Assembly (NCBI RefSeq): GCF_000025285.1
Contig: NC_013741.1
Span: 992,001-1,056,000 of the forward strand
Source: Archaeoglobus profundus DSM 5631
GTDB lineage: Archaea > Halobacteriota > Archaeoglobi > Archaeoglobales > Archaeoglobaceae
Direction: 5' to 3'
Length of the DNA: 64,000 bases
In this document: in pieces, positions 1 to 64,000 of the stretch
How positions within the stretch are numbered: the stretch's first letter is position 1
How the letters are laid out: every line of letters begins with the position of its first letter
Program-made: the position numbers and the translations under genes
Notes under the pieces: generated by a model
Databases searched by the model: none
What the model saw: only the letters and a program-made list of their open reading frames with translations
Told to the model about the DNA's origin: nothing

Positions 1-335
1 TAGACAATCTCGTAATCCTTAACCCCTTCTTCTTTCAAATAATCTTCAACAACTCTCTTCGCAATCAAGAAAGACATCGTCTTGCCTGTCCCTGGACCAC
101 CGTGAATGATCAGATTTCCCGTTACCCTGTTCCTTATCAGATCAGAAATCCGTGAACTGATCTCAACAACCTCTTCTACCCTATACTTCGGGTTTTGTGG
201 AAGATAGTCGTAAGACAAGTATGTAGACCAACCACGCGCTTTGAAAATCCGTGCCTCCAACTCTTTCCTCATCTCAAGCAATTTCACGAAGCGTTCAACC
301 GACTTGTCATACCTCTTCCAATTCCCCCTCATCAT
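1..335 (-). CDS. Orc1/Cdc6-like AAA+ ATPase, N-terminal part (runs off the left edge)
   Basis: An open frame on the minus strand starts at ATG 335-333 and continues past base 1, giving about 111 visible residues. About 70 residues in it has a clear Walker A loop, GGPGTGKT, preceded by the strand NLIIH. Further upstream lies an SYDYLP..P.YR..E pattern, which matches the start of the AAA+ core in Orc1/Cdc6 initiators. A GGGAG ribosome site lies just before GTG 338 / ATG 335, and a TATA-like TAGTATATAC lies near 385-397 on the same strand. Orc1/Cdc6 proteins bind origin repeats and load the MCM helicase. The sensor and winged-helix parts are outside the window, so another AAA+ ATPase is possible. 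The gene points away from the repeat-rich region to its right, as initiator genes beside an origin often do. Confidence 0.6.
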   Translation of the reverse strand, partial: MMRGNWKRYDKSVERFVKLLEMRKELEARIFKARGWSTYLSYDYLPQNPKYRVEEVVEISSRISDLIRNRVTGNLIIHGGPGTGKTMSFLIAKRVVEDYLKEEGVKDYEIV

Positions 336-589
336 CACCACTCCCTACCTAGTTACATTCGAAGTCCTACATAACTAAATAGGGTTGAGTAGTATATACT
401 AGTTTATTCCAGACGCGGTGCTCCCTTAATACAAAGTGCACCCGTCCGCGAACCCTCAGCCTCCTACCCCACTCCGCGACCTCGCGACCCGACCGCAACG
501 CAACCGCACTGGCAACCACAACGGACTCGCGCCCCCCAAAAGAAGCAAAAACCCCAGCCAAAATCAACGCGAAAATAAAAAAAGAAAAT

Positions 590-663
590 AAAAAAGGAAA
601 GAAAAAAGGAAAAAAGAAGAAAAAAGAGAAGGAGAGAGAAGAAAAGGAAAAAAAGAAAGAAAA
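590..663 (+). repeat. 74-nt uninterrupted purine tract (A/G only)
   Basis: Every base from 590 to 663 is A or G, mostly short A runs broken by single or double G. The purine-rich bias extends to about 571-710. No protein can be supported here; frames on the opposite strand give only low-complexity Phe/Leu/Ser runs. Such tracts melt easily or form triplexes and are often seen at unwinding regions. It lies between the Orc1/Cdc6-like gene and the GTGGC repeat field. Confidence 0.85.
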
Positions 664-699
664 TTGGCAGAAGAGAAGAAAAATCAAGTGGCCAATAAT

Positions 700-1080
700 C
701 TTGGTGGCAATAGAAAAGTGGCAAGAGTGGAAGTGGCAAGTGGAAATTGGTTCTAGTGGCTAAAGTGGCCGATAATTAAAGTGGCTAGTGGTCTAAGTGG
801 CTCAATTGGTTAAGTGGCCAGTAATTAAAGTGGCCAAGTATATTGGTCGAGTGGCCAATTGAGTGGCAATAAGTGGCCAAGTGGAAGTGGTAGAGTGGTT
901 AAAGTGGCAAAAGTGGTAGAGTGGCTCAATTGGTTAATTGGATGAGTGGCAAGAGTGGCCAATTGGGTAACGATAAAGTAGTAAGCGGTAATAGTGGCTA
1001 GAGTAGTCAGATAGCTCAATTGGTTAATTGGTTAGTGACAGTGGCCATGTATATGGTCGAGTAACCAATTGGGTTACAAC
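700..1080 (+). repeat. Degenerate GTGGC / AATTGG repeat field
   Basis: The stretch is built from dozens of irregular copies of AGTGGC and GTGGCCA, interspersed with AATTGGTTAA. Larger units recur: an AGCTCAATTGGTTAA-like block appears near 800, 920 and 1013, and a GGCCA.GTATAT.GGTCGAGT block appears near 830 and 1042. The plus strand is G-rich and C-poor. It is not a CRISPR array: there is no fixed repeat length and no unique spacers. No credible gene is present. Position next to an Orc1/Cdc6-like gene suggests protein-binding iterons or an origin, but that is inference. Confidence 0.8.
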
Positions 1081-1880
1081 TCACAAACATCTCTCCAGTA
1101 CTGGGTATCTAGTAGTGGCAATAGTGCGAGGGTTCGAGTATGACCCCCAGCGAGGGGGGGGGTTAGGTATAGTGACCCTCGCAACTGGTGTTGTTGACGA
1201 CGTAGTGTGCTAGAGTGTAGCACAAATTTTCTGGGTTTCTGGCTGGGTTGCGGGGGCGTGAATCCCTTGCGGTTGCGGGGGCTCGCGCGGATTTTTATCG
1301 ACTCCGCTTATAATTTACGAGCGCCGTCCATTAGAGGCACCTAATTTCTTCTCTCAAATAAAAACCCACGACGTACTCTTATCAACCCGACGAGGAATTC
1401 TGGTAGAACTTGGAAGTGCAAACGATTGGAGATAAAAATCTGGCACGAATTGAAGGGTTTTTAAGGAATTTCTAGAGGACGAAATTTTGCTATTTTCAGT
1501 ATTTTTGATTAGATCCTGCGAGGGGTTAGTGATCGGGAATTCGAGCGGAATTCTCGCTTTTCCGAAAACCGTTTTTATTGGGCTACCTTATGTATTCTCA
1601 GATTTCGATTTTAGCTGATTCAAAGTCTCTCATGCCTTCTATGGGTTAATGGGGTTAGAATCTCCGTTTCCGGGGTTGCGGGAAAAGGCTTAATTCTTTA
1701 TCCGAGCCGTGACGGGCGAATACTCAGCTCTCATTACTTCTTTTTGGTAAAGAAGAAAATCGTTTTCTCGGATTATCAAGCAATTTTGTACTCATCGTCT
1801 TTTAGTTTATTAAGGTTCTGTGCTTCTGTAGTTAAGTATATAACCCTGTATTCCAAAGTAATCTTCGGAATCTAGGAGGG
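1081..1880. other. 800-bp gene-free stretch with GGTTGCGGG repeats
   Basis: No supported coding frame. GGTTGCGGGGGC occurs at 1246-1257 and 1271-1282, and GGTTGCGGG occurs again at 1674-1682. The rest is mixed AT-rich sequence. The G-runs resemble the G-string part of archaeal origin boxes, but no full origin-box consensus was seen. The last about 60 bases hold the promoter and ribosome site of the following gene (TATA-like AAGTATATAA near 1834). Confidence 0.6.
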
Positions 1881-1886
1881 ATGAGC

Positions 1887-2498
1887 ATGAATTATAAGAA
1901 AGGGGTTATAAAGACGAGCATATATTTGGGCGGCGAGGTCGCGGCCATACTGGAAGATGTCAAGAAGCAGTATGGCATACCCAAGAAAGTAGCCATTAAC
2001 GCACTACTCGACTATGCTATCCGTAAGCTGATGGAAGGAGCAGTTGATGGGGACGACGTGATCAAAGCGATTAGTGAAGTCGTGAAATCCCAAAGAAGAT
2101 TGCTCAAGCCCTTTTTGGACGAGCTACAGTTGAGGATAGAGGTCGAAAACTTGTACGAGGAGGTTAAGAAGGCTGGTAAGAAAGATGTTAGGAAGTATAA
2201 GGCTATCCTGGGAAGGCTTGAGAAGAGATTTGGAAAGAAGAGTATTCTCTTGGATGAGGGCTTGGCGAGGAAGCTTGAGTTCATTTATCGTAGGCTTTTC
2301 GAGCTTGAGAGGGGTATAGTAGTTGAACCAGTCCGCGAGGTCGCGGACGTGGTTGAGGAGCTTGAGAGACTTTACGAAGAATACAGGAGTTTGGGTGTTT
2401 TGAACGTTGGAAGGAAGAGGGAATTGAGAAAGAAGTTGGAAGAGTTGATAGGAAAGGCTAAAGAACTCGGTATTGACGTATCCAAGTACGAGCTTTAG
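1887..2498 (+). CDS. Ribbon-helix-helix-type DNA-binding protein with long helical tail
   Basis: 203 residues from ATG 1887. The upstream ATG at 1881 abuts the AGGAGGG ribosome site (1874-1880), so 1887, at normal spacing, is the better start. Residues about 5-50 (KTSIYL strand, then two helices ending in LDYAIRKLMEG) fit a ribbon-helix-helix fold of the CopG/MetJ type. The remaining about 150 residues are charged, Leu-, Lys- and Glu-rich helices that probably form coiled coils. I do not recognise a named family for the tail. Its place between the repeat field and the structured RNA block, near an Orc1/Cdc6-like gene, would fit an accessory replication, partition or copy-control protein; this is inference from context only. 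Confidence 0.6.
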   Translation: MNYKKGVIKTSIYLGGEVAAILEDVKKQYGIPKKVAINALLDYAIRKLMEGAVDGDDVIKAISEVVKSQRRLLKPFLDELQLRIEVENLYEEVKKAGKKDVRKYKAILGRLEKRFGKKSILLDEGLARKLEFIYRRLFELERGIVVEPVREVADVVEELERLYEEYRSLGVLNVGRKRELRKKLEELIGKAKELGIDVSKYEL

Positions 2499-2512
2499 CT
2501 TCAGTTAGTAGG

Positions 2513-2526
2513 AAGGTTTAAATATT
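2513..2526 (+). promoter_or_regulatory. TATA-box promoter ahead of the structured RNA block
   Basis: GGAAGGTTTAAATATT has the shape of an archaeal BRE plus TATA box. Transcription would start about 25 bases after the box, near 2548, which is just upstream of the GC-rich folded block and not at a protein start. No good ribosome site or open frame follows, which supports a noncoding transcript. Confidence 0.5.
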
Positions 2527-2594
2527 CGTTTGCTATAATATCACCTTAGTAGAGGCGTAGGTGTTGGTGTATACCTAAGTAAGTAAGAATGTTT

Positions 2595-2962
2595 ACGTTC
2601 GGGATCCGGGGCGTCCCTAGGCTCCGCTGGAGCCCGGAGGGGTTCGAGGATCTCTCCGCGGACGCCCAGCCACCCCACAGGGGTGGTGGATCCCGAACGG
2701 CCCGTGTGGGAACACCCGCGTTGCGGGTTAAGACCACGCGGGTTGTTAAGCTCCGCCGGGTGAATCATGATCCCGGAGAGGAGCGCCCCCCGCTGGGGGG
2801 TTGGGATAAGGGAATGCTTCGAGCGACAGGGTACGGGAAAGGGAATTGCATGAATGACAAAAAGGCAGAAACGTGTGCCCCCGCCCCCGAGGGGGTGAAC
2901 TTGGTAAGGCTGGTGTGCTGGAAAGGGATTAGACGGCTGGAGGTGGTTTGGAAAACCCGCAT
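2595..2962 (+). ncRNA. Candidate structured noncoding RNA, family not recognised
   Basis: A GC-rich island in otherwise AT-leaning DNA. A perfect 12-bp stem closes the first part: CGTTCGGGATCC (2596-2607) pairs with GGATCCCGAACG. Inside it are a GGGCGTCC/GGACGCCC stem and hairpins GGCTCC-gct-GGAGCC and CCACCCC-aca-GGGGTGG. Further hairpins follow: GTGT-ggga-ACAC, CCCGC-gtt-GCGGG, CCGGG...CCCGG, CCCCCC-gct-GGGGGG and CCCCC-gag-GGGGG. In thermophiles real structured RNAs stand out in this way. The conserved cores of SRP RNA (AGGTCCGGAAG), RNase P RNA (GGAAAgTCC / ACAGAA) and 5S rRNA were looked for and not convincingly found. Overlapping open frames look like chance. Ends are approximate. Confidence 0.5.
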
Positions 2963-2997
2963 AAAGTGAGGATTTAGGGTTGGAGTGACGAACTCCT

Positions 2998-3178
2998 ACC
3001 CCTTTAGTTGACGTAGAGATAATAACGTACCACCATAGGATATTAAGGGATACCCACACCCCCTTAGTTGACATGGAACCAGTCCGTGGACTCCCCGACT
3101 AACTCTCAACAACTATGCAGGAATAGCATTTCATTGTTCATGTTGCTACGAAGTTTCCACGTCAACTAAGGGGGTTAA
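2998..3178. repeat. Three copies of a TTAGTTGAC-type repeat, two direct and one inverted
   Basis: ACCCCTTTAGTTGACGTAGA lies at 2998-3017, a CCCCCTTAGTTGACATGGAA copy lies at about 3058-3078, and the inverted copy TTCCACGTCAACTAAGGGGG lies at about 3154-3174. Shared features are a G/C run, TTAGTTGAC and a TTCCA-like end. The layout (TTCCA half plus GGGGG string) resembles archaeal origin recognition boxes. The inverted copy also sits directly against the promoter of the next antitoxin gene (TTTAAGTATT near 3181), so an operator role is equally possible. Confidence 0.6.
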
Positions 3179-3213
3179 GGTTTAAGTATTAAGATGAATA
3201 AGAAGTTTAATAC

Positions 3214-3510
3214 ATGGGAGTAACGTTGACGACAAGGGTTGACGAAAGACTTGCGAAGCTTATCGACGAGATAGCCAAGGAGGAGGGGATGGATCGATCG
3301 ACAGTCATGAGACGATTTTTAGCCAAGGCCGTGAGGGATTGGCTGATCGAAAAGAGTCTGAAGGATTATGAAGAAGGTAAGATAACACTATGGCAAGCTG
3401 CTGAAAGATGTGGTCTATCCCTTTGGGAGATGATTGAGGAAGTCAGGAGTAGAGGTGTACACATTCCCTATACGTTGGAAGATTTGAAGGAGGATGTTGA
3501 AGACTTATAA
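3214..3510 (+). CDS. UPF0175-type antitoxin (VapB-like), pair 1
   Basis: 98 residues. The N-terminal part (TLTTRVDERLAKLIDEIAKE, then a helix ending in AVRDWL) is a ribbon-helix-helix DNA-binding fold. The C-terminal part (YEEGKITLWQAAERCGLSLW) carries the UPF0175 signature of a short helix, AA and a Gly-Leu-Ser turn. In this family the protein represses its own operon and neutralises the partner PIN nuclease. The TATA-like TTTAAGTATT and an adjacent inverted TTAGTTGAC repeat lie 30-60 bases upstream. The partner toxin directly downstream is broken, so this antitoxin is now an orphan, possibly acting on paralogous toxins. Confidence 0.8.
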   Translation: MGVTLTTRVDERLAKLIDEIAKEEGMDRSTVMRRFLAKAVRDWLIEKSLKDYEEGKITLWQAAERCGLSLWEMIEEVRSRGVHIPYTLEDLKEDVEDL

Positions 3511-4002
3511 TCGTTTCTAACGCTAGTCCATTAATATACCTCGCTAAAGTCGGGAAGTTGGAATTACTCAAGATTTTTAGCGAGGTGGTGATTCCGGAGG
3601 AGGTAAAAGTTGAGGTTGTAGATAAGGGTAAGGAACTGGAAAAGGCAGATGCTTACGTTGTCGAGAGGGCTATAGAGGAGGGTTGGATCAAAGTAGTGAA
3701 GACGGAGTTGATAGACGTACCTATAAAGCTTCATCCCGGGGGAAAGAGCGGTTCTATCGCTTGCGAAGAAGCTTGGAGTGAAGGAAGTCCTAGTCGATGA
3801 AAAGCCAGCAAGATTTGTCGCAAAACTCCTCGGCTTGAAACCAAGGGGAACAATATTCGTCCTATTGAAGGCTTTGGAGGGAGGTTTAATCGATTTCGAT
3901 GAATTTTTGGATACTCTTGACGAGCTAATAAGACATGGTTTTAGGATAAAAGAGGATGTTATCATCGAAGCAATAAGAAAAGCGAAAGAGTTACAGAAAT
4001 AG
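3507..4002 (+). pseudogene. Broken PIN-domain (DUF3368) toxin of pair 1
   Basis: The frame after the antitoxin reads IIVSNASPLIYLAKVGKL, the normal start of DUF3368 PIN toxins, but position 3507 reads ATA instead of ATG. The sequence is ATAA where paralogues use an ATGA or GTGA stop/start overlap. The frame then breaks at the five-G run 3738-3742: with four Gs it would read LHPGERAVLSLAKKLGVKEV and run on in the second frame (VDEKPARFVAKLLGLKPRGT...) to TAA 4000-4002. So the toxin has lost its start codon and has a one-base frameshift, while its antitoxin is intact. A homopolymer sequencing error could explain the second lesion but not the first. Confidence 0.85.
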
Positions 4003-4025
4003 CACTCTTTCGATCTACAGACTAC

Positions 4026-4085
4026 GCATAATCTTCCAGAAGACCTGATAGCTTGTGGGGGGGGTGTGAGGATACTTCTCGTCGT
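4026..4085 (-). pseudogene. Relic of a serine recombinase 3' end
   Basis: About 55 bases here closely match the 3' end of the recombinase gene at 6581-7288: the string CATAATCTTCCAGAA, then ACCTGATAGCTTGT and TGAGGATACTTCTCGT are shared with 6595-6652, with a few substitutions and small indels. Only the last about 18 codons are recognisable. The rest of 4003-4236 holds nothing else I can support except the promoter of the next antitoxin. It suggests a second, decayed recombinase copy once lay beside pair 1. Confidence 0.75.
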
Positions 4086-4236
4086 AGTTAAGTATTTGTC
4101 TTTCAGTTTCTTGGGTTGTAACTATTGATAAGTGGTTTTCCACTGTTCTTAGCTCAACTTATTTTGAAATTTAGCTTTACTTTAAATTGATAAGGTCCAA
4201 AAAATATATCTATATTTCAGGAGTAGATGATGAGTA

Positions 4237-4530
4237 ATGAGTTTGAAGGTATCAGCATTTGAGAAGGAGGTTAGTGTGCTATTAAAAAAGTATTCTGAGG
4301 AAGAATTGCTTAAGGAAGCGATAAGGGCGTTGTTTGAAGTTAATCCGCAACTTAAGTTGGAGGTAGCTGTAGAGCTTTACAAGGATGGAGAAATTTCGCT
4401 GGAAAAGGCAGCCGAGATAGCCAGTATGGGTGTTGTAGAATTTAGAGAAATCATTAGTCGAAAGTTTGGACGGGAGGTAGATTCTAAGGGTATGGAAGAG
4501 CGTGTAAAGAAGTTGGAAAAGTACTTATGA
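4237..4530 (+). CDS. UPF0175-type antitoxin, pair 2
   Basis: 97 residues. The C-terminal half (ELYKDGEISLEKAAEIASMG) carries the UPF0175 signature. The N-terminal half (LKVSAFEKEVSVLLKKYSEE) is more divergent from its paralogues and lacks an obvious ribbon-helix-helix start, so DNA binding is less certain. A TATA-like AAAATATATC lies about 35 bases upstream and an AGGAG site at 4219-4223. The stop overlaps the toxin start as ATGA (4527-4530), the usual coupling of these pairs. Confidence 0.75.
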   Translation: MSLKVSAFEKEVSVLLKKYSEEELLKEAIRALFEVNPQLKLEVAVELYKDGEISLEKAAEIASMGVVEFREIISRKFGREVDSKGMEERVKKLEKYL

Positions 4531-4865
4531 TTGTTCTCGACACAGATATTTTAAGCTGTTTTTCGAAAATTAGGAGGTTTTATCTCCTTGAAGAACTGTT
4601 TAAGAGGCAATTTTACATTCCTCCAAGAGTTTATGGGGAGTTACTAAAGGCTAAGGAGAAAGGATACGATTTCGTAGATTATGCGTTAAAGCTAATAGAT
4701 GAAGGAAGAATTAAGATTGCAATTCTAAGTGAAGATGAGTTATATACAGTTAAGGAGATTGCAAATATGAGAAAATTAAGTTTTAGTGAGATAGGAGCGT
4801 TAGCACTGGCAAAAAAAACAGAAAATGGCTCTTACTTTTGTATAATAATTCTTGATTTGTACTGA
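4527..4865 (+). CDS. PIN-domain toxin of pair 2, C-terminally truncated
   Basis: The start reads IVLDTDILSCFSKIRRFYLL, with the first acidic PIN residue present (Asp5). It continues through the helical middle and the second acidic patch (SFSEIGALALAKK). Then, at an eight-A run near 4811-4818, the frame turns into SYFCIIILDLY and stops, giving 112 residues against about 150 for intact members. The expected last acidic motif (T/S-D-D) and final helices are missing. Most likely a dead or impaired nuclease caused by a deletion or frameshift near the A run. Its antitoxin overlaps by four bases. Confidence 0.65.
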   Translation: MIVLDTDILSCFSKIRRFYLLEELFKRQFYIPPRVYGELLKAKEKGYDFVDYALKLIDEGRIKIAILSEDELYTVKEIANMRKLSFSEIGALALAKKTENGSYFCIIILDLY

Positions 4866-4904
4866 GGGAATAACACTTATGTATTCTGACAGCATACGAT
4901 TGAT

Positions 4905-5198
4905 ATGAAAGTTAAGACGATCAGGTTGGGAGAAGATAAGATTCAGGAGATAGAAAGGATAGCTAAAGAAGAGGGAAAGCTAGTTTCAGAGGTTTTGCGA
5001 GAGATTGTTGATAAGGGACTCAAGGAGTACAAAATTGAGAGAGCAATTGAGAAGTATCAGAGGGGATTACTCTCTCAAGGAGCTGCTGCTGAAGAAGCAG
5101 GATTAACAATACAAGAATTTCATCAAGAGCTGAAGAAGAGAGGATTTACACTTAGAATGGATGTAGAACTTATTAAAGCAGAATTGGATGATCTCTAA
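4905..5198 (+). CDS. UPF0175-type antitoxin, pair 3
   Basis: 97 residues. KVKTIRLGEDKIQEIERIAK gives the DNA-binding strand and first helix of a ribbon-helix-helix domain. IEKYQRGLLSQGAAAEEAGL gives the UPF0175 signature. The next gene starts on the last base of its stop (TAATG), so the two are translationally coupled. Together with its intact toxin it forms one of only two complete pairs of this cluster. It is expected to repress its own promoter and bind the PIN partner. Confidence 0.85.
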   Translation: MKVKTIRLGEDKIQEIERIAKEEGKLVSEVLREIVDKGLKEYKIERAIEKYQRGLLSQGAAAEEAGLTIQEFHQELKKRGFTLRMDVELIKAELDDL

Positions 5199-5725
5199 TG
5201 CCCGTAGTGAATTCATCTCCCCTTATATATCTGGGAAAGGTTGGAAAGTTGTATTTGTTAAGGGAGCTCTATGGCTCACTGAAAATTCCATCCGCTGTTT
5301 ACCGTGAAGTTGTAATAAAAGGTGAAGAAAAAGAATTTGAGGATGCTTTAAGAGTTAGAGCGGAAATAGGCAAATTCTTATTCGTACACGAGCCTAAGGT
5401 AGAAACAGTAAATAGTATCAAAGAGCATCTAAAGAAACTAAATTTTCGATTGAGCTTGGGAGAAATTGAATGTATTGCACTGTGTTTGGACACTAACGAT
5501 AGAATATTCCTGTCAGATGATGACGATGCAAAGAAATTTGCCAAGATGTATGGAATCGACGGAAAAGGAACGATATACATACTCCTTAAGTCTTATAAAG
5601 AGGGAATTTTAAGCAAAAGGGAATGTATCGAGACTTTTGAGAGTATCGTTAAAAAGGGTTTTTGGGTTAATGCTGAGGTTGCTAACCTCTTCTACAGAAC
5701 CCTTGATAGAATCTCAAATCCATAA
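5198..5725 (+). CDS. PIN-domain (DUF3368) toxin, pair 3, intact
   Basis: 175 residues, full length for the family. Starts PVVNSSPLIYLGKVGKLYLL. The first acidic PIN position is Asn4 or Ser5, not Asp, as in the other DUF3368 copies here. Other acidic residues are kept: SLGEIECIAL in the middle and LSDDDDAKKFAK near the end, followed by GKGTIYILLKSYKEG, typical of this subfamily. PIN toxins of VapC type cut tRNA or rRNA when freed from antitoxin. Activity with the Asn substitution is unproven. Confidence 0.8.
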   Translation: MPVVNSSPLIYLGKVGKLYLLRELYGSLKIPSAVYREVVIKGEEKEFEDALRVRAEIGKFLFVHEPKVETVNSIKEHLKKLNFRLSLGEIECIALCLDTNDRIFLSDDDDAKKFAKMYGIDGKGTIYILLKSYKEGILSKRECIETFESIVKKGFWVNAEVANLFYRTLDRISNP

Positions 5726-5767
5726 ATGGAGTAAAAAATGAAGAGTTTGAGTTTGTTCGTTGGCATG

Positions 5768-6250
5768 TTATACCTTTTCTAATTCTTCGAGAAATCTTGA
5801 ATATACTTCGATTGATATTCTAAACCCTTCTCTGATCATTATGTTTAGTATTTTTCAGCACTATCCTTTGAAATTAAGCCGTTTTTAACGGCCAAATACA
5901 AAACTCTAAGAGTTCCGATGGGTTTAACTCCTAAGCTTGATGCAACCACTCTTGCTGTAGAATCGTCAACGAGCAATTCTAATGATTCCCTTAGAGCGAA
6001 TTCTATTGCTTTGGCTTCACCTCTCTCAATCTCATCGAATTCCTTCTCAGTTTGAACTTCAACGACCTTTATCCAGCCATCTTTAACAGCTCTTTAACTT
6101 TAGCATCTGGAAAACCTTTATCCGTACCCTTATAACAACCTCATCATAGACGGATTTAGGTATTAGAACGGTCTGAAACAGTTCTTTTAGCAGGTACAGC
6201 TTTCCAACCTTTGCAAGGTATATAAGCGGTGAAGCGTTCGAAACTATCAG
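5768..6250 (-). pseudogene. Broken PIN-domain (DUF3368) toxin of pair 4
   Basis: Read on the minus strand, the sequence gives IVSNASPLIYLAKVGKLYLL at the start and GVKPIGTLRVLYLAVKNGLI near the end, a clear sister of pair 1. The antitoxin stop overlaps the toxin start as CTGA, where ATGA would be expected, so the start is CTG or lost. At least three one-base frameshifts follow: an A lost in ATAAGGG near 6141, a shift near 6090, and an A lost in GAAAAATACTA near 5854. The gene cannot make a full PIN protein. Its antitoxin is intact. Confidence 0.85.
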
Positions 6251-6534
6251 GATAGATCTTCCTCTAAGTCTCTAATACCGTATTGAATTTCGATGCCCCT
6301 TTCTCTTAAAATCTCAATGAATTTCCACAAGCTTAGTCCGGCTATTTTAGCAGCTTTCCACATCGAAACCTTTCTTTCCCTATACGCCTTTAAAGCATTC
6401 TCTACGAGTTTATTTCTTAGCTCAATCTTCAGAAGTTCCCTAATAACTTCAGATTTTTCTATCCCTTCCTTTTTTGCTATTTCATCTATCTTCTTAAGCA
6501 TGTCTTCTGGAACTCTTAGCGTCACAACCTTCAT
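6247..6534 (-). CDS. UPF0175-type antitoxin, pair 4
   Basis: 95 residues from ATG 6534 (MKVVTLRVPEDMLKKIDEIA); the frame is open 19 codons further, but family starts and the nearby TATA-like ACTATAATAC favour this one. It has a ribbon-helix-helix N-terminus and a clear UPF0175 signature (YRERKVSMWKAAKIAGLSLW). It is very close in sequence to the pair 1 antitoxin. The partner toxin downstream is a multiply frameshifted pseudogene. The serine recombinase lies just upstream on the same strand. Confidence 0.8.
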   Translation of the reverse strand: MKVVTLRVPEDMLKKIDEIAKKEGIEKSEVIRELLKIELRNKLVENALKAYRERKVSMWKAAKIAGLSLWKFIEILRERGIEIQYGIRDLEEDLS

Positions 6535-6580
6535 GTATTTCACTATAATACTTTGTAATACATTAGCATTTCTGGGATGT

Positions 6581-7288
6581 TCATTTACCACTCATAATCT
6601 TCCAGAATACCTGATAGCTTGTTGGAGCGTGAGGATACTTCTCGTAGAGCTTTTTGAATATTGTCTCGTAATCTTTTAGTATTTCCGCTATTTGATGCTT
6701 TTTGAACCGTTTATCATACCAGTACTTGGATACGATGGCTACGAATTGGGTTTTTGCCCTTTCCAAGTCTTCTTTGGTCAATTCGCTTATATCTTTGTTG
6801 AAAAGGATAGATGCGAAGTAATGTAAGATGGAAGGTCTGTGGTAGAGGCGACCTTCGTTTTTAACTCTCATTATACCGTATTTTGTTCTCATTGAGATCT
6901 GAGCTCTCTCATAGCTGGCGAACCACGATTTGATAAAGTCCCAGAGATCTTTTAAGAAGGGATCTTCGATTTGGGGTTCTCTGGCAAAGTCTATGAATAC
7001 GTCTTTTGACAGTTCTTTGAGGAGGTTTAACGCTTCTAGTGGGCTTTTGGCACGATAAAACCTCGTAAGATCGTACATGATTATGACTTTAATATTGTTC
7101 CTTTTGCAGAAGTTCAGCATTTCTCTAAAAATGGGTCTTTCTAGGGGTGACACGCTACCGCTAATATTTTCTTCAAATATTTTTATTATTTTATACCCTT
7201 TGTTTTTAGCGTATTGCTCAAGAACTTGTAGTTGTCCTTGTGGGTTTTGTTCGTCTGTGCTGACTCTGATGTAGGCTACTGCGTCCAT
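6581..7288 (-). CDS. Serine recombinase (resolvase/invertase family)
   Basis: 235 residues from ATG 7288; the longer open frame upstream adds 40 residues with no family resemblance. The N-terminus AVAYIRVSTDEQNPQGQLQV is the serine-recombinase catalytic start, with Arg8 and Ser10 placed as nucleophile region. IIMYDLTRFYRAKSP supplies the conserved D-L-x-R segment. The last about 100 residues are a basic helical region (KTQFVAIVSKYWYDKRFKKH) that may bind DNA; there is no zinc finger or N-terminal HTH, so it is not a typical IS607 TnpA. It lies amid toxin-antitoxin pairs, and a relic of its 3' end is found at 4026-4085. No attachment site was identified. Confidence 0.85.
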   Translation of the reverse strand: MDAVAYIRVSTDEQNPQGQLQVLEQYAKNKGYKIIKIFEENISGSVSPLERPIFREMLNFCKRNNIKVIIMYDLTRFYRAKSPLEALNLLKELSKDVFIDFAREPQIEDPFLKDLWDFIKSWFASYERAQISMRTKYGIMRVKNEGRLYHRPSILHYFASILFNKDISELTKEDLERAKTQFVAIVSKYWYDKRFKKHQIAEILKDYETIFKKLYEKYPHAPTSYQVFWKIMSGK

Positions 7289-7493
7289 GTTAAGAAAGGG
7301 TTTAAAGATTATAAAAACGTTTCTTATGTAACTGTAAATTAATGTTTTTATTAATGTATGCTGGTGACAGTAATTTAATGTTTTAGTGCCCCCTAAATTA
7401 AGAGTCAATTATTAGTTGAATCATAAGTTAACATAACGTTCTCCGATTACCGTTAAAGAAACGCTTAAGTAAACGAGAATTGAATTTGTAAAC

Positions 7494-7793
7494 ATGAGTG
7501 TAATCTCCGTTAGACCCACTCCCGACTTAGAGAGAAAGATTAAGAAGCTAATAGAATTTGAGAAAGCCGATAAATCATCGATAGTCAGAAGAGCTTTAGA
7601 GAAAGGGCTCAACGAAGAGCTCAAGAGATTAGCCTTAAACCTATACATTGAGAGGAAAGTCTCGCTGGCGAAAGCGGCTGAGATTGCTGAAATATCGATA
7701 AGAGACATGATCGAACTAATCAAGGAAAGGGGAATATCGCTTAACATAACCGTTGAAGACTTGAGGAAGGATTTTGAGGAGGCGATGAAGTGA
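7494..7793 (+). CDS. UPF0175-type antitoxin, pair 5
   Basis: 99 residues. SVISVRPTPDLERKIKKLIE begins a ribbon-helix-helix domain, followed by RRALEKGLNEELKRL and the signature LYIERKVSLAKAAEIAEI. The stop and next start overlap as GTGA (7790-7793). The upstream gap from the divergent recombinase holds an imperfect TTCAA...TTGAA palindrome at about 7405-7421 that could be an operator. Forms a complete pair with the next gene. Confidence 0.85.
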   Translation: MSVISVRPTPDLERKIKKLIEFEKADKSSIVRRALEKGLNEELKRLALNLYIERKVSLAKAAEIAEISIRDMIELIKERGISLNITVEDLRKDFEEAMK

Positions 7794-8293
7794 TCTGGAT
7801 ATTCAACTCGATGCCATTAATTTACTTGAGCAAGGTAAGCTTAAGCTGGGTATTCGAAGAGCTTAAGGGTGAGAAACTAATCCCGGAAACGGTATACCAT
7901 GAAGTAGTCGTTAAGGGTAAGGAGAAGGGAGAGGTTGATGCTTTCATAGTTGATGAGCTGATAGGTAAGGGAGTTTTCAAGGTCGTTAAAGTTGAACCGG
8001 TAGATTGGCTAAAAGAGGTTAAAGAATTACATAGAGGTGAGATAGAGGTTTTATCTTTGGCAAAAGAAACTAATGGGATTGCAATAACCGATGACAGTAT
8101 AGCGAGAGAGGTTGGAGAGCTTTTAGGCGTGAAAGTTTACGGGACGCTCTACCTGATATTTCTCATGCTGAAAGAAGGTGAGATCGATAAGAGAACTACC
8201 ATAGACAAAGTCAATCAGATGATCAAAAAGGGGTTTAGGCTGAGTGCGGAGGTCTACTCTGAGTTCTTAAAGCTGATAAACAGTATTAATTAA
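7790..8293 (+). CDS. PIN-domain (DUF3368) toxin, pair 5, intact
   Basis: 167 residues from GTG 7790, overlapping the antitoxin stop. Starts IWIFNSMPLIYLSKVSLSWV; the first acidic PIN position is again Asn. Later acidic residues are present: LHRGEIEVLSLAKE and AITDDSIAREVGELLGVKVY, then the family motif GTLYLIFLMLKEGEI. With pair 3 it is one of two full-length toxins in the cluster. Expected role is an endoribonuclease held inactive by the antitoxin. Confidence 0.8.
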   Translation: MIWIFNSMPLIYLSKVSLSWVFEELKGEKLIPETVYHEVVVKGKEKGEVDAFIVDELIGKGVFKVVKVEPVDWLKEVKELHRGEIEVLSLAKETNGIAITDDSIAREVGELLGVKVYGTLYLIFLMLKEGEIDKRTTIDKVNQMIKKGFRLSAEVYSEFLKLINSIN

Positions 8294-8446
8294 ATCCAAG
8301 CCCCTTAATACCTTGCTAACCTCTTTAAAACCCTAAACCTTAAATCTTGACACATTTAACTCTTTATATTCCGAAATTTAAATCCTATAGAACTGATCAA
8401 CAGAGCATCTCAAAGTTTCTAATAGAGCTCTTGGGGGTGATAAGAT

Positions 8447-9991
8447 ATTACAAAAAACGTAGCATTTGTAAATGGAAAGATCTACAAGTCATTTAAACCG
8501 AAAGAAGTAATTTCAGCCATAGTTGTAGTTAATGGAAGAGTTGTTTACGCTGGAAGTGATGAGAGGGCTCTGAAAATTGCAGAGTCTCTTGATGCAGAGG
8601 TTGTAGATTTAAAAGGTAGGGTAGTATTGCCGGGCTTCATCGATTCGCACATACATCTCGACGAGCTTGGAATCTACTTGAATTCACTCGATTTAAGAGG
8701 TGTTAGAAGTATAGATGAGCTTAGGAGAAGGCTTAAGGAACACGCAGAAAAGACTGAGTCTGAGTGGATCGTTGGATACGGATGGGATCAAGAGTTGTTA
8801 AAACGATATCCAACGAGATGGGATCTGGATGAAGTTGTTGATGATAGACCCGTTTTGCTTTCAAGGTTCTGTCTTCACGCTGGAGTTTTGAATACTAAGG
8901 CTATGGAGATTTGCAATCTTTTAGATTCAGAGTCTCCTTACGTTATGAGAAACGAAAGAGGGGCTATAGGGGTTGTCGTAGAAGATGCCTATACAACTGC
9001 AGTAAATAAGTTTAGGGAGAGCCTGAAGCCTGAAGATTACGAGAAGTTTATCGAATCTGCCATGAGACACGTTCTATCACATGGTGTTACGGCTGTAGGC
9101 TTTGTAATCTGTAGTGGAAAGTCGTTTAAGGCTTTGGAGAGGTTAAGGGCTAAAAGAAAGCTAAAATTGAGAGTGTTTGTTTACTTTAAAGACCCTGAAA
9201 TCACCGAGTTTGGAGTCAGCAGGGGATTTGGAGAAGAATTTCTGAAGATTAACGGTGTTAAAATCATAGCAGATGGATCTTTAGGTGCGAGGACTGCGTG
9301 GCTTTCAGAACGGTATGAAGACGAAGATACGTGCGGTTTTCCGATTATAAGCAAAGACAAACTTGAAAAAATAGCTAAAAACGTTCACGAAGCGAACCTC
9401 CAGCTGGCAATTCATGGAATTGGAGATAGAACAATAGATATGATTCTCGATGTGTATCAAGAGCACAACGCTAAGATTGCAAGGCATAGGATTGAACACG
9501 CTTCAGTATTGAGGGATGATCAGGTTGAAAGGATTGCCAAACTTGGCATTGTTGTATCGGCACAACCACACTTTATCATGAGCGACTGGTGGGTCGTAAG
9601 GAGGGTCGGTCGAAAGAGGGCTAAATGGGTCTATCGCCTCAAAAGCTTGATTGAAAAAGGAATAGTTGTAGGATTTGGAACCGATGCTCCTGTGGAGCCG
9701 GTTAATCCTTGGGAAACTATCTATTCAGCCGTGACTCGTGGCAAATGTGAAGGACTAGAACTCTATAAATTAACTAAAAACGAGAGTCTTACGGTCGAGG
9801 ATGCTCTCTACTGCTACACCTACGGCTCAGCCTACCTGCTGTTCGAAGAACAAAACCTCGGGACGCTTGAAGTAAGCAAATTTGCCGATTTCGTCGTAGT
9901 TGACAGAGACCCGTTTGAAGTTAACGAACGAGATTTAATAAATATAAGGGTGCTGGAAACATACATTGGAGGTAATAGAGTTTACCCATAG
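8447..9991 (+). CDS. YtcJ-type metal-dependent amidohydrolase, probable ATT start
   Basis: 514 residues if read from 8447. The metal-binding motif DSHIHLDELG follows LPGFI, and NGVKIIADGSLGARTAW, AIHGIGDRT, RHRIEHASVL and FGTDAPVEPVNPW are the conserved blocks of amidohydrolase family 3 (YtcJ/ExoG type), with His and Asp ligands. The first usual start codon in frame, TTG 8627, would remove 60 residues of the composite beta domain (VAFVNGKIYKSF...). A near-perfect ribosome site GGGGGTGAT (8433-8441) sits six bases before ATT 8447, just after an in-frame stop at 8441, so ATT is the likely initiation codon. Substrate unknown; the family hydrolyses C-N bonds in amides or formimines. Confidence 0.8.
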   Translation: MTKNVAFVNGKIYKSFKPKEVISAIVVVNGRVVYAGSDERALKIAESLDAEVVDLKGRVVLPGFIDSHIHLDELGIYLNSLDLRGVRSIDELRRRLKEHAEKTESEWIVGYGWDQELLKRYPTRWDLDEVVDDRPVLLSRFCLHAGVLNTKAMEICNLLDSESPYVMRNERGAIGVVVEDAYTTAVNKFRESLKPEDYEKFIESAMRHVLSHGVTAVGFVICSGKSFKALERLRAKRKLKLRVFVYFKDPEITEFGVSRGFGEEFLKINGVKIIADGSLGARTAWLSERYEDEDTCGFPIISKDKLEKIAKNVHEANLQLAIHGIGDRTIDMILDVYQEHNAKIARHRIEHASVLRDDQVERIAKLGIVVSAQPHFIMSDWWVVRRVGRKRAKWVYRLKSLIEKGIVVGFGTDAPVEPVNPWETIYSAVTRGKCEGLELYKLTKNESLTVEDALYCYTYGSAYLLFEEQNLGTLEVSKFADFVVVDRDPFEVNERDLINIRVLETYIGGNRVYP

Positions 9992-10345
9992 CCTTTCCGT
10001 GATATCATAAGGAAAAATGTGAAAAGGATATTGAAACTGGAAGAGATATAAAAATCTCAATAATTTATTTATATTAATAATTTATATAGTATTATCTCCT
10101 TTACTGAGAGTTGTGATTAGAGGATTACTGAGTATGGTGATGGTAACAGCCATGTGGTATAACAATATCTCCCAGTCTTAACCTTCAACCTTTTTGCCCT
10201 ATTACCTTAAATTAAACTGGATTGCTACTCAGAGCCACGTCATAGAATCTCTCTAAATTTTTCAAGTCTGAGCACTCGTAACTACTTCCCACTACTATGA
10301 TTCAACTAATAGTTGAATTATATGCTTAACAAGGGTAAACTTACG
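9992..10345. other. Intergenic region, convergent, 354 bp
   Basis: No gene seen. The region is AT-rich, with TATA-like strings near 10070-10092. It contains a near-perfect palindrome (see separate entry) 26 bases before the end of the HAD gene. Confidence 0.5.
10300..10318. promoter_or_regulatory. Palindrome ATTCAACT-AAT-AGTTGAAT
   Basis: A perfect 8-bp inverted repeat around AAT. Imperfect versions occur at about 7405-7421 and twice at 14988-15018, the latter directly upstream of a winged-helix regulator gene. This suggests a shared operator. At this copy no promoter or gene start is next to it, so its role here is unclear. Confidence 0.4.
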
Positions 10346-10966
10346 CTAAGAAGAGCGAAGATCCAATGAGGACAGGATTTTCAGCACGTCATCTGCCTTA
10401 TCGGCTGGTAGAAACATGATTCCAGCGTTGACGGCACACAAACGATCGTATTCAGTATCTCCGATTAGAACTCCTCGTGAAACGCCAAGTTTTTTGAGTG
10501 TGAGGAGAACTGGTTCTGGATTGGGCTTACCATGCTTCACATCGTCTCCCGTGATTACAACGTCAAAGTACGATCTCCATTTGAAATGATTTAAGATATT
10601 CTCTGTAAACTGTCTATTTGACGATGTAATCAGCGCTGTTGGACACACACTGGAAACGATTGGTAGTAATCGTGAAGGTGGAAGTGGCTTTATTAGATCA
10701 ACTCGTGAGAGAACAATCCTCCTACGAATATTCTTTAACCTCTCAATCTCAACTTCCCGCATAGCTGGGAATATTTCTTTAATTATATCCACGAAGCGTT
10801 TTCCTATCCTTTGCCTAAACGCTTTCGCGTGTTCTTCATTGGCATTGTATCCCATCTCTCTTAGAGCTTCGATAAATGCGTATACGTGCAAGTCTGTAGT
10901 ATCTATGAGCGTTCCGTCCAAATCCCATAAAACTGCAAAGTTTACACTCATACGACTATATTTCAC
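10346..10966 (-). CDS. HAD-family phosphatase (phosphoglycolate-phosphatase-like)
   Basis: 206 residues; ATG 10951 (SVNFAVLWDLDG) is a possible later start. The motif DLDGTLIDT holds the nucleophile and acid-base Asp, ALITSSNR is motif II (Ser/Thr), and KHGKPNPEPVL followed by VLIGDTEYDRLCA give the Lys and the second Asp pair. The alpha-helical cap between motifs I and II fits subclass I. The family removes phosphate from small metabolites such as 2-phosphoglycolate; the true substrate cannot be told. It stands alone, divergent from the ATPase gene that follows. Confidence 0.85.
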   Translation of the reverse strand: MKYSRMSVNFAVLWDLDGTLIDTTDLHVYAFIEALREMGYNANEEHAKAFRQRIGKRFVDIIKEIFPAMREVEIERLKNIRRRIVLSRVDLIKPLPPSRLLPIVSSVCPTALITSSNRQFTENILNHFKWRSYFDVVITGDDVKHGKPNPEPVLLTLKKLGVSRGVLIGDTEYDRLCAVNAGIMFLPADKADDVLKILSSLDLRSS

Positions 10967-11166
10967 TACTTAACTTACTTGCTTACCTCGAATAAAAGCT
11001 TTGATTCATGGATAAAGTAAGTGAAATGAATACGAAAACGATAGAATCAGCTCTGGCTTAGTTAATAAAGTTTAAGCTACTGTGTGAAGTATTAGAATTA
11101 GGAATCTGTATTACATCGAAAGATATAAGGAATATTACATTTCAAAGTGTTATAGGTGATTGTGTA

Positions 11167-12261
11167 ATGAAGAATCCGTTCGTCTACGGTAAAATCGTAG
11201 GCAAGGACTGCTTTGCTAATAGACGAAAAGAACTGGAACTTGTAAAGAACGCTGTTTTGAGTGGACAAAACATCATAGTATACTCCCCACGAAGATACGG
11301 AAAGAGTTCACTCGTATACAATGCAATTCAGGAATTAGACGTTGTATCCGTCTGGATAGACTGCTACGGTCTAATTTCAAAGAGAGAATTAGCTGAGAAA
11401 ATAGCTACAGAAGTGGTTAAAAAGTGGAAAACCAAGAGGATCGTGGAATCTATAAGGGAGATTTTTAAGAGGGTTAGACCCAAGATAAGGTTGGGAGAGG
11501 AAATAGAGGTAGAGTTTTCATTTGAGGAAGAAGATAAAGCGTTTGAGGAATCGTTGGAATTACCACAAAAGCTGGCAAAACGCTCGAAAAAAAGAGTAGC
11601 AGTTGTTTTTGATGAATTTCAAGAGGTTGTTCAATTGGGCAATGACGTTCTACCTAAAATGAGATCCACATTTCAAAAGCACGCTGATGTTTGCTATATT
11701 TTCGTCGGTAGTAAGAGGAGTATGATGGAGAAGATTTTTCGCTCAGCCTTAAGTCCCTTCTACAACTTTGGAATGCATGTAGTGCTTAACAAAATTCCTA
11801 GAGAAGAATTTAAAGAGTTTATAAAAGAAAAGTTCGAGAAGAGCGGTATTAAAATTGATAGTGAAGCTGTGGATAGAATTCTTGACGTGACTGATTGTCA
11901 TCCTTACTACACGCAGATGCTCTGCCACAAGCTCTGGTTCGATGCTTTCGTTAGTGATAAAAAGGTTGATGTTAACGATGTTGTTAGGATTGTGGAAGAA
12001 ATAATAAACGAGGAAGCAGACGCTTACGTGACAATATGGGATGATCTAACCCTTAGTCAAAGAAAAGTCCTCGTCGCTTTGAGTAAAGGGGAAACTGACC
12101 TGTATTCAGCAGAGTTTCTGCAAAAGTACGGTTTCAAAAGAGCGTCAAACGTTCAAGTGGCAATTAAAGGACTACTGAAAAAGGAGATAATTAGTAAGGT
12201 TGGAAACAAATACGAAATCTCAGACCCCTTCTTCAAACTGTGGATACTTCGTATGAGTTAG
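11167..12261 (+). CDS. Archaeal-type STAND/AAA ATPase with C-terminal winged helix
   Basis: 364 residues. VGKDCFANRRKELELV is the usual entry to the archaeal ATPase family (PF01637). The Walker A is SPRRYGKSSLVY near residue 40 and the Walker B is VAVVFDEFQEVVQLG near 145. The C-terminal segment from about 290 (LTLSQRKVLVALSKGETDLY ... SDPFFKLWILRM) is a winged-helix DNA-binding-like domain followed by the characteristic DPFFKLWI ending. It lacks the PD-(D/E)XK tail of the ATPases at 17137 and 45176, so it belongs to a different subgroup. Cellular role unknown; these genes are abundant and often mobile in archaea. Confidence 0.8.
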   Translation: MKNPFVYGKIVGKDCFANRRKELELVKNAVLSGQNIIVYSPRRYGKSSLVYNAIQELDVVSVWIDCYGLISKRELAEKIATEVVKKWKTKRIVESIREIFKRVRPKIRLGEEIEVEFSFEEEDKAFEESLELPQKLAKRSKKRVAVVFDEFQEVVQLGNDVLPKMRSTFQKHADVCYIFVGSKRSMMEKIFRSALSPFYNFGMHVVLNKIPREEFKEFIKEKFEKSGIKIDSEAVDRILDVTDCHPYYTQMLCHKLWFDAFVSDKKVDVNDVVRIVEEIINEEADAYVTIWDDLTLSQRKVLVALSKGETDLYSAEFLQKYGFKRASNVQVAIKGLLKKEIISKVGNKYEISDPFFKLWILRMS

Positions 12262-12315
12262 CCTATCACGTAGTTGAAAAGTGTTAAGAGTTATACTTTG
12301 ATGAGGTAAGAACTT

Positions 12316-13053
12316 ATGTACAAGGGAAAGAAAAATTCAAGATTCCTAAAACTACCGTTTAATCCAGTTGAAAGGGCGAGAGAAGTCGAAAGGATAGTAA
12401 TGCACAATGGTAAAAGGAAGTACTATCGATTTCGCTACACCCGCTACTACGGTGGAATAGTAACAGCCGATACCGTTGGTTGTGATTTACTTTGTGCTTA
12501 CTGCTGGAACTACTTCAAAAATCTACATCCCGAAAGGTACGGGGAGTTTTACTCGCCCGAAGAAGTTGCCGAGAGGTTGCTTAAGATTGCGAGGGCTAAG
12601 AATTGCTACCTGTTCAGGATAAGCGGTGCTGAACCGATCTTAGGAAAAGACTCAGCTAAACACGTAGCTAGGGTTATAGCTAGCACCAGTGGTGAATTCA
12701 TCTTGGAAACGAATGGGCTGATGTTCGGATATTCTCCAGAGCTCGTAGACCTCTTCGTGGGCTTGAACGTGGTGGTGAGGGTTACCGTGAAAGGCTGGGA
12801 CGAGGAAAGCTTTGAGAAGATTACAGGTGCCAAGGGAGAATTCTTCCACTACCAGTTGGAAGCCCTCGAAGTCCTCGCTGAAAAGGGTATTCCATTCTGG
12901 GTTGCCGTGATGTACGACGTTTTCGGAGAGGAAGGCGTAGAGACTCTGAGGAATAAGCTACCCGTCCCTTGCAGGGTAGAGTACGAGCACTTGGAAACCT
13001 ACCCATTCGTCTTGGAGAACCTCAAAAAGAGGGGAATAATCTTGCGGGATTAG
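12316..13053 (+). CDS. Radical SAM protein
   Basis: 245 residues. The motif GCDLLCAYCWNY gives the CX3CX2C cluster-binding cysteines near residues 56-63. LFRISGAEPIL is the SAM-binding GGE-like segment, and FILETNGLMFG and VVRVTVKG follow as later barrel strands. It is short for the family and has no extra C-terminal cysteine cluster, as in the activating-enzyme type. Upstream GATGAGGTAAG precedes the ATG. The substrate is unknown. The end overlaps by four bases with the convergent small gene at 13050-13361. Confidence 0.8.
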   Translation: MYKGKKNSRFLKLPFNPVERAREVERIVMHNGKRKYYRFRYTRYYGGIVTADTVGCDLLCAYCWNYFKNLHPERYGEFYSPEEVAERLLKIARAKNCYLFRISGAEPILGKDSAKHVARVIASTSGEFILETNGLMFGYSPELVDLFVGLNVVVRVTVKGWDEESFEKITGAKGEFFHYQLEALEVLAEKGIPFWVAVMYDVFGEEGVETLRNKLPVPCRVEYEHLETYPFVLENLKKRGIILRD

Positions 13054-13361
13054 TCTGTAAGACGGTCGAACTTTTCGTAATACTTTCTTAAGACTTCGTA
13101 GGGTTTCTCGGAGCGGATTATCCTCACGCAAACTCTGCCCCCGTCGAATTCGACCGAGTATTCGATTACGAAGTTCCTCCCGTCGAAGAAGGCGTCCTCG
13201 AACTTCACGTTCCTAACTTTCTCGAAGCCCAGATACTCCACGAAATCTCGAACGAGTTCGAAGGGTTTTAGAGGATCCTCTCCGAAAGCGGTCAAAACTT
13301 CTTTTTCGGTCAGGTCTACCTTGGAAAGGACGTGCGAAACGTGAACGTAAACTTCGCTCAC
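13050..13361 (-). CDS. Conserved-looking small protein, unknown function
   Basis: 104 residues from GTG 13361. A GTTATAAACG TATA box on the minus strand lies about 25 bases upstream, which makes this GTG a leaderless start; the longer open frame upstream (to 13568) crosses that promoter and looks unrelated. The protein runs SEVYVHVSHVLSKVDLTEKE, an alternating strand-helix pattern with many aromatic and charged residues, ending in ASEKPYEV-like helix. No family recognised. The divergent side carries a tiny gene at 13436. Confidence 0.6.
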   Translation of the reverse strand: MSEVYVHVSHVLSKVDLTEKEVLTAFGEDPLKPFELVRDFVEYLGFEKVRNVKFEDAFFDGRNFVIEYSVEFDGGRVCVRIIRSEKPYEVLRKYYEKFDRLTD

Positions 13362-13435
13362 GTAAGCAATGCAGATTCGACGTTTATAACGCTTTATCCT
13401 GAAAAGCTTATGTTTTCGTAGTGCTAAGAGATAGC

Positions 13436-13549
13436 ATGAAGCTGTTGCACATTCAAACCATCCTAAGGGAAGAAGATTTAGAAGCTTTGAAGAAGAAGTC
13501 TGGACACCGGACGACGAAGGACGCCCTTTACGAGGCTGTGAATACCTGA
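13436..13549 (+). CDS. Tiny DUF5371-like protein (37 residues)
   Basis: ATG 13436 opens a frame reading KLLHIQTILREEDLEALKKK, then SGHRTTKDALYEAVNT and TGA. The pattern 'h.QTIL.eeeleaLKkkTG..stKDAL.eAV' is what I recall of small archaeal DUF5371 proteins, which are usually some 15 residues longer with a final helix. Here the last helix is cut short, so it may be truncated. A gap of 74 bases separates it from the divergent gene at 13361. Confidence 0.5.
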   Translation: MKLLHIQTILREEDLEALKKKSGHRTTKDALYEAVNT

Positions 13550-13598
13550 AACGAGCAACCAAAAACATTCAATAAATTCCAAGAAACGATTCGTTAAG

Positions 13599-14177
13599 AT
13601 GACGTATTCGATAGTTGCGAAAGAAGGAGAAAAATTGGGAGTAGCAGTGGCAACGGGTAGCGTTTACGTAAGGAGTAGGGTACCACACGTAAAGAGGGGA
13701 GTTGGAGCCATAGCCACACAAGGCTATACTGAAGTCTCCTATGGTACAGTTGGTCTAAAACTCTTAGAAGAAGGGTACTCGCCAAAAGAGGCGTTAGAGA
13801 TTCTTTTAAAGAGGGATCCGGGGAGAGAGTACAGGCAGGTGATAATGATAGATGCGAAGGGGAGGAAGTCGGCATTCACAGGTAAGAGAACTCCAGATTT
13901 TAAGGGACACATTATAGGAGAAAACTTTGTCGTGGCTGGAAATTTGATAGCCGGTGAGGAAGTTCTCAGAGCAATGGTAGCTGGTTTTAGAAGAGGGAAA
14001 TCGTTTGAAGAGAGGTTGCTGTTGGCTTTAGATTACGGTAGGGATGCTGGGGGAGATAGGAGAGGGGAGAGATCGTGTGCTTTAATAGTGGAATCCGATG
14101 AGGGTAGGTTGGATTTATCGGTTGACGATAGTCCCGATCCAATAGGAGAGCTTAAAATACTGATCAGAAGACTTTAA
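13599..14177 (+). CDS. DUF1028 family protein (Ntn-hydrolase-like)
   Basis: 192 residues, full length for the core domain. Start MTYSIVAKEGEKLGVAVATG, followed by VPHVKRGVGAIATQGYTEVSYG and LLLALDYGRDAGGDRRGERSCAL, are the family's characteristic blocks. DUF1028 proteins have an Ntn-hydrolase-like fold, and members are often linked to amino acid or peptide metabolism; the substrate is not established. Single gene with its own upstream gap; no operon partner. Confidence 0.8.
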   Translation: MTYSIVAKEGEKLGVAVATGSVYVRSRVPHVKRGVGAIATQGYTEVSYGTVGLKLLEEGYSPKEALEILLKRDPGREYRQVIMIDAKGRKSAFTGKRTPDFKGHIIGENFVVAGNLIAGEEVLRAMVAGFRRGKSFEERLLLALDYGRDAGGDRRGERSCALIVESDEGRLDLSVDDSPDPIGELKILIRRL

Positions 14178-14268
14178 CATTTTCATTTCCAAGACGCTTG
14201 CTCTGTTAAGGTTGGTGGTGTGAGGGGATTAATCAACCCAAGTCTCGCATTGGGTTACGCGAGATAGG

Positions 14269-14907
14269 TTATCGAGACTTTAAAACTCTCATAATGTAAT
14301 CCATTATGTGGCCCGGTAGGATTATGTCGTCCCTAACGATTTTAACCTCGCCAAAATTCGGCTCAACGTACTCAACAGACTTAACGATCCTAACGAACCT
14401 TCTGGTTTCTTTGTTGTCTTTTTTAAGGAGTTCCACGACCGTTGAAAACATCGCGTAAAGGCTCGTTTTGGTTTGAGAGTCGTGTGCGTGCTTAACGAGC
14501 GTGAACACGCTTGAAGCCCCTTTCTCTTTTACTTTTACGAGTGCATTCTTTACGAAGTGGACGACCTTCCGAAGGTCGTGATAGAGGAGTAAACCAGTGA
14601 TAGAATCGAGTATCACGAGTGTTTCGCCTTTTATCTGATCAAGAACTTGGGAGATTTTCATGTTTATTTCGTTTAAGTTAAAGGGGTTACTCACGACCAA
14701 GTTCCTTGGATGTGTGCTTACGTTTGTTCCTGCGTATGCATCTATTATCCAAATGTCGTCGTTTTTCAGAATCTTTCTAAGAGTTTTGGCGGTTCTCGTC
14801 GTTGTTACCCAAATGACGTTGTCGAATTCTTTCATCAGTTTTAACAGTAGCAAGGTTTTTCCTGCTCCTGGTTCTCCAGAGATCAGCATTTCTCGCACTC
14901 GGGACAC
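14269..14907 (-). CDS. RecA-superfamily (KaiC-like) ATPase, short archaeal form
   Basis: 212 residues from GTG 14907. Walker A is ISGEPGAGKTLLLLKL at residues 9-24 and Walker B is TLVILDSITGLLLYHD near 95-110. It has a single RecA-type domain and lacks the KaiC phosphorylation residues that could be recognised. C-terminal RRFVRIVKSVEYVEP fits the end of the fold. Such proteins are common in Archaeoglobales and often pair with signalling proteins, but no such partner is seen; the nearest gene is the divergent winged-helix regulator. Confidence 0.75.
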   Translation of the reverse strand: MSRVREMLISGEPGAGKTLLLLKLMKEFDNVIWVTTTRTAKTLRKILKNDDIWIIDAYAGTNVSTHPRNLVVSNPFNLNEINMKISQVLDQIKGETLVILDSITGLLLYHDLRKVVHFVKNALVKVKEKGASSVFTLVKHAHDSQTKTSLYAMFSTVVELLKKDNKETRRFVRIVKSVEYVEPNFGEVKIVRDDIILPGHIMDYIMRVLKSR

Positions 14908-14987
14908 CTTGCCGTGAGTTTTCGTTAAGAATCACTATTAAATATTTAAACATTTTTCTAAAGGTAAGGTTAATAAAGTTTCGAATT

Positions 14988-15018
14988 TTCAACTATTTGT
15001 TGATTTAATTCAACTAAT
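14988..15018 (+). promoter_or_regulatory. Operator-like half palindromes ahead of a winged-helix gene
   Basis: TTCAACTATTTGTTGA at 14988-15003 and TTCAACTAAT at 15009-15018 lie immediately upstream of a TATA box (ATTATATAATT, about 15020-15030). The start GTG 15050 is about 25 bases after that box, so transcripts are probably leaderless. The sites resemble the palindrome at 10300-10318, and autoregulation by the adjacent protein is likely. Confidence 0.45.
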
Positions 15019-15049
15019 TATTATATAATTCTAAACAAGTAGTTGGTTA

Positions 15050-15355
15050 GTGAGCAAGCGGGTTAACGATATAATTAGAACGGTAATTTGCCTTAGCGGT
15101 AGTTTGGAAATACTTGAAGCTTTGAAGGAGTCGAAGAAGAGATGGAGTGTTCTCGAGCGCATTGTCGGTGATAAGAAGATCCTAAAAGAGCGACTAGACG
15201 CACTTATTAAGTACAGACTGATAGAGATTGAAGTTATTCCTGATACTCCAAAAAGAGGGACGAAATATTACAAACTTACTCCATTTGGTGAGTTGTTACT
15301 TGAGAAGATACGTGAGCTCGAGAAAGTCGTCGAAAGTGGGGACTTCGATACTTAG
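15050..15355 (+). CDS. Winged-helix transcription regulator (PadR/HxlR-like)
   Basis: 101 residues from GTG 15050. Helices RTVICLSGSLEILEAL and KKRWSVLERIVGDKKILKER are followed by a recognition helix (LDALIKYRLIEIEV) and a wing TPKRGTKYYKLTPFGELLLE, a classic small winged-helix layout. There is no effector domain beyond a final helix. TTCAACT palindromes lie just upstream of its TATA box. The gene to its right is a relic, so its former partner may be lost. Confidence 0.75.
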   Translation: MSKRVNDIIRTVICLSGSLEILEALKESKKRWSVLERIVGDKKILKERLDALIKYRLIEIEVIPDTPKRGTKYYKLTPFGELLLEKIRELEKVVESGDFDT

Positions 15356-15362
15356 AATATCT

Positions 15363-15873
15363 TTGACGCATTACTATCCAAATCTCACGATTTAACATCG
15401 CTGACGATCGATGAAAGATTAGAAAAACAAAAGGGAAGGAAGCCTAAAAGATCTTCAAGTCTTTACATCTATTATTTTGAAGGAAAAGCGCATTCAGAAT
15501 ACCTTGCGAGAAAGTGCGATAACTTTTGGAGCTACTACATTTCAATTGTATACAATGGCTACAACATAGGATATATTGTATTCGAAGCCTTGAAATTTGG
15601 TCTTAGTCTTTTAGACATTATAGTACTAACGATCTCTCGTTGCATTTTTGAAATTCCCGCCAGTATCATAGTAGAAACGGTTGGTTTTAAAATCCCCCTA
15701 CGAAATCATCAGGTATTTAGCGGGCAAAAAAGAAACAATCCTGACGAAAGAAGACGTAAAAGGATACTTCACGTTAGCATTAATCTCTGTAATTCTTAAT
15801 AGTAATAGCGGCATTTGTAGAAGCTTACGTAACTCCTAAAGTAGCTGAATACTTCCTGTCAAATTTAGATTAA
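15363..15873 (+). pseudogene. Broken SpoIIM/DUF95-type membrane protein, joined to an unidentified piece
   Basis: FGLSLLDIIVLTISRCIFEI, followed by ASIIVETVGFKI, matches the H-G-x-F-E-x-P-A membrane motif of SpoIIM/DUF95 proteins. In another frame VKGYFTLALISVILN and then AAFVEAYVTPKVAEYF, to TAA 15873, gives the last transmembrane segment and tail of the same family. The frames are shifted relative to each other, and the first transmembrane part is missing. The start (LTIDERLEKQKGRKPKRSSS, then a Tyr-rich stretch to about 15560) reads open but does not resemble DUF95 and may come from another gene. Confidence 0.65.
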
Positions 15874-16212
15874 ACCGTTTTCTTTTAACAAGTTAAAGAC
15901 TTCGTGAAAGAATTCCAAGACGGAAACTTCTCGTTTTCCATTTTTACTGAAGTCGTGTTCATTGGGATTTTCGAACGGATGTTTGTGCCATTCACCGCCA
16001 ACGCAATCTCGTCCGAACAGTCTCCTATTCCATCCTATGAGAACATAATTCTTCGTTCCGCTCTTTTGGTTGTAATACAGCTGAATGTAAATGTTCTCAG
16101 TTATTGGAACTTTTATCTTAACAGCGTTCTTCGTTTTAGCAAGTATTTCGACCTTGAGCGAATAGTAGTCTGTTGCAGACTCTACCTCTTTGATGAAATC
16201 GTCTATACTCAT
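15865..16212 (-). CDS. TumE-type toxin
   Basis: 115 residues. YIQLYYNQKSGTKNYVLIGW followed by GGEWHKHPFENPNEHDFS is the characteristic arrangement of the TumE (DUF6516) toxin family: a tyrosine/asparagine strand, then the HxHP motif. VLEFFHEVFNLL is the usual last helix. It starts by an ATGA overlap with the preceding small gene on the same strand, as toxin-antitoxin pairs do. TumE proteins are reported partners of TumA antitoxins; molecular target here is not evident. Confidence 0.65.
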   Translation of the reverse strand: MSIDDFIKEVESATDYYSLKVEILAKTKNAVKIKVPITENIYIQLYYNQKSGTKNYVLIGWNRRLFGRDCVGGEWHKHPFENPNEHDFSKNGKREVSVLEFFHEVFNLLKENGLI

Positions 16213-16505
16213 AGTAGCTTTTCAAGCTTTTCTATCTTTTCTTTGATTGTTTTTATACCGTCTATTGCAAGTTCCCAATCGCAATAATCGCTCTCAACTT
16301 CAAAAGAGTAACCTTTCTCTTTAACTACGTTTTTAGCCTTAAACTCCTCAAAACTCATACCGTACTTTTTTCTCATCATTTCGTCTATCAAGATGTATTC
16401 CGAGAGCTTTCTCCTTAATTCGTTTATCAAGGCTTTCACAATTAGCTTATCTATCGGTCTTTCTTCCAGTATTCCCTCTATTTCCTTCAAGATTGTTAAA
16501 CTCAT
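16209..16505 (-). CDS. Putative antitoxin partner of TumE-type toxin
   Basis: 98 residues, all helical and strongly charged, opening with LTILKEIEGILEERPIDKLI and closing with a coiled-coil-like KTIKEKIEKLEKLL. No helix-turn-helix motif is obvious, unlike TumA of bacteria. It is assigned as antitoxin from its position (upstream, ATGA overlap with the toxin, same operon) and size. A similar archaeal helical partner is plausible, but the family is not recognised. Confidence 0.5.
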   Translation of the reverse strand: MSLTILKEIEGILEERPIDKLIVKALINELRRKLSEYILIDEMMRKKYGMSFEEFKAKNVVKEKGYSFEVESDYCDWELAIDGIKTIKEKIEKLEKLL

Positions 16506-16822
16506 CGATGATTTTTACGTCAATACGGGTATTAATACTTTCACTAACTCATGAAGAAGATAACGGTAAAAGTTATCAAGGAGCAAGGGTAAGGGTATGC
16601 AAGATGTATGTCCACGTGAGTAAGGATGAGTGGTTGTTTAGAGGATTGGCTATTGCTATAGAATTGGCGTTGGAGGGAATGGCTTTTTTGCCGATCACAA
16701 GTGCTATCGTTTGATAAGAATTTTACTTGACTAAATCAGGATGAAAAAGAAGAGGTACATTAGGAGTATATTCGAAATAGTCCCTAGTTTTTATTCTCAG
16801 TCAATCTCTAACCTCTTTGGGA
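16506..16822. other. Relic-rich gap
   Basis: No intact gene. On the plus strand, ATG 16551 reads KKITVKVIKEQG then stops, and a shifted frame gives SKDEWLFRGLAIAIELALEG, together like a decayed ribbon-helix-helix antitoxin. At 16741 a 40-codon frame ends in LFGNYKTSLRKPRIS and TAG 16861; its last part lies inside the 177-bp repeat and is also present at 44.98 kb, so it is probably the 3' end of a lost gene. Confidence 0.45.
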
Positions 16823-16999
16823 ATTACAAAACGTCGCTAAGAAAGCCTCGCATTTCACAGTAGTTCCGAAAGTGGAATATTTGGCAACCAGATAAAAATT
16901 CAGAGAAAATTTCAAAATAAAATAAAAATTCCCAACCCTATTTAGGTTGACCTAATTGCCAACTTTCGGAAATACTGTTTAGTGCAGAGAGGATGTCAA
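16823..16999 (+). repeat. 177-bp repeat, copy 1, with inverted-repeat core
   Basis: Nearly identical to 44981-45156. The core 16858-16976 is bounded by CAGTAGTTCCGAAAGT and ACTTTCGGAAATACTG, inverted repeats with one mismatch in 16. The inside is A-rich (AAAATAAAATAAAAATTCCC). The homology extends about 35 bases to the left of the core and about 20 to the right. It lies 81 bases upstream of an archaeal ATPase gene. A small non-autonomous mobile element or a duplicated regulatory region are both possible. Confidence 0.8.
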
Positions 17000-17080
17000 G
17001 AATTTATATAGAGATTAAAAAGTTCTTTAGCAACAGTTCAGCAGTAGGTAAGCTTAAGTATCAAAGTCGGAACTGCAATT

Positions 17081-18198
17081 ATGGGAATAGTGATTCCGAG
17101 AATGGAGGTTCACGAAATTAAGAAAAGGGATGGGTTTTGTTATACGGCAGGAGGAAGGTCGGCAAGACCTTTCTCGTTAGGAACTTTGTGAAATACACGC
17201 ATTACTTCTTCGTAGAGAGGGCTGGACCGATTTTGATGGAAACCGATTACGGCTTTAAAACTCTGAGTTACGAGACTTTCAAAACTTTGATTTACGAGTT
17301 ACTCAAGGATGAAAGAAATGTCATAGTTGTGGACGAATTTCAGAGGTTGCCGGAGGATTTTGTAGACCTACTACACTTTGCCGAAGAAAAGAAAGCTAAA
17401 CTAATTTTGCTTGGATCGAGCATGAGAGTGTTAAAGAACGTTTTATCAGCGGGGAGTCCCCTCTTAGGCTTAGTAAAACCCGTCAAACTCGACTTGATAA
17501 GACCTTCAGACATGCTGAAAGTTTTTAGTAGTGTAGAGGAGCTTGTATTTCTAAGAGATCCTTGGCTGATTCAATTTTATGAAGGGAACGTAAGAGATGC
17601 TGTAAAAGCTGGATTTGCGAGCGTTAGAGGTCTCATTGGAGAGATATTCCTCGAAGAGAATAGGGAGCTAACGGAAACTTATGAGGGAATATTGAGAGCT
17701 TTGGCAGTGGGATACGTCTTTCCTAAAGATGTCGCTAGTTTTCTCGGTAAAACCTCAAGTGATATTAAGTCTTTCCTAGCAAACCTTTTAGAAATGGGAT
17801 TGGTAAAGAGGATAAAAGTATTCGGAAAGAAAAAGTGGATTTACAAAATTACATCACCCGTGATAGACCTCTTCTACTATCTCGATACAAAATACGGTAT
17901 ATCGGAGTTGAGTTTAGACAACAAGACTTTTGAACAAGCCTATAAGGAAAAACTACCTAAATATTTCGAGGATTTCGTGAGAACCGCATTAGCTGAGAAA
18001 TACGGTGGAGAGGAGGAAGTCATGCTTTCTCCAGAGGTAGATGTCGTCGTAACCGTAAGAGGTAAAGTTGTGTGCTGTGCTGAGGTGAAAATAAAGGCGA
18101 GAAAGAAGGATTTGGAATTATTAAAGTTAAAGACATCCAATCTAGACTGTGATAAGCTTATCGTGGATGCTAACACAATAACATCTTTACTCAAATAA
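17081..18198 (+). CDS. Archaeal ATPase with C-terminal PD-(D/E)XK (DUF234) domain, 5' frameshift
   Basis: The main frame runs from TTG 17137 (LYGRRKVGKTFLVRNF, Walker A) to TAA 18198, 353 residues. Walker B is NVIVVDEFQRLPEDF. Helices and a winged-helix region follow (ILRALAVGYVFPKDVASFLG). The tail EVDVVVTVRGKVVCCAEVKI has the D...ExK pattern of a restriction-like nuclease fold, typical of DUF234. An upstream ATG 17081 encodes GIVIPRMEVHEIKKRDG in a different frame, matching the sister relic at 44.86 kb; one or two bases seem lost near GGGTTTTG (17131-17138). The intact form probably began at 17081. It may still be translated from TTG without the first strand. Confidence 0.75.
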
Positions 18199-18407
18199 AT
18201 GAAATGACCGTGCATCGTGCGTTCACTTTTCCTAAGAGAGGTTTAGAGAACTTTTGAAAAGTGAAAATGAGAATTGATATGCCCTTACTTACTTAAGAAC
18301 CTGCATTAGGATTCGATCTGAGTGGTTTGATTACTTTCAGCTACTTTTGGGATCATTTTAATGCAACTACGTAGTGAACGACTAGTCTAAATCGTACCAA
18401 AGGTTCT

Positions 18408-18521
18408 ATGTTCATTACAATCCCAAAGGCGTTAGTAGAAGAGCTGGGATGGAATTAGGGCGAAAAGTTAGCCGTTGAGTTAAGGAATGACGTTGTAGTA
18501 GTGTACAGAGCTGAGAAATGA
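18408..18521 (+). pseudogene. AbrB/MazE-type antitoxin with internal stop
   Basis: ATG 18408 reads FITIPKALVEELGWN, then TAG, then GEKLAVELRNDVVVVYRAEK and TGA. Apart from the stop, which sits where Lys or Glu is normal, it is a complete swapped-hairpin AbrB DNA-binding domain. No PIN toxin follows; the next gene is convergent. The rest of 18199-18553 shows nothing else. Confidence 0.75.
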
Positions 18522-18553
18522 AGCGAGAACGTTAGAAAATTGAGGCCGTCCAG

Positions 18554-20359
18554 TTACTGGACAATGAACACCTTAACTTTACCGAAGTCCTTAAGAAGCT
18601 TAAAGTGTTCGAGCGATACCGCATTCTCGATATGAAGCTTGTAAAACATCGAATTGTTATATACTTCCAATGTCTTATTCAATCCTAACGAGTCTGGATT
18701 CATTCCCGCTATGCGCATAATAGTTTGGAATTTTCCTCCGAAAGTTTCGTTACCCAGTTGCATTTCATCATCGGTAACGATGTATTTAACTCCTCTTTTT
18801 TTGACGATTTTTAACGCTTCTTCTTCACTTTGAGCTGTGAAGAACTTAGCTGCATCGATAGCACCAGCTTGGAAGTTGTTGCAGACTACTGGCCTTTTAG
18901 CTACGTAAACGATCCAGTTACCGTAGTCCCACCAACTCAGAATGGAATATTCTGGCTTCCCTTTATCGGGCTGTGAGTAATAAGAAGTTTTTTCGGTATT
19001 TTTGTTTATCCATATCAACGCATCCTTCCAGCTTTCATTCATATCAAACGGTCTTATTGCTGCAACGAATGACGGTAAAAGAATGAAGCATATAAATCCC
19101 AAGGTATATATTTTATAACCCAAAGTAATCTCGTCGTCTCTTTTAGTATCGCGCTTACTCTTTCTCTTACTCTTTCTATTATGCTTCTTCCTTCGATCTT
19201 TTAATTCGTCCATAGCTTTGGTTTCCCCATTAAACACGGGATAACCCATCTTGTCAAGGAGTATGCAGAGCGTGTGGGATGCATAAAGAGAGATTGGAAC
19301 GGACAATACTTCGGTGAATCTTATTTGGAGTATTGCTAAGAACAACGTAGAAATGAATAGAGTTAGAACGAATTTGTTTCTAAATATCAACAAGGATGGC
19401 ATAGCGAGAAAGAACACGAATAGACCGAGAATAGTTATTATTTCTCTAAACTTGAACGGTTGAGCCTCAACTATCGTTGGGAGATAGATATTTCTACCGA
19501 AGAGGTAGTCTATACCACTTCTCACAAACCATAACTCTTTGATTGGCAAGAAATAGAGTATAACCACTAATATTGTACAAGTCAAAACATAATAAATTGT
19601 TATATTTTTCTTGTTATCTTCGAATTTCTTGACGAAGTATCCCACTACGAGAAATGCCGTTATCATCAAAAAAGCCAAGCCCAAGAATGGTTTAAGAATG
19701 AAGGAAACAGAGGCTACGCCAATGCAAATTGCAGTGATAAGGATTTTTTTGTCGTTGAAGTGTATTAGTGCAGCAAGGGCGATTAAAGCTGCGTATATCG
19801 GCGCACCGACCCACGAAAAGGCCAGTAATGTTATAAAAACTCCTGATAATAAAGACAACCAGTCGTCTCTGAGTAGAAAGTAGATAGAGCACAAGAGCAG
19901 AAAGACGTTCCAGATGTGGTGATCGCAAAATCCCAAAACGCTAACGTAAACAACTGCTGGCGTAACGGCGAAGATCAAAGCGGAAAGGGTGGCAAAGTAC
20001 TCGTTATTTAAAAGCCTTCTAGATATGAGATACACCAGTAGAGTCGATAAAACGCCTAAAACGACTGGAAAAACCATTGCAAAGATTTCTGTAGATCTGA
20101 ATCCGAAGAGCATCCCCGGAAGGGCTAAAGTGTAATCGAAAAGAGGTAACCATCCAATCTTTAATCCGTACGGATAGTTCAGGTAGTAGTCGAAATCTGG
20201 TCTGTATCCCGACTTAACTATGACTTCAGCCAATCTTAAGTGATAATACGGGTCGTAACCAGCTGGGAGGATAACGGAAGAAAAAACTTTATCGAAGTTT
20301 TGAAATCTTACGAGGAAAGATACTGCGAGCACAATTGGTAGGTATATATTTTTTCTCAT
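18554..20359 (-). CDS. aglB: Oligosaccharyltransferase AglB (STT3 family), short form
   Basis: 601 residues, close to the short AglB proteins of Archaeoglobus. It transfers a lipid-linked glycan to Asn in N-X-S/T sites on the outside of the membrane. The N-terminal two thirds is polytopic membrane: LPAGYDPYYHLRLAE carries the first acidic motif (Asp36) and VLGFCDHHIWNVF the second (Asp146). The short soluble C-terminal part has the sequon-binding WWDYG motif (ILSWWDYGNWIV, about residue 476). A basic cytoplasmic loop (KKHNRKSKRKSKRD) divides the last helices. It ends the minus-strand group that starts with the GT4 gene at 22603. Confidence 0.93.
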   Translation of the reverse strand: MRKNIYLPIVLAVSFLVRFQNFDKVFSSVILPAGYDPYYHLRLAEVIVKSGYRPDFDYYLNYPYGLKIGWLPLFDYTLALPGMLFGFRSTEIFAMVFPVVLGVLSTLLVYLISRRLLNNEYFATLSALIFAVTPAVVYVSVLGFCDHHIWNVFLLLCSIYFLLRDDWLSLLSGVFITLLAFSWVGAPIYAALIALAALIHFNDKKILITAICIGVASVSFILKPFLGLAFLMITAFLVVGYFVKKFEDNKKNITIYYVLTCTILVVILYFLPIKELWFVRSGIDYLFGRNIYLPTIVEAQPFKFREIITILGLFVFFLAMPSLLIFRNKFVLTLFISTLFLAILQIRFTEVLSVPISLYASHTLCILLDKMGYPVFNGETKAMDELKDRRKKHNRKSKRKSKRDTKRDDEITLGYKIYTLGFICFILLPSFVAAIRPFDMNESWKDALIWINKNTEKTSYYSQPDKGKPEYSILSWWDYGNWIVYVAKRPVVCNNFQAGAIDAAKFFTAQSEEEALKIVKKRGVKYIVTDDEMQLGNETFGGKFQTIMRIAGMNPDSLGLNKTLEVYNNSMFYKLHIENAVSLEHFKLLKDFGKVKVFIVQ

Positions 20360-20397
20360 GGATGTGGAGATCGATTAAATTAATAAAAGCATTTCGA

Positions 20398-21504
20398 TCA
20401 TTCGTATGAAGTTCTAAGCCTTAGACTGCTTATGAAGAGCGAATTGAGGATGATTTGGATACCTATTGTCATCAGCAAAAACGATAGAATCGCCATGTTC
20501 AACTGGTTTAACTGACCAAAACCGCTCTCATACCAAACCTTAAATACGTAATATCCTACGGCAAAACCAATTGAAAGTAAAATTAAACCCACCAATATCC
20601 CTTCTTCGAGCACGGAATAACGTGAAAAGAACTTAGTTATTCTGTCTTCTTTGGTTAATCCAATTTCGACGCTGTATATTTTACTTACCACTCCGAAAAA
20701 GAACGTTTGCAGTCCGAGAACGGTTAAAAGTGATCCCAAAACGAGTGAATGCGTTCTTATTGGGTCTAATAGCAGAACGTACGTTATTAATATAATGCCA
20801 GCTGTTAGTAAAGCTAAGCTTGGAATTACGAAGAGAGCAGTTGGTGAATACAACAGCATAAATCTGAGATGTCTCCACCCATCCCTAAACGACCTAAGCT
20901 TACTCTTACCTTTTCGTGGATAGTACGTTATTGGAACCTCCACAATTCTCAGACCTTTTCTAACAGCTTCGATTATCATTTCTGACGCAAACTCCATTCC
21001 GGGACATTTTAGGCTGAGCTTTAAAAGAGCTTCACGTTTTATAGCCCTCATTCCGCTATGGGCATCCGTGATCTTAGTTTTGAAGAGTGCGTTCATGATC
21101 TTCGTTAAGAGGGGATTACCTATGTATCTATGGTGCCAGGGCATGGCTTTTGGCATTATTTTACCTTTAAATCTGCTACCTATGACGAAATCGGCGTCAC
21201 CTCTTATGAGTGGTTCTAAAAGCTTTGGAATTTCGCAAGGATCATAACTACCATCTGCATCCAACATAACAATGTAATCACCTTTCGCCACTTTAAATCC
21301 CTCAATGTATGCATTTCCGTATCCTTTAACGTTTCTAACGACTTTGGCGCCCATAGATTCGGCTATTTCTGGCGTTCTGTCATTCGAATCGTCGACGACT
21401 ATTATTTCGTATTCGAAATTGTCAAGTATCTTTTTACATCTATCTATGAGATCACGTATATTTCCCTCTTCATCCTTCGTCGGGAGAATAACACTTACCC
21501 TCAT
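20398..21504 (-). CDS. Family 2 glycosyltransferase, polyprenyl-phosphate type, with membrane tail
   Basis: 368 residues. The GT2 catalytic domain covers about 1-220: SVILPTKDEEGNIRDLI, IIVVDDSNDRTPEIAE and IVMLDADGSYDP (DxD). SKLRSFRDGWRHLRFML is the membrane-interface segment seen in dolichol-phosphate mannose/glucose synthases. Four hydrophobic helices follow (about 225-365). It probably charges polyprenyl phosphate with a sugar that serves AglB or an external glycosyltransferase. Its start overlaps the end of the upstream GT4 gene by 35 bases, so the two are co-translated. Confidence 0.88.
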   Translation of the reverse strand: MRVSVILPTKDEEGNIRDLIDRCKKILDNFEYEIIVVDDSNDRTPEIAESMGAKVVRNVKGYGNAYIEGFKVAKGDYIVMLDADGSYDPCEIPKLLEPLIRGDADFVIGSRFKGKIMPKAMPWHHRYIGNPLLTKIMNALFKTKITDAHSGMRAIKREALLKLSLKCPGMEFASEMIIEAVRKGLRIVEVPITYYPRKGKSKLRSFRDGWRHLRFMLLYSPTALFVIPSLALLTAGIILITYVLLLDPIRTHSLVLGSLLTVLGLQTFFFGVVSKIYSVEIGLTKEDRITKFFSRYSVLEEGILVGLILLSIGFAVGYYVFKVWYESGFGQLNQLNMAILSFLLMTIGIQIILNSLFISSLRLRTSYE

Positions 21505-22603
21505 ACAAATCTACGATTAGCTTCACAATTCTGTTCCAGTCGTATTGTCTTGCACACTCTACGCATCTCCTTTTTATACGTTTCCTCTTCTCGATTGCGA
21601 TTGTTATCTTTTCAGCTAAGTCTTTAGCGTTTAGATCACATAGTATTCCGCATCCCCTTCTAACTAACTCAGTTACAGCATTTCTCCGATGTCTTACAGT
21701 TACGACTGGTAATCCACATGCGTTAGCCTCTAAGGCAGTTACACCGAACCCTTCCCTCGTAGATGGTAAAACGAAAACCTTAGAAGATTTCATCAAAGAT
21801 ATTAAGGTGTCGTATTCTAAAAAGTTGAGAAAACGGACGTTTTTGTCTAAATCCAATTCGAGTGCGAGCTTACAGAGTCTGTCTTTTTCAGGACCATCAC
21901 CAATGATCAGACAGGTTAAATCACGTATTTCGTCCTTGAGAATTCTTACCGCTTCGAGTAACAGATTGACGTTTTTGTCTCTGATTAACCTCCCAGCAAA
22001 TATTATGTCGGATTCCAGAGATGCTGGTTCGATTTGCCTTATTTTTTCGAAGTCTATACCGTTCGGTATGAGTTTAGCGTTGTTAACTCCGATTAGAATT
22101 AGGTCTCGTAGCGTTCTTTCGGAAACCGCTATGACATCACACTTAATTCTTGCAGTTAAGTTTTCGACGACTTTACCGAAGAAACCTTTAAGTCCCAAAT
22201 ATTCGTACCAGTAATCCTGCCAAACCTCGTGCCATGTTAGTATCAACCTTCTTTGCCTAATCAACGTGTAAAGATTCGACGAAAACGTCGGAAAATACGG
22301 AAAAACTTGGCAATCTATCACATCTAAATCGTATTTAAACAACTTGGTCAGTAAATTTAGAGCGAAGACTACAGCTTCCTTAATGCTCCTTCTTCTGCCA
22401 ACGTAAAGTCTTTGTGGTTTGCAGACGGGATGGAGCTTAATACCGTCTAAATCGTGCTCTTTATTTCCCCACCAACCGATTCCAAACCAGTGAACATCGT
22501 AACCCTTACTCACCAATCTCCTGCCGATTTCGTATATTCTCCTCTCTACACCTCCTTTTATCCACGGATACACAGCATCATATACGTAAGCTATTTTCAT
22601 CAC
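21470..22603 (-). CDS. Family 4 glycosyltransferase
   Basis: 377 residues with a two-domain GT-B layout. KIAYVYDAVYPWIKGGVERR is the typical Gly-rich N-terminal loop. DIIFAGRLIRDKNVNLLLEA, LIIGDGPEKDRL and VLPSTREGFGVTALEANACG (the E-x7-E motif) mark the nucleotide-sugar domain of the GT4/GT1 superfamily. It is a retaining transferase that probably builds a lipid-linked glycan on the cytoplasmic face. First gene of the minus-strand GT4-GT2-aglB group, divergent from rmlA across a 58-base promoter gap. Confidence 0.88.
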   Translation of the reverse strand: MMKIAYVYDAVYPWIKGGVERRIYEIGRRLVSKGYDVHWFGIGWWGNKEHDLDGIKLHPVCKPQRLYVGRRRSIKEAVVFALNLLTKLFKYDLDVIDCQVFPYFPTFSSNLYTLIRQRRLILTWHEVWQDYWYEYLGLKGFFGKVVENLTARIKCDVIAVSERTLRDLILIGVNNAKLIPNGIDFEKIRQIEPASLESDIIFAGRLIRDKNVNLLLEAVRILKDEIRDLTCLIIGDGPEKDRLCKLALELDLDKNVRFLNFLEYDTLISLMKSSKVFVLPSTREGFGVTALEANACGLPVVTVRHRRNAVTELVRRGCGILCDLNAKDLAEKITIAIEKRKRIKRRCVECARQYDWNRIVKLIVDLYEGKCYSPDEG

Positions 22604-22661
22604 TACTGGTATAGTAATTCACGTAAGACTTAAATAAATAGATTATTAGTCCAGATTTCGT

Positions 22662-23717
22662 ATGAAAGCACTGATACTATCTGGCGGACATGGAACAAGA
22701 CTAAGACCGCTCACCTATTCTCAGCAGAAGCAGTTAATTCCAGTCGCTAACAAGCCCGTGCTTTTTTATGCAATTGAAGACGTAATTGAAGCCGGGATAA
22801 AGGATATAGGTATAATTGTTGGCCCAAATAGGGATCAGGTTATCGAGACCGTTAAGTCTGTCGACTGGGATGCAAACATCGAATTCATATATCAGGGTGA
22901 TCCATTAGGATTGGCTCATGCAATACTTGTCGCTGAAGAGTTTTTGGACGATGAAGAGTTTGTAATGTATTTAGGTGACAACATTCTCAAGGATGGTATT
23001 GTTGAACACGCTCGAAGATTTAAGGAGTTAAATCCAGATTCTCTCATACTGCTCACAGAAGTTGACGAACCACAACGTTTTGGTGTCGCTGAATTAGATG
23101 AGAACGGTAAGGTTAAGAGGTTGATAGAAAAGCCAAAAGTTCCACCTTCGAACTATGCGTTAGTGGGAATATACTTCTTTAAGCCCATAATAATCGAAGC
23201 TTGTAAGAATATTAAACCTTCATGGCGTAACGAGCTTGAGATTACGGATGCAATTCAATGGCTGATTGATAAAGGTTATAGAGTTGAAGCATCGATAGTT
23301 AAGGGATGGTGGAAAGACACTGGAAAGCCGGAGGACATTCTTGAGGCTAATAGGTTGGTTTTAGATGAGATCGAGTCGGAGATTAAAGGAAGCTTAGACA
23401 ACTCTAAAGTTATCGGGAGAGTTGTAATTAAAGAAGGGAGTATCATCAAGAACTCAACAGTTAAAGGGCCATGCATCATTGGAAAGAATTGCGAGGTAGT
23501 TGACTCTTACATAGGACCTTACACGTCCGTTGGTAACAACTGTAAGGTTATTGGAACGGAAATAGAGGACAGCGTGATAATGGAGGGTAGCAAAATAATA
23601 AACGCTGGGAGGATAATAGAGAGCTTGATCGGTAGGGGTGTAACGATTCAGAAGGGAGATTCAAAACCGACGGGACAGAGGTTTGTAGTCGGAGACAACT
23701 CTAACATAGTGTTGTGA
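22662..23717 (+). CDS. rmlA: Glucose-1-phosphate thymidylyltransferase (long form, with left-handed helix tail)
   Basis: 351 residues. LILSGGHGTRLRPLT is the nucleotide-binding loop, followed by VMYLGDNILKDG and the metal-binding DTGKPEDILEAN. Residues about 245-351 are hexapeptide repeats (GKNCEVVDSYIGPYTSVGNN) of a left-handed beta-helix, as in archaeal long-form enzymes, which may also use other nucleotides. Makes dTDP-glucose from dTTP and glucose-1-phosphate, first step of dTDP-rhamnose synthesis. Four bases before rmlB, so co-transcribed with it. Confidence 0.9.
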   Translation: MKALILSGGHGTRLRPLTYSQQKQLIPVANKPVLFYAIEDVIEAGIKDIGIIVGPNRDQVIETVKSVDWDANIEFIYQGDPLGLAHAILVAEEFLDDEEFVMYLGDNILKDGIVEHARRFKELNPDSLILLTEVDEPQRFGVAELDENGKVKRLIEKPKVPPSNYALVGIYFFKPIIIEACKNIKPSWRNELEITDAIQWLIDKGYRVEASIVKGWWKDTGKPEDILEANRLVLDEIESEIKGSLDNSKVIGRVVIKEGSIIKNSTVKGPCIIGKNCEVVDSYIGPYTSVGNNCKVIGTEIEDSVIMEGSKIINAGRIIESLIGRGVTIQKGDSKPTGQRFVVGDNSNIVL

Positions 23718-23721
23718 TAAC

Positions 23722-26235
23722 ATGAGGGTGCTCGTTACAGGTGGCTTGGGCTTTATAGGGAGCAACTTCATCAGATATCTCCTCGATAAGTATTCGGATG
23801 TCGAAGTTGTTAACGTGGATGCAATGAAATACGGATCCAATCCGAACAATTTAAAGGATGTTGAAGGCGATGAGAGATACACTTTCGTTAAAGGAGATAT
23901 ATCGGATTACGAGTTGATTTCTAAGCTTGTGAAGGATGTTGATGCAATAGTTAATCTCGCTGCCGAATCGCACGTGGATAGAAGCATTTCCAATCCGTAT
24001 TCCTTCCTGCAGAGCAACGTTATAGGGGTTTTTACGATATTGGAAGCTGTGAGAAAGAATAATCCAGAAGCTAAGCTCATTCAGGTCAGTAGTGTGACGG
24101 GAGATACACCAGTACTATTAAGAGATAAAAAGACAGGAGACATTTTCCTAACAAGAATAGACTTCTTGAATGAGAGTAATTACCATCAATACGAGGCTCT
24201 AACGATTAACGAAGATCTTAAGGTAGAATTTATGCCCATTTCTGGAATTGTTAGTCATCCAGCCAATGAGATTTATGAAATTGAGTATGAGGGTGGAGGG
24301 AAAATTAAAACCACAGGATCTCATTCCGTTTTCGTATTTGACAGAAACGGAGTAAGGGAGAAATACGTGTCAGAATTGAGAGAGGGAGAATATCTAGTAA
24401 CGTTACTGGCTTTCAGTAGAAATGGATTTGAATCAGAACATGTCTTAAGGATTAGAGACTATATAGATCCTAGTGAGTTTGAGAGAAACCGAAGAGTTAA
24501 GAAGAGTGTTGAAGCAAGAAAGAAAGTACTTGAAATCCTGAAAAATGGTCCAAGAGGCTTAAAGGAGCTCACACGAATTTCTGGCATAAGTTACGAAGCT
24601 TTAAAAGATATGATTGAGCAGGGGATGATAACAAAAAAAGGTAGGAAATACAGTATTACCAAAAAAGGCTTAGAAGAATTGAAAAACGGCATGGAGGAGA
24701 CGAAGTATCGGATATATAGGAGGATTCTAAACTTGCCAAGTGATTTAGAGGAGATCAAAATTTCTCCCGAATTAATGTGGCTTTTCGGCTTATATTTGGC
24801 AGAGGGCCATGCATCTCATACGGAAAAAGAGATGAAAAAAGGGTTAAAAAAGGTTGTAATAACAACAAAAGATCTGAAGGCACTGCAGAAGGCAAAGGAA
24901 ATTCTTGAGAGGTATTTCAGATATAGAAAAGCACAAATCAGGCGTAAAGATAAACTTGGCACTTATCAGCTGGAATTTGGAGGCAAAATCCTACATGCAA
25001 TATTTTCGGAGTGGGGCGCAAACTCAAGGGACAAGCGCATTCCTAACTGGGTATGGAAATTACCTAAAGAATACATCTTCAAACTGCTCGAAGGATACGA
25101 AGGCGATGCACATATTAGAGGTGACAATTCTAGAGTGTTTACATCAGCGAATGAGTCGCTAATTACGAGCTTACTCTGGTTGTGTAGGCTAAAAGGGATT
25201 AACGCTAGATACGTGAGAAGAATTTGCAAGAATATGAAGGGTGAATTTCAGAGAAGGGGAGAATATGATCTAGTAATGCATGACTTGGTCATATCTTCTG
25301 AAAATTATGAGAGTAAAATCGTAAGAACCCCACATTCAAAATGCATTCCTCTGGAATTAGTGATAGATCTTTTGCCGAGATACGTGGTTAGTAAGTACAG
25401 AAACAAGAGAAATATGTTGATTGGTAAGGAAAAGGCCAAGAAGTTGATTGGAAGAAGGTATAGTAGATACGTGACTTCGGACATAGGCGTCGCAAAGGTT
25501 CGTAAAATTAGGAGGATAAAGACGAATACTATGGTGTACGACATCGTTATCGATCGCAACCACAAGTTCTTTGGCGGAAATGTCCCCATCTTACTCCACA
25601 ACACAGACGAAGTATACGGAGATATTATAAAAGGCTCTTTTAAAGAAGAGGATAGATTAAAGCCTTCCTCGCCCTATTCGGCAAGTAAGGCTGCTGCCGA
25701 CATGTTTGTTCTAGCTTGGGTTAGAACTTACGGCTTACATGCCATGATCACAAGATGCACGAACAACTACGGTCCATATCAGTTCCCTGAAAAACTGATC
25801 CCTAAGACAATCATCAGAGCATCGATGAATCTGAAGGTACCAATTTACGGAACTGGAAAGAACGTCAGAGATTGGATCTACGTCTTAGATCACTGCGAAG
25901 CGGTAGATTTGGTAATGCGAGAGGGAGAGAAGGGAGAAGTATACAACATTTCGAGCGGTGAGGAGAAAACGAATCTTGAAGTCGTGAGAACTATTCTAGA
26001 TCTGATGGGTAAGGATGAAAGCCTAATAGAGTTCGTTGAGGATAGACCGGGACACGATTTGAGATATAGTCTGGATTCCTCGAAGATTAGAGAAGAGTTG
26101 GGTTGGAAACCAAAGCACAGCTTCAAAGAAGGGATAAGGAAAACTGTGAAGTGGTATATTGAAAATGAATGGTGGTGGAGGCCTTTAGCTGATGAGAGAA
26201 CTCTACACCCAACACCTTGGAAGCTTAGGTGGTAA
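23722..26235 (+). CDS. rmlB: dTDP-glucose 4,6-dehydratase interrupted by an intein
   Basis: 837 residues, of which 504 are an intein. The flanking host parts give a normal-length short-chain dehydrogenase. GGLGFIGSNFIRYL binds NAD at the N-terminus, and YSASKAAADM is the YxxxK active site in the C-terminal host part. The insertion falls inside ...IQVS | TDEVYGD, exactly before the catalytic Thr-Asp-Glu triplet, so the enzyme is dead until splicing. Removes water from dTDP-glucose to give the 4-keto-6-deoxy sugar for RmlC and RmlD. A toxin-antitoxin pair separates it from rmlD. Confidence 0.92.
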   Translation: MRVLVTGGLGFIGSNFIRYLLDKYSDVEVVNVDAMKYGSNPNNLKDVEGDERYTFVKGDISDYELISKLVKDVDAIVNLAAESHVDRSISNPYSFLQSNVIGVFTILEAVRKNNPEAKLIQVSSVTGDTPVLLRDKKTGDIFLTRIDFLNESNYHQYEALTINEDLKVEFMPISGIVSHPANEIYEIEYEGGGKIKTTGSHSVFVFDRNGVREKYVSELREGEYLVTLLAFSRNGFESEHVLRIRDYIDPSEFERNRRVKKSVEARKKVLEILKNGPRGLKELTRISGISYEALKDMIEQGMITKKGRKYSITKKGLEELKNGMEETKYRIYRRILNLPSDLEEIKISPELMWLFGLYLAEGHASHTEKEMKKGLKKVVITTKDLKALQKAKEILERYFRYRKAQIRRKDKLGTYQLEFGGKILHAIFSEWGANSRDKRIPNWVWKLPKEYIFKLLEGYEGDAHIRGDNSRVFTSANESLITSLLWLCRLKGINARYVRRICKNMKGEFQRRGEYDLVMHDLVISSENYESKIVRTPHSKCIPLELVIDLLPRYVVSKYRNKRNMLIGKEKAKKLIGRRYSRYVTSDIGVAKVRKIRRIKTNTMVYDIVIDRNHKFFGGNVPILLHNTDEVYGDIIKGSFKEEDRLKPSSPYSASKAAADMFVLAWVRTYGLHAMITRCTNNYGPYQFPEKLIPKTIIRASMNLKVPIYGTGKNVRDWIYVLDHCEAVDLVMREGEKGEVYNISSGEEKTNLEVVRTILDLMGKDESLIEFVEDRPGHDLRYSLDSSKIREELGWKPKHSFKEGIRKTVKWYIENEWWWRPLADERTLHPTPWKLRW
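24091..25602 (+). other. Intein in RmlB with LAGLIDADG-type endonuclease and a winged-helix insert
   Basis: 504 residues from Ser1 (SVTGDTPVLLRD, block A) to His-Asn (VPILLHN), followed by host Thr as +1 nucleophile. The block B region TTGSHSVFVFDRNG carries the TxxH histidine. The DOD endonuclease motifs are LFGLYLAEGHAS and LLEGYEGDAHIRG. Between the N-terminal splicing part and the endonuclease is a complete winged-helix-like segment (VLEILKNGPRGLKELTRISG ... YSITKKGLEEL), which may add DNA binding. All splicing residues look intact. Confidence 0.9.
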
Positions 26236-26267
26236 TTGTTAAATAGTCCCATTGCTGAATTTTTGCC

Positions 26268-26513
26268 ATGGCATCTGATATGGAAGTAATTAAGGAACTG
26301 GATAGACAGGGTAGATTGGTGTTGCCGAAGGAGTGGAGGGAAAAGTATGCAAAGGACGGAAGGATAGTTCTGAGAGTTGAGGGGGATAAGATCACTATAA
26401 GGCCGTATAAACTGGTAGATCTTACCAAATTCTTCGACAAGATTGAAGTTGATTTGAAATCGGATCTATCCGATTGGAAATCCGTAAGGAGGGAGTTGCT
26501 TGAGGTTCGTTGA
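26268..26513 (+). CDS. vapB: AbrB-family antitoxin (VapB)
   Basis: 81 residues; ATG 26280 is a possible start. MEVIKELDRQGRLVLPKEWR with VLRVEGDKITIRPY is the swapped-hairpin AbrB DNA-binding domain, and the last 30 residues are a helical toxin-binding tail. It overlaps the PIN toxin by 14 bases. The pair lies inside the rml operon, 32 bases after rmlB and just before rmlD, on the same strand, so it probably shares transcription with the sugar genes. Confidence 0.85.
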   Translation: MASDMEVIKELDRQGRLVLPKEWREKYAKDGRIVLRVEGDKITIRPYKLVDLTKFFDKIEVDLKSDLSDWKSVRRELLEVR

Positions 26514-26916
26514 TGCGAGCGTATTCGTTCACGCCTTCATAAAACCGAAAAGAAAGTTGAAACCTCACGAGGTAAAGATAAAGGAGTCGGCCAAGGAGAT
26601 TGTTAAGAGGATAAACGAAGGTGAGGAGGTTGGCATTACGGTCGTTCAAATTGCTGAGATAGCAAATCTGCTTGAGAGCTATCTACCGCTGAATGAAGCT
26701 CTGAAGATTGAGGAATTCCTGCTTGTTGCTGGAAATGTTAAGGTGTTCGACGTTACAAAGAAGGATTGCCTGAACGCTTTGAAGATTGCAAAAAAGAAGA
26801 ATGTGGGATTAAGTGATGCTATAGCTTACGTTATCATGATGAAGAAGGGTGTGAAGGAGATATATTCGTTTGATAAGGATTTTGACAACTTAAACGTTAA
26901 AAGAATCACGGAGTGA
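26500..26916 (+). CDS. vapC: PIN-domain toxin (VapC)
   Basis: 138 residues from TTG 26500. Acidic PIN residues are present: RFVDASVFVHAF (Asp5), TVVQIAEIANLLE (Glu), GLSDAIAYVIM (Asp) and YSFDKDFDNL (Asp pair). Typical VapC length and order, so likely an active tRNA/rRNA endonuclease. The gene ends in the ribosome-binding region of rmlD (GGAGTGAT covers its stop), so translation of toxin and rmlD are tied. Confidence 0.88.
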   Translation: MRFVDASVFVHAFIKPKRKLKPHEVKIKESAKEIVKRINEGEEVGITVVQIAEIANLLESYLPLNEALKIEEFLLVAGNVKVFDVTKKDCLNALKIAKKKNVGLSDAIAYVIMMKKGVKEIYSFDKDFDNLNVKRITE

Positions 26917-26921
26917 TAGTT

Positions 26922-27797
26922 ATGAAGGTATTCATCACCGGTGGAAGCGGATTGTTGGGGAGTAAGGTAGCTGAAATAGCTTTGGAAAGGGGATACAATG
27001 TTTATTCGGGATACAACAGTCACAAACCCGAATTTGGGGAGCCGGTTAAGTTCGATTTGGCTGATCCGAACAGTATTGTAAAAGTTATTGATGATGTTAG
27101 GCCGGATGTGATCATCCATTCTGCAGCACTTACGGATGTAGATAGATGCGAAACTGAGAAAGAATTAGCATATAAGATAAACGTCGAAGGGACTAAGATC
27201 GTTGCTGAAATGGCGAGAAAGCTTGGAGCCTTTTTGGTTTACATCTCAACGGACTACGTTTTTGACGGGGAAAGAGGGATGTACAAAGAAGAGGATGAAA
27301 CAAATCCCATCAACTATTACGGCTACACGAAGCTTTTAGGCGAAAAATATTGTCAGGACTTTTGCATTGCAAGGACTTGCGTTATTTATGGGGCGAGACC
27401 GGCAAGCGGAAAGGCTAACTTCGCCTTGTGGCTGATCAACAAGCTTGAGAAGGGGGAATGCGTTAAGATAATCACGGATCAGTTCATTACTCCCACTCTA
27501 AATACAAATCTGGCGAAGATGCTGCTGGAAATTGCTGAAAGAGGGCTTAAGGAAGTTTTTCATTTAGCTGGAATCACGAGAGTTTCTAGGTTCGAATTTG
27601 CTAAGGAGATTGCCAGAGAGTTTGGGTTGGATGAAAGCCTTATAGTTCCTTCGAAGATGGATGAGATGAACTGGATTGCAAAGAGGCCGAGAGATTCATC
27701 CCTCGACGTTTCGAAAGCTGCAAGATATTTGAATGAAAAGCCCTACGATTTGAAGAAAGCTTTGAAGGTTTTGAAGGGCGAGATGGAGGTGAACTAA
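26922..27797 (+). CDS. rmlD: dTDP-4-dehydrorhamnose reductase
   Basis: 291 residues from ATG 26922, chosen because GGAGTGAT lies six bases upstream; GTG 26913 is the alternative. KVFITGGSGLLGSKVAEIAL is the nucleotide-binding loop, YISTDYVFDG holds the catalytic Thr/Ser, and YYGYTKLLGEKY is the YxxxK site. Uses NAD(P)H to make dTDP-L-rhamnose in the last pathway step. The stop overlaps the start of rmlC (TAATG). Confidence 0.92.
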   Translation: MKVFITGGSGLLGSKVAEIALERGYNVYSGYNSHKPEFGEPVKFDLADPNSIVKVIDDVRPDVIIHSAALTDVDRCETEKELAYKINVEGTKIVAEMARKLGAFLVYISTDYVFDGERGMYKEEDETNPINYYGYTKLLGEKYCQDFCIARTCVIYGARPASGKANFALWLINKLEKGECVKIITDQFITPTLNTNLAKMLLEIAERGLKEVFHLAGITRVSRFEFAKEIAREFGLDESLIVPSKMDEMNWIAKRPRDSSLDVSKAARYLNEKPYDLKKALKVLKGEMEVN

Positions 27798-28294
27798 TGC
27801 TTCCCGGTATAGTTATCAAGCCATTGAAGAGGTTTGCGGATGAGAGGGGATTTTTCACAGAGATAATGCGCAAGGACTGGGAGATATTCGAAGATGAGAT
27901 AGTTCAGGCAAATCTATCGATTACATATCCAGGAATTGTCAGGGCTTGGCACAAGCACGAAAGGGGGCAGGTAGATTACTTCGTCTGCATAAAAGGTGCT
28001 ATCAAGATCTGTGCTTACGACGATAAAACTCAGGAATTGGCCGAAATAATATCTACTGGGGATAATCCGCAGATAGTTAGGATTCCTGGACACTACTGGC
28101 ACGGTTTTAAAGCTTTGGGAGTCGAACCGGCTATGCTCGTTTACTTCGTCAACAGACTCTACGATTACAAGAATCCTGACGAGGTAAGAAGGCCTTGGAA
28201 CGATCCCACGATAGTTCCTAAGAGGATCAACGGCAGAGAGGACGATCCCCGCTGCAACAAACCTTGGGACTGGTTTTATCCTCCGCACAAATGA
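27797..28294 (+). CDS. rmlC: dTDP-4-dehydrorhamnose 3,5-epimerase (RmlC-like)
   Basis: 165 residues. FADERGFFTEIMR, VRAWHKHERGQVDYFVC and PGHYWHGFKALG are the cupin blocks of the epimerase, with the catalytic His in RAWHKH. Converts the 4-keto-6-deoxyglucose to its rhamno form ahead of RmlD. The C-terminal PRCNKPWDWFYPP tail is typical of archaeal and some bacterial forms. Its stop overlaps the next glycosyltransferase as ATGA, so rhamnose supply and use are coupled. Confidence 0.9.
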   Translation: MLPGIVIKPLKRFADERGFFTEIMRKDWEIFEDEIVQANLSITYPGIVRAWHKHERGQVDYFVCIKGAIKICAYDDKTQELAEIISTGDNPQIVRIPGHYWHGFKALGVEPAMLVYFVNRLYDYKNPDEVRRPWNDPTIVPKRINGREDDPRCNKPWDWFYPPHK

Positions 28295-29166
28295 AGACAG
28301 TCTACGCGATAGTGGTAAACTACGAGAACTTTGAAGACACGGCGGAGTGCATAGAATCATTACTCAATCAGAGCTATCCTTGCAGGATTTTGCTCGTTGA
28401 TAACGGATCGGATGTTGGCATAGTTGAAAAACTAAAGATTGCTTTTCCCCAGATTGAGGTTCTTAGGCTCAACGAGAACTTGGGATATGCTGCCGGTTGC
28501 AACGCTGGGATCAGGAAAGTTATCGATCGATCAGACTACATCTTCCTCGTAAACAACGATGTCGTTCTTGAAAGAGATACTCTGGAGAAGATGATTCAAG
28601 AGATGGAAAGGGATGACAGGATTGCGGCATGTCAACCAGTTGTGAAGTATTACGGAGATGACGTTGTGTGGTCTGCGGGCACTCAGCTATTCTTGGGATA
28701 TCCGAAACTGTACCTGAAGAATAAGAGGTGCGAGGTCGGGACTCTCGAGCCGCCATTCGGTTTGGTTGGCTGTGCGATGCTGATTAGGGTTTCGGCTCTG
28801 AAGGATGTGGGACTCTTCGACGAATCGCTCTTCATGATGCACGAGGAGACGGACTGGTGTATAAGGGCGAAAAAGAGGGGTTACAAGTTTCTCGTTTGCA
28901 GGTCATGTGCTTATCACAAGGTGTCAAAAACTATCGGATTGTTCAGCAGGGAGTATCTCTACTATATAGCGAGGAACTGGCTCATCGTGGCGAGAAAGGC
29001 CGGATTTAGAATGTTCTTCTATGCACTGATCACGGAACCTCTCAGGATACTGTATTATTTTCTGAAGCTCAAGGAGAAGGAGAAGATTAGATATTATCTG
29101 GAAGGTTTGAAGGACGGGATTTTGGGTGTAAGGGGAAAGTATGAGAACGACGTTCGTCGTCGTTAA
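28291..29166 (+). CDS. Family 2 glycosyltransferase (rhamnosyltransferase-like)
   Basis: 291 residues from ATG 28291, overlapping the rmlC stop. TVYAIVVNYENFEDTAECIE, RILLVDNGSDVGIVE and IFLVNNDVVLERDTLEKM mark the GT2 fold, and MMHEETDWCIRAKKRGYKF is the acceptor-site ED-WC motif common in rhamnosyltransferases. The C-terminus has an amphipathic membrane-associated region. Placed right after rmlC, so dTDP-rhamnose is the likely donor. Overlaps the next GT2 gene by 26 bases. Confidence 0.85.
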   Translation: MKTVYAIVVNYENFEDTAECIESLLNQSYPCRILLVDNGSDVGIVEKLKIAFPQIEVLRLNENLGYAAGCNAGIRKVIDRSDYIFLVNNDVVLERDTLEKMIQEMERDDRIAACQPVVKYYGDDVVWSAGTQLFLGYPKLYLKNKRCEVGTLEPPFGLVGCAMLIRVSALKDVGLFDESLFMMHEETDWCIRAKKRGYKFLVCRSCAYHKVSKTIGLFSREYLYYIARNWLIVARKAGFRMFFYALITEPLRILYYFLKLKEKEKIRYYLEGLKDGILGVRGKYENDVRRR

Positions 29167-30148
29167 CTACAACGGAGAAAAATATATTGAAAAATGCATA
29201 GAGTCCATACTATCTCAAACATGTAAAAAGTTCAGGATTCTCGTTGTGGACAACGCCTCGACAGACGGATCGATTCAAATAATAAGGAATATTGCGGACA
29301 GAAGCTCTAAGGTTGAGGTTATCAGGAATGATGAGAATGTCGGATTTGCCAAAGCAGTCAATCAGGCGCTGGAATTGATCGAAAGTGGCTTGATTGCTCT
29401 CGTCAACAACGATGTATTTTTGGATAGCAGATGGCTTGAAGAGATGGTAAAATCTGCTAGAAGCGATTTGAGGGCGGGAATTTTTGCCTCCAGGATCTAT
29501 TTCTTGAACGGTTTGATAAACTCCACTGGGCATGCTATATATAGAGGGTTGGCTGTAATGGAAAGGGGGTTTTTTGAAAGGGATTTAGGGCAATACGATG
29601 AATCTTGCTACGTAGCTGGAGCATGCGCTGCAGCGGCTTTATACAGGAGAAAGCTGTTTGAAGATATTGGCTTTTTCGATGAAGATTACTTCATGTACAA
29701 CGAGGATGTCGATTTAAGCTTGAGAGCTATTTTGCGAGGATGGAAGATAAGATATGTTCCCACAGCGATAGCATATCATGTTCATTCAGCTTCTACGGGA
29801 TTCTTGTCAGATTTTTCCGTTTATTACAACAGCAGAAACTGGGTTTGGAGTGTTTTGAAGAATGCACCAAGGAGAATTTTAATTAAAGAATTGCCGTTTT
29901 TCTTGCTCAGAAACTTGACATCCGTTATATACTTCTGTCTCAACGGTAAATTTACGGTAATTAAATCTAAGATCGATGCAATAAAGGAGCTTGGAGAAGT
30001 CTTTAAAAAGAGGGAGATAGTTCGGAGGGGTAAAAGATTTGAACGATTTGAGGAATACATCGATGGCTTCGGCTGGAAGGTGTTGAAAAATGTTTGGCTA
30101 TCTAAGGCAGAGAGATGTGATAATAACATTGACAAAGTACGAGTTTAA
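29141..30148 (+). CDS. Family 2 glycosyltransferase (rhamnosyltransferase-like)
   Basis: 335 residues. TTFVVVNYNGEKYIEKCIES, ILVVDNASTDGSIQII and ALVNNDVFLDSRWLEEMV form the nucleotide-sugar site; FMYNEDVDLSLRAILRGWKI is the acceptor-site motif. It is a paralogue of the preceding enzyme, and the two may add successive rhamnose units. The last 60 residues are basic and run into the ABC permease gene, which begins 59 bases before this gene ends. Confidence 0.85.
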   Translation: MRTTFVVVNYNGEKYIEKCIESILSQTCKKFRILVVDNASTDGSIQIIRNIADRSSKVEVIRNDENVGFAKAVNQALELIESGLIALVNNDVFLDSRWLEEMVKSARSDLRAGIFASRIYFLNGLINSTGHAIYRGLAVMERGFFERDLGQYDESCYVAGACAAAALYRRKLFEDIGFFDEDYFMYNEDVDLSLRAILRGWKIRYVPTAIAYHVHSASTGFLSDFSVYYNSRNWVWSVLKNAPRRILIKELPFFLLRNLTSVIYFCLNGKFTVIKSKIDAIKELGEVFKKREIVRRGKRFERFEEYIDGFGWKVLKNVWLSKAERCDNNIDKVRV

Positions 30149-30848
30149 GCTGAGATATCGAGGGACTGTGCTTGGAATCGGTTGGAGCTTGCTGGCTCCC
30201 TTCCTGTTAGCAGTTGTACTTTACTTTGTTTTCAGAAATGTTTTCAGATTCGTCGAAAACTTCGCTTTGTATGTCCTAGTAGGTGTATTCGTTTTTAGAT
30301 TTTTTTCCGTAGCTACATCAGTGGGTATGTATTCAATAATAAGTAAGGCTAATTTTGTCACAAAAACGAATTTGAGTAGGGAGATTCTTCCGTTGGTTAC
30401 TACTCTAACCTATTTTTTTAGTTCATTCATAGAACTCTTAATTTTAATACCAATAATATCGATATTTGGAGGCGAGATAGGTATGTACATTCTACTGCTC
30501 CCCGTCATACATATCGTGTATCTGATTTTTGTATATGGCGTTAATCTATATTTATCTGCTATTACAGTCTACTTTCGGGATTTAAATCAGATTTGGGAAG
30601 TAATAACCAACATACTGTTCTTTGCAAGCCCTATAGTGTATCCAATTAGAGTAATTCCAAAGGAGTATGTGAACATTTATATGCTTAATCCGCTGACGAG
30701 ATTTATCGAACTTTATAGGGATGTTATGATATACAACACATTTTCGATCAACGATTTCGTATATGTTCTGATATCATCACTCCTCGTTTTCACAAGCGGG
30801 CACATATTCTTCAGGAGGCTACAGAGAAAGTTCGGAGAGGTGTTGTGA
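30090..30848 (+). CDS. wzm: Polysaccharide ABC exporter permease (Wzm-like)
   Basis: 252 residues with six predicted membrane helices, ABC-2 type. LTKYEFKLRYRGTVLGIGWS is the typical cytoplasmic N-terminal coupling region, and FASPIVYPIRVIPKEYVNIY with LNPLTRFIELYRDVM is the conserved C-terminal block of O-antigen/teichoic-acid exporters. Moves a finished lipid-linked polysaccharide across the membrane. Overlaps the ATPase gene (GTGATG), so made as a unit. Confidence 0.88.
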   Translation: MFGYLRQRDVIITLTKYEFKLRYRGTVLGIGWSLLAPFLLAVVLYFVFRNVFRFVENFALYVLVGVFVFRFFSVATSVGMYSIISKANFVTKTNLSREILPLVTTLTYFFSSFIELLILIPIISIFGGEIGMYILLLPVIHIVYLIFVYGVNLYLSAITVYFRDLNQIWEVITNILFFASPIVYPIRVIPKEYVNIYMLNPLTRFIELYRDVMIYNTFSINDFVYVLISSLLVFTSGHIFFRRLQRKFGEVL

Positions 30849-31588
30849 TGATCAAAGTCGAAAGAGTATCTAAAAAATTTAAGCTTCCCATAGAGAAAAG
30901 ATACACGTTGTTTGAAGAGATCGTCGCATTTATAAGGGGTAAAAGGGATTTTGTCGAGTTTTGGGCTTTGAAAGACGTAACATTCAACGTCAAAAAAGGA
31001 GAGATTTTTGGAATCATGGGTCCAAACGGTTCGGGAAAATCAACTTTACTGAAGATAATTGCAGGAGTTCTGTATCCAGATAGCGGAAAGGTTGAAGTTA
31101 GAGGTAAAGTCACACCTATACTTGAGCTTGGTGTTGGCTTTAATCCAGAATTAACGGCTAAGGAGAACGTTTACGTTTACGGAGTTATTATGGGATTGAA
31201 AAAGGAAGAGGTTAAAAAGAAGTGTGATGAGATATTCAGATTTGCCGAGCTGGAAAGGTTTAAAAATATGAAGCTTAAGAATTTTTCCTCGGGTATGTAT
31301 GCTAGATTGGCGTTTGCGACAGCTATAGCCACAGAACCGGAGATACTGTTGATAGATGAAGTTTTGGCTGTGGGTGATATCAACTTTCAGAGGAAGTGTA
31401 TTGAAAAGATTAAAGAGTTGAACGAAAATGGAACTACAATAGTTGTTGTCAGTCATAGTCCTGAAATGATAGCGGATATATGTGATAGGGCTATGTTACT
31501 TGAGAATGGAGTTGTAAAGGCTATTGGGGAATCCAAAGATATCGTAGGTACCTACATGAAACAGTACAGTAGTGATGGTGATATTTAA
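30848..31588 (+). CDS. wzt: Polysaccharide ABC exporter ATPase (Wzt-like, short form)
   Basis: 246 residues from ATG 30848; GTG 30845 overlaps the permease stop and is the alternative start. Walker A is IMGPNGSGKSTLLKII, the signature is FSSGMYARLAF, Walker B is ILLIDEVLAVGD, and the switch His is in VVSHSPEM. It ends right after the ATPase fold and lacks the extra C-terminal carbohydrate-binding domain of chain-terminus-sensing Wzt proteins. Overlaps the next gene by one base (TAATG). Confidence 0.9.
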   Translation: MIKVERVSKKFKLPIEKRYTLFEEIVAFIRGKRDFVEFWALKDVTFNVKKGEIFGIMGPNGSGKSTLLKIIAGVLYPDSGKVEVRGKVTPILELGVGFNPELTAKENVYVYGVIMGLKKEEVKKKCDEIFRFAELERFKNMKLKNFSSGMYARLAFATAIATEPEILLIDEVLAVGDINFQRKCIEKIKELNENGTTIVVVSHSPEMIADICDRAMLLENGVVKAIGESKDIVGTYMKQYSSDGDI

Positions 31589-34500
31589 TGACCTGCAAAG
31601 AGATAAAGAATTTACCATTTGATCTTTATACACGCAATTACATAATTGTAAACGTAATAAATAATTACTACAAAAGTAGTAACGCTAAAATTCGTATACT
31701 CGATGTTGGTGGTAAAAATGGACGGCTTAGGGATTTTCTCAATGAATCAAAATTTGATCTTATAGTTCTCGATGTAGATCCTAAACCAGACACAAAAGAG
31801 TACATCGTAGGAGATGCGAGAGCTCTACCTTTTAAACCAAAATCTTTTGATGTTGTTGTTTCTTCCGAGTTACTCGAACACATACCACCTAATGATAGAA
31901 TAAAAGTCTTAGAGAATATGATTGAAGTTAGTAAAGATTTGGTTATACTTGCCGCTCCGTTTTATTCAAAGGAGGTTGAAGATGCCGAAGTTAGAGCTAA
32001 TGAATTTTTTAAGAGATTCTTTGGTAATGATCATCGATGGCTTAAGGAGCACATTGAGAATGGTTTGCCAAGGGAAAGAGATATTGAAGAATTTGTAAAG
32101 AGTAAGGGTCTAAATTTTACTAAGATCCAAACAAACAATATAAATAATTGGCTACTAATGCAGTTATTTATATTTTCAGCTTATATCTTCGGTATAACTC
32201 CAGAAAGAGTTGCGGAAGTATATAGATACTATAACGAAAACTTCTTGGAACTTGGAGATTTTCTACCGCCAACATATAGGAAGATATATATAATTGGTAA
32301 AAAAGTTCCAAAAGTTGATTTTGGGAAGTCATACTTAAATATAAACAAGTATCAGAGATTATTAGAACTGATATCTAATGCAATAGCACAGACAATTCGA
32401 GATAAAGATGAACATATAAAAAACCTTGAAGCCTTGTTGAATCAGAAAACGGTTGAAGTTGAATCCCTTAAAAATGAGTTGCAAAGATTACTACGAGATT
32501 TAGACAAGAAATCTGCCCTAATACAAGATTTGAATAACGAAATAGAGAAATTAAAAATCGATTTAAAGGATAAAATTCAAGAAAATATAAATTTAAAGAA
32601 CAAATTATTTGAGACTAAGAATGAAATTAAGCGCTTGCAAGAGATAATTAAAAGATTAGAGGAAAAGGTAGCAGACAAGAATAATTTAATAGCAAAACTT
32701 GAGGCTGAAAATGAAGCTTTAAAGAACAGATTAGCAACTGTAGAAAAACATCTACATGAAATTCAGCAAAGTTTAATATTTAAAGCTTTAGCCAAGTATC
32801 AAAGATTTATAGACAAACTTTTACCGTTAGGAACAAGAAGGAGATTTTATTACGATTTAGGAATAATTGGATTGAGAACAATCGCGAATGAAGGCTTTTT
32901 AGTCTTCTTAAACAGAGCTAGCGAATACATCCGTAAGAGATTAGCTTTAAAACATAAAATTGTGAAACCACTTCTTGAGACAAATATGTTACATTCGGGA
33001 ACTCACGAACCGTTGAAGCTTGATAAGGAGCTTGTGATAAAATTTAGGGCTAAAGCTGATAGACTCAACGAAATTAAAATCTTGACGGCAACGTATCAAA
33101 GAAGAAATAAGGATTTAGAGCTTTTAGTTGAAGTGGACGGAAAGCTTGAGAGAAGAGTTATCGTTAAAGGTTGGAAAATTCTCGATAACGACTATACATC
33201 GTTTAAGTTCAAGCCCATAGAAAACTGTGAAGGAAAGCTTGTAACATTGAGACTTAGATCTTTAGGTAAGCCGTCTTCAGCAGTTTGGTTTAACAGACAC
33301 ACAAGCTTTGGCGAAGTTGAGTTGTTTTACGATGGTAAAAAGATAGATGGCAGTATAAACATTCAAGTGTATCACGACATAAAAGTGAGAGACGATTACG
33401 AGCTATGGATTCTAAAGAATGAACCAAAGGAGGAAGATCTAAAAAGAATGGCTGAAGAATGTAAGAAATTCAAGTATAGACCTAAAATCAGCATAATAAT
33501 GCCTACTTGGAATACAGATGAAAGGTGGTTAAGGAAAGCGATCGAATCTGTCTTAAACCAAGTTTACGATAACTGGGAGCTCTGTATTGCAGATGGGGGA
33601 TCGACTAAGCCTCACGTTAGAAAAATTTTGGAGGAATACGCTAAGAAAGACAAGAGAATTAAAGTAAAGTTCTTGCCCAAGAACTTAGGTATTGCGGGAA
33701 ATTCGAACGAAGCTTTGAAATTGGCTACCGGCGAATTCGTGGCGTTTTTAGATCACGACGACGAACTGGCACCGTTTGCTTTGTATGAGGTCGTTAAACT
33801 GCTAAACGAAAAGCCCGACTTGGACTTTATATACTCCGATGAAGATAAAATCGATGAAAAAGGTAGAAGGAGAGATCCGTTCTTCAAACCTGACTACAGT
33901 CCAGATATGTTTTTATCTTGTAATTACCTAATTCACATAACGGTAATAAGAAAATCTCTTGTTGATAAGGTTGGAGGTTTTAGACTCGGATACGACGGTA
34001 GTCAGGATTACGATCTGTTTTTGAGGGTTTTGGAGCATACGGATAAGATTGCCCATATACCAAAGATACTATACCATTGGAGAGCAATTGAAACTTCATG
34101 TGCATCCAGACCAGAAGCTAAAATGTATGCCTATAAAGCGGCTAAAAAGGCTTTAGCAGATGCGATGAAGAGAAGAGGAATTGAAATAGAAGGTGTCTAC
34201 GACGGCTTATGGCTCGGTAGCTACAGGATCAAGTACAAGATAAATGGAAATCCGAAAGTTTCGATAATAATTCCCACCAAAGATAAGGTTGAAGTATTGA
34301 AGAGGTGTGTTGAGTCCATTCTGAATAAGACCACCTATCAGAACTACGAGATCGTTATCGTTGACAACAACAGCCAAGAAGAGAAGACGTTTGAATACTA
34401 CGAAACTATTAAAGATCATCCGAAGATAAGAATCTTGGAATACAATAAGCCGTTCAACTTCTCGGCGATAAACAACTATGCAGTTTCAAAGGTCGATTCT

Positions 34501-35082
34501 GAGTTTATTCTGTTTCTGAACAACGATACCGAAGTCATAACCTCGGAATGGCTTTCCGCTATGCTTGAGCATGCTCAAAGGAAAGAAGTTGGCGCTGTCG
34601 GTGCCAAGTTGTTGTATCCTAACAATACAATTCAGCATGCTGGCGTTATTCTGGGTTTGGGTGTTCATAGAGTTGCTGGACACTCCCATAGACATTATCC
34701 AGCTAATTCTCATGGTTATGTGGGTAGAATAAATGTTGTTCAAAACCTTTCAGCTGTTACCGCAGCGTGCATGCTCACCAAAAAATCCTTATTCGAAGAA
34801 GTGGGCGGTTTTGATGAAGTCAATTTGCCAATAGCGTTCAATGACGTTGATTACTGTTTAAAGCTAAGGGAAAAAGGTTATTTAATCGTTTACACTCCAT
34901 ACGCTGTGCTGTATCACTACGAATCGCTTTCGAGGGGATACGAAGATACGCCAGAAAAGCAGGCGAGATTTCTGAGGGAGGTAAGGTATATGAGAGAAAA
35001 GTGGGGACACATACTGGACAACGATCCATACTACAATCCTAATTTGACGAGGGAGAAGGAAGATTTTTCGATTAGGGTGTAG
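31588..35082 (+). CDS. 1164-residue methyltransferase / coiled-coil / GT2 / GT2 fusion
   Basis: Domains in order: a SAM methyltransferase (about 30-200; RILDVGGKNGRLRDF, FDVVVSSELLEHIPP); a long coiled coil (about 268-393, near 18 heptads); a helical and beta region (about 400-620, RRRFYYDLGIIGL); a first GT2 (about 632-870; ISIIMPTWNTDERWLRKAIE, FLDHDDE near 721); and a second GT2 (about 889-1140; VSIIIPTKDKVEVLKRCVES, FLNNDTE near 975, NDVDYCLKLREKGY). Probably synthesises the polysaccharide chain exported by the adjacent Wzm/Wzt. The methyltransferase plus coiled coil recalls bacterial chain-terminating, length-setting enzymes of WbdD type, here fused to the polymerase; that role is inference. 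Confidence 0.85.
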   Translation: MTCKEIKNLPFDLYTRNYIIVNVINNYYKSSNAKIRILDVGGKNGRLRDFLNESKFDLIVLDVDPKPDTKEYIVGDARALPFKPKSFDVVVSSELLEHIPPNDRIKVLENMIEVSKDLVILAAPFYSKEVEDAEVRANEFFKRFFGNDHRWLKEHIENGLPRERDIEEFVKSKGLNFTKIQTNNINNWLLMQLFIFSAYIFGITPERVAEVYRYYNENFLELGDFLPPTYRKIYIIGKKVPKVDFGKSYLNINKYQRLLELISNAIAQTIRDKDEHIKNLEALLNQKTVEVESLKNELQRLLRDLDKKSALIQDLNNEIEKLKIDLKDKIQENINLKNKLFETKNEIKRLQEIIKRLEEKVADKNNLIAKLEAENEALKNRLATVEKHLHEIQQSLIFKALAKYQRFIDKLLPLGTRRRFYYDLGIIGLRTIANEGFLVFLNRASEYIRKRLALKHKIVKPLLETNMLHSGTHEPLKLDKELVIKFRAKADRLNEIKILTATYQRRNKDLELLVEVDGKLERRVIVKGWKILDNDYTSFKFKPIENCEGKLVTLRLRSLGKPSSAVWFNRHTSFGEVELFYDGKKIDGSINIQVYHDIKVRDDYELWILKNEPKEEDLKRMAEECKKFKYRPKISIIMPTWNTDERWLRKAIESVLNQVYDNWELCIADGGSTKPHVRKILEEYAKKDKRIKVKFLPKNLGIAGNSNEALKLATGEFVAFLDHDDELAPFALYEVVKLLNEKPDLDFIYSDEDKIDEKGRRRDPFFKPDYSPDMFLSCNYLIHITVIRKSLVDKVGGFRLGYDGSQDYDLFLRVLEHTDKIAHIPKILYHWRAIETSCASRPEAKMYAYKAAKKALADAMKRRGIEIEGVYDGLWLGSYRIKYKINGNPKVSIIIPTKDKVEVLKRCVESILNKTTYQNYEIVIVDNNSQEEKTFEYYETIKDHPKIRILEYNKPFNFSAINNYAVSKVDSEFILFLNNDTEVITSEWLSAMLEHAQRKEVGAVGAKLLYPNNTIQHAGVILGLGVHRVAGHSHRHYPANSHGYVGRINVVQNLSAVTAACMLTKKSLFEEVGGFDEVNLPIAFNDVDYCLKLREKGYLIVYTPYAVLYHYESLSRGYEDTPEKQARFLREVRYMREKWGHILDNDPYYNPNLTREKEDFSIRV

Positions 35083-35091
35083 GTGGTATAG

Positions 35092-37647
35092 ATGACATCT
35101 AAGGTAAAGGTAGAGATATTCGAAAAACTAATGAAATATGAAGATATTGTTTTCTTACTAGCGTTTATCGTTCTGGCATATATCTATCTAGGCGCTAATA
35201 TTCTTTCTGGAGAAATCGTAGCTCCTATGGATCTTCTTTTACGGTATCCAGGCTATAGAGAATCAGGCCTATCGTTACCTCTTTATAACCCTGAGAGATC
35301 AGATATATTAGATTGGCTTTTACCTCAGTGGATATTTATCAGGGAGGAAATTTTAAAAGGTAATATCCCACTCTGGAATCCACTTCGAAATTATGGTGTA
35401 CCAGTTTTCTACGCAATCGAACCGAGTTTTGTGATCTTTTTATTATTTGGTGGTGGAATAGGATTTACTCTTGGTTTAATTGCCAAATTAGTGGTTGCTG
35501 GGTTTGGTGTATATAAGTTGTGCCGGGAAGATCTTGGAATTCTTCCCTCGTTCTTTGCAGGTATTACATATATGATGTGCGGCTTTAATGCATCATGGTT
35601 AATGTGGCCTCAAGTTTCAACAAGTGCTTGGATACCTTGGGTATTATGGACAGGGAGAAAGGTTGTCGAAACTCGAAGACTTAGCTGGATTGTTGCATTA
35701 GCACTAACAACTTCCATGTTAATTTTCGGATACTTTCCATTTATAACTGCATTAGGGTTATATTTGTTGGTGTTATACATTGCTTGGATTATTTTTATTA
35801 ATAGGAAAAATATAAGTAGGAATCTATCATTAATTTTACTGAAGGTTTCTTCAGGGATAATCCTGGGTATACTTTTAGCTTCGGTGTTCATTTTTCCATT
35901 CGTAGAATGGATGCATGTGGTGGATACTTCTTGGAGGCATGCGGGTTCAGCTTTAAGCTTGAGGGATATAGATATTTTTTGGAATATAAAATACTATTTT
36001 AAAATTGGTGACCATTTAGTGCCTAGAGTTGAGAAGACGGGATACGTCGGGAAGGTGGTTATAATTTTATCCTTCTTCGTGATTTTATGTCTCTTGAAGA
36101 AGAATAGGCATATTCTGTTTAGGGGTGTATCGCCGATATTTTGGCTTTTAATTTTTGTGATCACTTTAGTAGTAGCGTTTAACATTAAACCTGTTAGTAG
36201 TCTCCTATATGCCATACCACCATTTAACAACAATCCGTCCCATAGAGCAATAGTGTTCGCCGATTTGGGACTGGCAATAGTTAGTGCAGTAGGTATGGAA
36301 CTATTAATAGTATCTGTAAGGGATTTAGCGAAAAATCTTATCAGAGAAAATATAGGCATGGCACTATTGTTAATTGCTATTGCAGTTCTAGTAGTTATAC
36401 ATTACTTTGACTTATCAACTGTCGGAAGATCGCAAAATGCGGTAGTCCCTGCTGAAACTTTCTACCCAATTGCACCGACGATAAAGTACGTCAAAGAATC
36501 CTTAATCCCTGGACAACAAGTCATAGCTACAACTGATGCCTACTTAATATCAGGAACCTTGACAGCCTACGGCGTACCGGAGCCGTTTGCTCATGGGTAC
36601 TTCCGTGCTGAAGAGAAAGAGATACTTTCACACATAGTACGGAAAGCTTGGAGGACGCCTACAGCAACCATATTCACATTTGAAAAAATTGAGATTAATG
36701 ATTCTAAATACATAGATAAACTATTCATAAGGTATATTCTGACATCGCGTCTACCTATCTCACAAACTCAGAACGATAAACCCGCACCACCAATACCACC
36801 AAATATTATTGGGCAGACATTTAAAATTAAAGAGAACTTTACATTGTTTGGATTCTCAATTCTAATGGCAACATATGGAAAGGAAACGGTCAATACTGAT
36901 GTAGTTCTTGAAGTTTACAAGGATAAACACAATATTAGCACGAAAATATTATCGATTTTAATAAACTCTAATGAAATAAAAGACAATAAGTGGATTAATG
37001 TTAGACTCAAACAGCCAATTAAGCTTACGCCTGGTTCGTACCACATACAACTTAGAGCATTAAAGAACAATACGGATCCAGTTACAGTTTGGACGCTTAG
37101 GAAAACTGATGCTTATGAAGATGGTCATCTCACTGTCAACGGGAAGCCACTTGGTGGTGATATTGCTTTTAGAGTCATAGGAATTCCTGATGGAATAGCA
37201 AAGCATTGGGATGTCTATACTCTAACAGGGGATGTATTTATTTTCGAGAACAGAGATTGCCCACCGGGAGCTTACCTCATTGATAACGATGACGAAATAA
37301 TTAGCAATGCCACAATCAAGATCATTCAATATAGTACTAATTATATTAAGTATTGCATAGAAACAAACAAGTCGGGACTACTAGTAGTGCCTATTAGAGT
37401 GTGGCCTGGTTGGCAAGTGGATGTTAACGGTGAGCGAACAACGGTAATCCCCTACCTAGAAATGTTATCGGCCGTACATGTAGATGCTGGCAAATCGATA
37501 GTTGAGTTTCGGTATGACCCTCTCACTTTCAAAGTAGGAGCTATTACATCATTCATTACATTGATAATCCTTTTGGCCTTAGTCATAGTAGATCGAAAGT
37601 TAAGATGTAAACATAATGAGACTCGTTGTAATGATTCCTGCTTTTAA
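35092..37647 (+). CDS. YfhO-like polytopic membrane protein (GT-C-like)
   Basis: 851 residues. About 12 membrane helices cover 20-450, and APMDLLLRYPGYRESG with IPLWNPLRNYGVPVFYAIEP (a large periplasmic loop after helix 1) is the YfhO family hallmark, with an acidic residue in the first loop. The last about 380 residues are a beta-rich extracellular part ending in one helix (TSFITLIILLALVIV). YfhO proteins are thought to add sugars from lipid carriers on the outer face. Lies 9 bases after the fused glycosyltransferase, so likely the last intact gene of the export operon. Confidence 0.8.
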   Translation: MTSKVKVEIFEKLMKYEDIVFLLAFIVLAYIYLGANILSGEIVAPMDLLLRYPGYRESGLSLPLYNPERSDILDWLLPQWIFIREEILKGNIPLWNPLRNYGVPVFYAIEPSFVIFLLFGGGIGFTLGLIAKLVVAGFGVYKLCREDLGILPSFFAGITYMMCGFNASWLMWPQVSTSAWIPWVLWTGRKVVETRRLSWIVALALTTSMLIFGYFPFITALGLYLLVLYIAWIIFINRKNISRNLSLILLKVSSGIILGILLASVFIFPFVEWMHVVDTSWRHAGSALSLRDIDIFWNIKYYFKIGDHLVPRVEKTGYVGKVVIILSFFVILCLLKKNRHILFRGVSPIFWLLIFVITLVVAFNIKPVSSLLYAIPPFNNNPSHRAIVFADLGLAIVSAVGMELLIVSVRDLAKNLIRENIGMALLLIAIAVLVVIHYFDLSTVGRSQNAVVPAETFYPIAPTIKYVKESLIPGQQVIATTDAYLISGTLTAYGVPEPFAHGYFRAEEKEILSHIVRKAWRTPTATIFTFEKIEINDSKYIDKLFIRYILTSRLPISQTQNDKPAPPIPPNIIGQTFKIKENFTLFGFSILMATYGKETVNTDVVLEVYKDKHNISTKILSILINSNEIKDNKWINVRLKQPIKLTPGSYHIQLRALKNNTDPVTVWTLRKTDAYEDGHLTVNGKPLGGDIAFRVIGIPDGIAKHWDVYTLTGDVFIFENRDCPPGAYLIDNDDEIISNATIKIIQYSTNYIKYCIETNKSGLLVVPIRVWPGWQVDVNGERTTVIPYLEMLSAVHVDAGKSIVEFRYDPLTFKVGAITSFITLIILLALVIVDRKLRCKHNETRCNDSCF

Positions 37648-37840
37648 TAGAGAGAAAAGCCATAAGAATATAAAGAATATAATAATAAATATCAAATATC
37701 CAGAAAAATTGACGGAGATCGATAAGGTTGAGACACTTGTTATCTGTGGTAGTTCAACTGAACAGGGCTAGTAAAGTTGTGAAGAAAGCTGAGCAGATTA
37801 CGTAGTTTCGCATAAGAAGAATCTGGCCTAGTTAAAAACT
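37616..37840 (+). pseudogene. Relic of a polyprenyl-phosphate GT2 gene
   Basis: ATG 37616 reads RLVVMIPAFNREKSHKNI and then stops at 37769; later shifted frames give KVVKKAEQIT and SHKKNLA. These match the intact gene at 40696-41664 (KLVVMIPAYNEEESIGKVI ... HKRNLGLARAFKT) in order. Only about the first 75 codons survive. The start overlaps the end of the YfhO-like gene. Confidence 0.7.
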
Positions 37841-39150
37841 TTTAGGTTCGAAAATAGCCCTCCCTTCATGCTTCTACGCACCAAAAGATGAGGACAAAAG
37901 ATAGAATGGTGCAAACAATTATTGAAAGATCTCCTTTTATAGGGATCGCTGGAATGTAAAAATTGAGTATTTTCCAAGTGGAATATCTTATAGAGAAAAA
38001 TAGAAACACTATTTGGTGCTATTTGGTGAACTACACAGAAAAAGAGCATTTTTAGATTCCAAACTCTATCTATGAGAAGAATTAGCGGGGGCAGAAGAAT
38101 GATATGCCACTGGGGGGTGAGTGTAGGAAGTTGCAAAAAACCATGAAATCGTAGCGAAAACAAAGAAAAGGAAAAGATCATCTCTAAAGTTATGGTAGTC
38201 CTTAAGAGAATAGTATATTAATGCCAGATATCCAAACAACCATATAGAAATTGTGAACTGTTGCTTTACTGGAGAAACTATCTGCATTTTAAGCAACCAT
38301 GTAGATTCTGAAGCTATAACATACTTCCCTAAGACTATTTCATTAAAATGGCTCCAGTAGGGAATCCAAGGTGCCAAAAAGACCAAGGTCAAGACTAGAA
38401 TGCTCAATATTGCCATGGAGAAAGCCAGTAGATGTGGTCTTGTTTTTGATGTTAGAAATATGAGGTAAATTGGCACCAACATGGCTGTGTACGGCTTAAA
38501 ACACATCGAGAGTCCCCATAAAAACAAAACTCAAGATCCAAAGCTTTCTATCATTCAAAGAGTGTGCCTTTATTGCTAAAATAATAGAGATTAAAAGAGA
38601 TGTAGCAGGAAATATGTCAATTTGCCCCATAACTTCTAGACTAACAAAAGATGGTGTCCCGAACCAAAGAAGGGTGAGAAATTTGTTTCTCACATTTTTG
38701 TAGGTAAGATAAACTGCAAGAAATAGAAAAATTAAGTGTAAAAACAGACCAAAGGGAAGGAGGGCGGGATACGTTATTCCTTTATATTCGTCCAAATTAA
38801 TGAGTGACAATAAGGATAAAAATTTGAACCAAGCCCCTTGGATTATGTAAAACTATGTAAAACAAGGGAGGATAAGCTACGTAACTTCTTGATTTTTTCT
38901 ATCTCTAAAATATAGTAATATAGTTATAAAAGTCATAATGCCCTTCTGCAAAGCATTTTGCTGTGTAGCTCATAATCCAAAAATCACCATGCTTCGGGAA
39001 AGTTGCAAGGAAAAGATACAACCCACAGAGGGAAATAATTACCAAGACCAATAATTTTTCTTTCGCAGATTTTACAGGACTCTTGACAGAAATTGATTCA
39101 TGAGCGACAACTTTCTCCGAATTAACGTCTTTCATTTCCTCCACCTGCAA
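37830..39150 (-). pseudogene. Fragmented GT-C-like membrane protein gene
   Basis: Four minus-strand fragments in different frames (about 38905-39150, 38496-38810, 38066-38527, 37828-38181) read in order as one polytopic membrane protein. The N-terminal part has one helix (LLVLVIISLCGLYLFL) and SYTAKCFAEGHYDFYNYITI. The middle runs GITYPALLPFGLFLHLIFLF, IDIFPATSLLISIILAI and FKPYTAMLVPIYLIFL. The order resembles DUF2029-type mannosyltransferases. Several frameshifts and a gap near 38811-38904 rule out a product. Confidence 0.7.
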
Positions 39151-39162
39151 CTCTGCAACGAG

Positions 39163-39771
39163 CTACCTACATACTTTACACAACGCCATTAACCACAGAA
39201 TTGACACCTTGAATTTAATGATTTCGAGTTTACAGCTTTCAAGAAATCTTCTGAAGCTCCAGATTGTCCAGTGATTGACATGTCCTGGTGTGTTGCCGAG
39301 ATTTCTTAAATATTTCAGCCTTAAGACGTTTGCTAGTCTGAAAAACGGTTCATTTGGAACGCTGATAAAAATATACTTTCTTGAAACCTTCTTAAGTTCT
39401 TCGACAGCTTTTCTGGGGAAATCTAAGTGCTCCAGAACCTCGATCGCAAACACTATGTCGTAAATCTCTTTGTGTTTGCTCAGCTCGTAAATCGATTTCA
39501 CTGTAAACTTTATCTCTGGATATCTAATCTTCGCTAACTCTATAACGTCTTCCGACACATCAGCCCCCTCTACATTTATTCCCATATCGTGGATGTATTT
39601 TGTCACGTAACCCTCTCCGCATCCGATGTCCAAAGCCTTATCCACTTCGTTCTTTATGGGATCAACAATACTCTCAAAATCGGTGAAGAACTTCCTCATT
39701 AGCAATTTAACAAGCGGATTCTTACTCTCATATTTATTGTAAAGATTGCCGCCGTTACAGGTTTTTCCCAT
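39163..39771 (-). CDS. SAM-dependent methyltransferase
   Basis: 202 residues from ATG 39771; the frame is open to TTG 39822, which would overlap the previous gene by 26 bases. KALDIGCGEGYVTKYIHDMG is motif I, GADVSEDVIELAKI the acidic loop, and VFAIEVLEHLDFPRKAVEEL motif III. The C-terminus has an HVNHWTIWSFRRFLESC block seen in class I methyltransferases of glycan clusters. Probably methylates a sugar or lipid intermediate. Last gene of the ugd-galU operon. Confidence 0.8.
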   Translation of the reverse strand: MGKTCNGGNLYNKYESKNPLVKLLMRKFFTDFESIVDPIKNEVDKALDIGCGEGYVTKYIHDMGINVEGADVSEDVIELAKIRYPEIKFTVKSIYELSKHKEIYDIVFAIEVLEHLDFPRKAVEELKKVSRKYIFISVPNEPFFRLANVLRLKYLRNLGNTPGHVNHWTIWSFRRFLESCKLEIIKFKVSILWLMALCKVCR

Positions 39772-39796
39772 ACATCCATTAAAATTTTCGGTGAAC

Positions 39797-40675
39797 TTAA
39801 AATTTTTCTGATCTCTTCTCAAATAGCGTTAAAACCCATCCAACTATCCCAGGAATCAGTGTGATGATTGAGAATAGGAGGAGCGAAAAAGATACACCAC
39901 TAGTAGCACTCTCGCCTAGTAGAACGAAGCATATACCAGCAACAGACTCCCTTAAACCGAGTCCAGAAATCGTAATCGGAATGTTTCCGAAAAGAATTAT
40001 CAATGGTAGAGTTATTACGGCGTAAACATTTGCATCTAATGCAAGCAGGACGAAATAAGCAATAACGAATGACACTAAGTAATATATGAATGAAACGATT
40101 AGAGCTTTCAAAAGAGGTTTACCTTTCAAGTTTTCCAAGGCATCGATGTATCCCCCGATGCTAGTTCCCAAGAAATTTGAAAAGAATGCAATTGCTTTGC
40201 GATTCATGGCTAAGACTGTCACAAGAGTAAAGGTAGCCGTTACTCCTCCGGCCACCATCAGCAAAATTGAACTATCCAGAAACAAGATAATAACCAGCAG
40301 GCTGAGGAAAACAAGAGTTGCCATATCTGTCAGCTTCTCCACCACCACAGTTGATAAACTCCTGCCGAAGTCGTCATTTATATGATAGATTCTTGCAAGT
40401 TCTCCAACTTTTCCGGGAGTCATCAACCCGTAGAAAACGCCAATGAGCAAAACCTTGTAAAGTCTACCAAAGGGTCTTTCAATGCCTACCGAGTTTAGTA
40501 GGAGCTTCCATTTAAAGGTCCTTGTTGCATAAAGCATAGGGACACACAAAACTGCCATAAATAGGTAAGCTAGGTTTATTTTGCAGACCACATCTACGAG
40601 TTCTCCAAAATCTATTCTCGTAAAGATCGCTATGAAGAATGCAATCGTTAGGATCAGCTTTAACGAAGTTTTCAT
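39797..40675 (-). CDS. Flippase-like membrane protein (UPF0104 / LPG-synthase TM family)
   Basis: 292 residues, about eight hydrophobic helices. ATRTFKWKLLLNSVGIERPF, GVFYGLMTPGKVGELARIYH and FGNIPITISGLGLRESVAGI (P-G-x-G-E and G-G-L-G-x-R-E patterns) are the blocks of PF03706. In archaeal glycosylation loci such proteins accompany dolichol-phosphate sugar synthases and may help transfer the charged lipid across the membrane. It follows the GT2 gene with a 20-base gap, which supports that pairing. Confidence 0.85.
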   Translation of the reverse strand: MKTSLKLILTIAFFIAIFTRIDFGELVDVVCKINLAYLFMAVLCVPMLYATRTFKWKLLLNSVGIERPFGRLYKVLLIGVFYGLMTPGKVGELARIYHINDDFGRSLSTVVVEKLTDMATLVFLSLLVIILFLDSSILLMVAGGVTATFTLVTVLAMNRKAIAFFSNFLGTSIGGYIDALENLKGKPLLKALIVSFIYYLVSFVIAYFVLLALDANVYAVITLPLIILFGNIPITISGLGLRESVAGICFVLLGESATSGVSFSLLLFSIITLIPGIVGWVLTLFEKRSEKF

Positions 40676-40695
40676 GTCCTACCACTTTCCGAAAT

Positions 40696-41664
40696 TTACT
40701 TTTGCCTGCTTTTGCTTCGAGTTTCAGCTTCTTCCATCTCCTTTAATCTGTACAAGACTTCCTCAAGCATGAGTCTTTGCATCTTAAGCATGTCTGCAAC
40801 TAATCCAAAAACTATTGTGATCGATCCAACAACAATTAACATCACTGCAAGCACGGCACTTGGTAGGTACGGAGTTACCATTCCGGTTTGGATATAGTGA
40901 ATAAGTACTCTCAAAGCGAAGATTAGGCCCACGAGTAACAAAATTCCTCCAATTCCTAAAAAGACTGACAGCGGGTGGTAATCTCTGTAAGTCCTCAGTA
41001 TAGTCATTCCAGCTCTTTTTGCGTAACTCCAGATGTTTGGGATTAGCCTTGACTTCCCTTCCCTTTTGCGGAACTTTATCGGTATCCATTCAATCTTTAA
41101 ACCCTTGTTCGCCGCTTGAATTATTGTTTCTTGAACGTAAGTGTAGTCTCCCAGTACATTCATCATCATTGCAGCTTTCCGCGAAAAAGCTCTAAAACCA
41201 CTCTGAGCATCGCGAACGTCAATACCCGCAAGTTTTGCGGTTACCCAAGTTGCGATCTTATTTCCTATCTTCTTTGCTTTTGGCATGTGGTCAAGCTTGT
41301 CAATTTGTCTGTCTCCTATTACTATGTCAGCTTCGCCTTCCAGTATTGGGCTTATGAGTTTCGGAATTTCTTTAGCATTGTACTGCCCGTCCGCATCAAT
41401 GTTTACTATTACGTCTGCTCCAAGCTTAAGAGCGTAATCGAGACCGGTTTTAAACGCTCTTGCTAGTCCAAGGTTTCTCTTGTGAGTAATGACGTGATGA
41501 GCTCCACTCTCTATTGCGACCTTTTCAGTGTTATCGGTAGATCCGTCGTTTATTACAACGACTTCGATGTCTTCTATGCCATCAATTTCTCTCGGTATCT
41601 CTCTAATGACTTTGCCAATTGATTCTTCTTCGTTATAAGCTGGAATCATTACGACAAGTTTCAT
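40696..41664 (-). CDS. Polyprenyl-phosphate glycosyltransferase (DPM1-like GT2)
   Basis: 322 residues. KLVVMIPAYNEEESIGKVIR, VVVINDGSTDNTEKVA and VIVNIDADGQYNAKEI (DxD) form the GT2 domain. SGFRAFSRKAAMMM and a KSRLIPNIWSYAKRAGMTIL stretch follow. Two C-terminal membrane helices (LGIGGILLLVGLIFALRVLI; LPSAVLAVMLIVVGSITIVF) and a charged tail complete it. Makes a lipid-phosphate-linked sugar, plausibly from UDP-glucose or UDP-glucuronate of the same operon. A decayed copy is at 37616. Confidence 0.88.
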   Translation of the reverse strand: MKLVVMIPAYNEEESIGKVIREIPREIDGIEDIEVVVINDGSTDNTEKVAIESGAHHVITHKRNLGLARAFKTGLDYALKLGADVIVNIDADGQYNAKEIPKLISPILEGEADIVIGDRQIDKLDHMPKAKKIGNKIATWVTAKLAGIDVRDAQSGFRAFSRKAAMMMNVLGDYTYVQETIIQAANKGLKIEWIPIKFRKREGKSRLIPNIWSYAKRAGMTILRTYRDYHPLSVFLGIGGILLLVGLIFALRVLIHYIQTGMVTPYLPSAVLAVMLIVVGSITIVFGLVADMLKMQRLMLEEVLYRLKEMEEAETRSKSRQK

Positions 41665-41704
41665 AATTCCGAGTAAATCTCCCTAAATACTCTTAAAAAT
41701 GTTT

Positions 41705-42547
41705 CTATTCTTGAGCTACAAGCTTCTTCACAAAATTTTTGAGCTCTGCTCCAAGCTCTTCATCATTAAAAGCTAACTCAACATTCGCCTTAAGCCATGC
41801 GAGCTTATTCCCGATATCGTACCTCTTTCCCTTGTAAAGTACACCGTAGACGTCCTTTTCTCTAGCCATATCTCTCAAAGCGTCTGTGAGCTGAATCTCT
41901 CCACCATATCCGGGCTTTAGATTCTTCAGGTAGTCGAAAATTTCAGGAGTCAGGATGTATCTTCCGAGAACGGCAAGATCTGATGGGGCTTCTTCAATTC
42001 TAGGTTTCTCAACCATATCTTCTATCTTGTAAATTCCCTCTCCAACCTCGAAACCCTTTATAATTCCATGGAGCGGGATCCTCTTCCTTGGAACTCTCTC
42101 AACAGCGATCACTGGCGATCCATACTTTTCAAAGATATCTATCAACATTTTTGTACACGGTGGAATCGTAATGTTATCTCCCAATAACAAAGCGAAAGGC
42201 TCGTCATCAACGAAAGCTTCAGCATACCTGACTGCATCACCCAATCCTTTTTGCTCTCTCTGCCTTACGAAGAATATGTCCACTTCATCCAAGATTTTGT
42301 CCAGCTCTTCCGTGTATTTGTCTTTCTTAGGTAGATCGCTTCTATCGAAGTGATCTTCTATCGCTCTCTTGTGCTTACCAGTTATAATTAAAATCTCCCT
42401 TATACCCGAGTAATATGCTTCCTCAACAACATACTGAATAACTGGTTTATGAACAACTGGAACCATTTCCTTAGGCTGAGCTTTAGTAATGGGTAACATT
42501 CTCGTTCCATAGCCTGCTGCGGGAATAACCGCTTTTCTGACTTTCAT
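41705..42547 (-). CDS. galU: UTP-glucose-1-phosphate uridylyltransferase
   Basis: 280 residues from ATG 42547; GAGGTGA lies nine bases upstream, whereas the alternative GTG 42556 falls inside that site. KAVIPAAGYGTRMLPITKAQ is the nucleotide-binding loop, and VVHKPVIQYVVEEAYYSGIR, ALLLGDNITIPP and YKGKRYDIGNKLAWLKANVE are GalU blocks. Makes UDP-glucose, the substrate of the Ugd enzyme upstream in the operon. Confidence 0.92.
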   Translation of the reverse strand: MKVRKAVIPAAGYGTRMLPITKAQPKEMVPVVHKPVIQYVVEEAYYSGIREILIITGKHKRAIEDHFDRSDLPKKDKYTEELDKILDEVDIFFVRQREQKGLGDAVRYAEAFVDDEPFALLLGDNITIPPCTKMLIDIFEKYGSPVIAVERVPRKRIPLHGIIKGFEVGEGIYKIEDMVEKPRIEEAPSDLAVLGRYILTPEIFDYLKNLKPGYGGEIQLTDALRDMAREKDVYGVLYKGKRYDIGNKLAWLKANVELAFNDEELGAELKNFVKKLVAQE

Positions 42548-42557
42548 TTTTCTCACC

Positions 42558-42962
42558 TCACTTGAAGAATATATATTCTAAATTATTATTTCTTACAAAC
42601 TTTTTTAACTCGTTATCGAGGCTTGCGAATTTCATGTTGTTGTGAAGAGCTGTCGAGTATAGCAGGCAATCTATAATGTCTTTATGTCCCATCTCGTGTA
42701 TTTCGAAAGCTTTCAAAACGATCTCAGCGTTGATATCAGCTTTAGCATAGCATTCAAGTATACTTTTAATTCCGGATTCGAAAGAATCGTAATCGAACTT
42801 ACCCTTCTTTTTAAGCGAATTAACAACCCAAAGGCACTCTAAGATGCTGAAGTCTGAATAATACAATTCGTGATCTCTCAACCTTTTCAAGATTTTATCA
42901 GCTCTCTCGACTTCAATTCCAAGGGTTGGTAAAAGCAAAGAAGTGTCAAGAAGAACCTTCAT
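42558..42962 (-). CDS. vapC: PIN-domain toxin (VapC)
   Basis: 134 residues. KVLLDTSLLLPTLGIEVERA (Asp6), FSILECLWVVN (Glu), GHKDIIDCLLYSTAL (Asp) and ASLDNELKKFV (Asp) follow the PIN order. Overlaps its AbrB-type antitoxin by 17 bases and ends 10 bases before galU, so it is embedded in the ugd-galU operon. Likely an RNA endonuclease. Confidence 0.85.
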   Translation of the reverse strand: MKVLLDTSLLLPTLGIEVERADKILKRLRDHELYYSDFSILECLWVVNSLKKKGKFDYDSFESGIKSILECYAKADINAEIVLKAFEIHEMGHKDIIDCLLYSTALHNNMKFASLDNELKKFVRNNNLEYIFFK

Positions 42963-43206
42963 ACTTGCTCTGCTCCTCTAAACTTATCCTTTCAACTTCC
43001 TCAGCAGATATCTTGGCAAACTTTTTCCCATGTAAAGCGAGGTCGATCGGATCCCTTATGATTTCAACAATCATTTTCTTTCCTTCAACTGAAATCTTTA
43101 CCTTGTCTCCTTCCCTAACTTTGAGCAAATCCACCACGCTTTTTGGAAGATAAAGAGCATACTTCTTTCCGATTCTTGCCGACACTTCCAGACTCAATTT
43201 AATCAC
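42946..43206 (-). CDS. vapB: AbrB-family antitoxin (VapB)
   Basis: 86 residues from GTG 43206, preceded by GGGAGATATTCTG; the longer open frame overlaps ugd and lacks family resemblance. IKLSLEVSARIGKKYALYLP with VREGDKVKISVEGKKMIVEI is an AbrB swapped-hairpin domain. The Glu-rich tail (EEVERISLEEQSKYE) should clasp the toxin. It lies 44 bases after the ugd stop on the same strand. Confidence 0.85.
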   Translation of the reverse strand: MIKLSLEVSARIGKKYALYLPKSVVDLLKVREGDKVKISVEGKKMIVEIIRDPIDLALHGKKFAKISAEEVERISLEEQSKYEGSS

Positions 43207-43250
43207 CAGAATATCTCCCACTTCCCAGAATATAAAAATTCCCCTGATTG

Positions 43251-44522
43251 TTACCAGCACACCCCTTCATAAATTTTAGCCTCTCTCATAGCCTTCTCAA
43301 TTCTCCTACCGTCTATCACTATCTTACCGCTGTAATCCAATTCCTCAAACTCTCTCCATTCGGTAACTATTAAAACTGCGTCAGATTTGTCAATTACTTC
43401 CTGACTGGATTTAGCATACTCAATTTGCGGAAATATCTTTGCGAAATTATTCATCGCTTTGGGATCGTATGCGATAATCTTAGCTTCTTCTCTTAGCAAA
43501 GCTTCAACTATCGGTATTGCCCTACTTTCCCTTACATCGTCAGTATCTGGCTTAAATGCTAAGCCAAGCACACCAATTTTTCTATTAGCTAAATTAGGAA
43601 TATGCTTTTTCAACAATTCTATCATTTTTAGCGGTTGCTTTTCGTTAACTTCAATTACCGCTTTCAGTATCTTCGGATCTTCACCCAATTCTTCAGCTTT
43701 TCTAATCAAAGCTTTAACGTCCTTTGGAAAACAACTTCCACCGAAGCCAATTCCAGCCCTGAAGAATGCTGGATTTATTCTGTGATCCAATCCAACACCT
43801 TCAAATACTTTGTAAACGTCGATTCCCAACTTCTTACATATATTCCCGATTTCGTTGGCAAATGAGATTTTAGTTGCAAGGAAGGCGTTTGAAGCATACT
43901 TTATCATCTCAGCTGTCTTTATATCTGTGAAAAGTTTGGGACATCTAAATTGCTTGTACAACTCATCTAAAACCGATTTAGTCTTCTCATCCTTTACACC
44001 GATCACTATCCTATCGGGGTTAAAGAAGTCTTCAACCGCATTTCCCTCCCTCAAAAATTCTGGATTCATTGCTAAACCAAAATCTTTGAACGCCTTTTTA
44101 CCAGATTCTTTCTCGATTAGGGGTTTAACAACTCCCTCAGTAGTCCCGGGAATAACCGTGCTCTTAACAACCACTACGTGAAAATCGTCTTTATTCGCAA
44201 GCGCTTCTCCAACCCCTTTCGATGCGGATTCCACATACCTTAAATCGATCGATCCATCTTCCTTTGACGGAGTTCCTACGCAGATAAAGGTTATCTCCGA
44301 TTTATTTACAGCTTCATCATAATCAGTTGTAGCGTGATATCGCCCCTTGTTCTTCTGCATGAGTTCCTTCAAGCCCTTTTCATATATCGGTGGTTTTCCG
44401 GAGTTGATTAAATTGACTTTATTTTCATCAACATCCACGAATATAACATCATGTCCGAGTTCCGCAAAACCAATACCCGTCACAATCCCTACATATCCTG
44501 AACCGACTATAGATATTCTCAT
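43251..44522 (-). CDS. ugd: UDP-glucose 6-dehydrogenase family (nucleotide-sugar dehydrogenase)
   Basis: 423 residues, three-domain layout. RISIVGSGYVGIVTGIGFAE binds NAD, VKSTVIPGTTEGVVKPLIE and NPEFLREGNAVEDFFNPDRI follow, and GIGFGGSCFPKDVKALIRKA contains the catalytic Cys. LGLAFKPDTDDVRESRAIPI opens the C-terminal UDP-binding domain. With galU next door it should make UDP-glucuronate, a common acidic sugar in archaeal glycans. First gene of the minus-strand operon; its promoter lies in the gap after 44522. Confidence 0.92.
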   Translation of the reverse strand: MRISIVGSGYVGIVTGIGFAELGHDVIFVDVDENKVNLINSGKPPIYEKGLKELMQKNKGRYHATTDYDEAVNKSEITFICVGTPSKEDGSIDLRYVESASKGVGEALANKDDFHVVVVKSTVIPGTTEGVVKPLIEKESGKKAFKDFGLAMNPEFLREGNAVEDFFNPDRIVIGVKDEKTKSVLDELYKQFRCPKLFTDIKTAEMIKYASNAFLATKISFANEIGNICKKLGIDVYKVFEGVGLDHRINPAFFRAGIGFGGSCFPKDVKALIRKAEELGEDPKILKAVIEVNEKQPLKMIELLKKHIPNLANRKIGVLGLAFKPDTDDVRESRAIPIVEALLREEAKIIAYDPKAMNNFAKIFPQIEYAKSSQEVIDKSDAVLIVTEWREFEELDYSGKIVIDGRRIEKAMREAKIYEGVCW

Positions 44523-44835
44523 TTATGAGGGTTATTTAATACAGTAACAGCTATATAATAGTTACCGATTTATCACCTTATCACATCACCAAAAGTAAAG
44601 ATACTGTCCTTTTTATGATTTAATTGAGGTAGCTAGAATAGTATTTATAGTATTTAAGGATTGATAAAATCTAAAGAGATTGTAGAAGACTTCGAAAGCA
44701 GATAGATTTTACGCTGATAAAGCTCCTTGTTAAAGGAATAATTTCAGCAGGTAAAACATACATCCATCAAACTTTCGGTGAAGTTGTCAAGTTAAACTAT
44801 AATTATTAACTATAATTATTAAATAGACAATATTT
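44523..44835. other. Intergenic, promoter of ugd plus AT-rich repeats
   Basis: No gene seen. ACTATAATTATTA occurs twice in tandem near 44797-44820. Open stretches between 44650 and 44780 are short and broken and cannot be assigned. TATA-like strings near 44540-44560 probably serve ugd on the minus strand. Confidence 0.5.
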
Positions 44836-45015
44836 AAGTATCTAAGTCGGAACTGTAATTGTAGACATAGTGATTCCGAGAATTGAAGTGCACGATGTTA
44901 TAAAGAAAGATAAGGGCGACTATACGGCAGGAGAAAAGTGGGTAAAACGTTTCTCGTTAGGAATTTTGTGAAATACACGCATTACAAAACGTCGCTAAGA
45001 AAGCCCCGCTTTTCA
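44836..45015 (+). pseudogene. 5' relic of an archaeal ATPase gene, fused to the 177-bp repeat
   Basis: The sequence parallels 17056-17202: TAAGTCGGAACTG.AATT, then IVIPRIEVHD-like codons, then a P-loop (GRRKVGKTFLVRNFVKYTHY, in a shifted frame). After the codons for T-H-Y it jumps, at a shared ATTAC, straight into copy 2 of the 177-bp repeat, where the frame ends at KTSLRKPRFSQ and TAG. The rest of the ATPase gene is deleted. Confidence 0.75.
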
Positions 45016-45156
45016 CAGTAGTTCCGAAAGTAGAACGTTTGGCAACCAGATAAAAATTCAGAGAAAATTTCAAAATAAAATAAAAATTCCCAACCCTATT
45101 TAAGTTAACCTAATTGCCAATTTTCGGAACTACTTTTAGTGCGGAGAGGATGTCAA
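44981..45156 (+). repeat. 177-bp repeat, copy 2
   Basis: Nearly identical to 16823-16999, including CAGTAGTTCCGAAAGT at 45016-45031 and the inverted partner TTTTCGGAACTACT at about 45121-45134. In copy 1 the repeat lies upstream of an ATPase gene; here it follows the start of a deleted ATPase gene and lies just past the 3' end of another one on the opposite strand. Confidence 0.8.
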
Positions 45157-45175
45157 TTCACCAGCGACACACGTT

Positions 45176-46432
45176 TTAGGTGGATAGACCAAGTTTAGAG
45201 AAGTCCCTCAAATCCCATATCAAATCGTCCTTACCCTCCACTCTCCTAGCAACGATGCCGTAGAACTTCATGAAATCGTCTAATCCAACTTTCTCGGCCT
45301 TCCGTTCTAAACTTCTCAGAAGTTTATCGACATCTTTTTCTCTCAACGCGCTCCACTTAACTTCGACGAACAAAGCTTTCTTCTCCCTCTCGTTTAGTGC
45401 TACGAGATCAATTTCTTCTTGCTTATGCCACCACGGACCTATTTTTGAAAATCGGAAGGGTAGCATCTTACGTTTGTTTAGCTCAATTAAAAACTGCTTT
45501 GCGACTTTCTCAAACACAGAGCCGAGGTAATTGGAGTAATCTTTTCTTATTTCGTCAATGTCAAAAATACCTTCCTCGATAGCGGAAAGGTTTGGATTTA
45601 CGTAACGGAACCAGAAGGCTACGAAGTTATCGGAGATATAATACCTACCCTTTTTCGACCTTACTCCTTCAGTTACGGGCACTTTCCTAACGACGAATTC
45701 CGTTTCGATTAGATTGCTCAGGTAGGGAGTTAGGTCGGAGTGTTTCACTTTAATATAATCGCGAATTTCTTTGAGTGTATTTTTTCCGAAGGCTATTGCT
45801 TCGAGGATTTTCTTATACATGGTTACATCGCTGAACTCGTACTTCATGAGGAAGTCGAGCTCGTCTTTTAGGAAGGTGTCAGGTTTTTTAAACTCCTCTT
45901 CGAGCCACTTCCAGAACGGTAGTTTAACCTTTTCGAGGTAATAGGGTATTCCGTCGGTAAAACCGTAAATCTCGACGATTTCTTCCCAACTTAGGTTTGG
46001 AAAGAAATCCCTCAAGTGGAAGAACTTTAATGGTTTTAGCTTCATGGACGCCGTCCTTCTACCGAATAGCGGGCTTTTGTAGCTCAGAACTTTGTCACTC
46101 ATCATAGAAATCGAAGAACCGAGAAGAACGAGCTTGGTCTTCGTGTTCTTAAGCTCTATGTCTACTATGCGCTGAAAAGTGGAAACTATTTTCGGGTCTT
46201 CTTTTATGAGATTGGGGAACTCGTCGATTATAACGATTTTATCTTTAAGGAAGTGGAAATACGACTCCCAATCTTCTTGAGCGTGCGCTACTTCTGGAAC
46301 GACTTTCGAAGCAAAACGCTTGAAGTGTTTAAGATTGTCTCCCTCGATTGCCAAATAGTAAACGTGTTCTCTGTTTTTCACAACTTCCAAGATTAATTGT
46401 GTTTTACCGATCCTTCTCCTACCAGTAGATGA
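45176..46432 (-). pseudogene. Archaeal ATPase with PD-(D/E)XK tail, 5'-truncated
   Basis: The frame is open from just after TAG at 46435-46433. It starts with GRRRIGKTQLILEVVKNREH, so the Walker A loop survives but the preceding family N-terminus and any good start codon are missing; the first usable start is TTG 46390, past the P-loop. Walker B is KIVIIDEFPNLIKED. The tail EEIDLVALNEREKKALFVEV has the D...E-x-K nuclease pattern of DUF234-linked ATPases, sister to 17081-18198. About 404 residues could still be made from TTG 46390, but without ATP binding. I regard it as a damaged gene; a rare start codon near 46430 cannot be excluded. Confidence 0.65.
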
Positions 46433-46937
46433 CTATTAACTTAAAGTACTGTTTAGCCTTCCCCTAAAGCTTTTAGCCCTTCCTCGATTTACGAATATTC
46501 CGTTATGATAATCTCGTTTATCATTTCTACGGAGGCTCGTCGTAGTTTCTCGTCCCAAGGCGGATGTATGTCTTCGTCGAGGAGTTTAGCCTTTTCGTGT
46601 GGGGGTAGGTCGGATTTTAGCTGAAAAAAATTCTTCCAAAACTGTAATATTTAGCGACATCCACTTAGTGAAGAATATCATCTCGAAAAGTATATTAACG
46701 GGCATTTAACTTGTGGAATTATGCTCGGTCCGGGCCCCTCTTCTTCAGTTTTTTCATGTAGATGCGGGGCTCGTCAGCCCAGATTATCCTTGGTTTGGGC
46801 ATCATCCCCCTCCATCTGGAGCCCTAACTGTAACCACAAATAGCGCTAGAGAGTCTATTATTCTTAGCAACCATTCTATAAAAAAGTGAGTTGAAAGATG
46901 AAAACTTTTTTCAACTTTCAAATTCAAATGTTTGTTT
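46433..46937. other. Relic-rich gap
   Basis: No intact gene. Minus-strand codons near 46500-46615 read KSDLPPHEKAKLLDEDIHPP and WDEKLRRASVEMINEIIITE before a stop, evidently the end of an unknown small protein. Minus-strand ATG 46802 after GGAGGGGG reads PKPRIIWADEPRIYMKK to TAA 46719 (27 residues), perhaps a small antitoxin start. A TATA-like site for the next gene lies near 46900. Confidence 0.4.
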
Positions 46938-47156
46938 ATGCAAGAAGATGTTACACTTTCTGACATTTTGGAGGAAATTAGAAAGCTTAGGGAAGACGTC
47001 GAACGTCTTGAAAGATTGATCAGGTACATCATTGAGTCTATGCTTACATTTGAGGAAGAAGAAACATCCAGAGAGGTAGAAGGTCTCAAGTCCAAGGATC
47101 TGTCGAAATACGGACCTCTTGAGGAGCTTGATGATGCTTTGAAGAGAGAGAAGTAA
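46938..47156 (+). CDS. Small helical acidic protein, possible orphan antitoxin
   Basis: 72 residues from ATG 46938 (TTG 46932 also possible). QEDVTLSDILEEIRKLREDV with ERLERLIRYIIESMLTFEEE forms a coiled-coil helix pair, and SKYGPLEELDDALKREK is a tail like those of antitoxins that wrap a nuclease. No toxin frame follows; the next 190 bases hold only a doubtful 57-residue frame. Family not recognised. Confidence 0.5.
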   Translation: MQEDVTLSDILEEIRKLREDVERLERLIRYIIESMLTFEEEETSREVEGLKSKDLSKYGPLEELDDALKREK

Positions 47157-47201
47157 GCTACGAGCATCTCATTCATTTGCAGAACATCAAATTCCACAAA
47201 G

Positions 47202-47375
47202 ATGGATCCGCAAATAGTATCCGTGAAGGTCTATGCTGAAACTGTAAGATCTAAGGCGACATGTTCCGATTTGGGCCCTGTTCGTTCAATTTTCGAAGTT
47301 TACGCTAATGGAAGGGAAAAACTTTTCTTTAACCACATAAAAATATATCATGGTAATACCAAACGAAATTGGTAA
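47202..47375 (+). CDS. Doubtful 57-residue ORF before corA
   Basis: ATG 47202 reads DPQIVSVKVYAETVRSKATC, followed by SDLGPVRSIFEVYANGREKL, with a plausible strand-turn-helix pattern and a single Cys. It overlaps the start of corA by 26 bases and passes through that gene's TATA region, and no ribosome site precedes it. It could be a relic of a longer gene. Low confidence. Confidence 0.25.
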   Translation: MDPQIVSVKVYAETVRSKATCSDLGPVRSIFEVYANGREKLFFNHIKIYHGNTKRNW

Positions 47376-48381
47376 GAAGATTGCTGTCCCTCCAGCCACC
47401 CCAATCTTCATTGGTAAGAAGAAAGTTGATGAGACAGTCGTGAGAGCCATAACTTACAATGCAGAGAACGTTGAAGTTTTGGAAGTAAAGCCAGAGGAGT
47501 TACCTGTTCATTCAAAAGGCATCATTTGGCTCGACATAATTGGCTTACACGGGGTAGAAGTCGTGAAGAAGATTGGAGAAGCTTACTCGATTCACCCACT
47601 TGTAATAGAAGATGTACTGAACACGTCTCAGAGAGTTAAACTTGAAGATTATGAAGACTACGTATTTGTCGTTATCAAGGTTTTTACGTTCGATAACGGG
47701 CTCGAAGTTGATCAGCTAAGCCTTATTTTGAAGGAAGATGTGCTGATAACGTTTAGAGAAAGAGACTACGACTTTATAGATGCAGTATTGAAGAGGGTGA
47801 TTGCTGGCGGAAGAGGGGGTGCAGATTATCTCATGTACACTATTCTCGATGCAGTTGTGGACAGCTACTTTAAGATCCTGCTCGAATTTTCAGAATCAAT
47901 AGATGGACTTGAGGACGAGATATTTTCGAGATTTACAATGGAAACATCGGGAAAGTTGCATGAACTTAAAAGGGAGTTAAACAGATTTAAAATGGCAATA
48001 TATCCCGTAAGAGATGTACTTTCTTTCTTAGCCAGATACGATCATAAGCTTGTTGATGCGGATAATCGAATTTACTTTAGAGATGTACACGATCACGCGA
48101 TCAGAATCATAGAAACCTCTGAGTATCTTAGAGACCTTGCCATGAGTTTAAGGGAACTTTATCTGTCTAATCTCAGCAACAGATTGAATGAGATTATGAA
48201 GCTTCTGACAATTATATCAACGATATTTATTCCAATAACATTCATCACAGGTGTTTACGGAATGAATTTCAGATATATGCCCGAACTTGAATGGAAGTAC
48301 GGATATTACGCTGTTCTAACCGTGATGAGCGTAGTAGCACTAATGATGCTAATCTACTTTAAGAAAAAGGGATGGGTGTGA
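47350..48381 (+). CDS. corA: CorA-family magnesium/cobalt transporter
   Basis: 343 residues. The large cytoplasmic N-terminal part has IIWLDIIGLHGVEVVKKIGE and IHPLVIEDVLNTSQRVKLED, the long helix region follows, and the membrane pair ends the protein: LLTIISTIFIPITFITGVYG with the GMN selectivity motif (YGMNF), then a second helix and a basic KKKG tail. Pentameric divalent-cation channel of the cell membrane. The 3' end overlaps the convergent gene by 23 bases. Confidence 0.93.
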   Translation: MVIPNEIGKKIAVPPATPIFIGKKKVDETVVRAITYNAENVEVLEVKPEELPVHSKGIIWLDIIGLHGVEVVKKIGEAYSIHPLVIEDVLNTSQRVKLEDYEDYVFVVIKVFTFDNGLEVDQLSLILKEDVLITFRERDYDFIDAVLKRVIAGGRGGADYLMYTILDAVVDSYFKILLEFSESIDGLEDEIFSRFTMETSGKLHELKRELNRFKMAIYPVRDVLSFLARYDHKLVDADNRIYFRDVHDHAIRIIETSEYLRDLAMSLRELYLSNLSNRLNEIMKLLTIISTIFIPITFITGVYGMNFRYMPELEWKYGYYAVLTVMSVVALMMLIYFKKKGWV

Positions 48382-48781
48382 TTTTTTGCTCTTTAATCCT
48401 TACAAGCTCCTTCAAAACATCTTCAATCCTTCTACCTCTGCCAATTCCTCTGCAATTCCTATCGACGTAAACGTAATACTTACCGAATTTTGCAATCTCT
48501 TCACCCTTTTTAAGGAAGTAAAATGGATAGAAGATGCAAGCTCTCGGTCTCTCAGGATAGATTTTGCAGATTCCGTCGTAGAATATGCAAGCTCCATTTA
48601 CCTTTTTAAGGTAAACTCCTATCTTACCGTACCAGAAAACGTCTCCGTACTTCTTAAGCCTCTCTTCATCGTACACTGTCACGGGAACATCTAAATTCTT
48701 GCAACACCACCCGCACCTTACACACTCCCAACGCTTTACGAGTCTCCAAGGAATTAGCTCGTCGTTGATTGCTTCCATCAT
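48359..48781 (-). CDS. YkgJ-type cysteine-cluster protein
   Basis: 140 residues. WECVRCGWCCKNLDVPV, then GACIFYDGICKIYPERPRAC and a last DRNCRG give the CxxCxxCC...C...C pattern of the zinc/iron-chelating YkgJ family. No membrane segments. Metal-binding and perhaps metal-cofactor related; exact role unknown. Overlaps the end of corA on the opposite strand by 23 bases. Confidence 0.8.
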   Translation of the reverse strand: MMEAINDELIPWRLVKRWECVRCGWCCKNLDVPVTVYDEERLKKYGDVFWYGKIGVYLKKVNGACIFYDGICKIYPERPRACIFYPFYFLKKGEEIAKFGKYYVYVDRNCRGIGRGRRIEDVLKELVRIKEQKITPIPFS

Positions 48782-48806
48782 TGAAGAATTGACGAAATTT
48801 TAAAAA

Positions 48807-49628
48807 TTACGTTCTGAAAAGTGTGATCGCAATCCCTAAGAGAATTATAACTATATACAAGTAAGCAACTACGCTCAAAGCTTGACCAAGTATTAGATAA
48901 GCCAGTATAGCGGATCCTACTACTTCACCTATCACACTTGCAGTCACTGGAACAACATGCATGTACCTGAGCACGTAGTTTAGCAGGGTATGTCCGAGCA
49001 TCATCGGAATAACAGCAAGTAGTATGAAGAAAAGCCAAGTCCTTAGTGGGTAACCGACGAGATCGACTCCAGTCAAAAGACAGATGAAGAGGGCAAACAC
49101 AGTTGCAAAGAGGTACGTTAAAAATATATAAGATGAAAAATCTTCAAACCTTGCAAGCCTTCCAATTGCGAAGTACAACCCTCCGAATACCGCCCCCAAG
49201 AATGCAAACGCTATACCGATGAAGTCAGCTCTAAAATCCGCCCCGCTTAACAGGTAAACACCTAATATCGCAATGATAACGCCGATTACATGATTAGGTT
49301 TCGGTTTCTCACCGAAAAGACTTGAAAATATTCCCGAAAATATAGAGTGCATACAGACTATCGCAGTGCTGACTGCGACGGAAGCGTGAAATAAAGATTC
49401 CATCCACAGGGCAAAATGCGCTGAGAGAGCGAAACCAGCGATCAATGGTAGTTTGATGTTAGCTACTCTCAGCCTTGGTCTGTAAAGTAGCAGGACTATT
49501 GGTAGCGAAAAAGTCAATCTCCAGAATGCAGAAACTACTCCTGGTGCTGAGGTCAACACTACGAGGATTGAAGCTGAAGATACAGCCAATACAGCAATAA
49601 AAAGCAAAATGTAGAGCTTAGCTCTCAT
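48807..49628 (-). CDS. EamA/DMT-superfamily transporter
   Basis: 273 residues, ten hydrophobic helices arranged as two five-helix EamA repeats. APGVVSAFWRLTFSLPIVLL and VSTAIVCMHSIFSGIFSSLF are typical of the first repeat, and VVPVTASVIGEVVGSAILAY of the second. Exports or imports a small metabolite that cannot be predicted. Its start overlaps the end of the MoaE-like gene by 11 bases on the same strand, so they form an operon. Confidence 0.85.
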   Translation of the reverse strand: MRAKLYILLFIAVLAVSSASILVVLTSAPGVVSAFWRLTFSLPIVLLLYRPRLRVANIKLPLIAGFALSAHFALWMESLFHASVAVSTAIVCMHSIFSGIFSSLFGEKPKPNHVIGVIIAILGVYLLSGADFRADFIGIAFAFLGAVFGGLYFAIGRLARFEDFSSYIFLTYLFATVFALFICLLTGVDLVGYPLRTWLFFILLAVIPMMLGHTLLNYVLRYMHVVPVTASVIGEVVGSAILAYLILGQALSVVAYLYIVIILLGIAITLFRT

Positions 49629-50139
49629 AAACTTCTACGAACCCCTTGCTATGCTCTTCTTTAATAAGATCGACTGCTCTACTCAAGAGATTAAAAAGCT
49701 CAAACCTTGTTTTAGTCATGATTCCTAAGTGCAGTATCGGTTCCTTTGGTTTTAGCGAACCGTTTCTATGGTACAACACGACTTTTGCATCACTCGACAG
49801 ACTTTTAATTTTCTTTTCAAGTTCCTCAACATCGACATTAACTTTAACGTACTTGACTTTCTTTCCATCCGTGAACTCTTTTACAATACCTGTGAAGATT
49901 GCCAAAGCACCGTATGTCCCATCGTTTTCTCTCATGAGCTTATTGAAGATTGCTAAAGGGCTTTCATAATTCTTAACGCCTTCAACGTTCAAATTATCGT
50001 AGCCCATTGAAGATAAAACCTTCAGAATGTCGAACTTCGTTGAAAACTTTGCAACGAGCTCTCCTTTCTCGTAGACCTCATAGAACTCGCCACTTTTTAT
50101 TACGACGATGTCTGATCTATCAACTCTATCAACCTTCAT
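49618..50139 (-). CDS. MoaE-like protein with N-terminal extension
   Basis: 173 residues. From about 80 the order GALAIFTGIVKEFTDGKKVK, VVLYHRNGSLKPKEPILHLG and RFELFNLLSRAVDLIKEEHS follows MoaE, the large subunit of molybdopterin synthase (the HRxG and G-E-x-I-x-x-x-G blocks). The usual W-K-K-E ending is replaced by SKGFVEVYES, so catalysis is uncertain. The first 75 residues (IVVIKSGEFYEVYEKGELVA) form a small beta-rich domain not found in ordinary MoaE. It starts the operon with the EamA transporter. Confidence 0.7.
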   Translation of the reverse strand: MKVDRVDRSDIVVIKSGEFYEVYEKGELVAKFSTKFDILKVLSSMGYDNLNVEGVKNYESPLAIFNKLMRENDGTYGALAIFTGIVKEFTDGKKVKYVKVNVDVEELEKKIKSLSSDAKVVLYHRNGSLKPKEPILHLGIMTKTRFELFNLLSRAVDLIKEEHSKGFVEVYES

Positions 50140-50187
50140 ACGAATAACACCGTTAAGTCAATATAAAAGGTCAACCCACAGAGCATC

Positions 50188-51246
50188 ATGAGGGAGAAGA
50201 TTCTCAAAGTGTTGAGAGATTACGATCTCGACGAGATAAAGATTGGAACTCTCGGAAGTCATTCCGCCTTAAACATACTTAAGGGAGCTAAAGACGAAGG
50301 TTTTGAAACGGTTTGCATCTGCAGACCAAAGGAGAGGATAATATACGAGAGTTTCGGTGTTGCTGACGAGATAATTGAAGTTGATGATTTTAAAGAGCTT
50401 TTAAATGACAGTTTTCAAGATAGACTTATAAAAGATAACGTCATTCTCATCCCTCACGGCTCTTTCAACGCTTACTTGGGTCAGTTAAACAAGATAAGAG
50501 TTCCGTTTTTTGGGAACAGGGAGCTTATGATTTGGGAAACTGACAGGTTCAAGCAGAGAAAGTGGCTTGAAATGGCGGGTTTAAGGATGCCGAGGAGTTT
50601 GAAGCCTGAAGAGATAGACGGAATCGCTATAGTCAAGTATCACGGTGCTATGGGGGGAAGGGGTTACTTTTTGGTCGCGAACAGGGATGATTTCTACAAG
50701 AAGTTCGAAAAGCTGAAAGCTGAGGGTTTGGTTGAAAGTTTGGATGATATAGAGATTCAGGAGTATATAGTCGGAGCAAATGTATACTTCTCATTCTTTT
50801 ACTCACCGATGAACGAAAGGGTAGAGTTAATATCGATAGACAGAAGGTATGAAGCAATTGACGGAATTGGTAGGATTCCAGCGGAAATTCAGATTAAATC
50901 GGGTGTTTTCACGAGCTATACGGTAATTGGGAACTTTCCAATTGTATTGAGAGAGAGTTTACTTGCAGAGGCTTTGGAATCGGCCAAAGCTGTAGTGGAA
51001 GTTTCAAAGGAGATCGCCTACCCAGGAATGGTTGGCCCGTTCTGCTTGGAAACTGTTTTCGATGACAACGCTGAGATGTACGTCTTTGAAGTTTCCGCTA
51101 GAATTGTAGCTGGAACGAATGTGGGGGTACCGATTTCTCCGTATTCCTACGTGCTTTGGGGAGAGAACATGTATATGGGTAGGAGAATTGCGAGGGAGAT
51201 ACGAGTAGCGATAGAAAAAGATGCTTTAGGTGAAATAATTTACTAA
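50188..51246 (+). CDS. purP: Formate-dependent AICAR ligase PurP (IMP synthesis)
   Basis: 352 residues, ATP-grasp fold. DEIKIGTLGSHSALNILKGA is the N-terminal AICAR-binding region, IAIVKYHGAMGGRGYFLVAN the ATP loop, and IQEYIVGANVYFSFFYSPMN plus FCLETVFDD and VFEVSARIVAGTNVG the metal- and phosphate-binding region. Archaeal PurP uses ATP and formate to formylate AICAR in purine synthesis. Alone on its strand, convergent with hypE. A second, diverged copy is at 61329. Confidence 0.9.
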   Translation: MREKILKVLRDYDLDEIKIGTLGSHSALNILKGAKDEGFETVCICRPKERIIYESFGVADEIIEVDDFKELLNDSFQDRLIKDNVILIPHGSFNAYLGQLNKIRVPFFGNRELMIWETDRFKQRKWLEMAGLRMPRSLKPEEIDGIAIVKYHGAMGGRGYFLVANRDDFYKKFEKLKAEGLVESLDDIEIQEYIVGANVYFSFFYSPMNERVELISIDRRYEAIDGIGRIPAEIQIKSGVFTSYTVIGNFPIVLRESLLAEALESAKAVVEVSKEIAYPGMVGPFCLETVFDDNAEMYVFEVSARIVAGTNVGVPISPYSYVLWGENMYMGRRIAREIRVAIEKDALGEIIY

Positions 51247-51260
51247 GCTCCCTCACTTAA

Positions 51261-52295
51261 CTAACACACCCTCGGAATGGGGTCGGCTGTCGGAGGTGGT
51301 AAAACCTTTTTAGTCCCTATTTCTGTCTCTACCACAACTTCTTCGAATTCGGAAGTAGCGTAACCTATTATTTCCGCATACTTCTGACCAGCTTTGTGCA
51401 GAGCTTTCAATACGTCCTCAGCCATATCCTCAACGACACCCATAACAACCTTTCCCTCATTTGCCATACTCAGGGGATCTAAGCCCAAAACTTCGCAAAA
51501 TCCTTTAACTTCCTCCCTTATGGGAATCCTTTCCTCTTCGATGTAAATTCCAACCCCACTCTTTTCAGCAAGCTCGTTTAAGGCGTTGGCTAAGCCACCT
51601 CTTGTCGGATCTTTCATAGCTGTGATGCCACCAACCTCCAAGGCTTCTTTAACGAACAGCCAGACTGGGTAGACATCGGACTGAACGTCTATATCAAAAT
51701 CAAACTCCCTCGAGAGCATTATTGCGACGGCATGATCTGCTACACATCCGCTAACTATTATGGCATCTCCCTCTCTTAAACCGCAATCCCTGACCCAGTT
51801 ATAGGGGTAATCCCTGTACTCCTTAACAACTGATATGTTGTGATCTAAAGCCGAATTTCTTATTCCAATTCCAGACGTGTTGGCTATTATTTCGACGTTT
51901 GCCGAGACTACTTTTGTATCACCCGTTATTAACTTTACGTCCAACTCCTTAACCCACCTCTCGACATCATTCATTATCTTCTCGAAATCACTAACCTTAA
52001 ATCCCTCCTGAATTATCAGAGCCAGGGACATTGCGTAGGGCTTCGCACCCATTACCGCTAAATCGTTTGCAGTGCCACACACGGCTAAACTCCCTATACT
52101 CCCACCCCTAAATATGGGTGGAGAAACTACGTAGGAATCCGTTGTGAATACGTAGCCGTCGAAATCTGAAGAATCGTCCATATCGGCAAGAGAAATTTCT
52201 CCAAGCCTATTATCACCGAATCTCGAAATTATGTGTTTCTTCAGGAACTCGGCCATGTACTTACCGCCGGCACCATCCTCCCTGCGGATCAGCAT
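51261..52295 (-). CDS. hypE: Hydrogenase maturation protein HypE
   Basis: 344 residues. DGAGGKYMAEFLKKHI opens the PurM/AIR-synthase fold, TTDSYVVSPPIFRGGSIGSL and KDPTRGGLANALNELAEKSG are its ATP-binding blocks, and the protein ends in PTADPIPRVC, the flexible tail with the C-terminal Cys that accepts the carbamoyl group and dehydrates it to thiocyanate. Donates cyanide to the iron of NiFe hydrogenase. Downstream of hypF on the same strand, 89 bases apart. Confidence 0.95.
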   Translation of the reverse strand: MLIRREDGAGGKYMAEFLKKHIISRFGDNRLGEISLADMDDSSDFDGYVFTTDSYVVSPPIFRGGSIGSLAVCGTANDLAVMGAKPYAMSLALIIQEGFKVSDFEKIMNDVERWVKELDVKLITGDTKVVSANVEIIANTSGIGIRNSALDHNISVVKEYRDYPYNWVRDCGLREGDAIIVSGCVADHAVAIMLSREFDFDIDVQSDVYPVWLFVKEALEVGGITAMKDPTRGGLANALNELAEKSGVGIYIEEERIPIREEVKGFCEVLGLDPLSMANEGKVVMGVVEDMAEDVLKALHKAGQKYAEIIGYATSEFEEVVVETEIGTKKVLPPPTADPIPRVC

Positions 52296-52384
52296 GGTGT
52301 TGATTAGATATGTGACTATTAATTGTTTCCTCAGACCAGGTATGCTTCATCACAATTCAGGAGTCCGACGGCTCATCATCGGCT

Positions 52385-54646
52385 TTAAAGATTGTTCAAG
52401 AACTTCCCTATATAAGCCTGACCAAAGCTTATGCCGTTGTCACCGCATGCAACCTTTTCGTTTACGTAAACATCTACGTGCTCTTCAATCAGAGGAATGA
52501 AGTAGGAGTTAAAGCACACGCCACCACTCGCAACTACGGGATAATTGTAATCTTTAACGATTTCAGCAAATCCTTCAGCCAGATACTTCATGACCTTGTA
52601 GGCTATCTTACTTTTGCTCTCGCCCTCCAAATATTCTTCCATGCAATTCGCAATGAAATCCGAAATCCTTATGACTCTCACATCACCCGACTTCACATTA
52701 AACTCTTCATCAACGTAGGGCTTTGAGTAAACGCTGTCTTCTCTAACTACATCTATTCTCGGTTTAACTTCACATTCAAAGGGTTCAACAACACTTTCCA
52801 GCTTCATCGCAGGCTCTCCCTCGTAAGTTCTTTCGAAGCAGATCTTTAGCATGGCTGAGACGGCATCCAAAACTCTACCCATCGATGTTGTAGCTATGCC
52901 AGTTTCGTGGAAACTCTCAAATATCTCAAAGCTTTCCCCCTTTCTCAAATACTTCTCATAGCCATCGAGAAGATCCAGCCTCTTTGCGTTGTAAAGTAGA
53001 GAAAACAGAACCCTTAAGGGGTATTTCGTTGCCAAATCACCACCTATTAACCTAAACCTCTCAAGTCTTCCCACTCTCTTGAAAGTGCCCCTCTCAAAGT
53101 CTATCAGCAAGACTTCTCCTCCCCAGATCGTGCCATCGAAACCGTAACCGACTCCATCCACAGTTATGGCTATAGCCTTGTCTATTCCCCTCTCAGCCAT
53201 CACGGAGAGAGCATGGGCAAAGTGATGCTGGACTTTGTAAAGCGGGATGTTGAGCTTTCGCGAAAGCCTTTCAGCGAAGTTAGTCGTGTTGTAAAGAGGA
53301 TGCAAATCGCATGCGATGTACTTCGGCTTTAAATCAATGAAATTCGTGAAGAAATCAACAGCCCTCTTGAAGAATTCGTTGAACGTCTTGAAGTTTGCCG
53401 TGTTACCTATGTACTGCGAAACTATGGCTTTTCCATCTTTAACCAAAGTTATCGAATTGTAAAGTTCCGCACCAACAGCCAGTCCATCCAAACATCCTTT
53501 AAGCTCTATAACTTTGGGAACAAATCCTCTCGATCTACGAATTATCAGCCTTCTCCTTCCAACGAACTTTATAACGGAGTCATCTACTCTGTTGTGTATC
53601 TTCAGATTGTGCCTGAGATAAGCATCCAGCTCTAAGCTAAAAACGCCGTCATCTATGTACATCGGTTCACCGGGCTTGTTTGCGGAAGTCATCACAATAA
53701 AATCCGATTTGAGGTAGTTAAAGAGGATGTAGTGGAGAGGAGAGTAGGGGAGCATGACTCCGATTGTGTTGAGATAAGGAGCAACTGCAAAGAATTCGTT
53801 GGGATTCCTCTTCTTAAGAACGGTTATAGGTCGAATGTAGCTGGTCATCTCCCTCTCTTCATCCTCGCTGACGTAAGCAACCTTCCTAACAACTTCCAAG
53901 TTTCTTGCCATGATCGCAAAGGGTTGCTGAGGTCTTCCAAGTTTGTCTCTCAGCTTGAAAACTACATCATCGTCTGTTATGCATGCTATATGATATCCAC
54001 CGATTCCCTTGATAGCTACCATCCTACCCTCGTCTATCAATTCGGCAGCTCTAATTATCGCATCGAGACCTTTGATTATCCTGCCACCGTAAATTAGCTC
54101 GTATTGAGGCCCACATTTTGGGCAGGCTATGGATTGGGCGTAGTATCTCCTATCAAGGACGTTCCAATACTCCTTTTGACATTCATCGCATAACGGAAAC
54201 TCGTTGAAGGTTGTGTTTTCCCTATCGTAAGGAAGCTTTATCGCCACAGAAAAACGTGGTCCGCAGTCCGTGCATGAGATAAAAGGATAAAGGTATCTTC
54301 TGTTTTTTGGATCGAAAAGCTCCTTGAGGCAGAATTTGCATAACGCCACATCGGGAGGTGGTAGAGATAATCCTCCCTTCTTACCTCCGCTCTTTTCGAT
54401 TACAAAGTCGTTAAAGTTTAGATCGGGAATTTCCTCAACTTCAACTTCGTGAATCTCGGCAATTGGTGGTTTTTCCTCCTTTAAACGCCTTATAAACTCG
54501 TCAACGTTCCTGTCTATTACAATCTCGACACAACCAGTTCCCGTGTTCTTGACGTAACCCTTCAAATTCATCGACTTTGCCAACCTGTAAACGAAAGGTC
54601 GAAATCCTACGCCTTGAACTATACCTCTAACGGTTATTCGATACAC
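52385..54646 (-). CDS. hypF: Carbamoyltransferase HypF
   Basis: 753 residues, full length. Domains: acylphosphatase (1-88; RGIVQGVGFRPFVYRLAKSM), zinc fingers with four Cys pairs (CKFC, CTDC, CDEC, CPKC; about 105-185), YrdC-like (190-370), and a C-terminal Kae1-like carbamoyltransferase (HHFAHALSVMAE; VDGVGYGFDGTIWGGE). Transfers carbamoyl from carbamoyl phosphate to the HypE cysteine. No hydrogenase structural genes are in the window. Confidence 0.95.
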   Translation of the reverse strand: MYRITVRGIVQGVGFRPFVYRLAKSMNLKGYVKNTGTGCVEIVIDRNVDEFIRRLKEEKPPIAEIHEVEVEEIPDLNFNDFVIEKSGGKKGGLSLPPPDVALCKFCLKELFDPKNRRYLYPFISCTDCGPRFSVAIKLPYDRENTTFNEFPLCDECQKEYWNVLDRRYYAQSIACPKCGPQYELIYGGRIIKGLDAIIRAAELIDEGRMVAIKGIGGYHIACITDDDVVFKLRDKLGRPQQPFAIMARNLEVVRKVAYVSEDEEREMTSYIRPITVLKKRNPNEFFAVAPYLNTIGVMLPYSPLHYILFNYLKSDFIVMTSANKPGEPMYIDDGVFSLELDAYLRHNLKIHNRVDDSVIKFVGRRRLIIRRSRGFVPKVIELKGCLDGLAVGAELYNSITLVKDGKAIVSQYIGNTANFKTFNEFFKRAVDFFTNFIDLKPKYIACDLHPLYNTTNFAERLSRKLNIPLYKVQHHFAHALSVMAERGIDKAIAITVDGVGYGFDGTIWGGEVLLIDFERGTFKRVGRLERFRLIGGDLATKYPLRVLFSLLYNAKRLDLLDGYEKYLRKGESFEIFESFHETGIATTSMGRVLDAVSAMLKICFERTYEGEPAMKLESVVEPFECEVKPRIDVVREDSVYSKPYVDEEFNVKSGDVRVIRISDFIANCMEEYLEGESKSKIAYKVMKYLAEGFAEIVKDYNYPVVASGGVCFNSYFIPLIEEHVDVYVNEKVACGDNGISFGQAYIGKFLNNL

Positions 54647-54695
54647 AAGAATGTTTAAGAAGTTAAGAGTATATAGAGTTTGAGTTTTTGCTCAA

Positions 54696-57745
<3,050 letters not shown>

Positions 57746-57813
57746 TTTCACCTGCCCCAGATTGGGGCATCAACCCTTCCCCGACGACTTTCATCGCCGG
57801 GTGCATGTAATAA

Positions 57814-57887
57814 TGGACTCGTCGGGATTTGAACCCGAGGCCTCCGCCTTGCAAAGGCGGCGCTCTACCAGGCTGAGCTACGAGCCC
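57814..57887 (-). tRNA. tRNA-Ala (UGC)
   Basis: 74 nt between 16S and 23S, the normal archaeal position. Acceptor stem GGGCTCG / CGAGTCC with one G-U pair, D arm AGCTCAGCCTGGTAGAGC, anticodon arm CCGCC-TTTGCAA-GGCGG with anticodon TGC, and T arm CGGGTTCAAATCCCG. Discriminator A; CCA not encoded; no intron. Confidence 0.97.
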
Positions 57888-57889
57888 AT

Positions 57890-59499
<1,610 letters not shown>

Positions 59500-59629
59500 A
59501 TCTTGGGCGTGCGCCTTTGCACGCCCTCACCACCTATACCGCGGGTGGGAACTCTACCCCCCATCCTGGGCTTTACGCCCTGTCGGGGTCCTTGCCGGAC
59601 CCGCGGTTACTACATGTGTTTGCAATTTC

Positions 59630-59703
59630 AAGATTTATAAGGCTTGTGCTCAAGCCTTTCAGATGTGTTCAAGCCCTAGAACCGACGGATATATAAATCT
59701 TTT
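59630..59703. promoter_or_regulatory. rRNA operon promoters and divergent PHP-gene promoter
   Basis: On the minus strand two TATA boxes precede the rRNA operon: CCTTATAAATC (59642-59632) and GATTTATATATCC (59700-59688), giving starts near 59607 and 59665. The outer box read on the plus strand (GGATATATAAATC) is placed to drive the PHP gene, with a start near 59715-59717. One box can therefore serve both directions. Confidence 0.55.
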
Positions 59704-59751
59704 GTGTGAGTTGCGTTAAATACAAAAATTATTGCTTTGAGTTCAAAATTG

Positions 59752-60393
59752 ATGATAGATCTACATGTTCACTCGGTGTTTAGTGACGGTGAATTGATAC
59801 CATCTGAAATTGTGAGAAGGTGTGCGGAGATAGGATACGAGGGTGTTGCGATAACAGACCATGCGGACTTCTCAAACATTTCATCAATACTAAAATCACT
59901 TGAGAAACTAAAGGACGTGAGAGACGACTACGAAATCCCCGTGTTAATTGGAGTAGAGATAACGCATGTTCCGCCTAAACTAATAGGTAAAGCTGTGGAG
60001 ATGGCTTGGAAGGAGGGTGCAGAGATTGTGGTGGTCCATGGAGAAACGATAGTCGAACCTGTTATGGAAGGAACTAACTACTATGCTGTTCAGGAAGAGA
60101 TAGACATCTTAGCTCATCCCGGATTAATTGATGTGAAGACTGCTGAACTTGCAAAGGAAAATGGAATATACCTAGAAATTACTACGAGAAAGGGACATTG
60201 CTTAACCAACGGGCATGTAGTTAAAGTAGGAACTTATGTAGGATGCAAATTCGTCTTAAACAACGATGCACATAGCCCGGGCGATTTCGTAAGTGTAGAG
60301 CTTGCAGAAAAGATATTAAGAGGTGCTGGGATAGAGGATACCAAAGAAGTTTTTGAAAATTCGAAGAAGATAATGAAAAAGAGGTTGAAGTGA
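59752..60393 (+). CDS. PHP-domain phosphoesterase
   Basis: 213 residues from ATG 59752; TTG 59737 is an alternative. IDLHVHSVFSDGELIPSEIV holds the first metal-binding His pair, VAITDHADFSN the second, IGVEITH the third, then VVVHGE, ILAHPGLID and NNDAHSPGD complete the metal sites of a histidinol-phosphatase-like PHP protein. It is short, with no extra domains. Substrate uncertain. Divergent from the rRNA operon. Confidence 0.85.
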   Translation: MIDLHVHSVFSDGELIPSEIVRRCAEIGYEGVAITDHADFSNISSILKSLEKLKDVRDDYEIPVLIGVEITHVPPKLIGKAVEMAWKEGAEIVVVHGETIVEPVMEGTNYYAVQEEIDILAHPGLIDVKTAELAKENGIYLEITTRKGHCLTNGHVVKVGTYVGCKFVLNNDAHSPGDFVSVELAEKILRGAGIEDTKEVFENSKKIMKKRLK

Positions 60394-60429
60394 GCAAAAG
60401 ACTTAAGATACGTATAGATACGTATTGAC

Positions 60430-61332
60430 ATGGAAAAAAGAAAGCTCCAAGTCGTCGGTGGCTCGAGTTATATGATAAGTTTACCTAAGAGCTGGGTTAA
60501 GCGAAATAACCTCAAGAGGGGCGATGAAGTAATTCTCATTGAATTTAACCAAAGCTTGAAGATAGTTCCACCGTATAGCCGTGAGAATAAGATAACCGTT
60601 AGGTTGCCGAAGATGGATGAAGGATATATAAAGCACTTCTTTTACAGTCTTTACATACAAGGAGTAGATGAAATCGTTGTCGAGAATGTAGATGGAGAAT
60701 CAATAAAGAAGATAAGAGAATGCATAAAAAATCTTGTTGGAATGGAGGTAATCGATGCTAATTCGAACAGAGTAGTTCTCAAATGCCTTACTACATCGTT
60801 TAACGTTAAAGAAGCAATAAGAAGGCTCTGTCAAATAGTATTCGATATGTTCGAGAACATAGAACAGATTTTAAACGACAAAACAACATCTGAAACTGTT
60901 AAAAAACTTGAGGAAGATGCCGATAGATTTTACATTCTCGCACTGAGAATGATCTACAAAAACGTGTTCGAATCTTCAAGTATTGATGAATTAGTTGTAA
61001 ATATCGAATCGAGAGCGATTGCAAAGTTGCTTGAAGAGATTGCAGACTCTCTCTACGACATCTCAATAGACTACTACTTCTGCGGCGAGTTCTTTGAAAT
61101 ATTTCGAAATTTGAAAAAACTGTTCAATATAGCTGTTGATGTCTACTTCAGAGGGGACACGATTATGAGCAGAAACCTAATAGATATGGCAACCACAATC
61201 GAAGAAAACATTCTCTCTCTAAAAGAAAAATCCTACTGCGAGATTGGCCCCCTGCTTGAGATATGTAGATATATAAAGTCCATGGGTGAGATGACTTTTA
61301 ACACTGCTATATGTAGAGAGGTGAGATCATGA
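60430..61332 (+). CDS. AbrB-PhoU fusion regulator (phosphate uptake regulator type)
   Basis: 300 residues. Residues 1-45 (RKLQVVGGSSYMISLPKSWV, KRGDEVILIEFN) are an AbrB/SpoVT DNA-binding domain. Residues about 105-300 are PhoU-like helices (LCQIVFDMFENIEQIL; ADSLYDISIDYYFCGEFFEI). In archaea this fusion is linked to phosphate-dependent control of gene expression. A TATA-like AAGATACGTATAGATACG lies just upstream. Its stop overlaps the next start (ATGA), tying it to the PurP paralogue. Confidence 0.85.
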   Translation: MEKRKLQVVGGSSYMISLPKSWVKRNNLKRGDEVILIEFNQSLKIVPPYSRENKITVRLPKMDEGYIKHFFYSLYIQGVDEIVVENVDGESIKKIRECIKNLVGMEVIDANSNRVVLKCLTTSFNVKEAIRRLCQIVFDMFENIEQILNDKTTSETVKKLEEDADRFYILALRMIYKNVFESSSIDELVVNIESRAIAKLLEEIADSLYDISIDYYFCGEFFEIFRNLKKLFNIAVDVYFRGDTIMSRNLIDMATTIEENILSLKEKSYCEIGPLLEICRYIKSMGEMTFNTAICREVRS

Positions 61333-62459
61333 TAACCGATAAGGTGAGGAAGTTGGTTGAGGATTACAGGGATGTAACGATCGGTATATTCGGTTCCCAC
61401 TCAGCAAAAGAGATCGGAATGTCTGCAAAGGCTTGGGGATTTAAGACGGTTGTTGTTGTTCAGAGGGGAAGGGATAAGCTCTACACAAAGTACAATCGCT
61501 GGCTCTACGATGAGTTCATAATTCTCGATCGCTTCAAAGACATGATAAACGACGAAGTTCAGGAAAAGTTGAGAGAAATGAACACGATATTCATTCCGAA
61601 TAGGAGCTTCGCAGTTTACGTGGGCTATGACGAAATAGAAAAGAAATTTGAAGTTCCGATATATGGTAACAGATTCCTTCTAAGGGCTGAAGAGAGAAAT
61701 TACGAGAGAGGGCAGTACTACCTCCTTAAGAAAGCTGGTATAAGGATTCCAAAGGAGTTTAAATCGCCAGAGGAGATTGATCGCTTGGTGATTGTTAAAG
61801 TCCAACAAGCTAAGAATCCTTTAGAGAGAGCTTTCTTCTACGCAAACTCACCAGAGGATTACTACAGACAGGCTGAGGAGCTCATAAAGGCTGGTGTTAT
61901 AGATGAAGAAGGTTTAAAGAATGCGAGGATCGAGGAATACGTTCTAGGTGCCAGATTCAACGCAAACTTCCACAGCTACGCTTTGAAGGATGTATTTGGC
62001 GACTTCGATTTTGTCGGTTTTAGTGATAGAAGACAGGTAAATCTTCAGGGATTCTTGAATCTACCAGCTAAAGATCAGCTCAAAATAAATGTTCCAGTGA
62101 AAAACGAGGAGATAGGGCACTTTGGAGTTACGATGAGAGAAAGTAAGCAGGACATGGTTTATGAGACTGCAGAGAAGTTCATAAGGACTTGCGAAAAGGA
62201 GTATCCGCCTGGCATAATTGGACTCTTCGGATTGCAAGGTGCAGTTGCCTACTCACCAGAGGACGATACTAAGCTCGAGTTTGTAGTTTTCGACGTGTCT
62301 ATGAGAGTTCCCGGAGATCCCTGCATAGGACCAACATCACCAGAAATGAGAAATCTCAGCTTGAAACACGGAGTAAGGATTGAAGATCCGCTGGATCTGA
62401 CGATGATGGAGATAAAAAGAGCTTTAACTGACGGAAGATTGCCAGAGATAGTAACTTAG
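61329..62459 (+). CDS. PurP paralogue (ATP-grasp, PurP2-type)
   Basis: 376 residues. VTIGIFGSHSAKEIGMSAKA, VPIYGNRFLLRAEERNYERG, LVIVKVQQAKNPLERAFFYA, VLGARFNANFHSYALKDVFG and FVVFDVSMRVPGDPCIGPTS parallel PurP but with altered ATP-loop residues: the GGRGYF stretch of the other copy is replaced by NPLERAFF. Related second copies occur in several archaea and their function is not settled. Overlaps the AbrB-PhoU gene by four bases and converges on the DUF655 gene with a four-base overlap. Confidence 0.8.
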   Translation: MITDKVRKLVEDYRDVTIGIFGSHSAKEIGMSAKAWGFKTVVVVQRGRDKLYTKYNRWLYDEFIILDRFKDMINDEVQEKLREMNTIFIPNRSFAVYVGYDEIEKKFEVPIYGNRFLLRAEERNYERGQYYLLKKAGIRIPKEFKSPEEIDRLVIVKVQQAKNPLERAFFYANSPEDYYRQAEELIKAGVIDEEGLKNARIEEYVLGARFNANFHSYALKDVFGDFDFVGFSDRRQVNLQGFLNLPAKDQLKINVPVKNEEIGHFGVTMRESKQDMVYETAEKFIRTCEKEYPPGIIGLFGLQGAVAYSPEDDTKLEFVVFDVSMRVPGDPCIGPTSPEMRNLSLKHGVRIEDPLDLTMMEIKRALTDGRLPEIVT

Positions 62460-63034
62460 AGTGTGAACAGCTTGTACTTCGTATTAGGATTTTGAAGCTC
62501 GTAGATTATACGCTGAACAATGCACTTAACAGGATCTATCTTAATTCTTTTTGCAATATCTTCAAAACTCTTGAAAGGTTCTTTCTTCCTTTCCTCAATT
62601 ATCGCCCACATAGTCTTCTTCCCTACCCCGGGTAAAAGCTCGAGCTGATGAAGCTTTGTAGTTATGGATTCTGCTTTGTTAAAAAATTCTACAAATCTAT
62701 CTTCCTGTTGCTTAACTATTTGCTCGAGAACGTAGGGCAACTCAGATTTTGCCGTAGCGGTTAACTCCTCGTATCTCAATCTTCTCTTTATCTTGTTAAC
62801 AACATCCCTCTGCATTAAGTCCTTACCTATATAGACTCTATCTCCGACGAGGGGATTTTTATCTTTCTTAACACTAACTTCCAAGAGCGTAAAGAACTTC
62901 TCACCAACAACCTGAGCCAGAGGCTCCCTCTTATGCAAGGGTCTCTTATCATCGGGATGACCGTAGGGCAGGAAGTCCAATACGTAAGCATAATCTTCAA
63001 GCTTCTCCTTATCGATCTTCCTGCCCTTCTTCAT
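62456..63034 (-). CDS. DUF655 family protein (helix-hairpin-helix)
   Basis: 192 residues from ATG 63034, preceded by GGTGATCAA; the upstream open part overlaps rpoF. YAYVLDFLPYGHPDDKRPLH is the family opening (small OB-like strand set), and LELLPGVGKKTMWAIIEERK is a helix-hairpin-helix, suggesting RNA or DNA binding. Archaeal and conserved next to RpoF and L21e, so probably connected with translation or RNA processing. Confidence 0.88.
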   Translation of the reverse strand: MKKGRKIDKEKLEDYAYVLDFLPYGHPDDKRPLHKREPLAQVVGEKFFTLLEVSVKKDKNPLVGDRVYIGKDLMQRDVVNKIKRRLRYEELTATAKSELPYVLEQIVKQQEDRFVEFFNKAESITTKLHQLELLPGVGKKTMWAIIEERKKEPFKSFEDIAKRIKIDPVKCIVQRIIYELQNPNTKYKLFTL

Positions 63035-63038
63035 TTGA

Positions 63039-63386
63039 TCACCTATATTTATTAATAACATCCAAAATTTGTTCGATCTCTTCAGGAGTTAGCGTAATCT
63101 TCTCCTTAGCGTATATTATCCTAACTTCATCTGGGATTCGAGGCATGATATCGACAAGCTTGACAGCAATCTCCTTGTTGGGGACTTGCGGAAGCTTTAA
63201 CAATTCCTCAACTAACTCTTTAGCTTTATCAGCTGGCAATCTTGCAAATGTCCTGAGATGCTTTAGAGCTCTTCTAGTCTCAAATAAGAGCTCAGCTCTC
63301 TTCTGCCTCTCCTCTGCTATCTTCTCCATTAACTCTTTAGCCTCGGCTATTGTTATGTAATCAAACTCCTTAACTTCTTTGAACAT
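63039..63386 (-). CDS. rpoF: RNA polymerase subunit F (Rpo4)
   Basis: 115 residues from ATG 63386, eight bases after GGAGGTG. Helical HRDC-like protein: EFDYITIAEAKELMEKIAEE, RALKHLRTFARLPADKAKEL, PDEVRIIYAKEKITLTPEEI. Pairs with Rpo7 to form the polymerase stalk that binds emerging RNA. Its TGA stop lies inside the ribosome site (AGGTGATC) of the DUF655 gene, so the two are co-translated. Confidence 0.9.
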   Translation of the reverse strand: MFKEVKEFDYITIAEAKELMEKIAEERQKRAELLFETRRALKHLRTFARLPADKAKELVEELLKLPQVPNKEIAVKLVDIMPRIPDEVRIIYAKEKITLTPEEIEQILDVINKYR

Positions 63387-63407
63387 GAAAAACACCTCCA
63401 AAAAAAG

Positions 63408-63701
63408 TTAAGATTTTTGAGGCTTGAGATGTTCAGGTCTTACAAAGAGTGTCTTGTAGGAGTTGCCATCTCTAACTCTTACTAGGTAAGCCCTTCCCCT
63501 CTGTCCTATCACAACTCCAGTCCTACCCTGAAACCTTGGATGGGGCATTCCCTTGTGAACGGCTGGATCAATATCGATGTGAACTCTGTCTCCAACCTCA
63601 AACGTCTGCAAGGCTCTACTGATCTTTATCCCTTTCTCCCTTATCTTCTTTCTGAGCTTTCTTCCAGATTTGAACCTGAAGCCGTGAGACTTCCAACCCA
63701 T
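63408..63701 (-). CDS. rpl21e: Ribosomal protein L21e
   Basis: 97 residues, full length. [40 protein letters not shown] and [20 protein letters not shown] form the SH3-like fold of the archaeal/eukaryotic L21e family. A GGGGGG stretch precedes the ATG. It leads the L21e-rpoF-DUF655 group and follows a partial gene upstream by 34 bases. Confidence 0.95.
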
Positions 63702-63735
63702 CTACATCCCCCCTTCTCCCTGACCCTACATGTAT

Positions 63736-64000
63736 TTAACCTTTTAGTATCTCCTCGAACAAGTCTAGATACTTCGAAGGTCTGTAGAGGAACTCGAGTT
63801 TACTCAAATCCCTCACAAGCTTGTACATTTCCTCACTTTTTCTTAATCCCAATTCTTTCGGTATTTTAGGCTTGACAAATCTTATATCCGGAACTTCACC
63901 ATAGTTGGGATTCCTTATCCATCCATCTTCGGTGTAGTAGTAGCATGCTCCTCTTAATCGTTCGTAAGGCTCGTAATTGGATTTAAAGTGCCTGTAAACC
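63736..64000 (-). CDS. Unrecognised protein, C-terminal part (runs off the right edge)
   Basis: 88 residues visible, ending at TAA 63738-63736. It includes EPYERLRGACYYYTEDGWIR, EVPDIRFVKPKIPKELGLRK and ELGLRKSEEMYKLVRDLSKL, soluble and rich in aromatic and charged residues. It precedes L21e on the same strand and may be co-transcribed. The family is not recognised; the neighbouring gene in other archaea is often a tRNA pseudouridine synthase, but these residues do not look like one. Confidence 0.55.
   Translation of the reverse strand, partial: VYRHFKSNYEPYERLRGACYYYTEDGWIRNPNYGEVPDIRFVKPKIPKELGLRKSEEMYKLVRDLSKLEFLYRPSKYLDLFEEILKG

Follow-up and report, generated by a model that had tools for sequence, protein, structure and literature searches.

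The window, a 64,000-nucleotide stretch of the Archaeoglobus profundus DSM 5631 genome, carries a forward-strand cluster in which sugar-nucleotide genes and an ABC exporter accompany a single large open reading frame (31588..35082, ATG start). Its 1,164-residue product joins, in order, a methyltransferase, a coiled coil, a linker, a β-sandwich-like domain and two GT2 glycosyltransferase domains. Upstream lie dTDP-deoxysugar (rml) genes: an RmlA-like nucleotidyltransferase (22662..23717; NTP_transferase, E 1.4e-57; role assigned from context), an RmlB-like dehydratase with an in-frame intein (23722..26235; GDP_Man_Dehyd, E 6e-80; Intein_splicing, E 2e-19; LAGLIDADG_3), an RmlD-like reductase (26913..27797; RmlD_sub_bind, E 2e-75) and an RmlC-like epimerase (27797..28294; dTDP_sugar_isom, E 6e-13). 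Two GT2 glycosyltransferases identified with Pfam (28264..29166 and 29141..30148) are candidate adaptor or primer enzymes. The exporter comprises Wzm, a 252-residue ABC-2 permease (30090..30848; ABC2_membrane, E 7e-18; NCBIfam galactan_ABC_perm, E 5.5e-15, below cut-off), and Wzt, a 247-residue ABC ATPase (30845..31588). Both stand immediately 5′ of the fusion, as a first-pass annotation of this DNA had reported, and the genes overlap, the Wzt stop and the fusion start forming TAATG. That annotation also described an ATPase devoid of a terminus-binding domain; Wzt indeed matches ABC transporter ATPase families only and lacks a C-terminal carbohydrate-binding module (CBM), and Wzt_C (PF14524) has no match in the whole genome. 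The module that characterizes cap-gated ABC export is absent from this exporter. Directly 3′ of the fusion is a YfhO-type membrane protein (35092..37647; YfhO, E 7e-10), a candidate glycan-modifying or lipid-linked sugar enzyme, and an AglB/STT3 oligosaccharyltransferase on the reverse strand (18554..20359; AglB_core-like, E 2e-21; STT3, E 1.5e-12) may provide an acceptor step.

Anatomy of the fused protein

The domain order methyltransferase, coiled coil and two GT2 domains, proposed in the first-pass annotation, is borne out by Pfam, a heptad scan and AlphaFold. The class I SAM methyltransferase domain occupies residues 1 to about 240 (31588..32307), with a Methyltransf_11 match at residues 38–116 (Pfam, E 4e-8, above cut-off). 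All four full-length homologues, with identities as low as about 50%, retain the core residues of motif I (D39-V-G-G-K-N-G45), D62 and G75-D76, and motif I keeps the form D-x-G-G-[KR]-x-G throughout, its fifth position being Lys or Arg, not Gly. The loss of a SAM site, which the earlier annotation had named as fatal to its proposal, is thus not seen at the sequence level, and SAM binding and methyltransferase activity are predicted. In the full-length AlphaFold model (13 sequences) this domain is not resolved, failing at residues 1–90; modelled in isolation it fares better (pTM 0.73), and its best PDB fold matches are SAM methyltransferases, including RebM and AtmM, both of which act on sugars. 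Searches with the domain returned weak generic matches only among PDB sequences, and two weak generic methyltransferases among plasmids.

The coiled-coil rod spans residues about 252–405 (32341..32802). The heptad scan places it at residues 257–405 and the single-chain AlphaFold model shows helices at 252–337 and 344–394; the mean heptad score of residues 252–395 is 0.90, compared with a mean of 0.56 (SD 0.06, maximum 0.76) in 300 shuffles. The coiled coil noted at first pass is therefore present, although somewhat longer than the 125 or so residues given for it, and it is predicted to separate a putative terminator from the glycosyltransferase modules. A conserved linker follows (residues 396–451; 32773..32940; SLIFKALAKYQ..LLPLGTRRRFYYDLGIIGLRTIANEG), recognized by our own HMM in both archaea and Nitrospirota; its maximum hydrophobic moment reaches the 98.8th percentile of the protein, and it is a possible membrane-proximal or docking segment. 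The β-sandwich-like domain (residues about 474–597; 33007..33378) is defined by AlphaFold secondary structure, with a pLDDT of mostly 70–93, and belongs to no Pfam family; a relationship to part of the downstream YfhO-type protein is not supported (BLAST E 2.3).

GT2 domain A (residues 633–840; 33484..34107) carries DHDD and QDYD motifs and domain B (residues 889–1118; 34252..34941) NND and NDVDY motifs, with Glycos_transf_2 matching twice, at 635–783 and about 889–1118 (Pfam, E 5.9e-55); as read from the sequence, one chain thus holds two modules with catalytic motifs. The best matches of the pair, over about 580 columns, are heparosan synthase 2 and K4 chondroitin polymerase (K4CP), both of them polymerases with two modules. 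The tandem resembles known dual GT-A polysaccharide polymerases, and polymerase activity is predicted.

Recurrence of the architecture and variation in the rod

Other genomes encode full-length homologues (83%, 57–58% and 51% identity), so the fusion is no lone assembly artefact; a search for viral relatives found none. The survey of other archaea and their exporter partners that the first-pass annotation had suggested reveals the same architecture in several further archaeal lineages, and it occurs in cyanobacteria too. The arrangement rml–Wzm–Wzt–fusion is repeated at locus L172, which is homologous to the window locus and whose Wzt has Wzt_C, and at locus L174 of another archaeon, where a CBM-less Wzt stands beside a methyltransferase unrelated to that of the window. 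The cyanobacterium Mastigocoleus testarum (L048) encodes Wzm, Wzt and a methyltransferase–coiled coil–GT2–GT2 protein whose GT2 pair shares about 47% identity with its archaeal counterpart; it differs in its methyltransferase group, in an extra C-terminal GT4 and in a Wzt that bears Wzt_C (E 2.5e-33).

Rod length ranges from 98 to 212 residues across homologues. Strong tandem DNA repeats in these rods are multiples of 21 bp, that is, whole heptads, with units of 42, 84 or 105 bp, and the rods grow through such repeats in whole-heptad steps; the rod of the window's own fusion contains no tandem repeats. All of the rod-bearing fused relatives that were read carry an enzyme domain at the distal end of the rod, but its type is exchangeable: three methyltransferase groups, a sulfotransferase and a GT2 occur there.

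Comparison with known single-protein systems

The first-pass annotation set the fusion, as an archaeal novelty, against bacteria that use a separate WbdD-type protein. That contrast is not general, and fused proteins of this type have been characterized experimentally in bacteria. Geobacillus stearothermophilus NRS 2004/3a makes its S-layer rhamnan with WsaE, a trifunctional protein with an N-terminal methyltransferase and two rhamnosyltransferase domains, encoded beside wzm–wzt (PMC2943079, PMC3898925); the methyltransferase methylates a rhamnose, and the chain-ending 2-O-methyl cap has been assigned to it. The slg cluster resembles the window in its overlapping wzm–wzt–wsaE genes, its rml genes and its ABC-exported product, but it also needs the extra rhamnosyltransferase WsaF, and its Wzt, unlike the CBM-less archaeal one, is predicted to bind capped chains. 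ORF6 of Klebsiella pneumoniae O7 (methyltransferase–kinase–CBM–coiled coil–GT2–GT2), which has terminator activity in vitro (PMC11231755), likewise places its methyltransferase distal to a central coiled coil with two C-terminal GT2 domains, and its gene clusters with wzm/wzt and rml; it differs by an additional kinase and an internal CBM-like domain, both preceding the coiled coil, and by its methyl-phosphate cap. WsaE and ORF6 are likened to the fusion through their published descriptions, the coiled coil being described for O7 ORF6.

A further single-protein system, WbbB of Klebsiella O12 (PMC11231755), also unites terminator, rod and two polymerase modules, but its terminator is a Kdo glycosyltransferase and its modules belong to families GT99, GT102 and GT103. 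The WbdD/WbdA pair of Escherichia coli O9a (PMC3482155) shares the methyl-type cap and the coiled-coil ruler principle; there, however, the polymerase WbdA is a separate protein, WbdD has a kinase and Wzt has a CBM. The kinase next to the methyltransferase that characterizes the WbdD type is absent from the fusion, in which Pfam detects no kinase domain and the AlphaFold model runs from the methyltransferase almost straight into the rod. An archaeal ORF6 homologue, in Methanoculleus marisnigri, was already mentioned in 2024 (PMC11231755). These published proteins, together with the homologues found here, the cyanobacterial one among them, rule out a fusion that is new or exclusive to archaea.

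Proposed chain termination and export, and alternatives

We propose, with a probability of roughly 60%, that the fusion is an archaeal polymerase–terminator of the WsaE and O7 ORF6 kind in which the rod serves as a spacer or ruler. The two GT2 domains, probably held at the membrane by the linker, would extend a lipid-linked primer into a repeat-unit chain on the inner side of the membrane, using donors that are probably dTDP-6-deoxyhexoses (rhamnose-like). The rod would set the methyltransferase about 20 nm away, such that only long chains could reach it, and an O-methyl cap would then end chain growth; a methyl rather than a methyl-phosphate cap is expected because there is neither room nor a Pfam match for a kinase. 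Wzm/Wzt would export the chain, perhaps to an S-layer or other glycoprotein acceptor. In favour of this reading are the catalytic motifs, the likeness of the GT2 pair to dual polymerases, the recurring rml–Wzm–Wzt–fusion order, the parallels with WsaE and O7 ORF6, the constant presence of a distal enzyme, and rods whose length varies among homologues and whose strong tandem repeats are multiples of 21 bp. The earlier idea of synthesis, capping and spacing in one protein fits this domain anatomy, with capping and length control argued from the relatives.

In published terminated systems Wzt bears a CBM, and transporters without one are unable to export capped chains; no such module is detected in this genome. 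Either the cap goes unread here or the fused protein may hand the chain over directly. An extended form of the second option, in which termination and export are coupled in one complex without a CBM and rod length, evolving in whole-heptad tandem-repeat steps, acts as an adjustable length setting, is speculative. Methylation by WsaE in vitro did not depend on chain length, which also counts against the polymerase–terminator proposal.

These observations lend some weight to an alternative that we consider a minority possibility, in which the methyltransferase tailors sugars along the chain, the rod is an oligomerizing scaffold at the membrane and length is set kinetically by synthesis versus export, as happens where chains receive no terminating residue. 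One such capsule system, served by an ABC transporter, has been cited (PMC11231755), and CBM-less Wzt recurs in other archaea (loci L035, L038, L039, L174 and L175). Tailoring, however, would not require a modifying enzyme to keep its distal position on the rod in several lineages despite changes of family, and the whole-heptad changes of the rod also speak against it.

It is improbable that the methyltransferase is degenerate or acts on another substrate, leaving only the GT2 pair at work on the glycan: the Lys or Arg in motif I and the moderate domain model would suit such a loss, but the SAM-motif residues are conserved down to about 50% identity and the top fold matches include the sugar-acting RebM and AtmM. 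Least probable of all, and rejected here, is a β-sandwich that serves as a relocated end-binding module in place of the Wzt CBM, prompted by its presence beside a CBM-less exporter and by the internal CBM-like domain of O7 ORF6: L172 has a matching segment together with Wzt_C, and in L174, whose Wzt is CBM-less, nothing comparable lies between linker and GT2, so that neither takes the place of the other.

The fused kind of polymerase–terminator is already known, and the variant feature at this locus is the CBM-less exporter beside it. The polymerase–terminator reading would extend an experimentally understood route to length-controlled surface glycans to Archaeoglobus-type archaea, the surface polysaccharides of which are little studied. 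L172, with its cap-reading module, and the window and L174, without one, offer a natural comparison for whether a cap is needed for export, and, with rods built of units of 42, 84 or 105 bp, gain and loss of repeats may allow glycan length to evolve stepwise.

A fused protein beside an ABC exporter

The open reading frame at 31588-35082 (+) is real and complete, encoding a protein of 1,164 residues (the fusion) in which Pfam places a class I methyltransferase at the N terminus and two GT2 domains at the C terminus. The intervening stretch holds a heptad rod some 150 residues long, which scores well over shuffled-sequence controls, then a conserved linker followed by a beta-sandwich-like domain. 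The Wzm, Wzt and fusion genes overlap (junctions GTGATG and TAATG); reading frame, Pfam, heptad scan and overlaps together bear out the first-pass annotation of a methyltransferase, coiled coil and two GT2 domains fused beside the exporter. Two GT2 genes and a set of RmlA-, RmlB-, RmlD- and RmlC-like genes are found upstream, and the opposite strand carries an AglB/STT3 gene close by. The RmlB-like dehydratase (23722-26235 (+)) carries an in-frame intein with a LAGLIDADG domain, and a short reading frame between rmlB and rmlD (26500-26916 (+)) resembles, by eye, a PIN-type nuclease. The nearest homologues are from Archaeoglobales and Archaeoglobaceae.

In a Foldseek search, heparosan synthase 2 and K4 chondroitin polymerase matched the two GT2 modules jointly, and each module retains DxD-like and catalytic-base motifs. 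In the methyltransferase, METHYLTRANSFERASE, D39, G41, G42, G45, D62, G75 and D76 are invariant across four full-length homologues; motif I reads D-x-G-G-[KR]-x-G, with one glycine of the classical motif consistently substituted. Modelled as an isolated domain (pTM 0.73), it matches SAM methyltransferases in the PDB, including RebM and AtmM. We propose, with a probability of roughly 0.85, that the fusion polymerizes a glycan with its two GT2 modules and carries a modifying methyltransferase at the end of the rod distant from them.

A proposed core with exchangeable ends

Full-length homologues occur at L041 (83% identity), L042 from Methanophagales (57-58%) and L172 (51%). In L172 (8662-12132), the second GT2 module reads FLDENVKII without an NND/DxD-type motif, and DDVEL in place of NDVDY; it may be inactive. 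The same architecture with other methyltransferases is found in L174/L166, L173/L165 and the cyanobacterium L048, and two Archaeoglobaceae loci, L036 and L037, fuse methyltransferase and rod to a GT2. In L037, whose genome otherwise forms a single contig, a frame change at around 9300 seemingly divides this gene (7851-11442 (-)). The methyltransferases form three groups, and BLAST detected no significant similarity linking the window's group to either of the others. At four loci, from an archaeon and cyanobacteria, a sulfotransferase occupies the far end instead (L035 8660-12277 (-), L049 4559-10876, L122 6275-9277 and L135 2449-7851 (-)). A custom linker HMM (PLGTRRRxxYDLxxxGLRxxxxEG) recovered the segment from archaea and from the phylum of L044, which is recorded as Nitrospirae, several matches belonging to its own building set. 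We read rod, linker and GT module as a putative core with an exchangeable end enzyme.

The GT2 pair is a widespread bacterial module, present at E <= 1e-60 in 29 of 244 cyanobacterial genomes and 41 of 246 from the phylum of L044. Its attached N termini, assigned partly by eye, include TPR repeats, sulfotransferases, GT2, GT4 and beta-sandwiches, among others. A tree of 88 modules places archaeal sequences among bacterial ones; its well-supported branches require no fewer than three label changes, and the clade of the window has sequences from the phylum of L044 close to it. Horizontal transfer would account for this pattern most simply.

Rod lengths by heptad scan are 149 residues in the window, 192 in L041, 212 in L042, 121 in L172 and 98 in L166/L174; a rise of about 0.15 nm per residue would give the window's rod a span of about 22 nm. 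Strong in-frame tandem DNA repeats (score >= 200) overlap the rods of nine proteins with periods always multiples of 21 bp (42, 84, 105, 168), although an array in heptad register is easier to score as rod, so periods and rod calls are not independent. Examples are L172 (9601-9806; 42 bp x 4.9, 96%) and L042 (3501-4021; 105 bp x 5.0); coiled-coil segments of L174 (8145-8302), L045 (6250-6455) and L135 (6524-6888) likewise contain tandem repeats with such periods. Strong repeats outside the rods of these proteins, including 102-bp TPR arrays, have periods that are not multiples of 21. The repeat sequences suggest that rods grow in whole heptads.

An exporter without the binding module

Export in terminated O-antigen systems uses the Wzt carbohydrate-binding module (CBM; PMC11231755), a feature of cap-gated export that the fusion system lacks. 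The window's Wzt, described at first pass as missing its terminus-binding domain, indeed has 247 residues, and a profile search of the whole source genome (1.56 Mb, two contigs) found no Wzt_C (PF14524). Among 60 relatives, four matched, two of them over the family cut-off. L172 has the same fusion but a 439-residue Wzt with Wzt_C (E 2e-27), whereas L174 has a 250-residue Wzt immediately upstream of a fusion with an unrelated methyltransferase; the CBM-less pairing has therefore emerged, or been retained, on more than one occasion. Next to long-rod fusions, the bacterial Wzt proteins had 463-534 residues, consistent with a CBM, which Pfam confirmed for L048. The survey of architecture and exporter partners suggested at first pass spans several archaeal lineages, with and without Wzt_C. 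We rejected the beta-sandwich as an explanation for the missing CBM, since the sandwich and Wzt_C do not occur as alternatives to each other. The Wzt upstream of the L033 fusion (4093-4760) looks broken into short overlapping reading frames, through pseudogenization or assembly error.

Relation to known terminators

Geobacillus WsaE, whose wzm-wzt-wsaE operon is accompanied by rml genes, is trifunctional, combining a 2-O-methyltransferase, to which the cap is assigned, with two rhamnosyltransferases; its in vitro methylation is independent of chain length (PMC2943079, PMC3898925). Klebsiella O7 ORF6, ordered methyltransferase-kinase-CBM-coiled coil-GT2-GT2, has demonstrated terminator activity, and its authors mention a homologue from Methanoculleus marisnigri, a species for which reference 70 of that paper examined the S-layer glycans (PMC11231755). 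After the L174 fusion, a 611-residue reading frame (10286-12121 (+)) with a weak HAD-phosphatase signal could be the counterpart of the ribofuranosyltransferase partner described for O7.

The fusion has the anatomical features of the WsaE and O7 ORF6 kind. Neither Pfam nor the structure model places a kinase between methyltransferase and rod, which pass almost straight into one another, so the expected mark is a plain O-methyl rather than the methyl-phosphate of O7 ORF6 and WbdD (E. coli O9a; PMC3482155). By analogy, this methyl is somewhat likelier than otherwise to be a chain-ending cap, and the chances are even that the rod would set chain length. The first-pass idea of a single-protein archaeal machine holds in that one protein carries all the parts, but not as an archaeal novelty, WsaE and O7 ORF6 being bacterial single proteins. 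The novelty is modest: the CBM-less exporter, the archaeal lineage and the absent kinase are variations on an already known type of machine.
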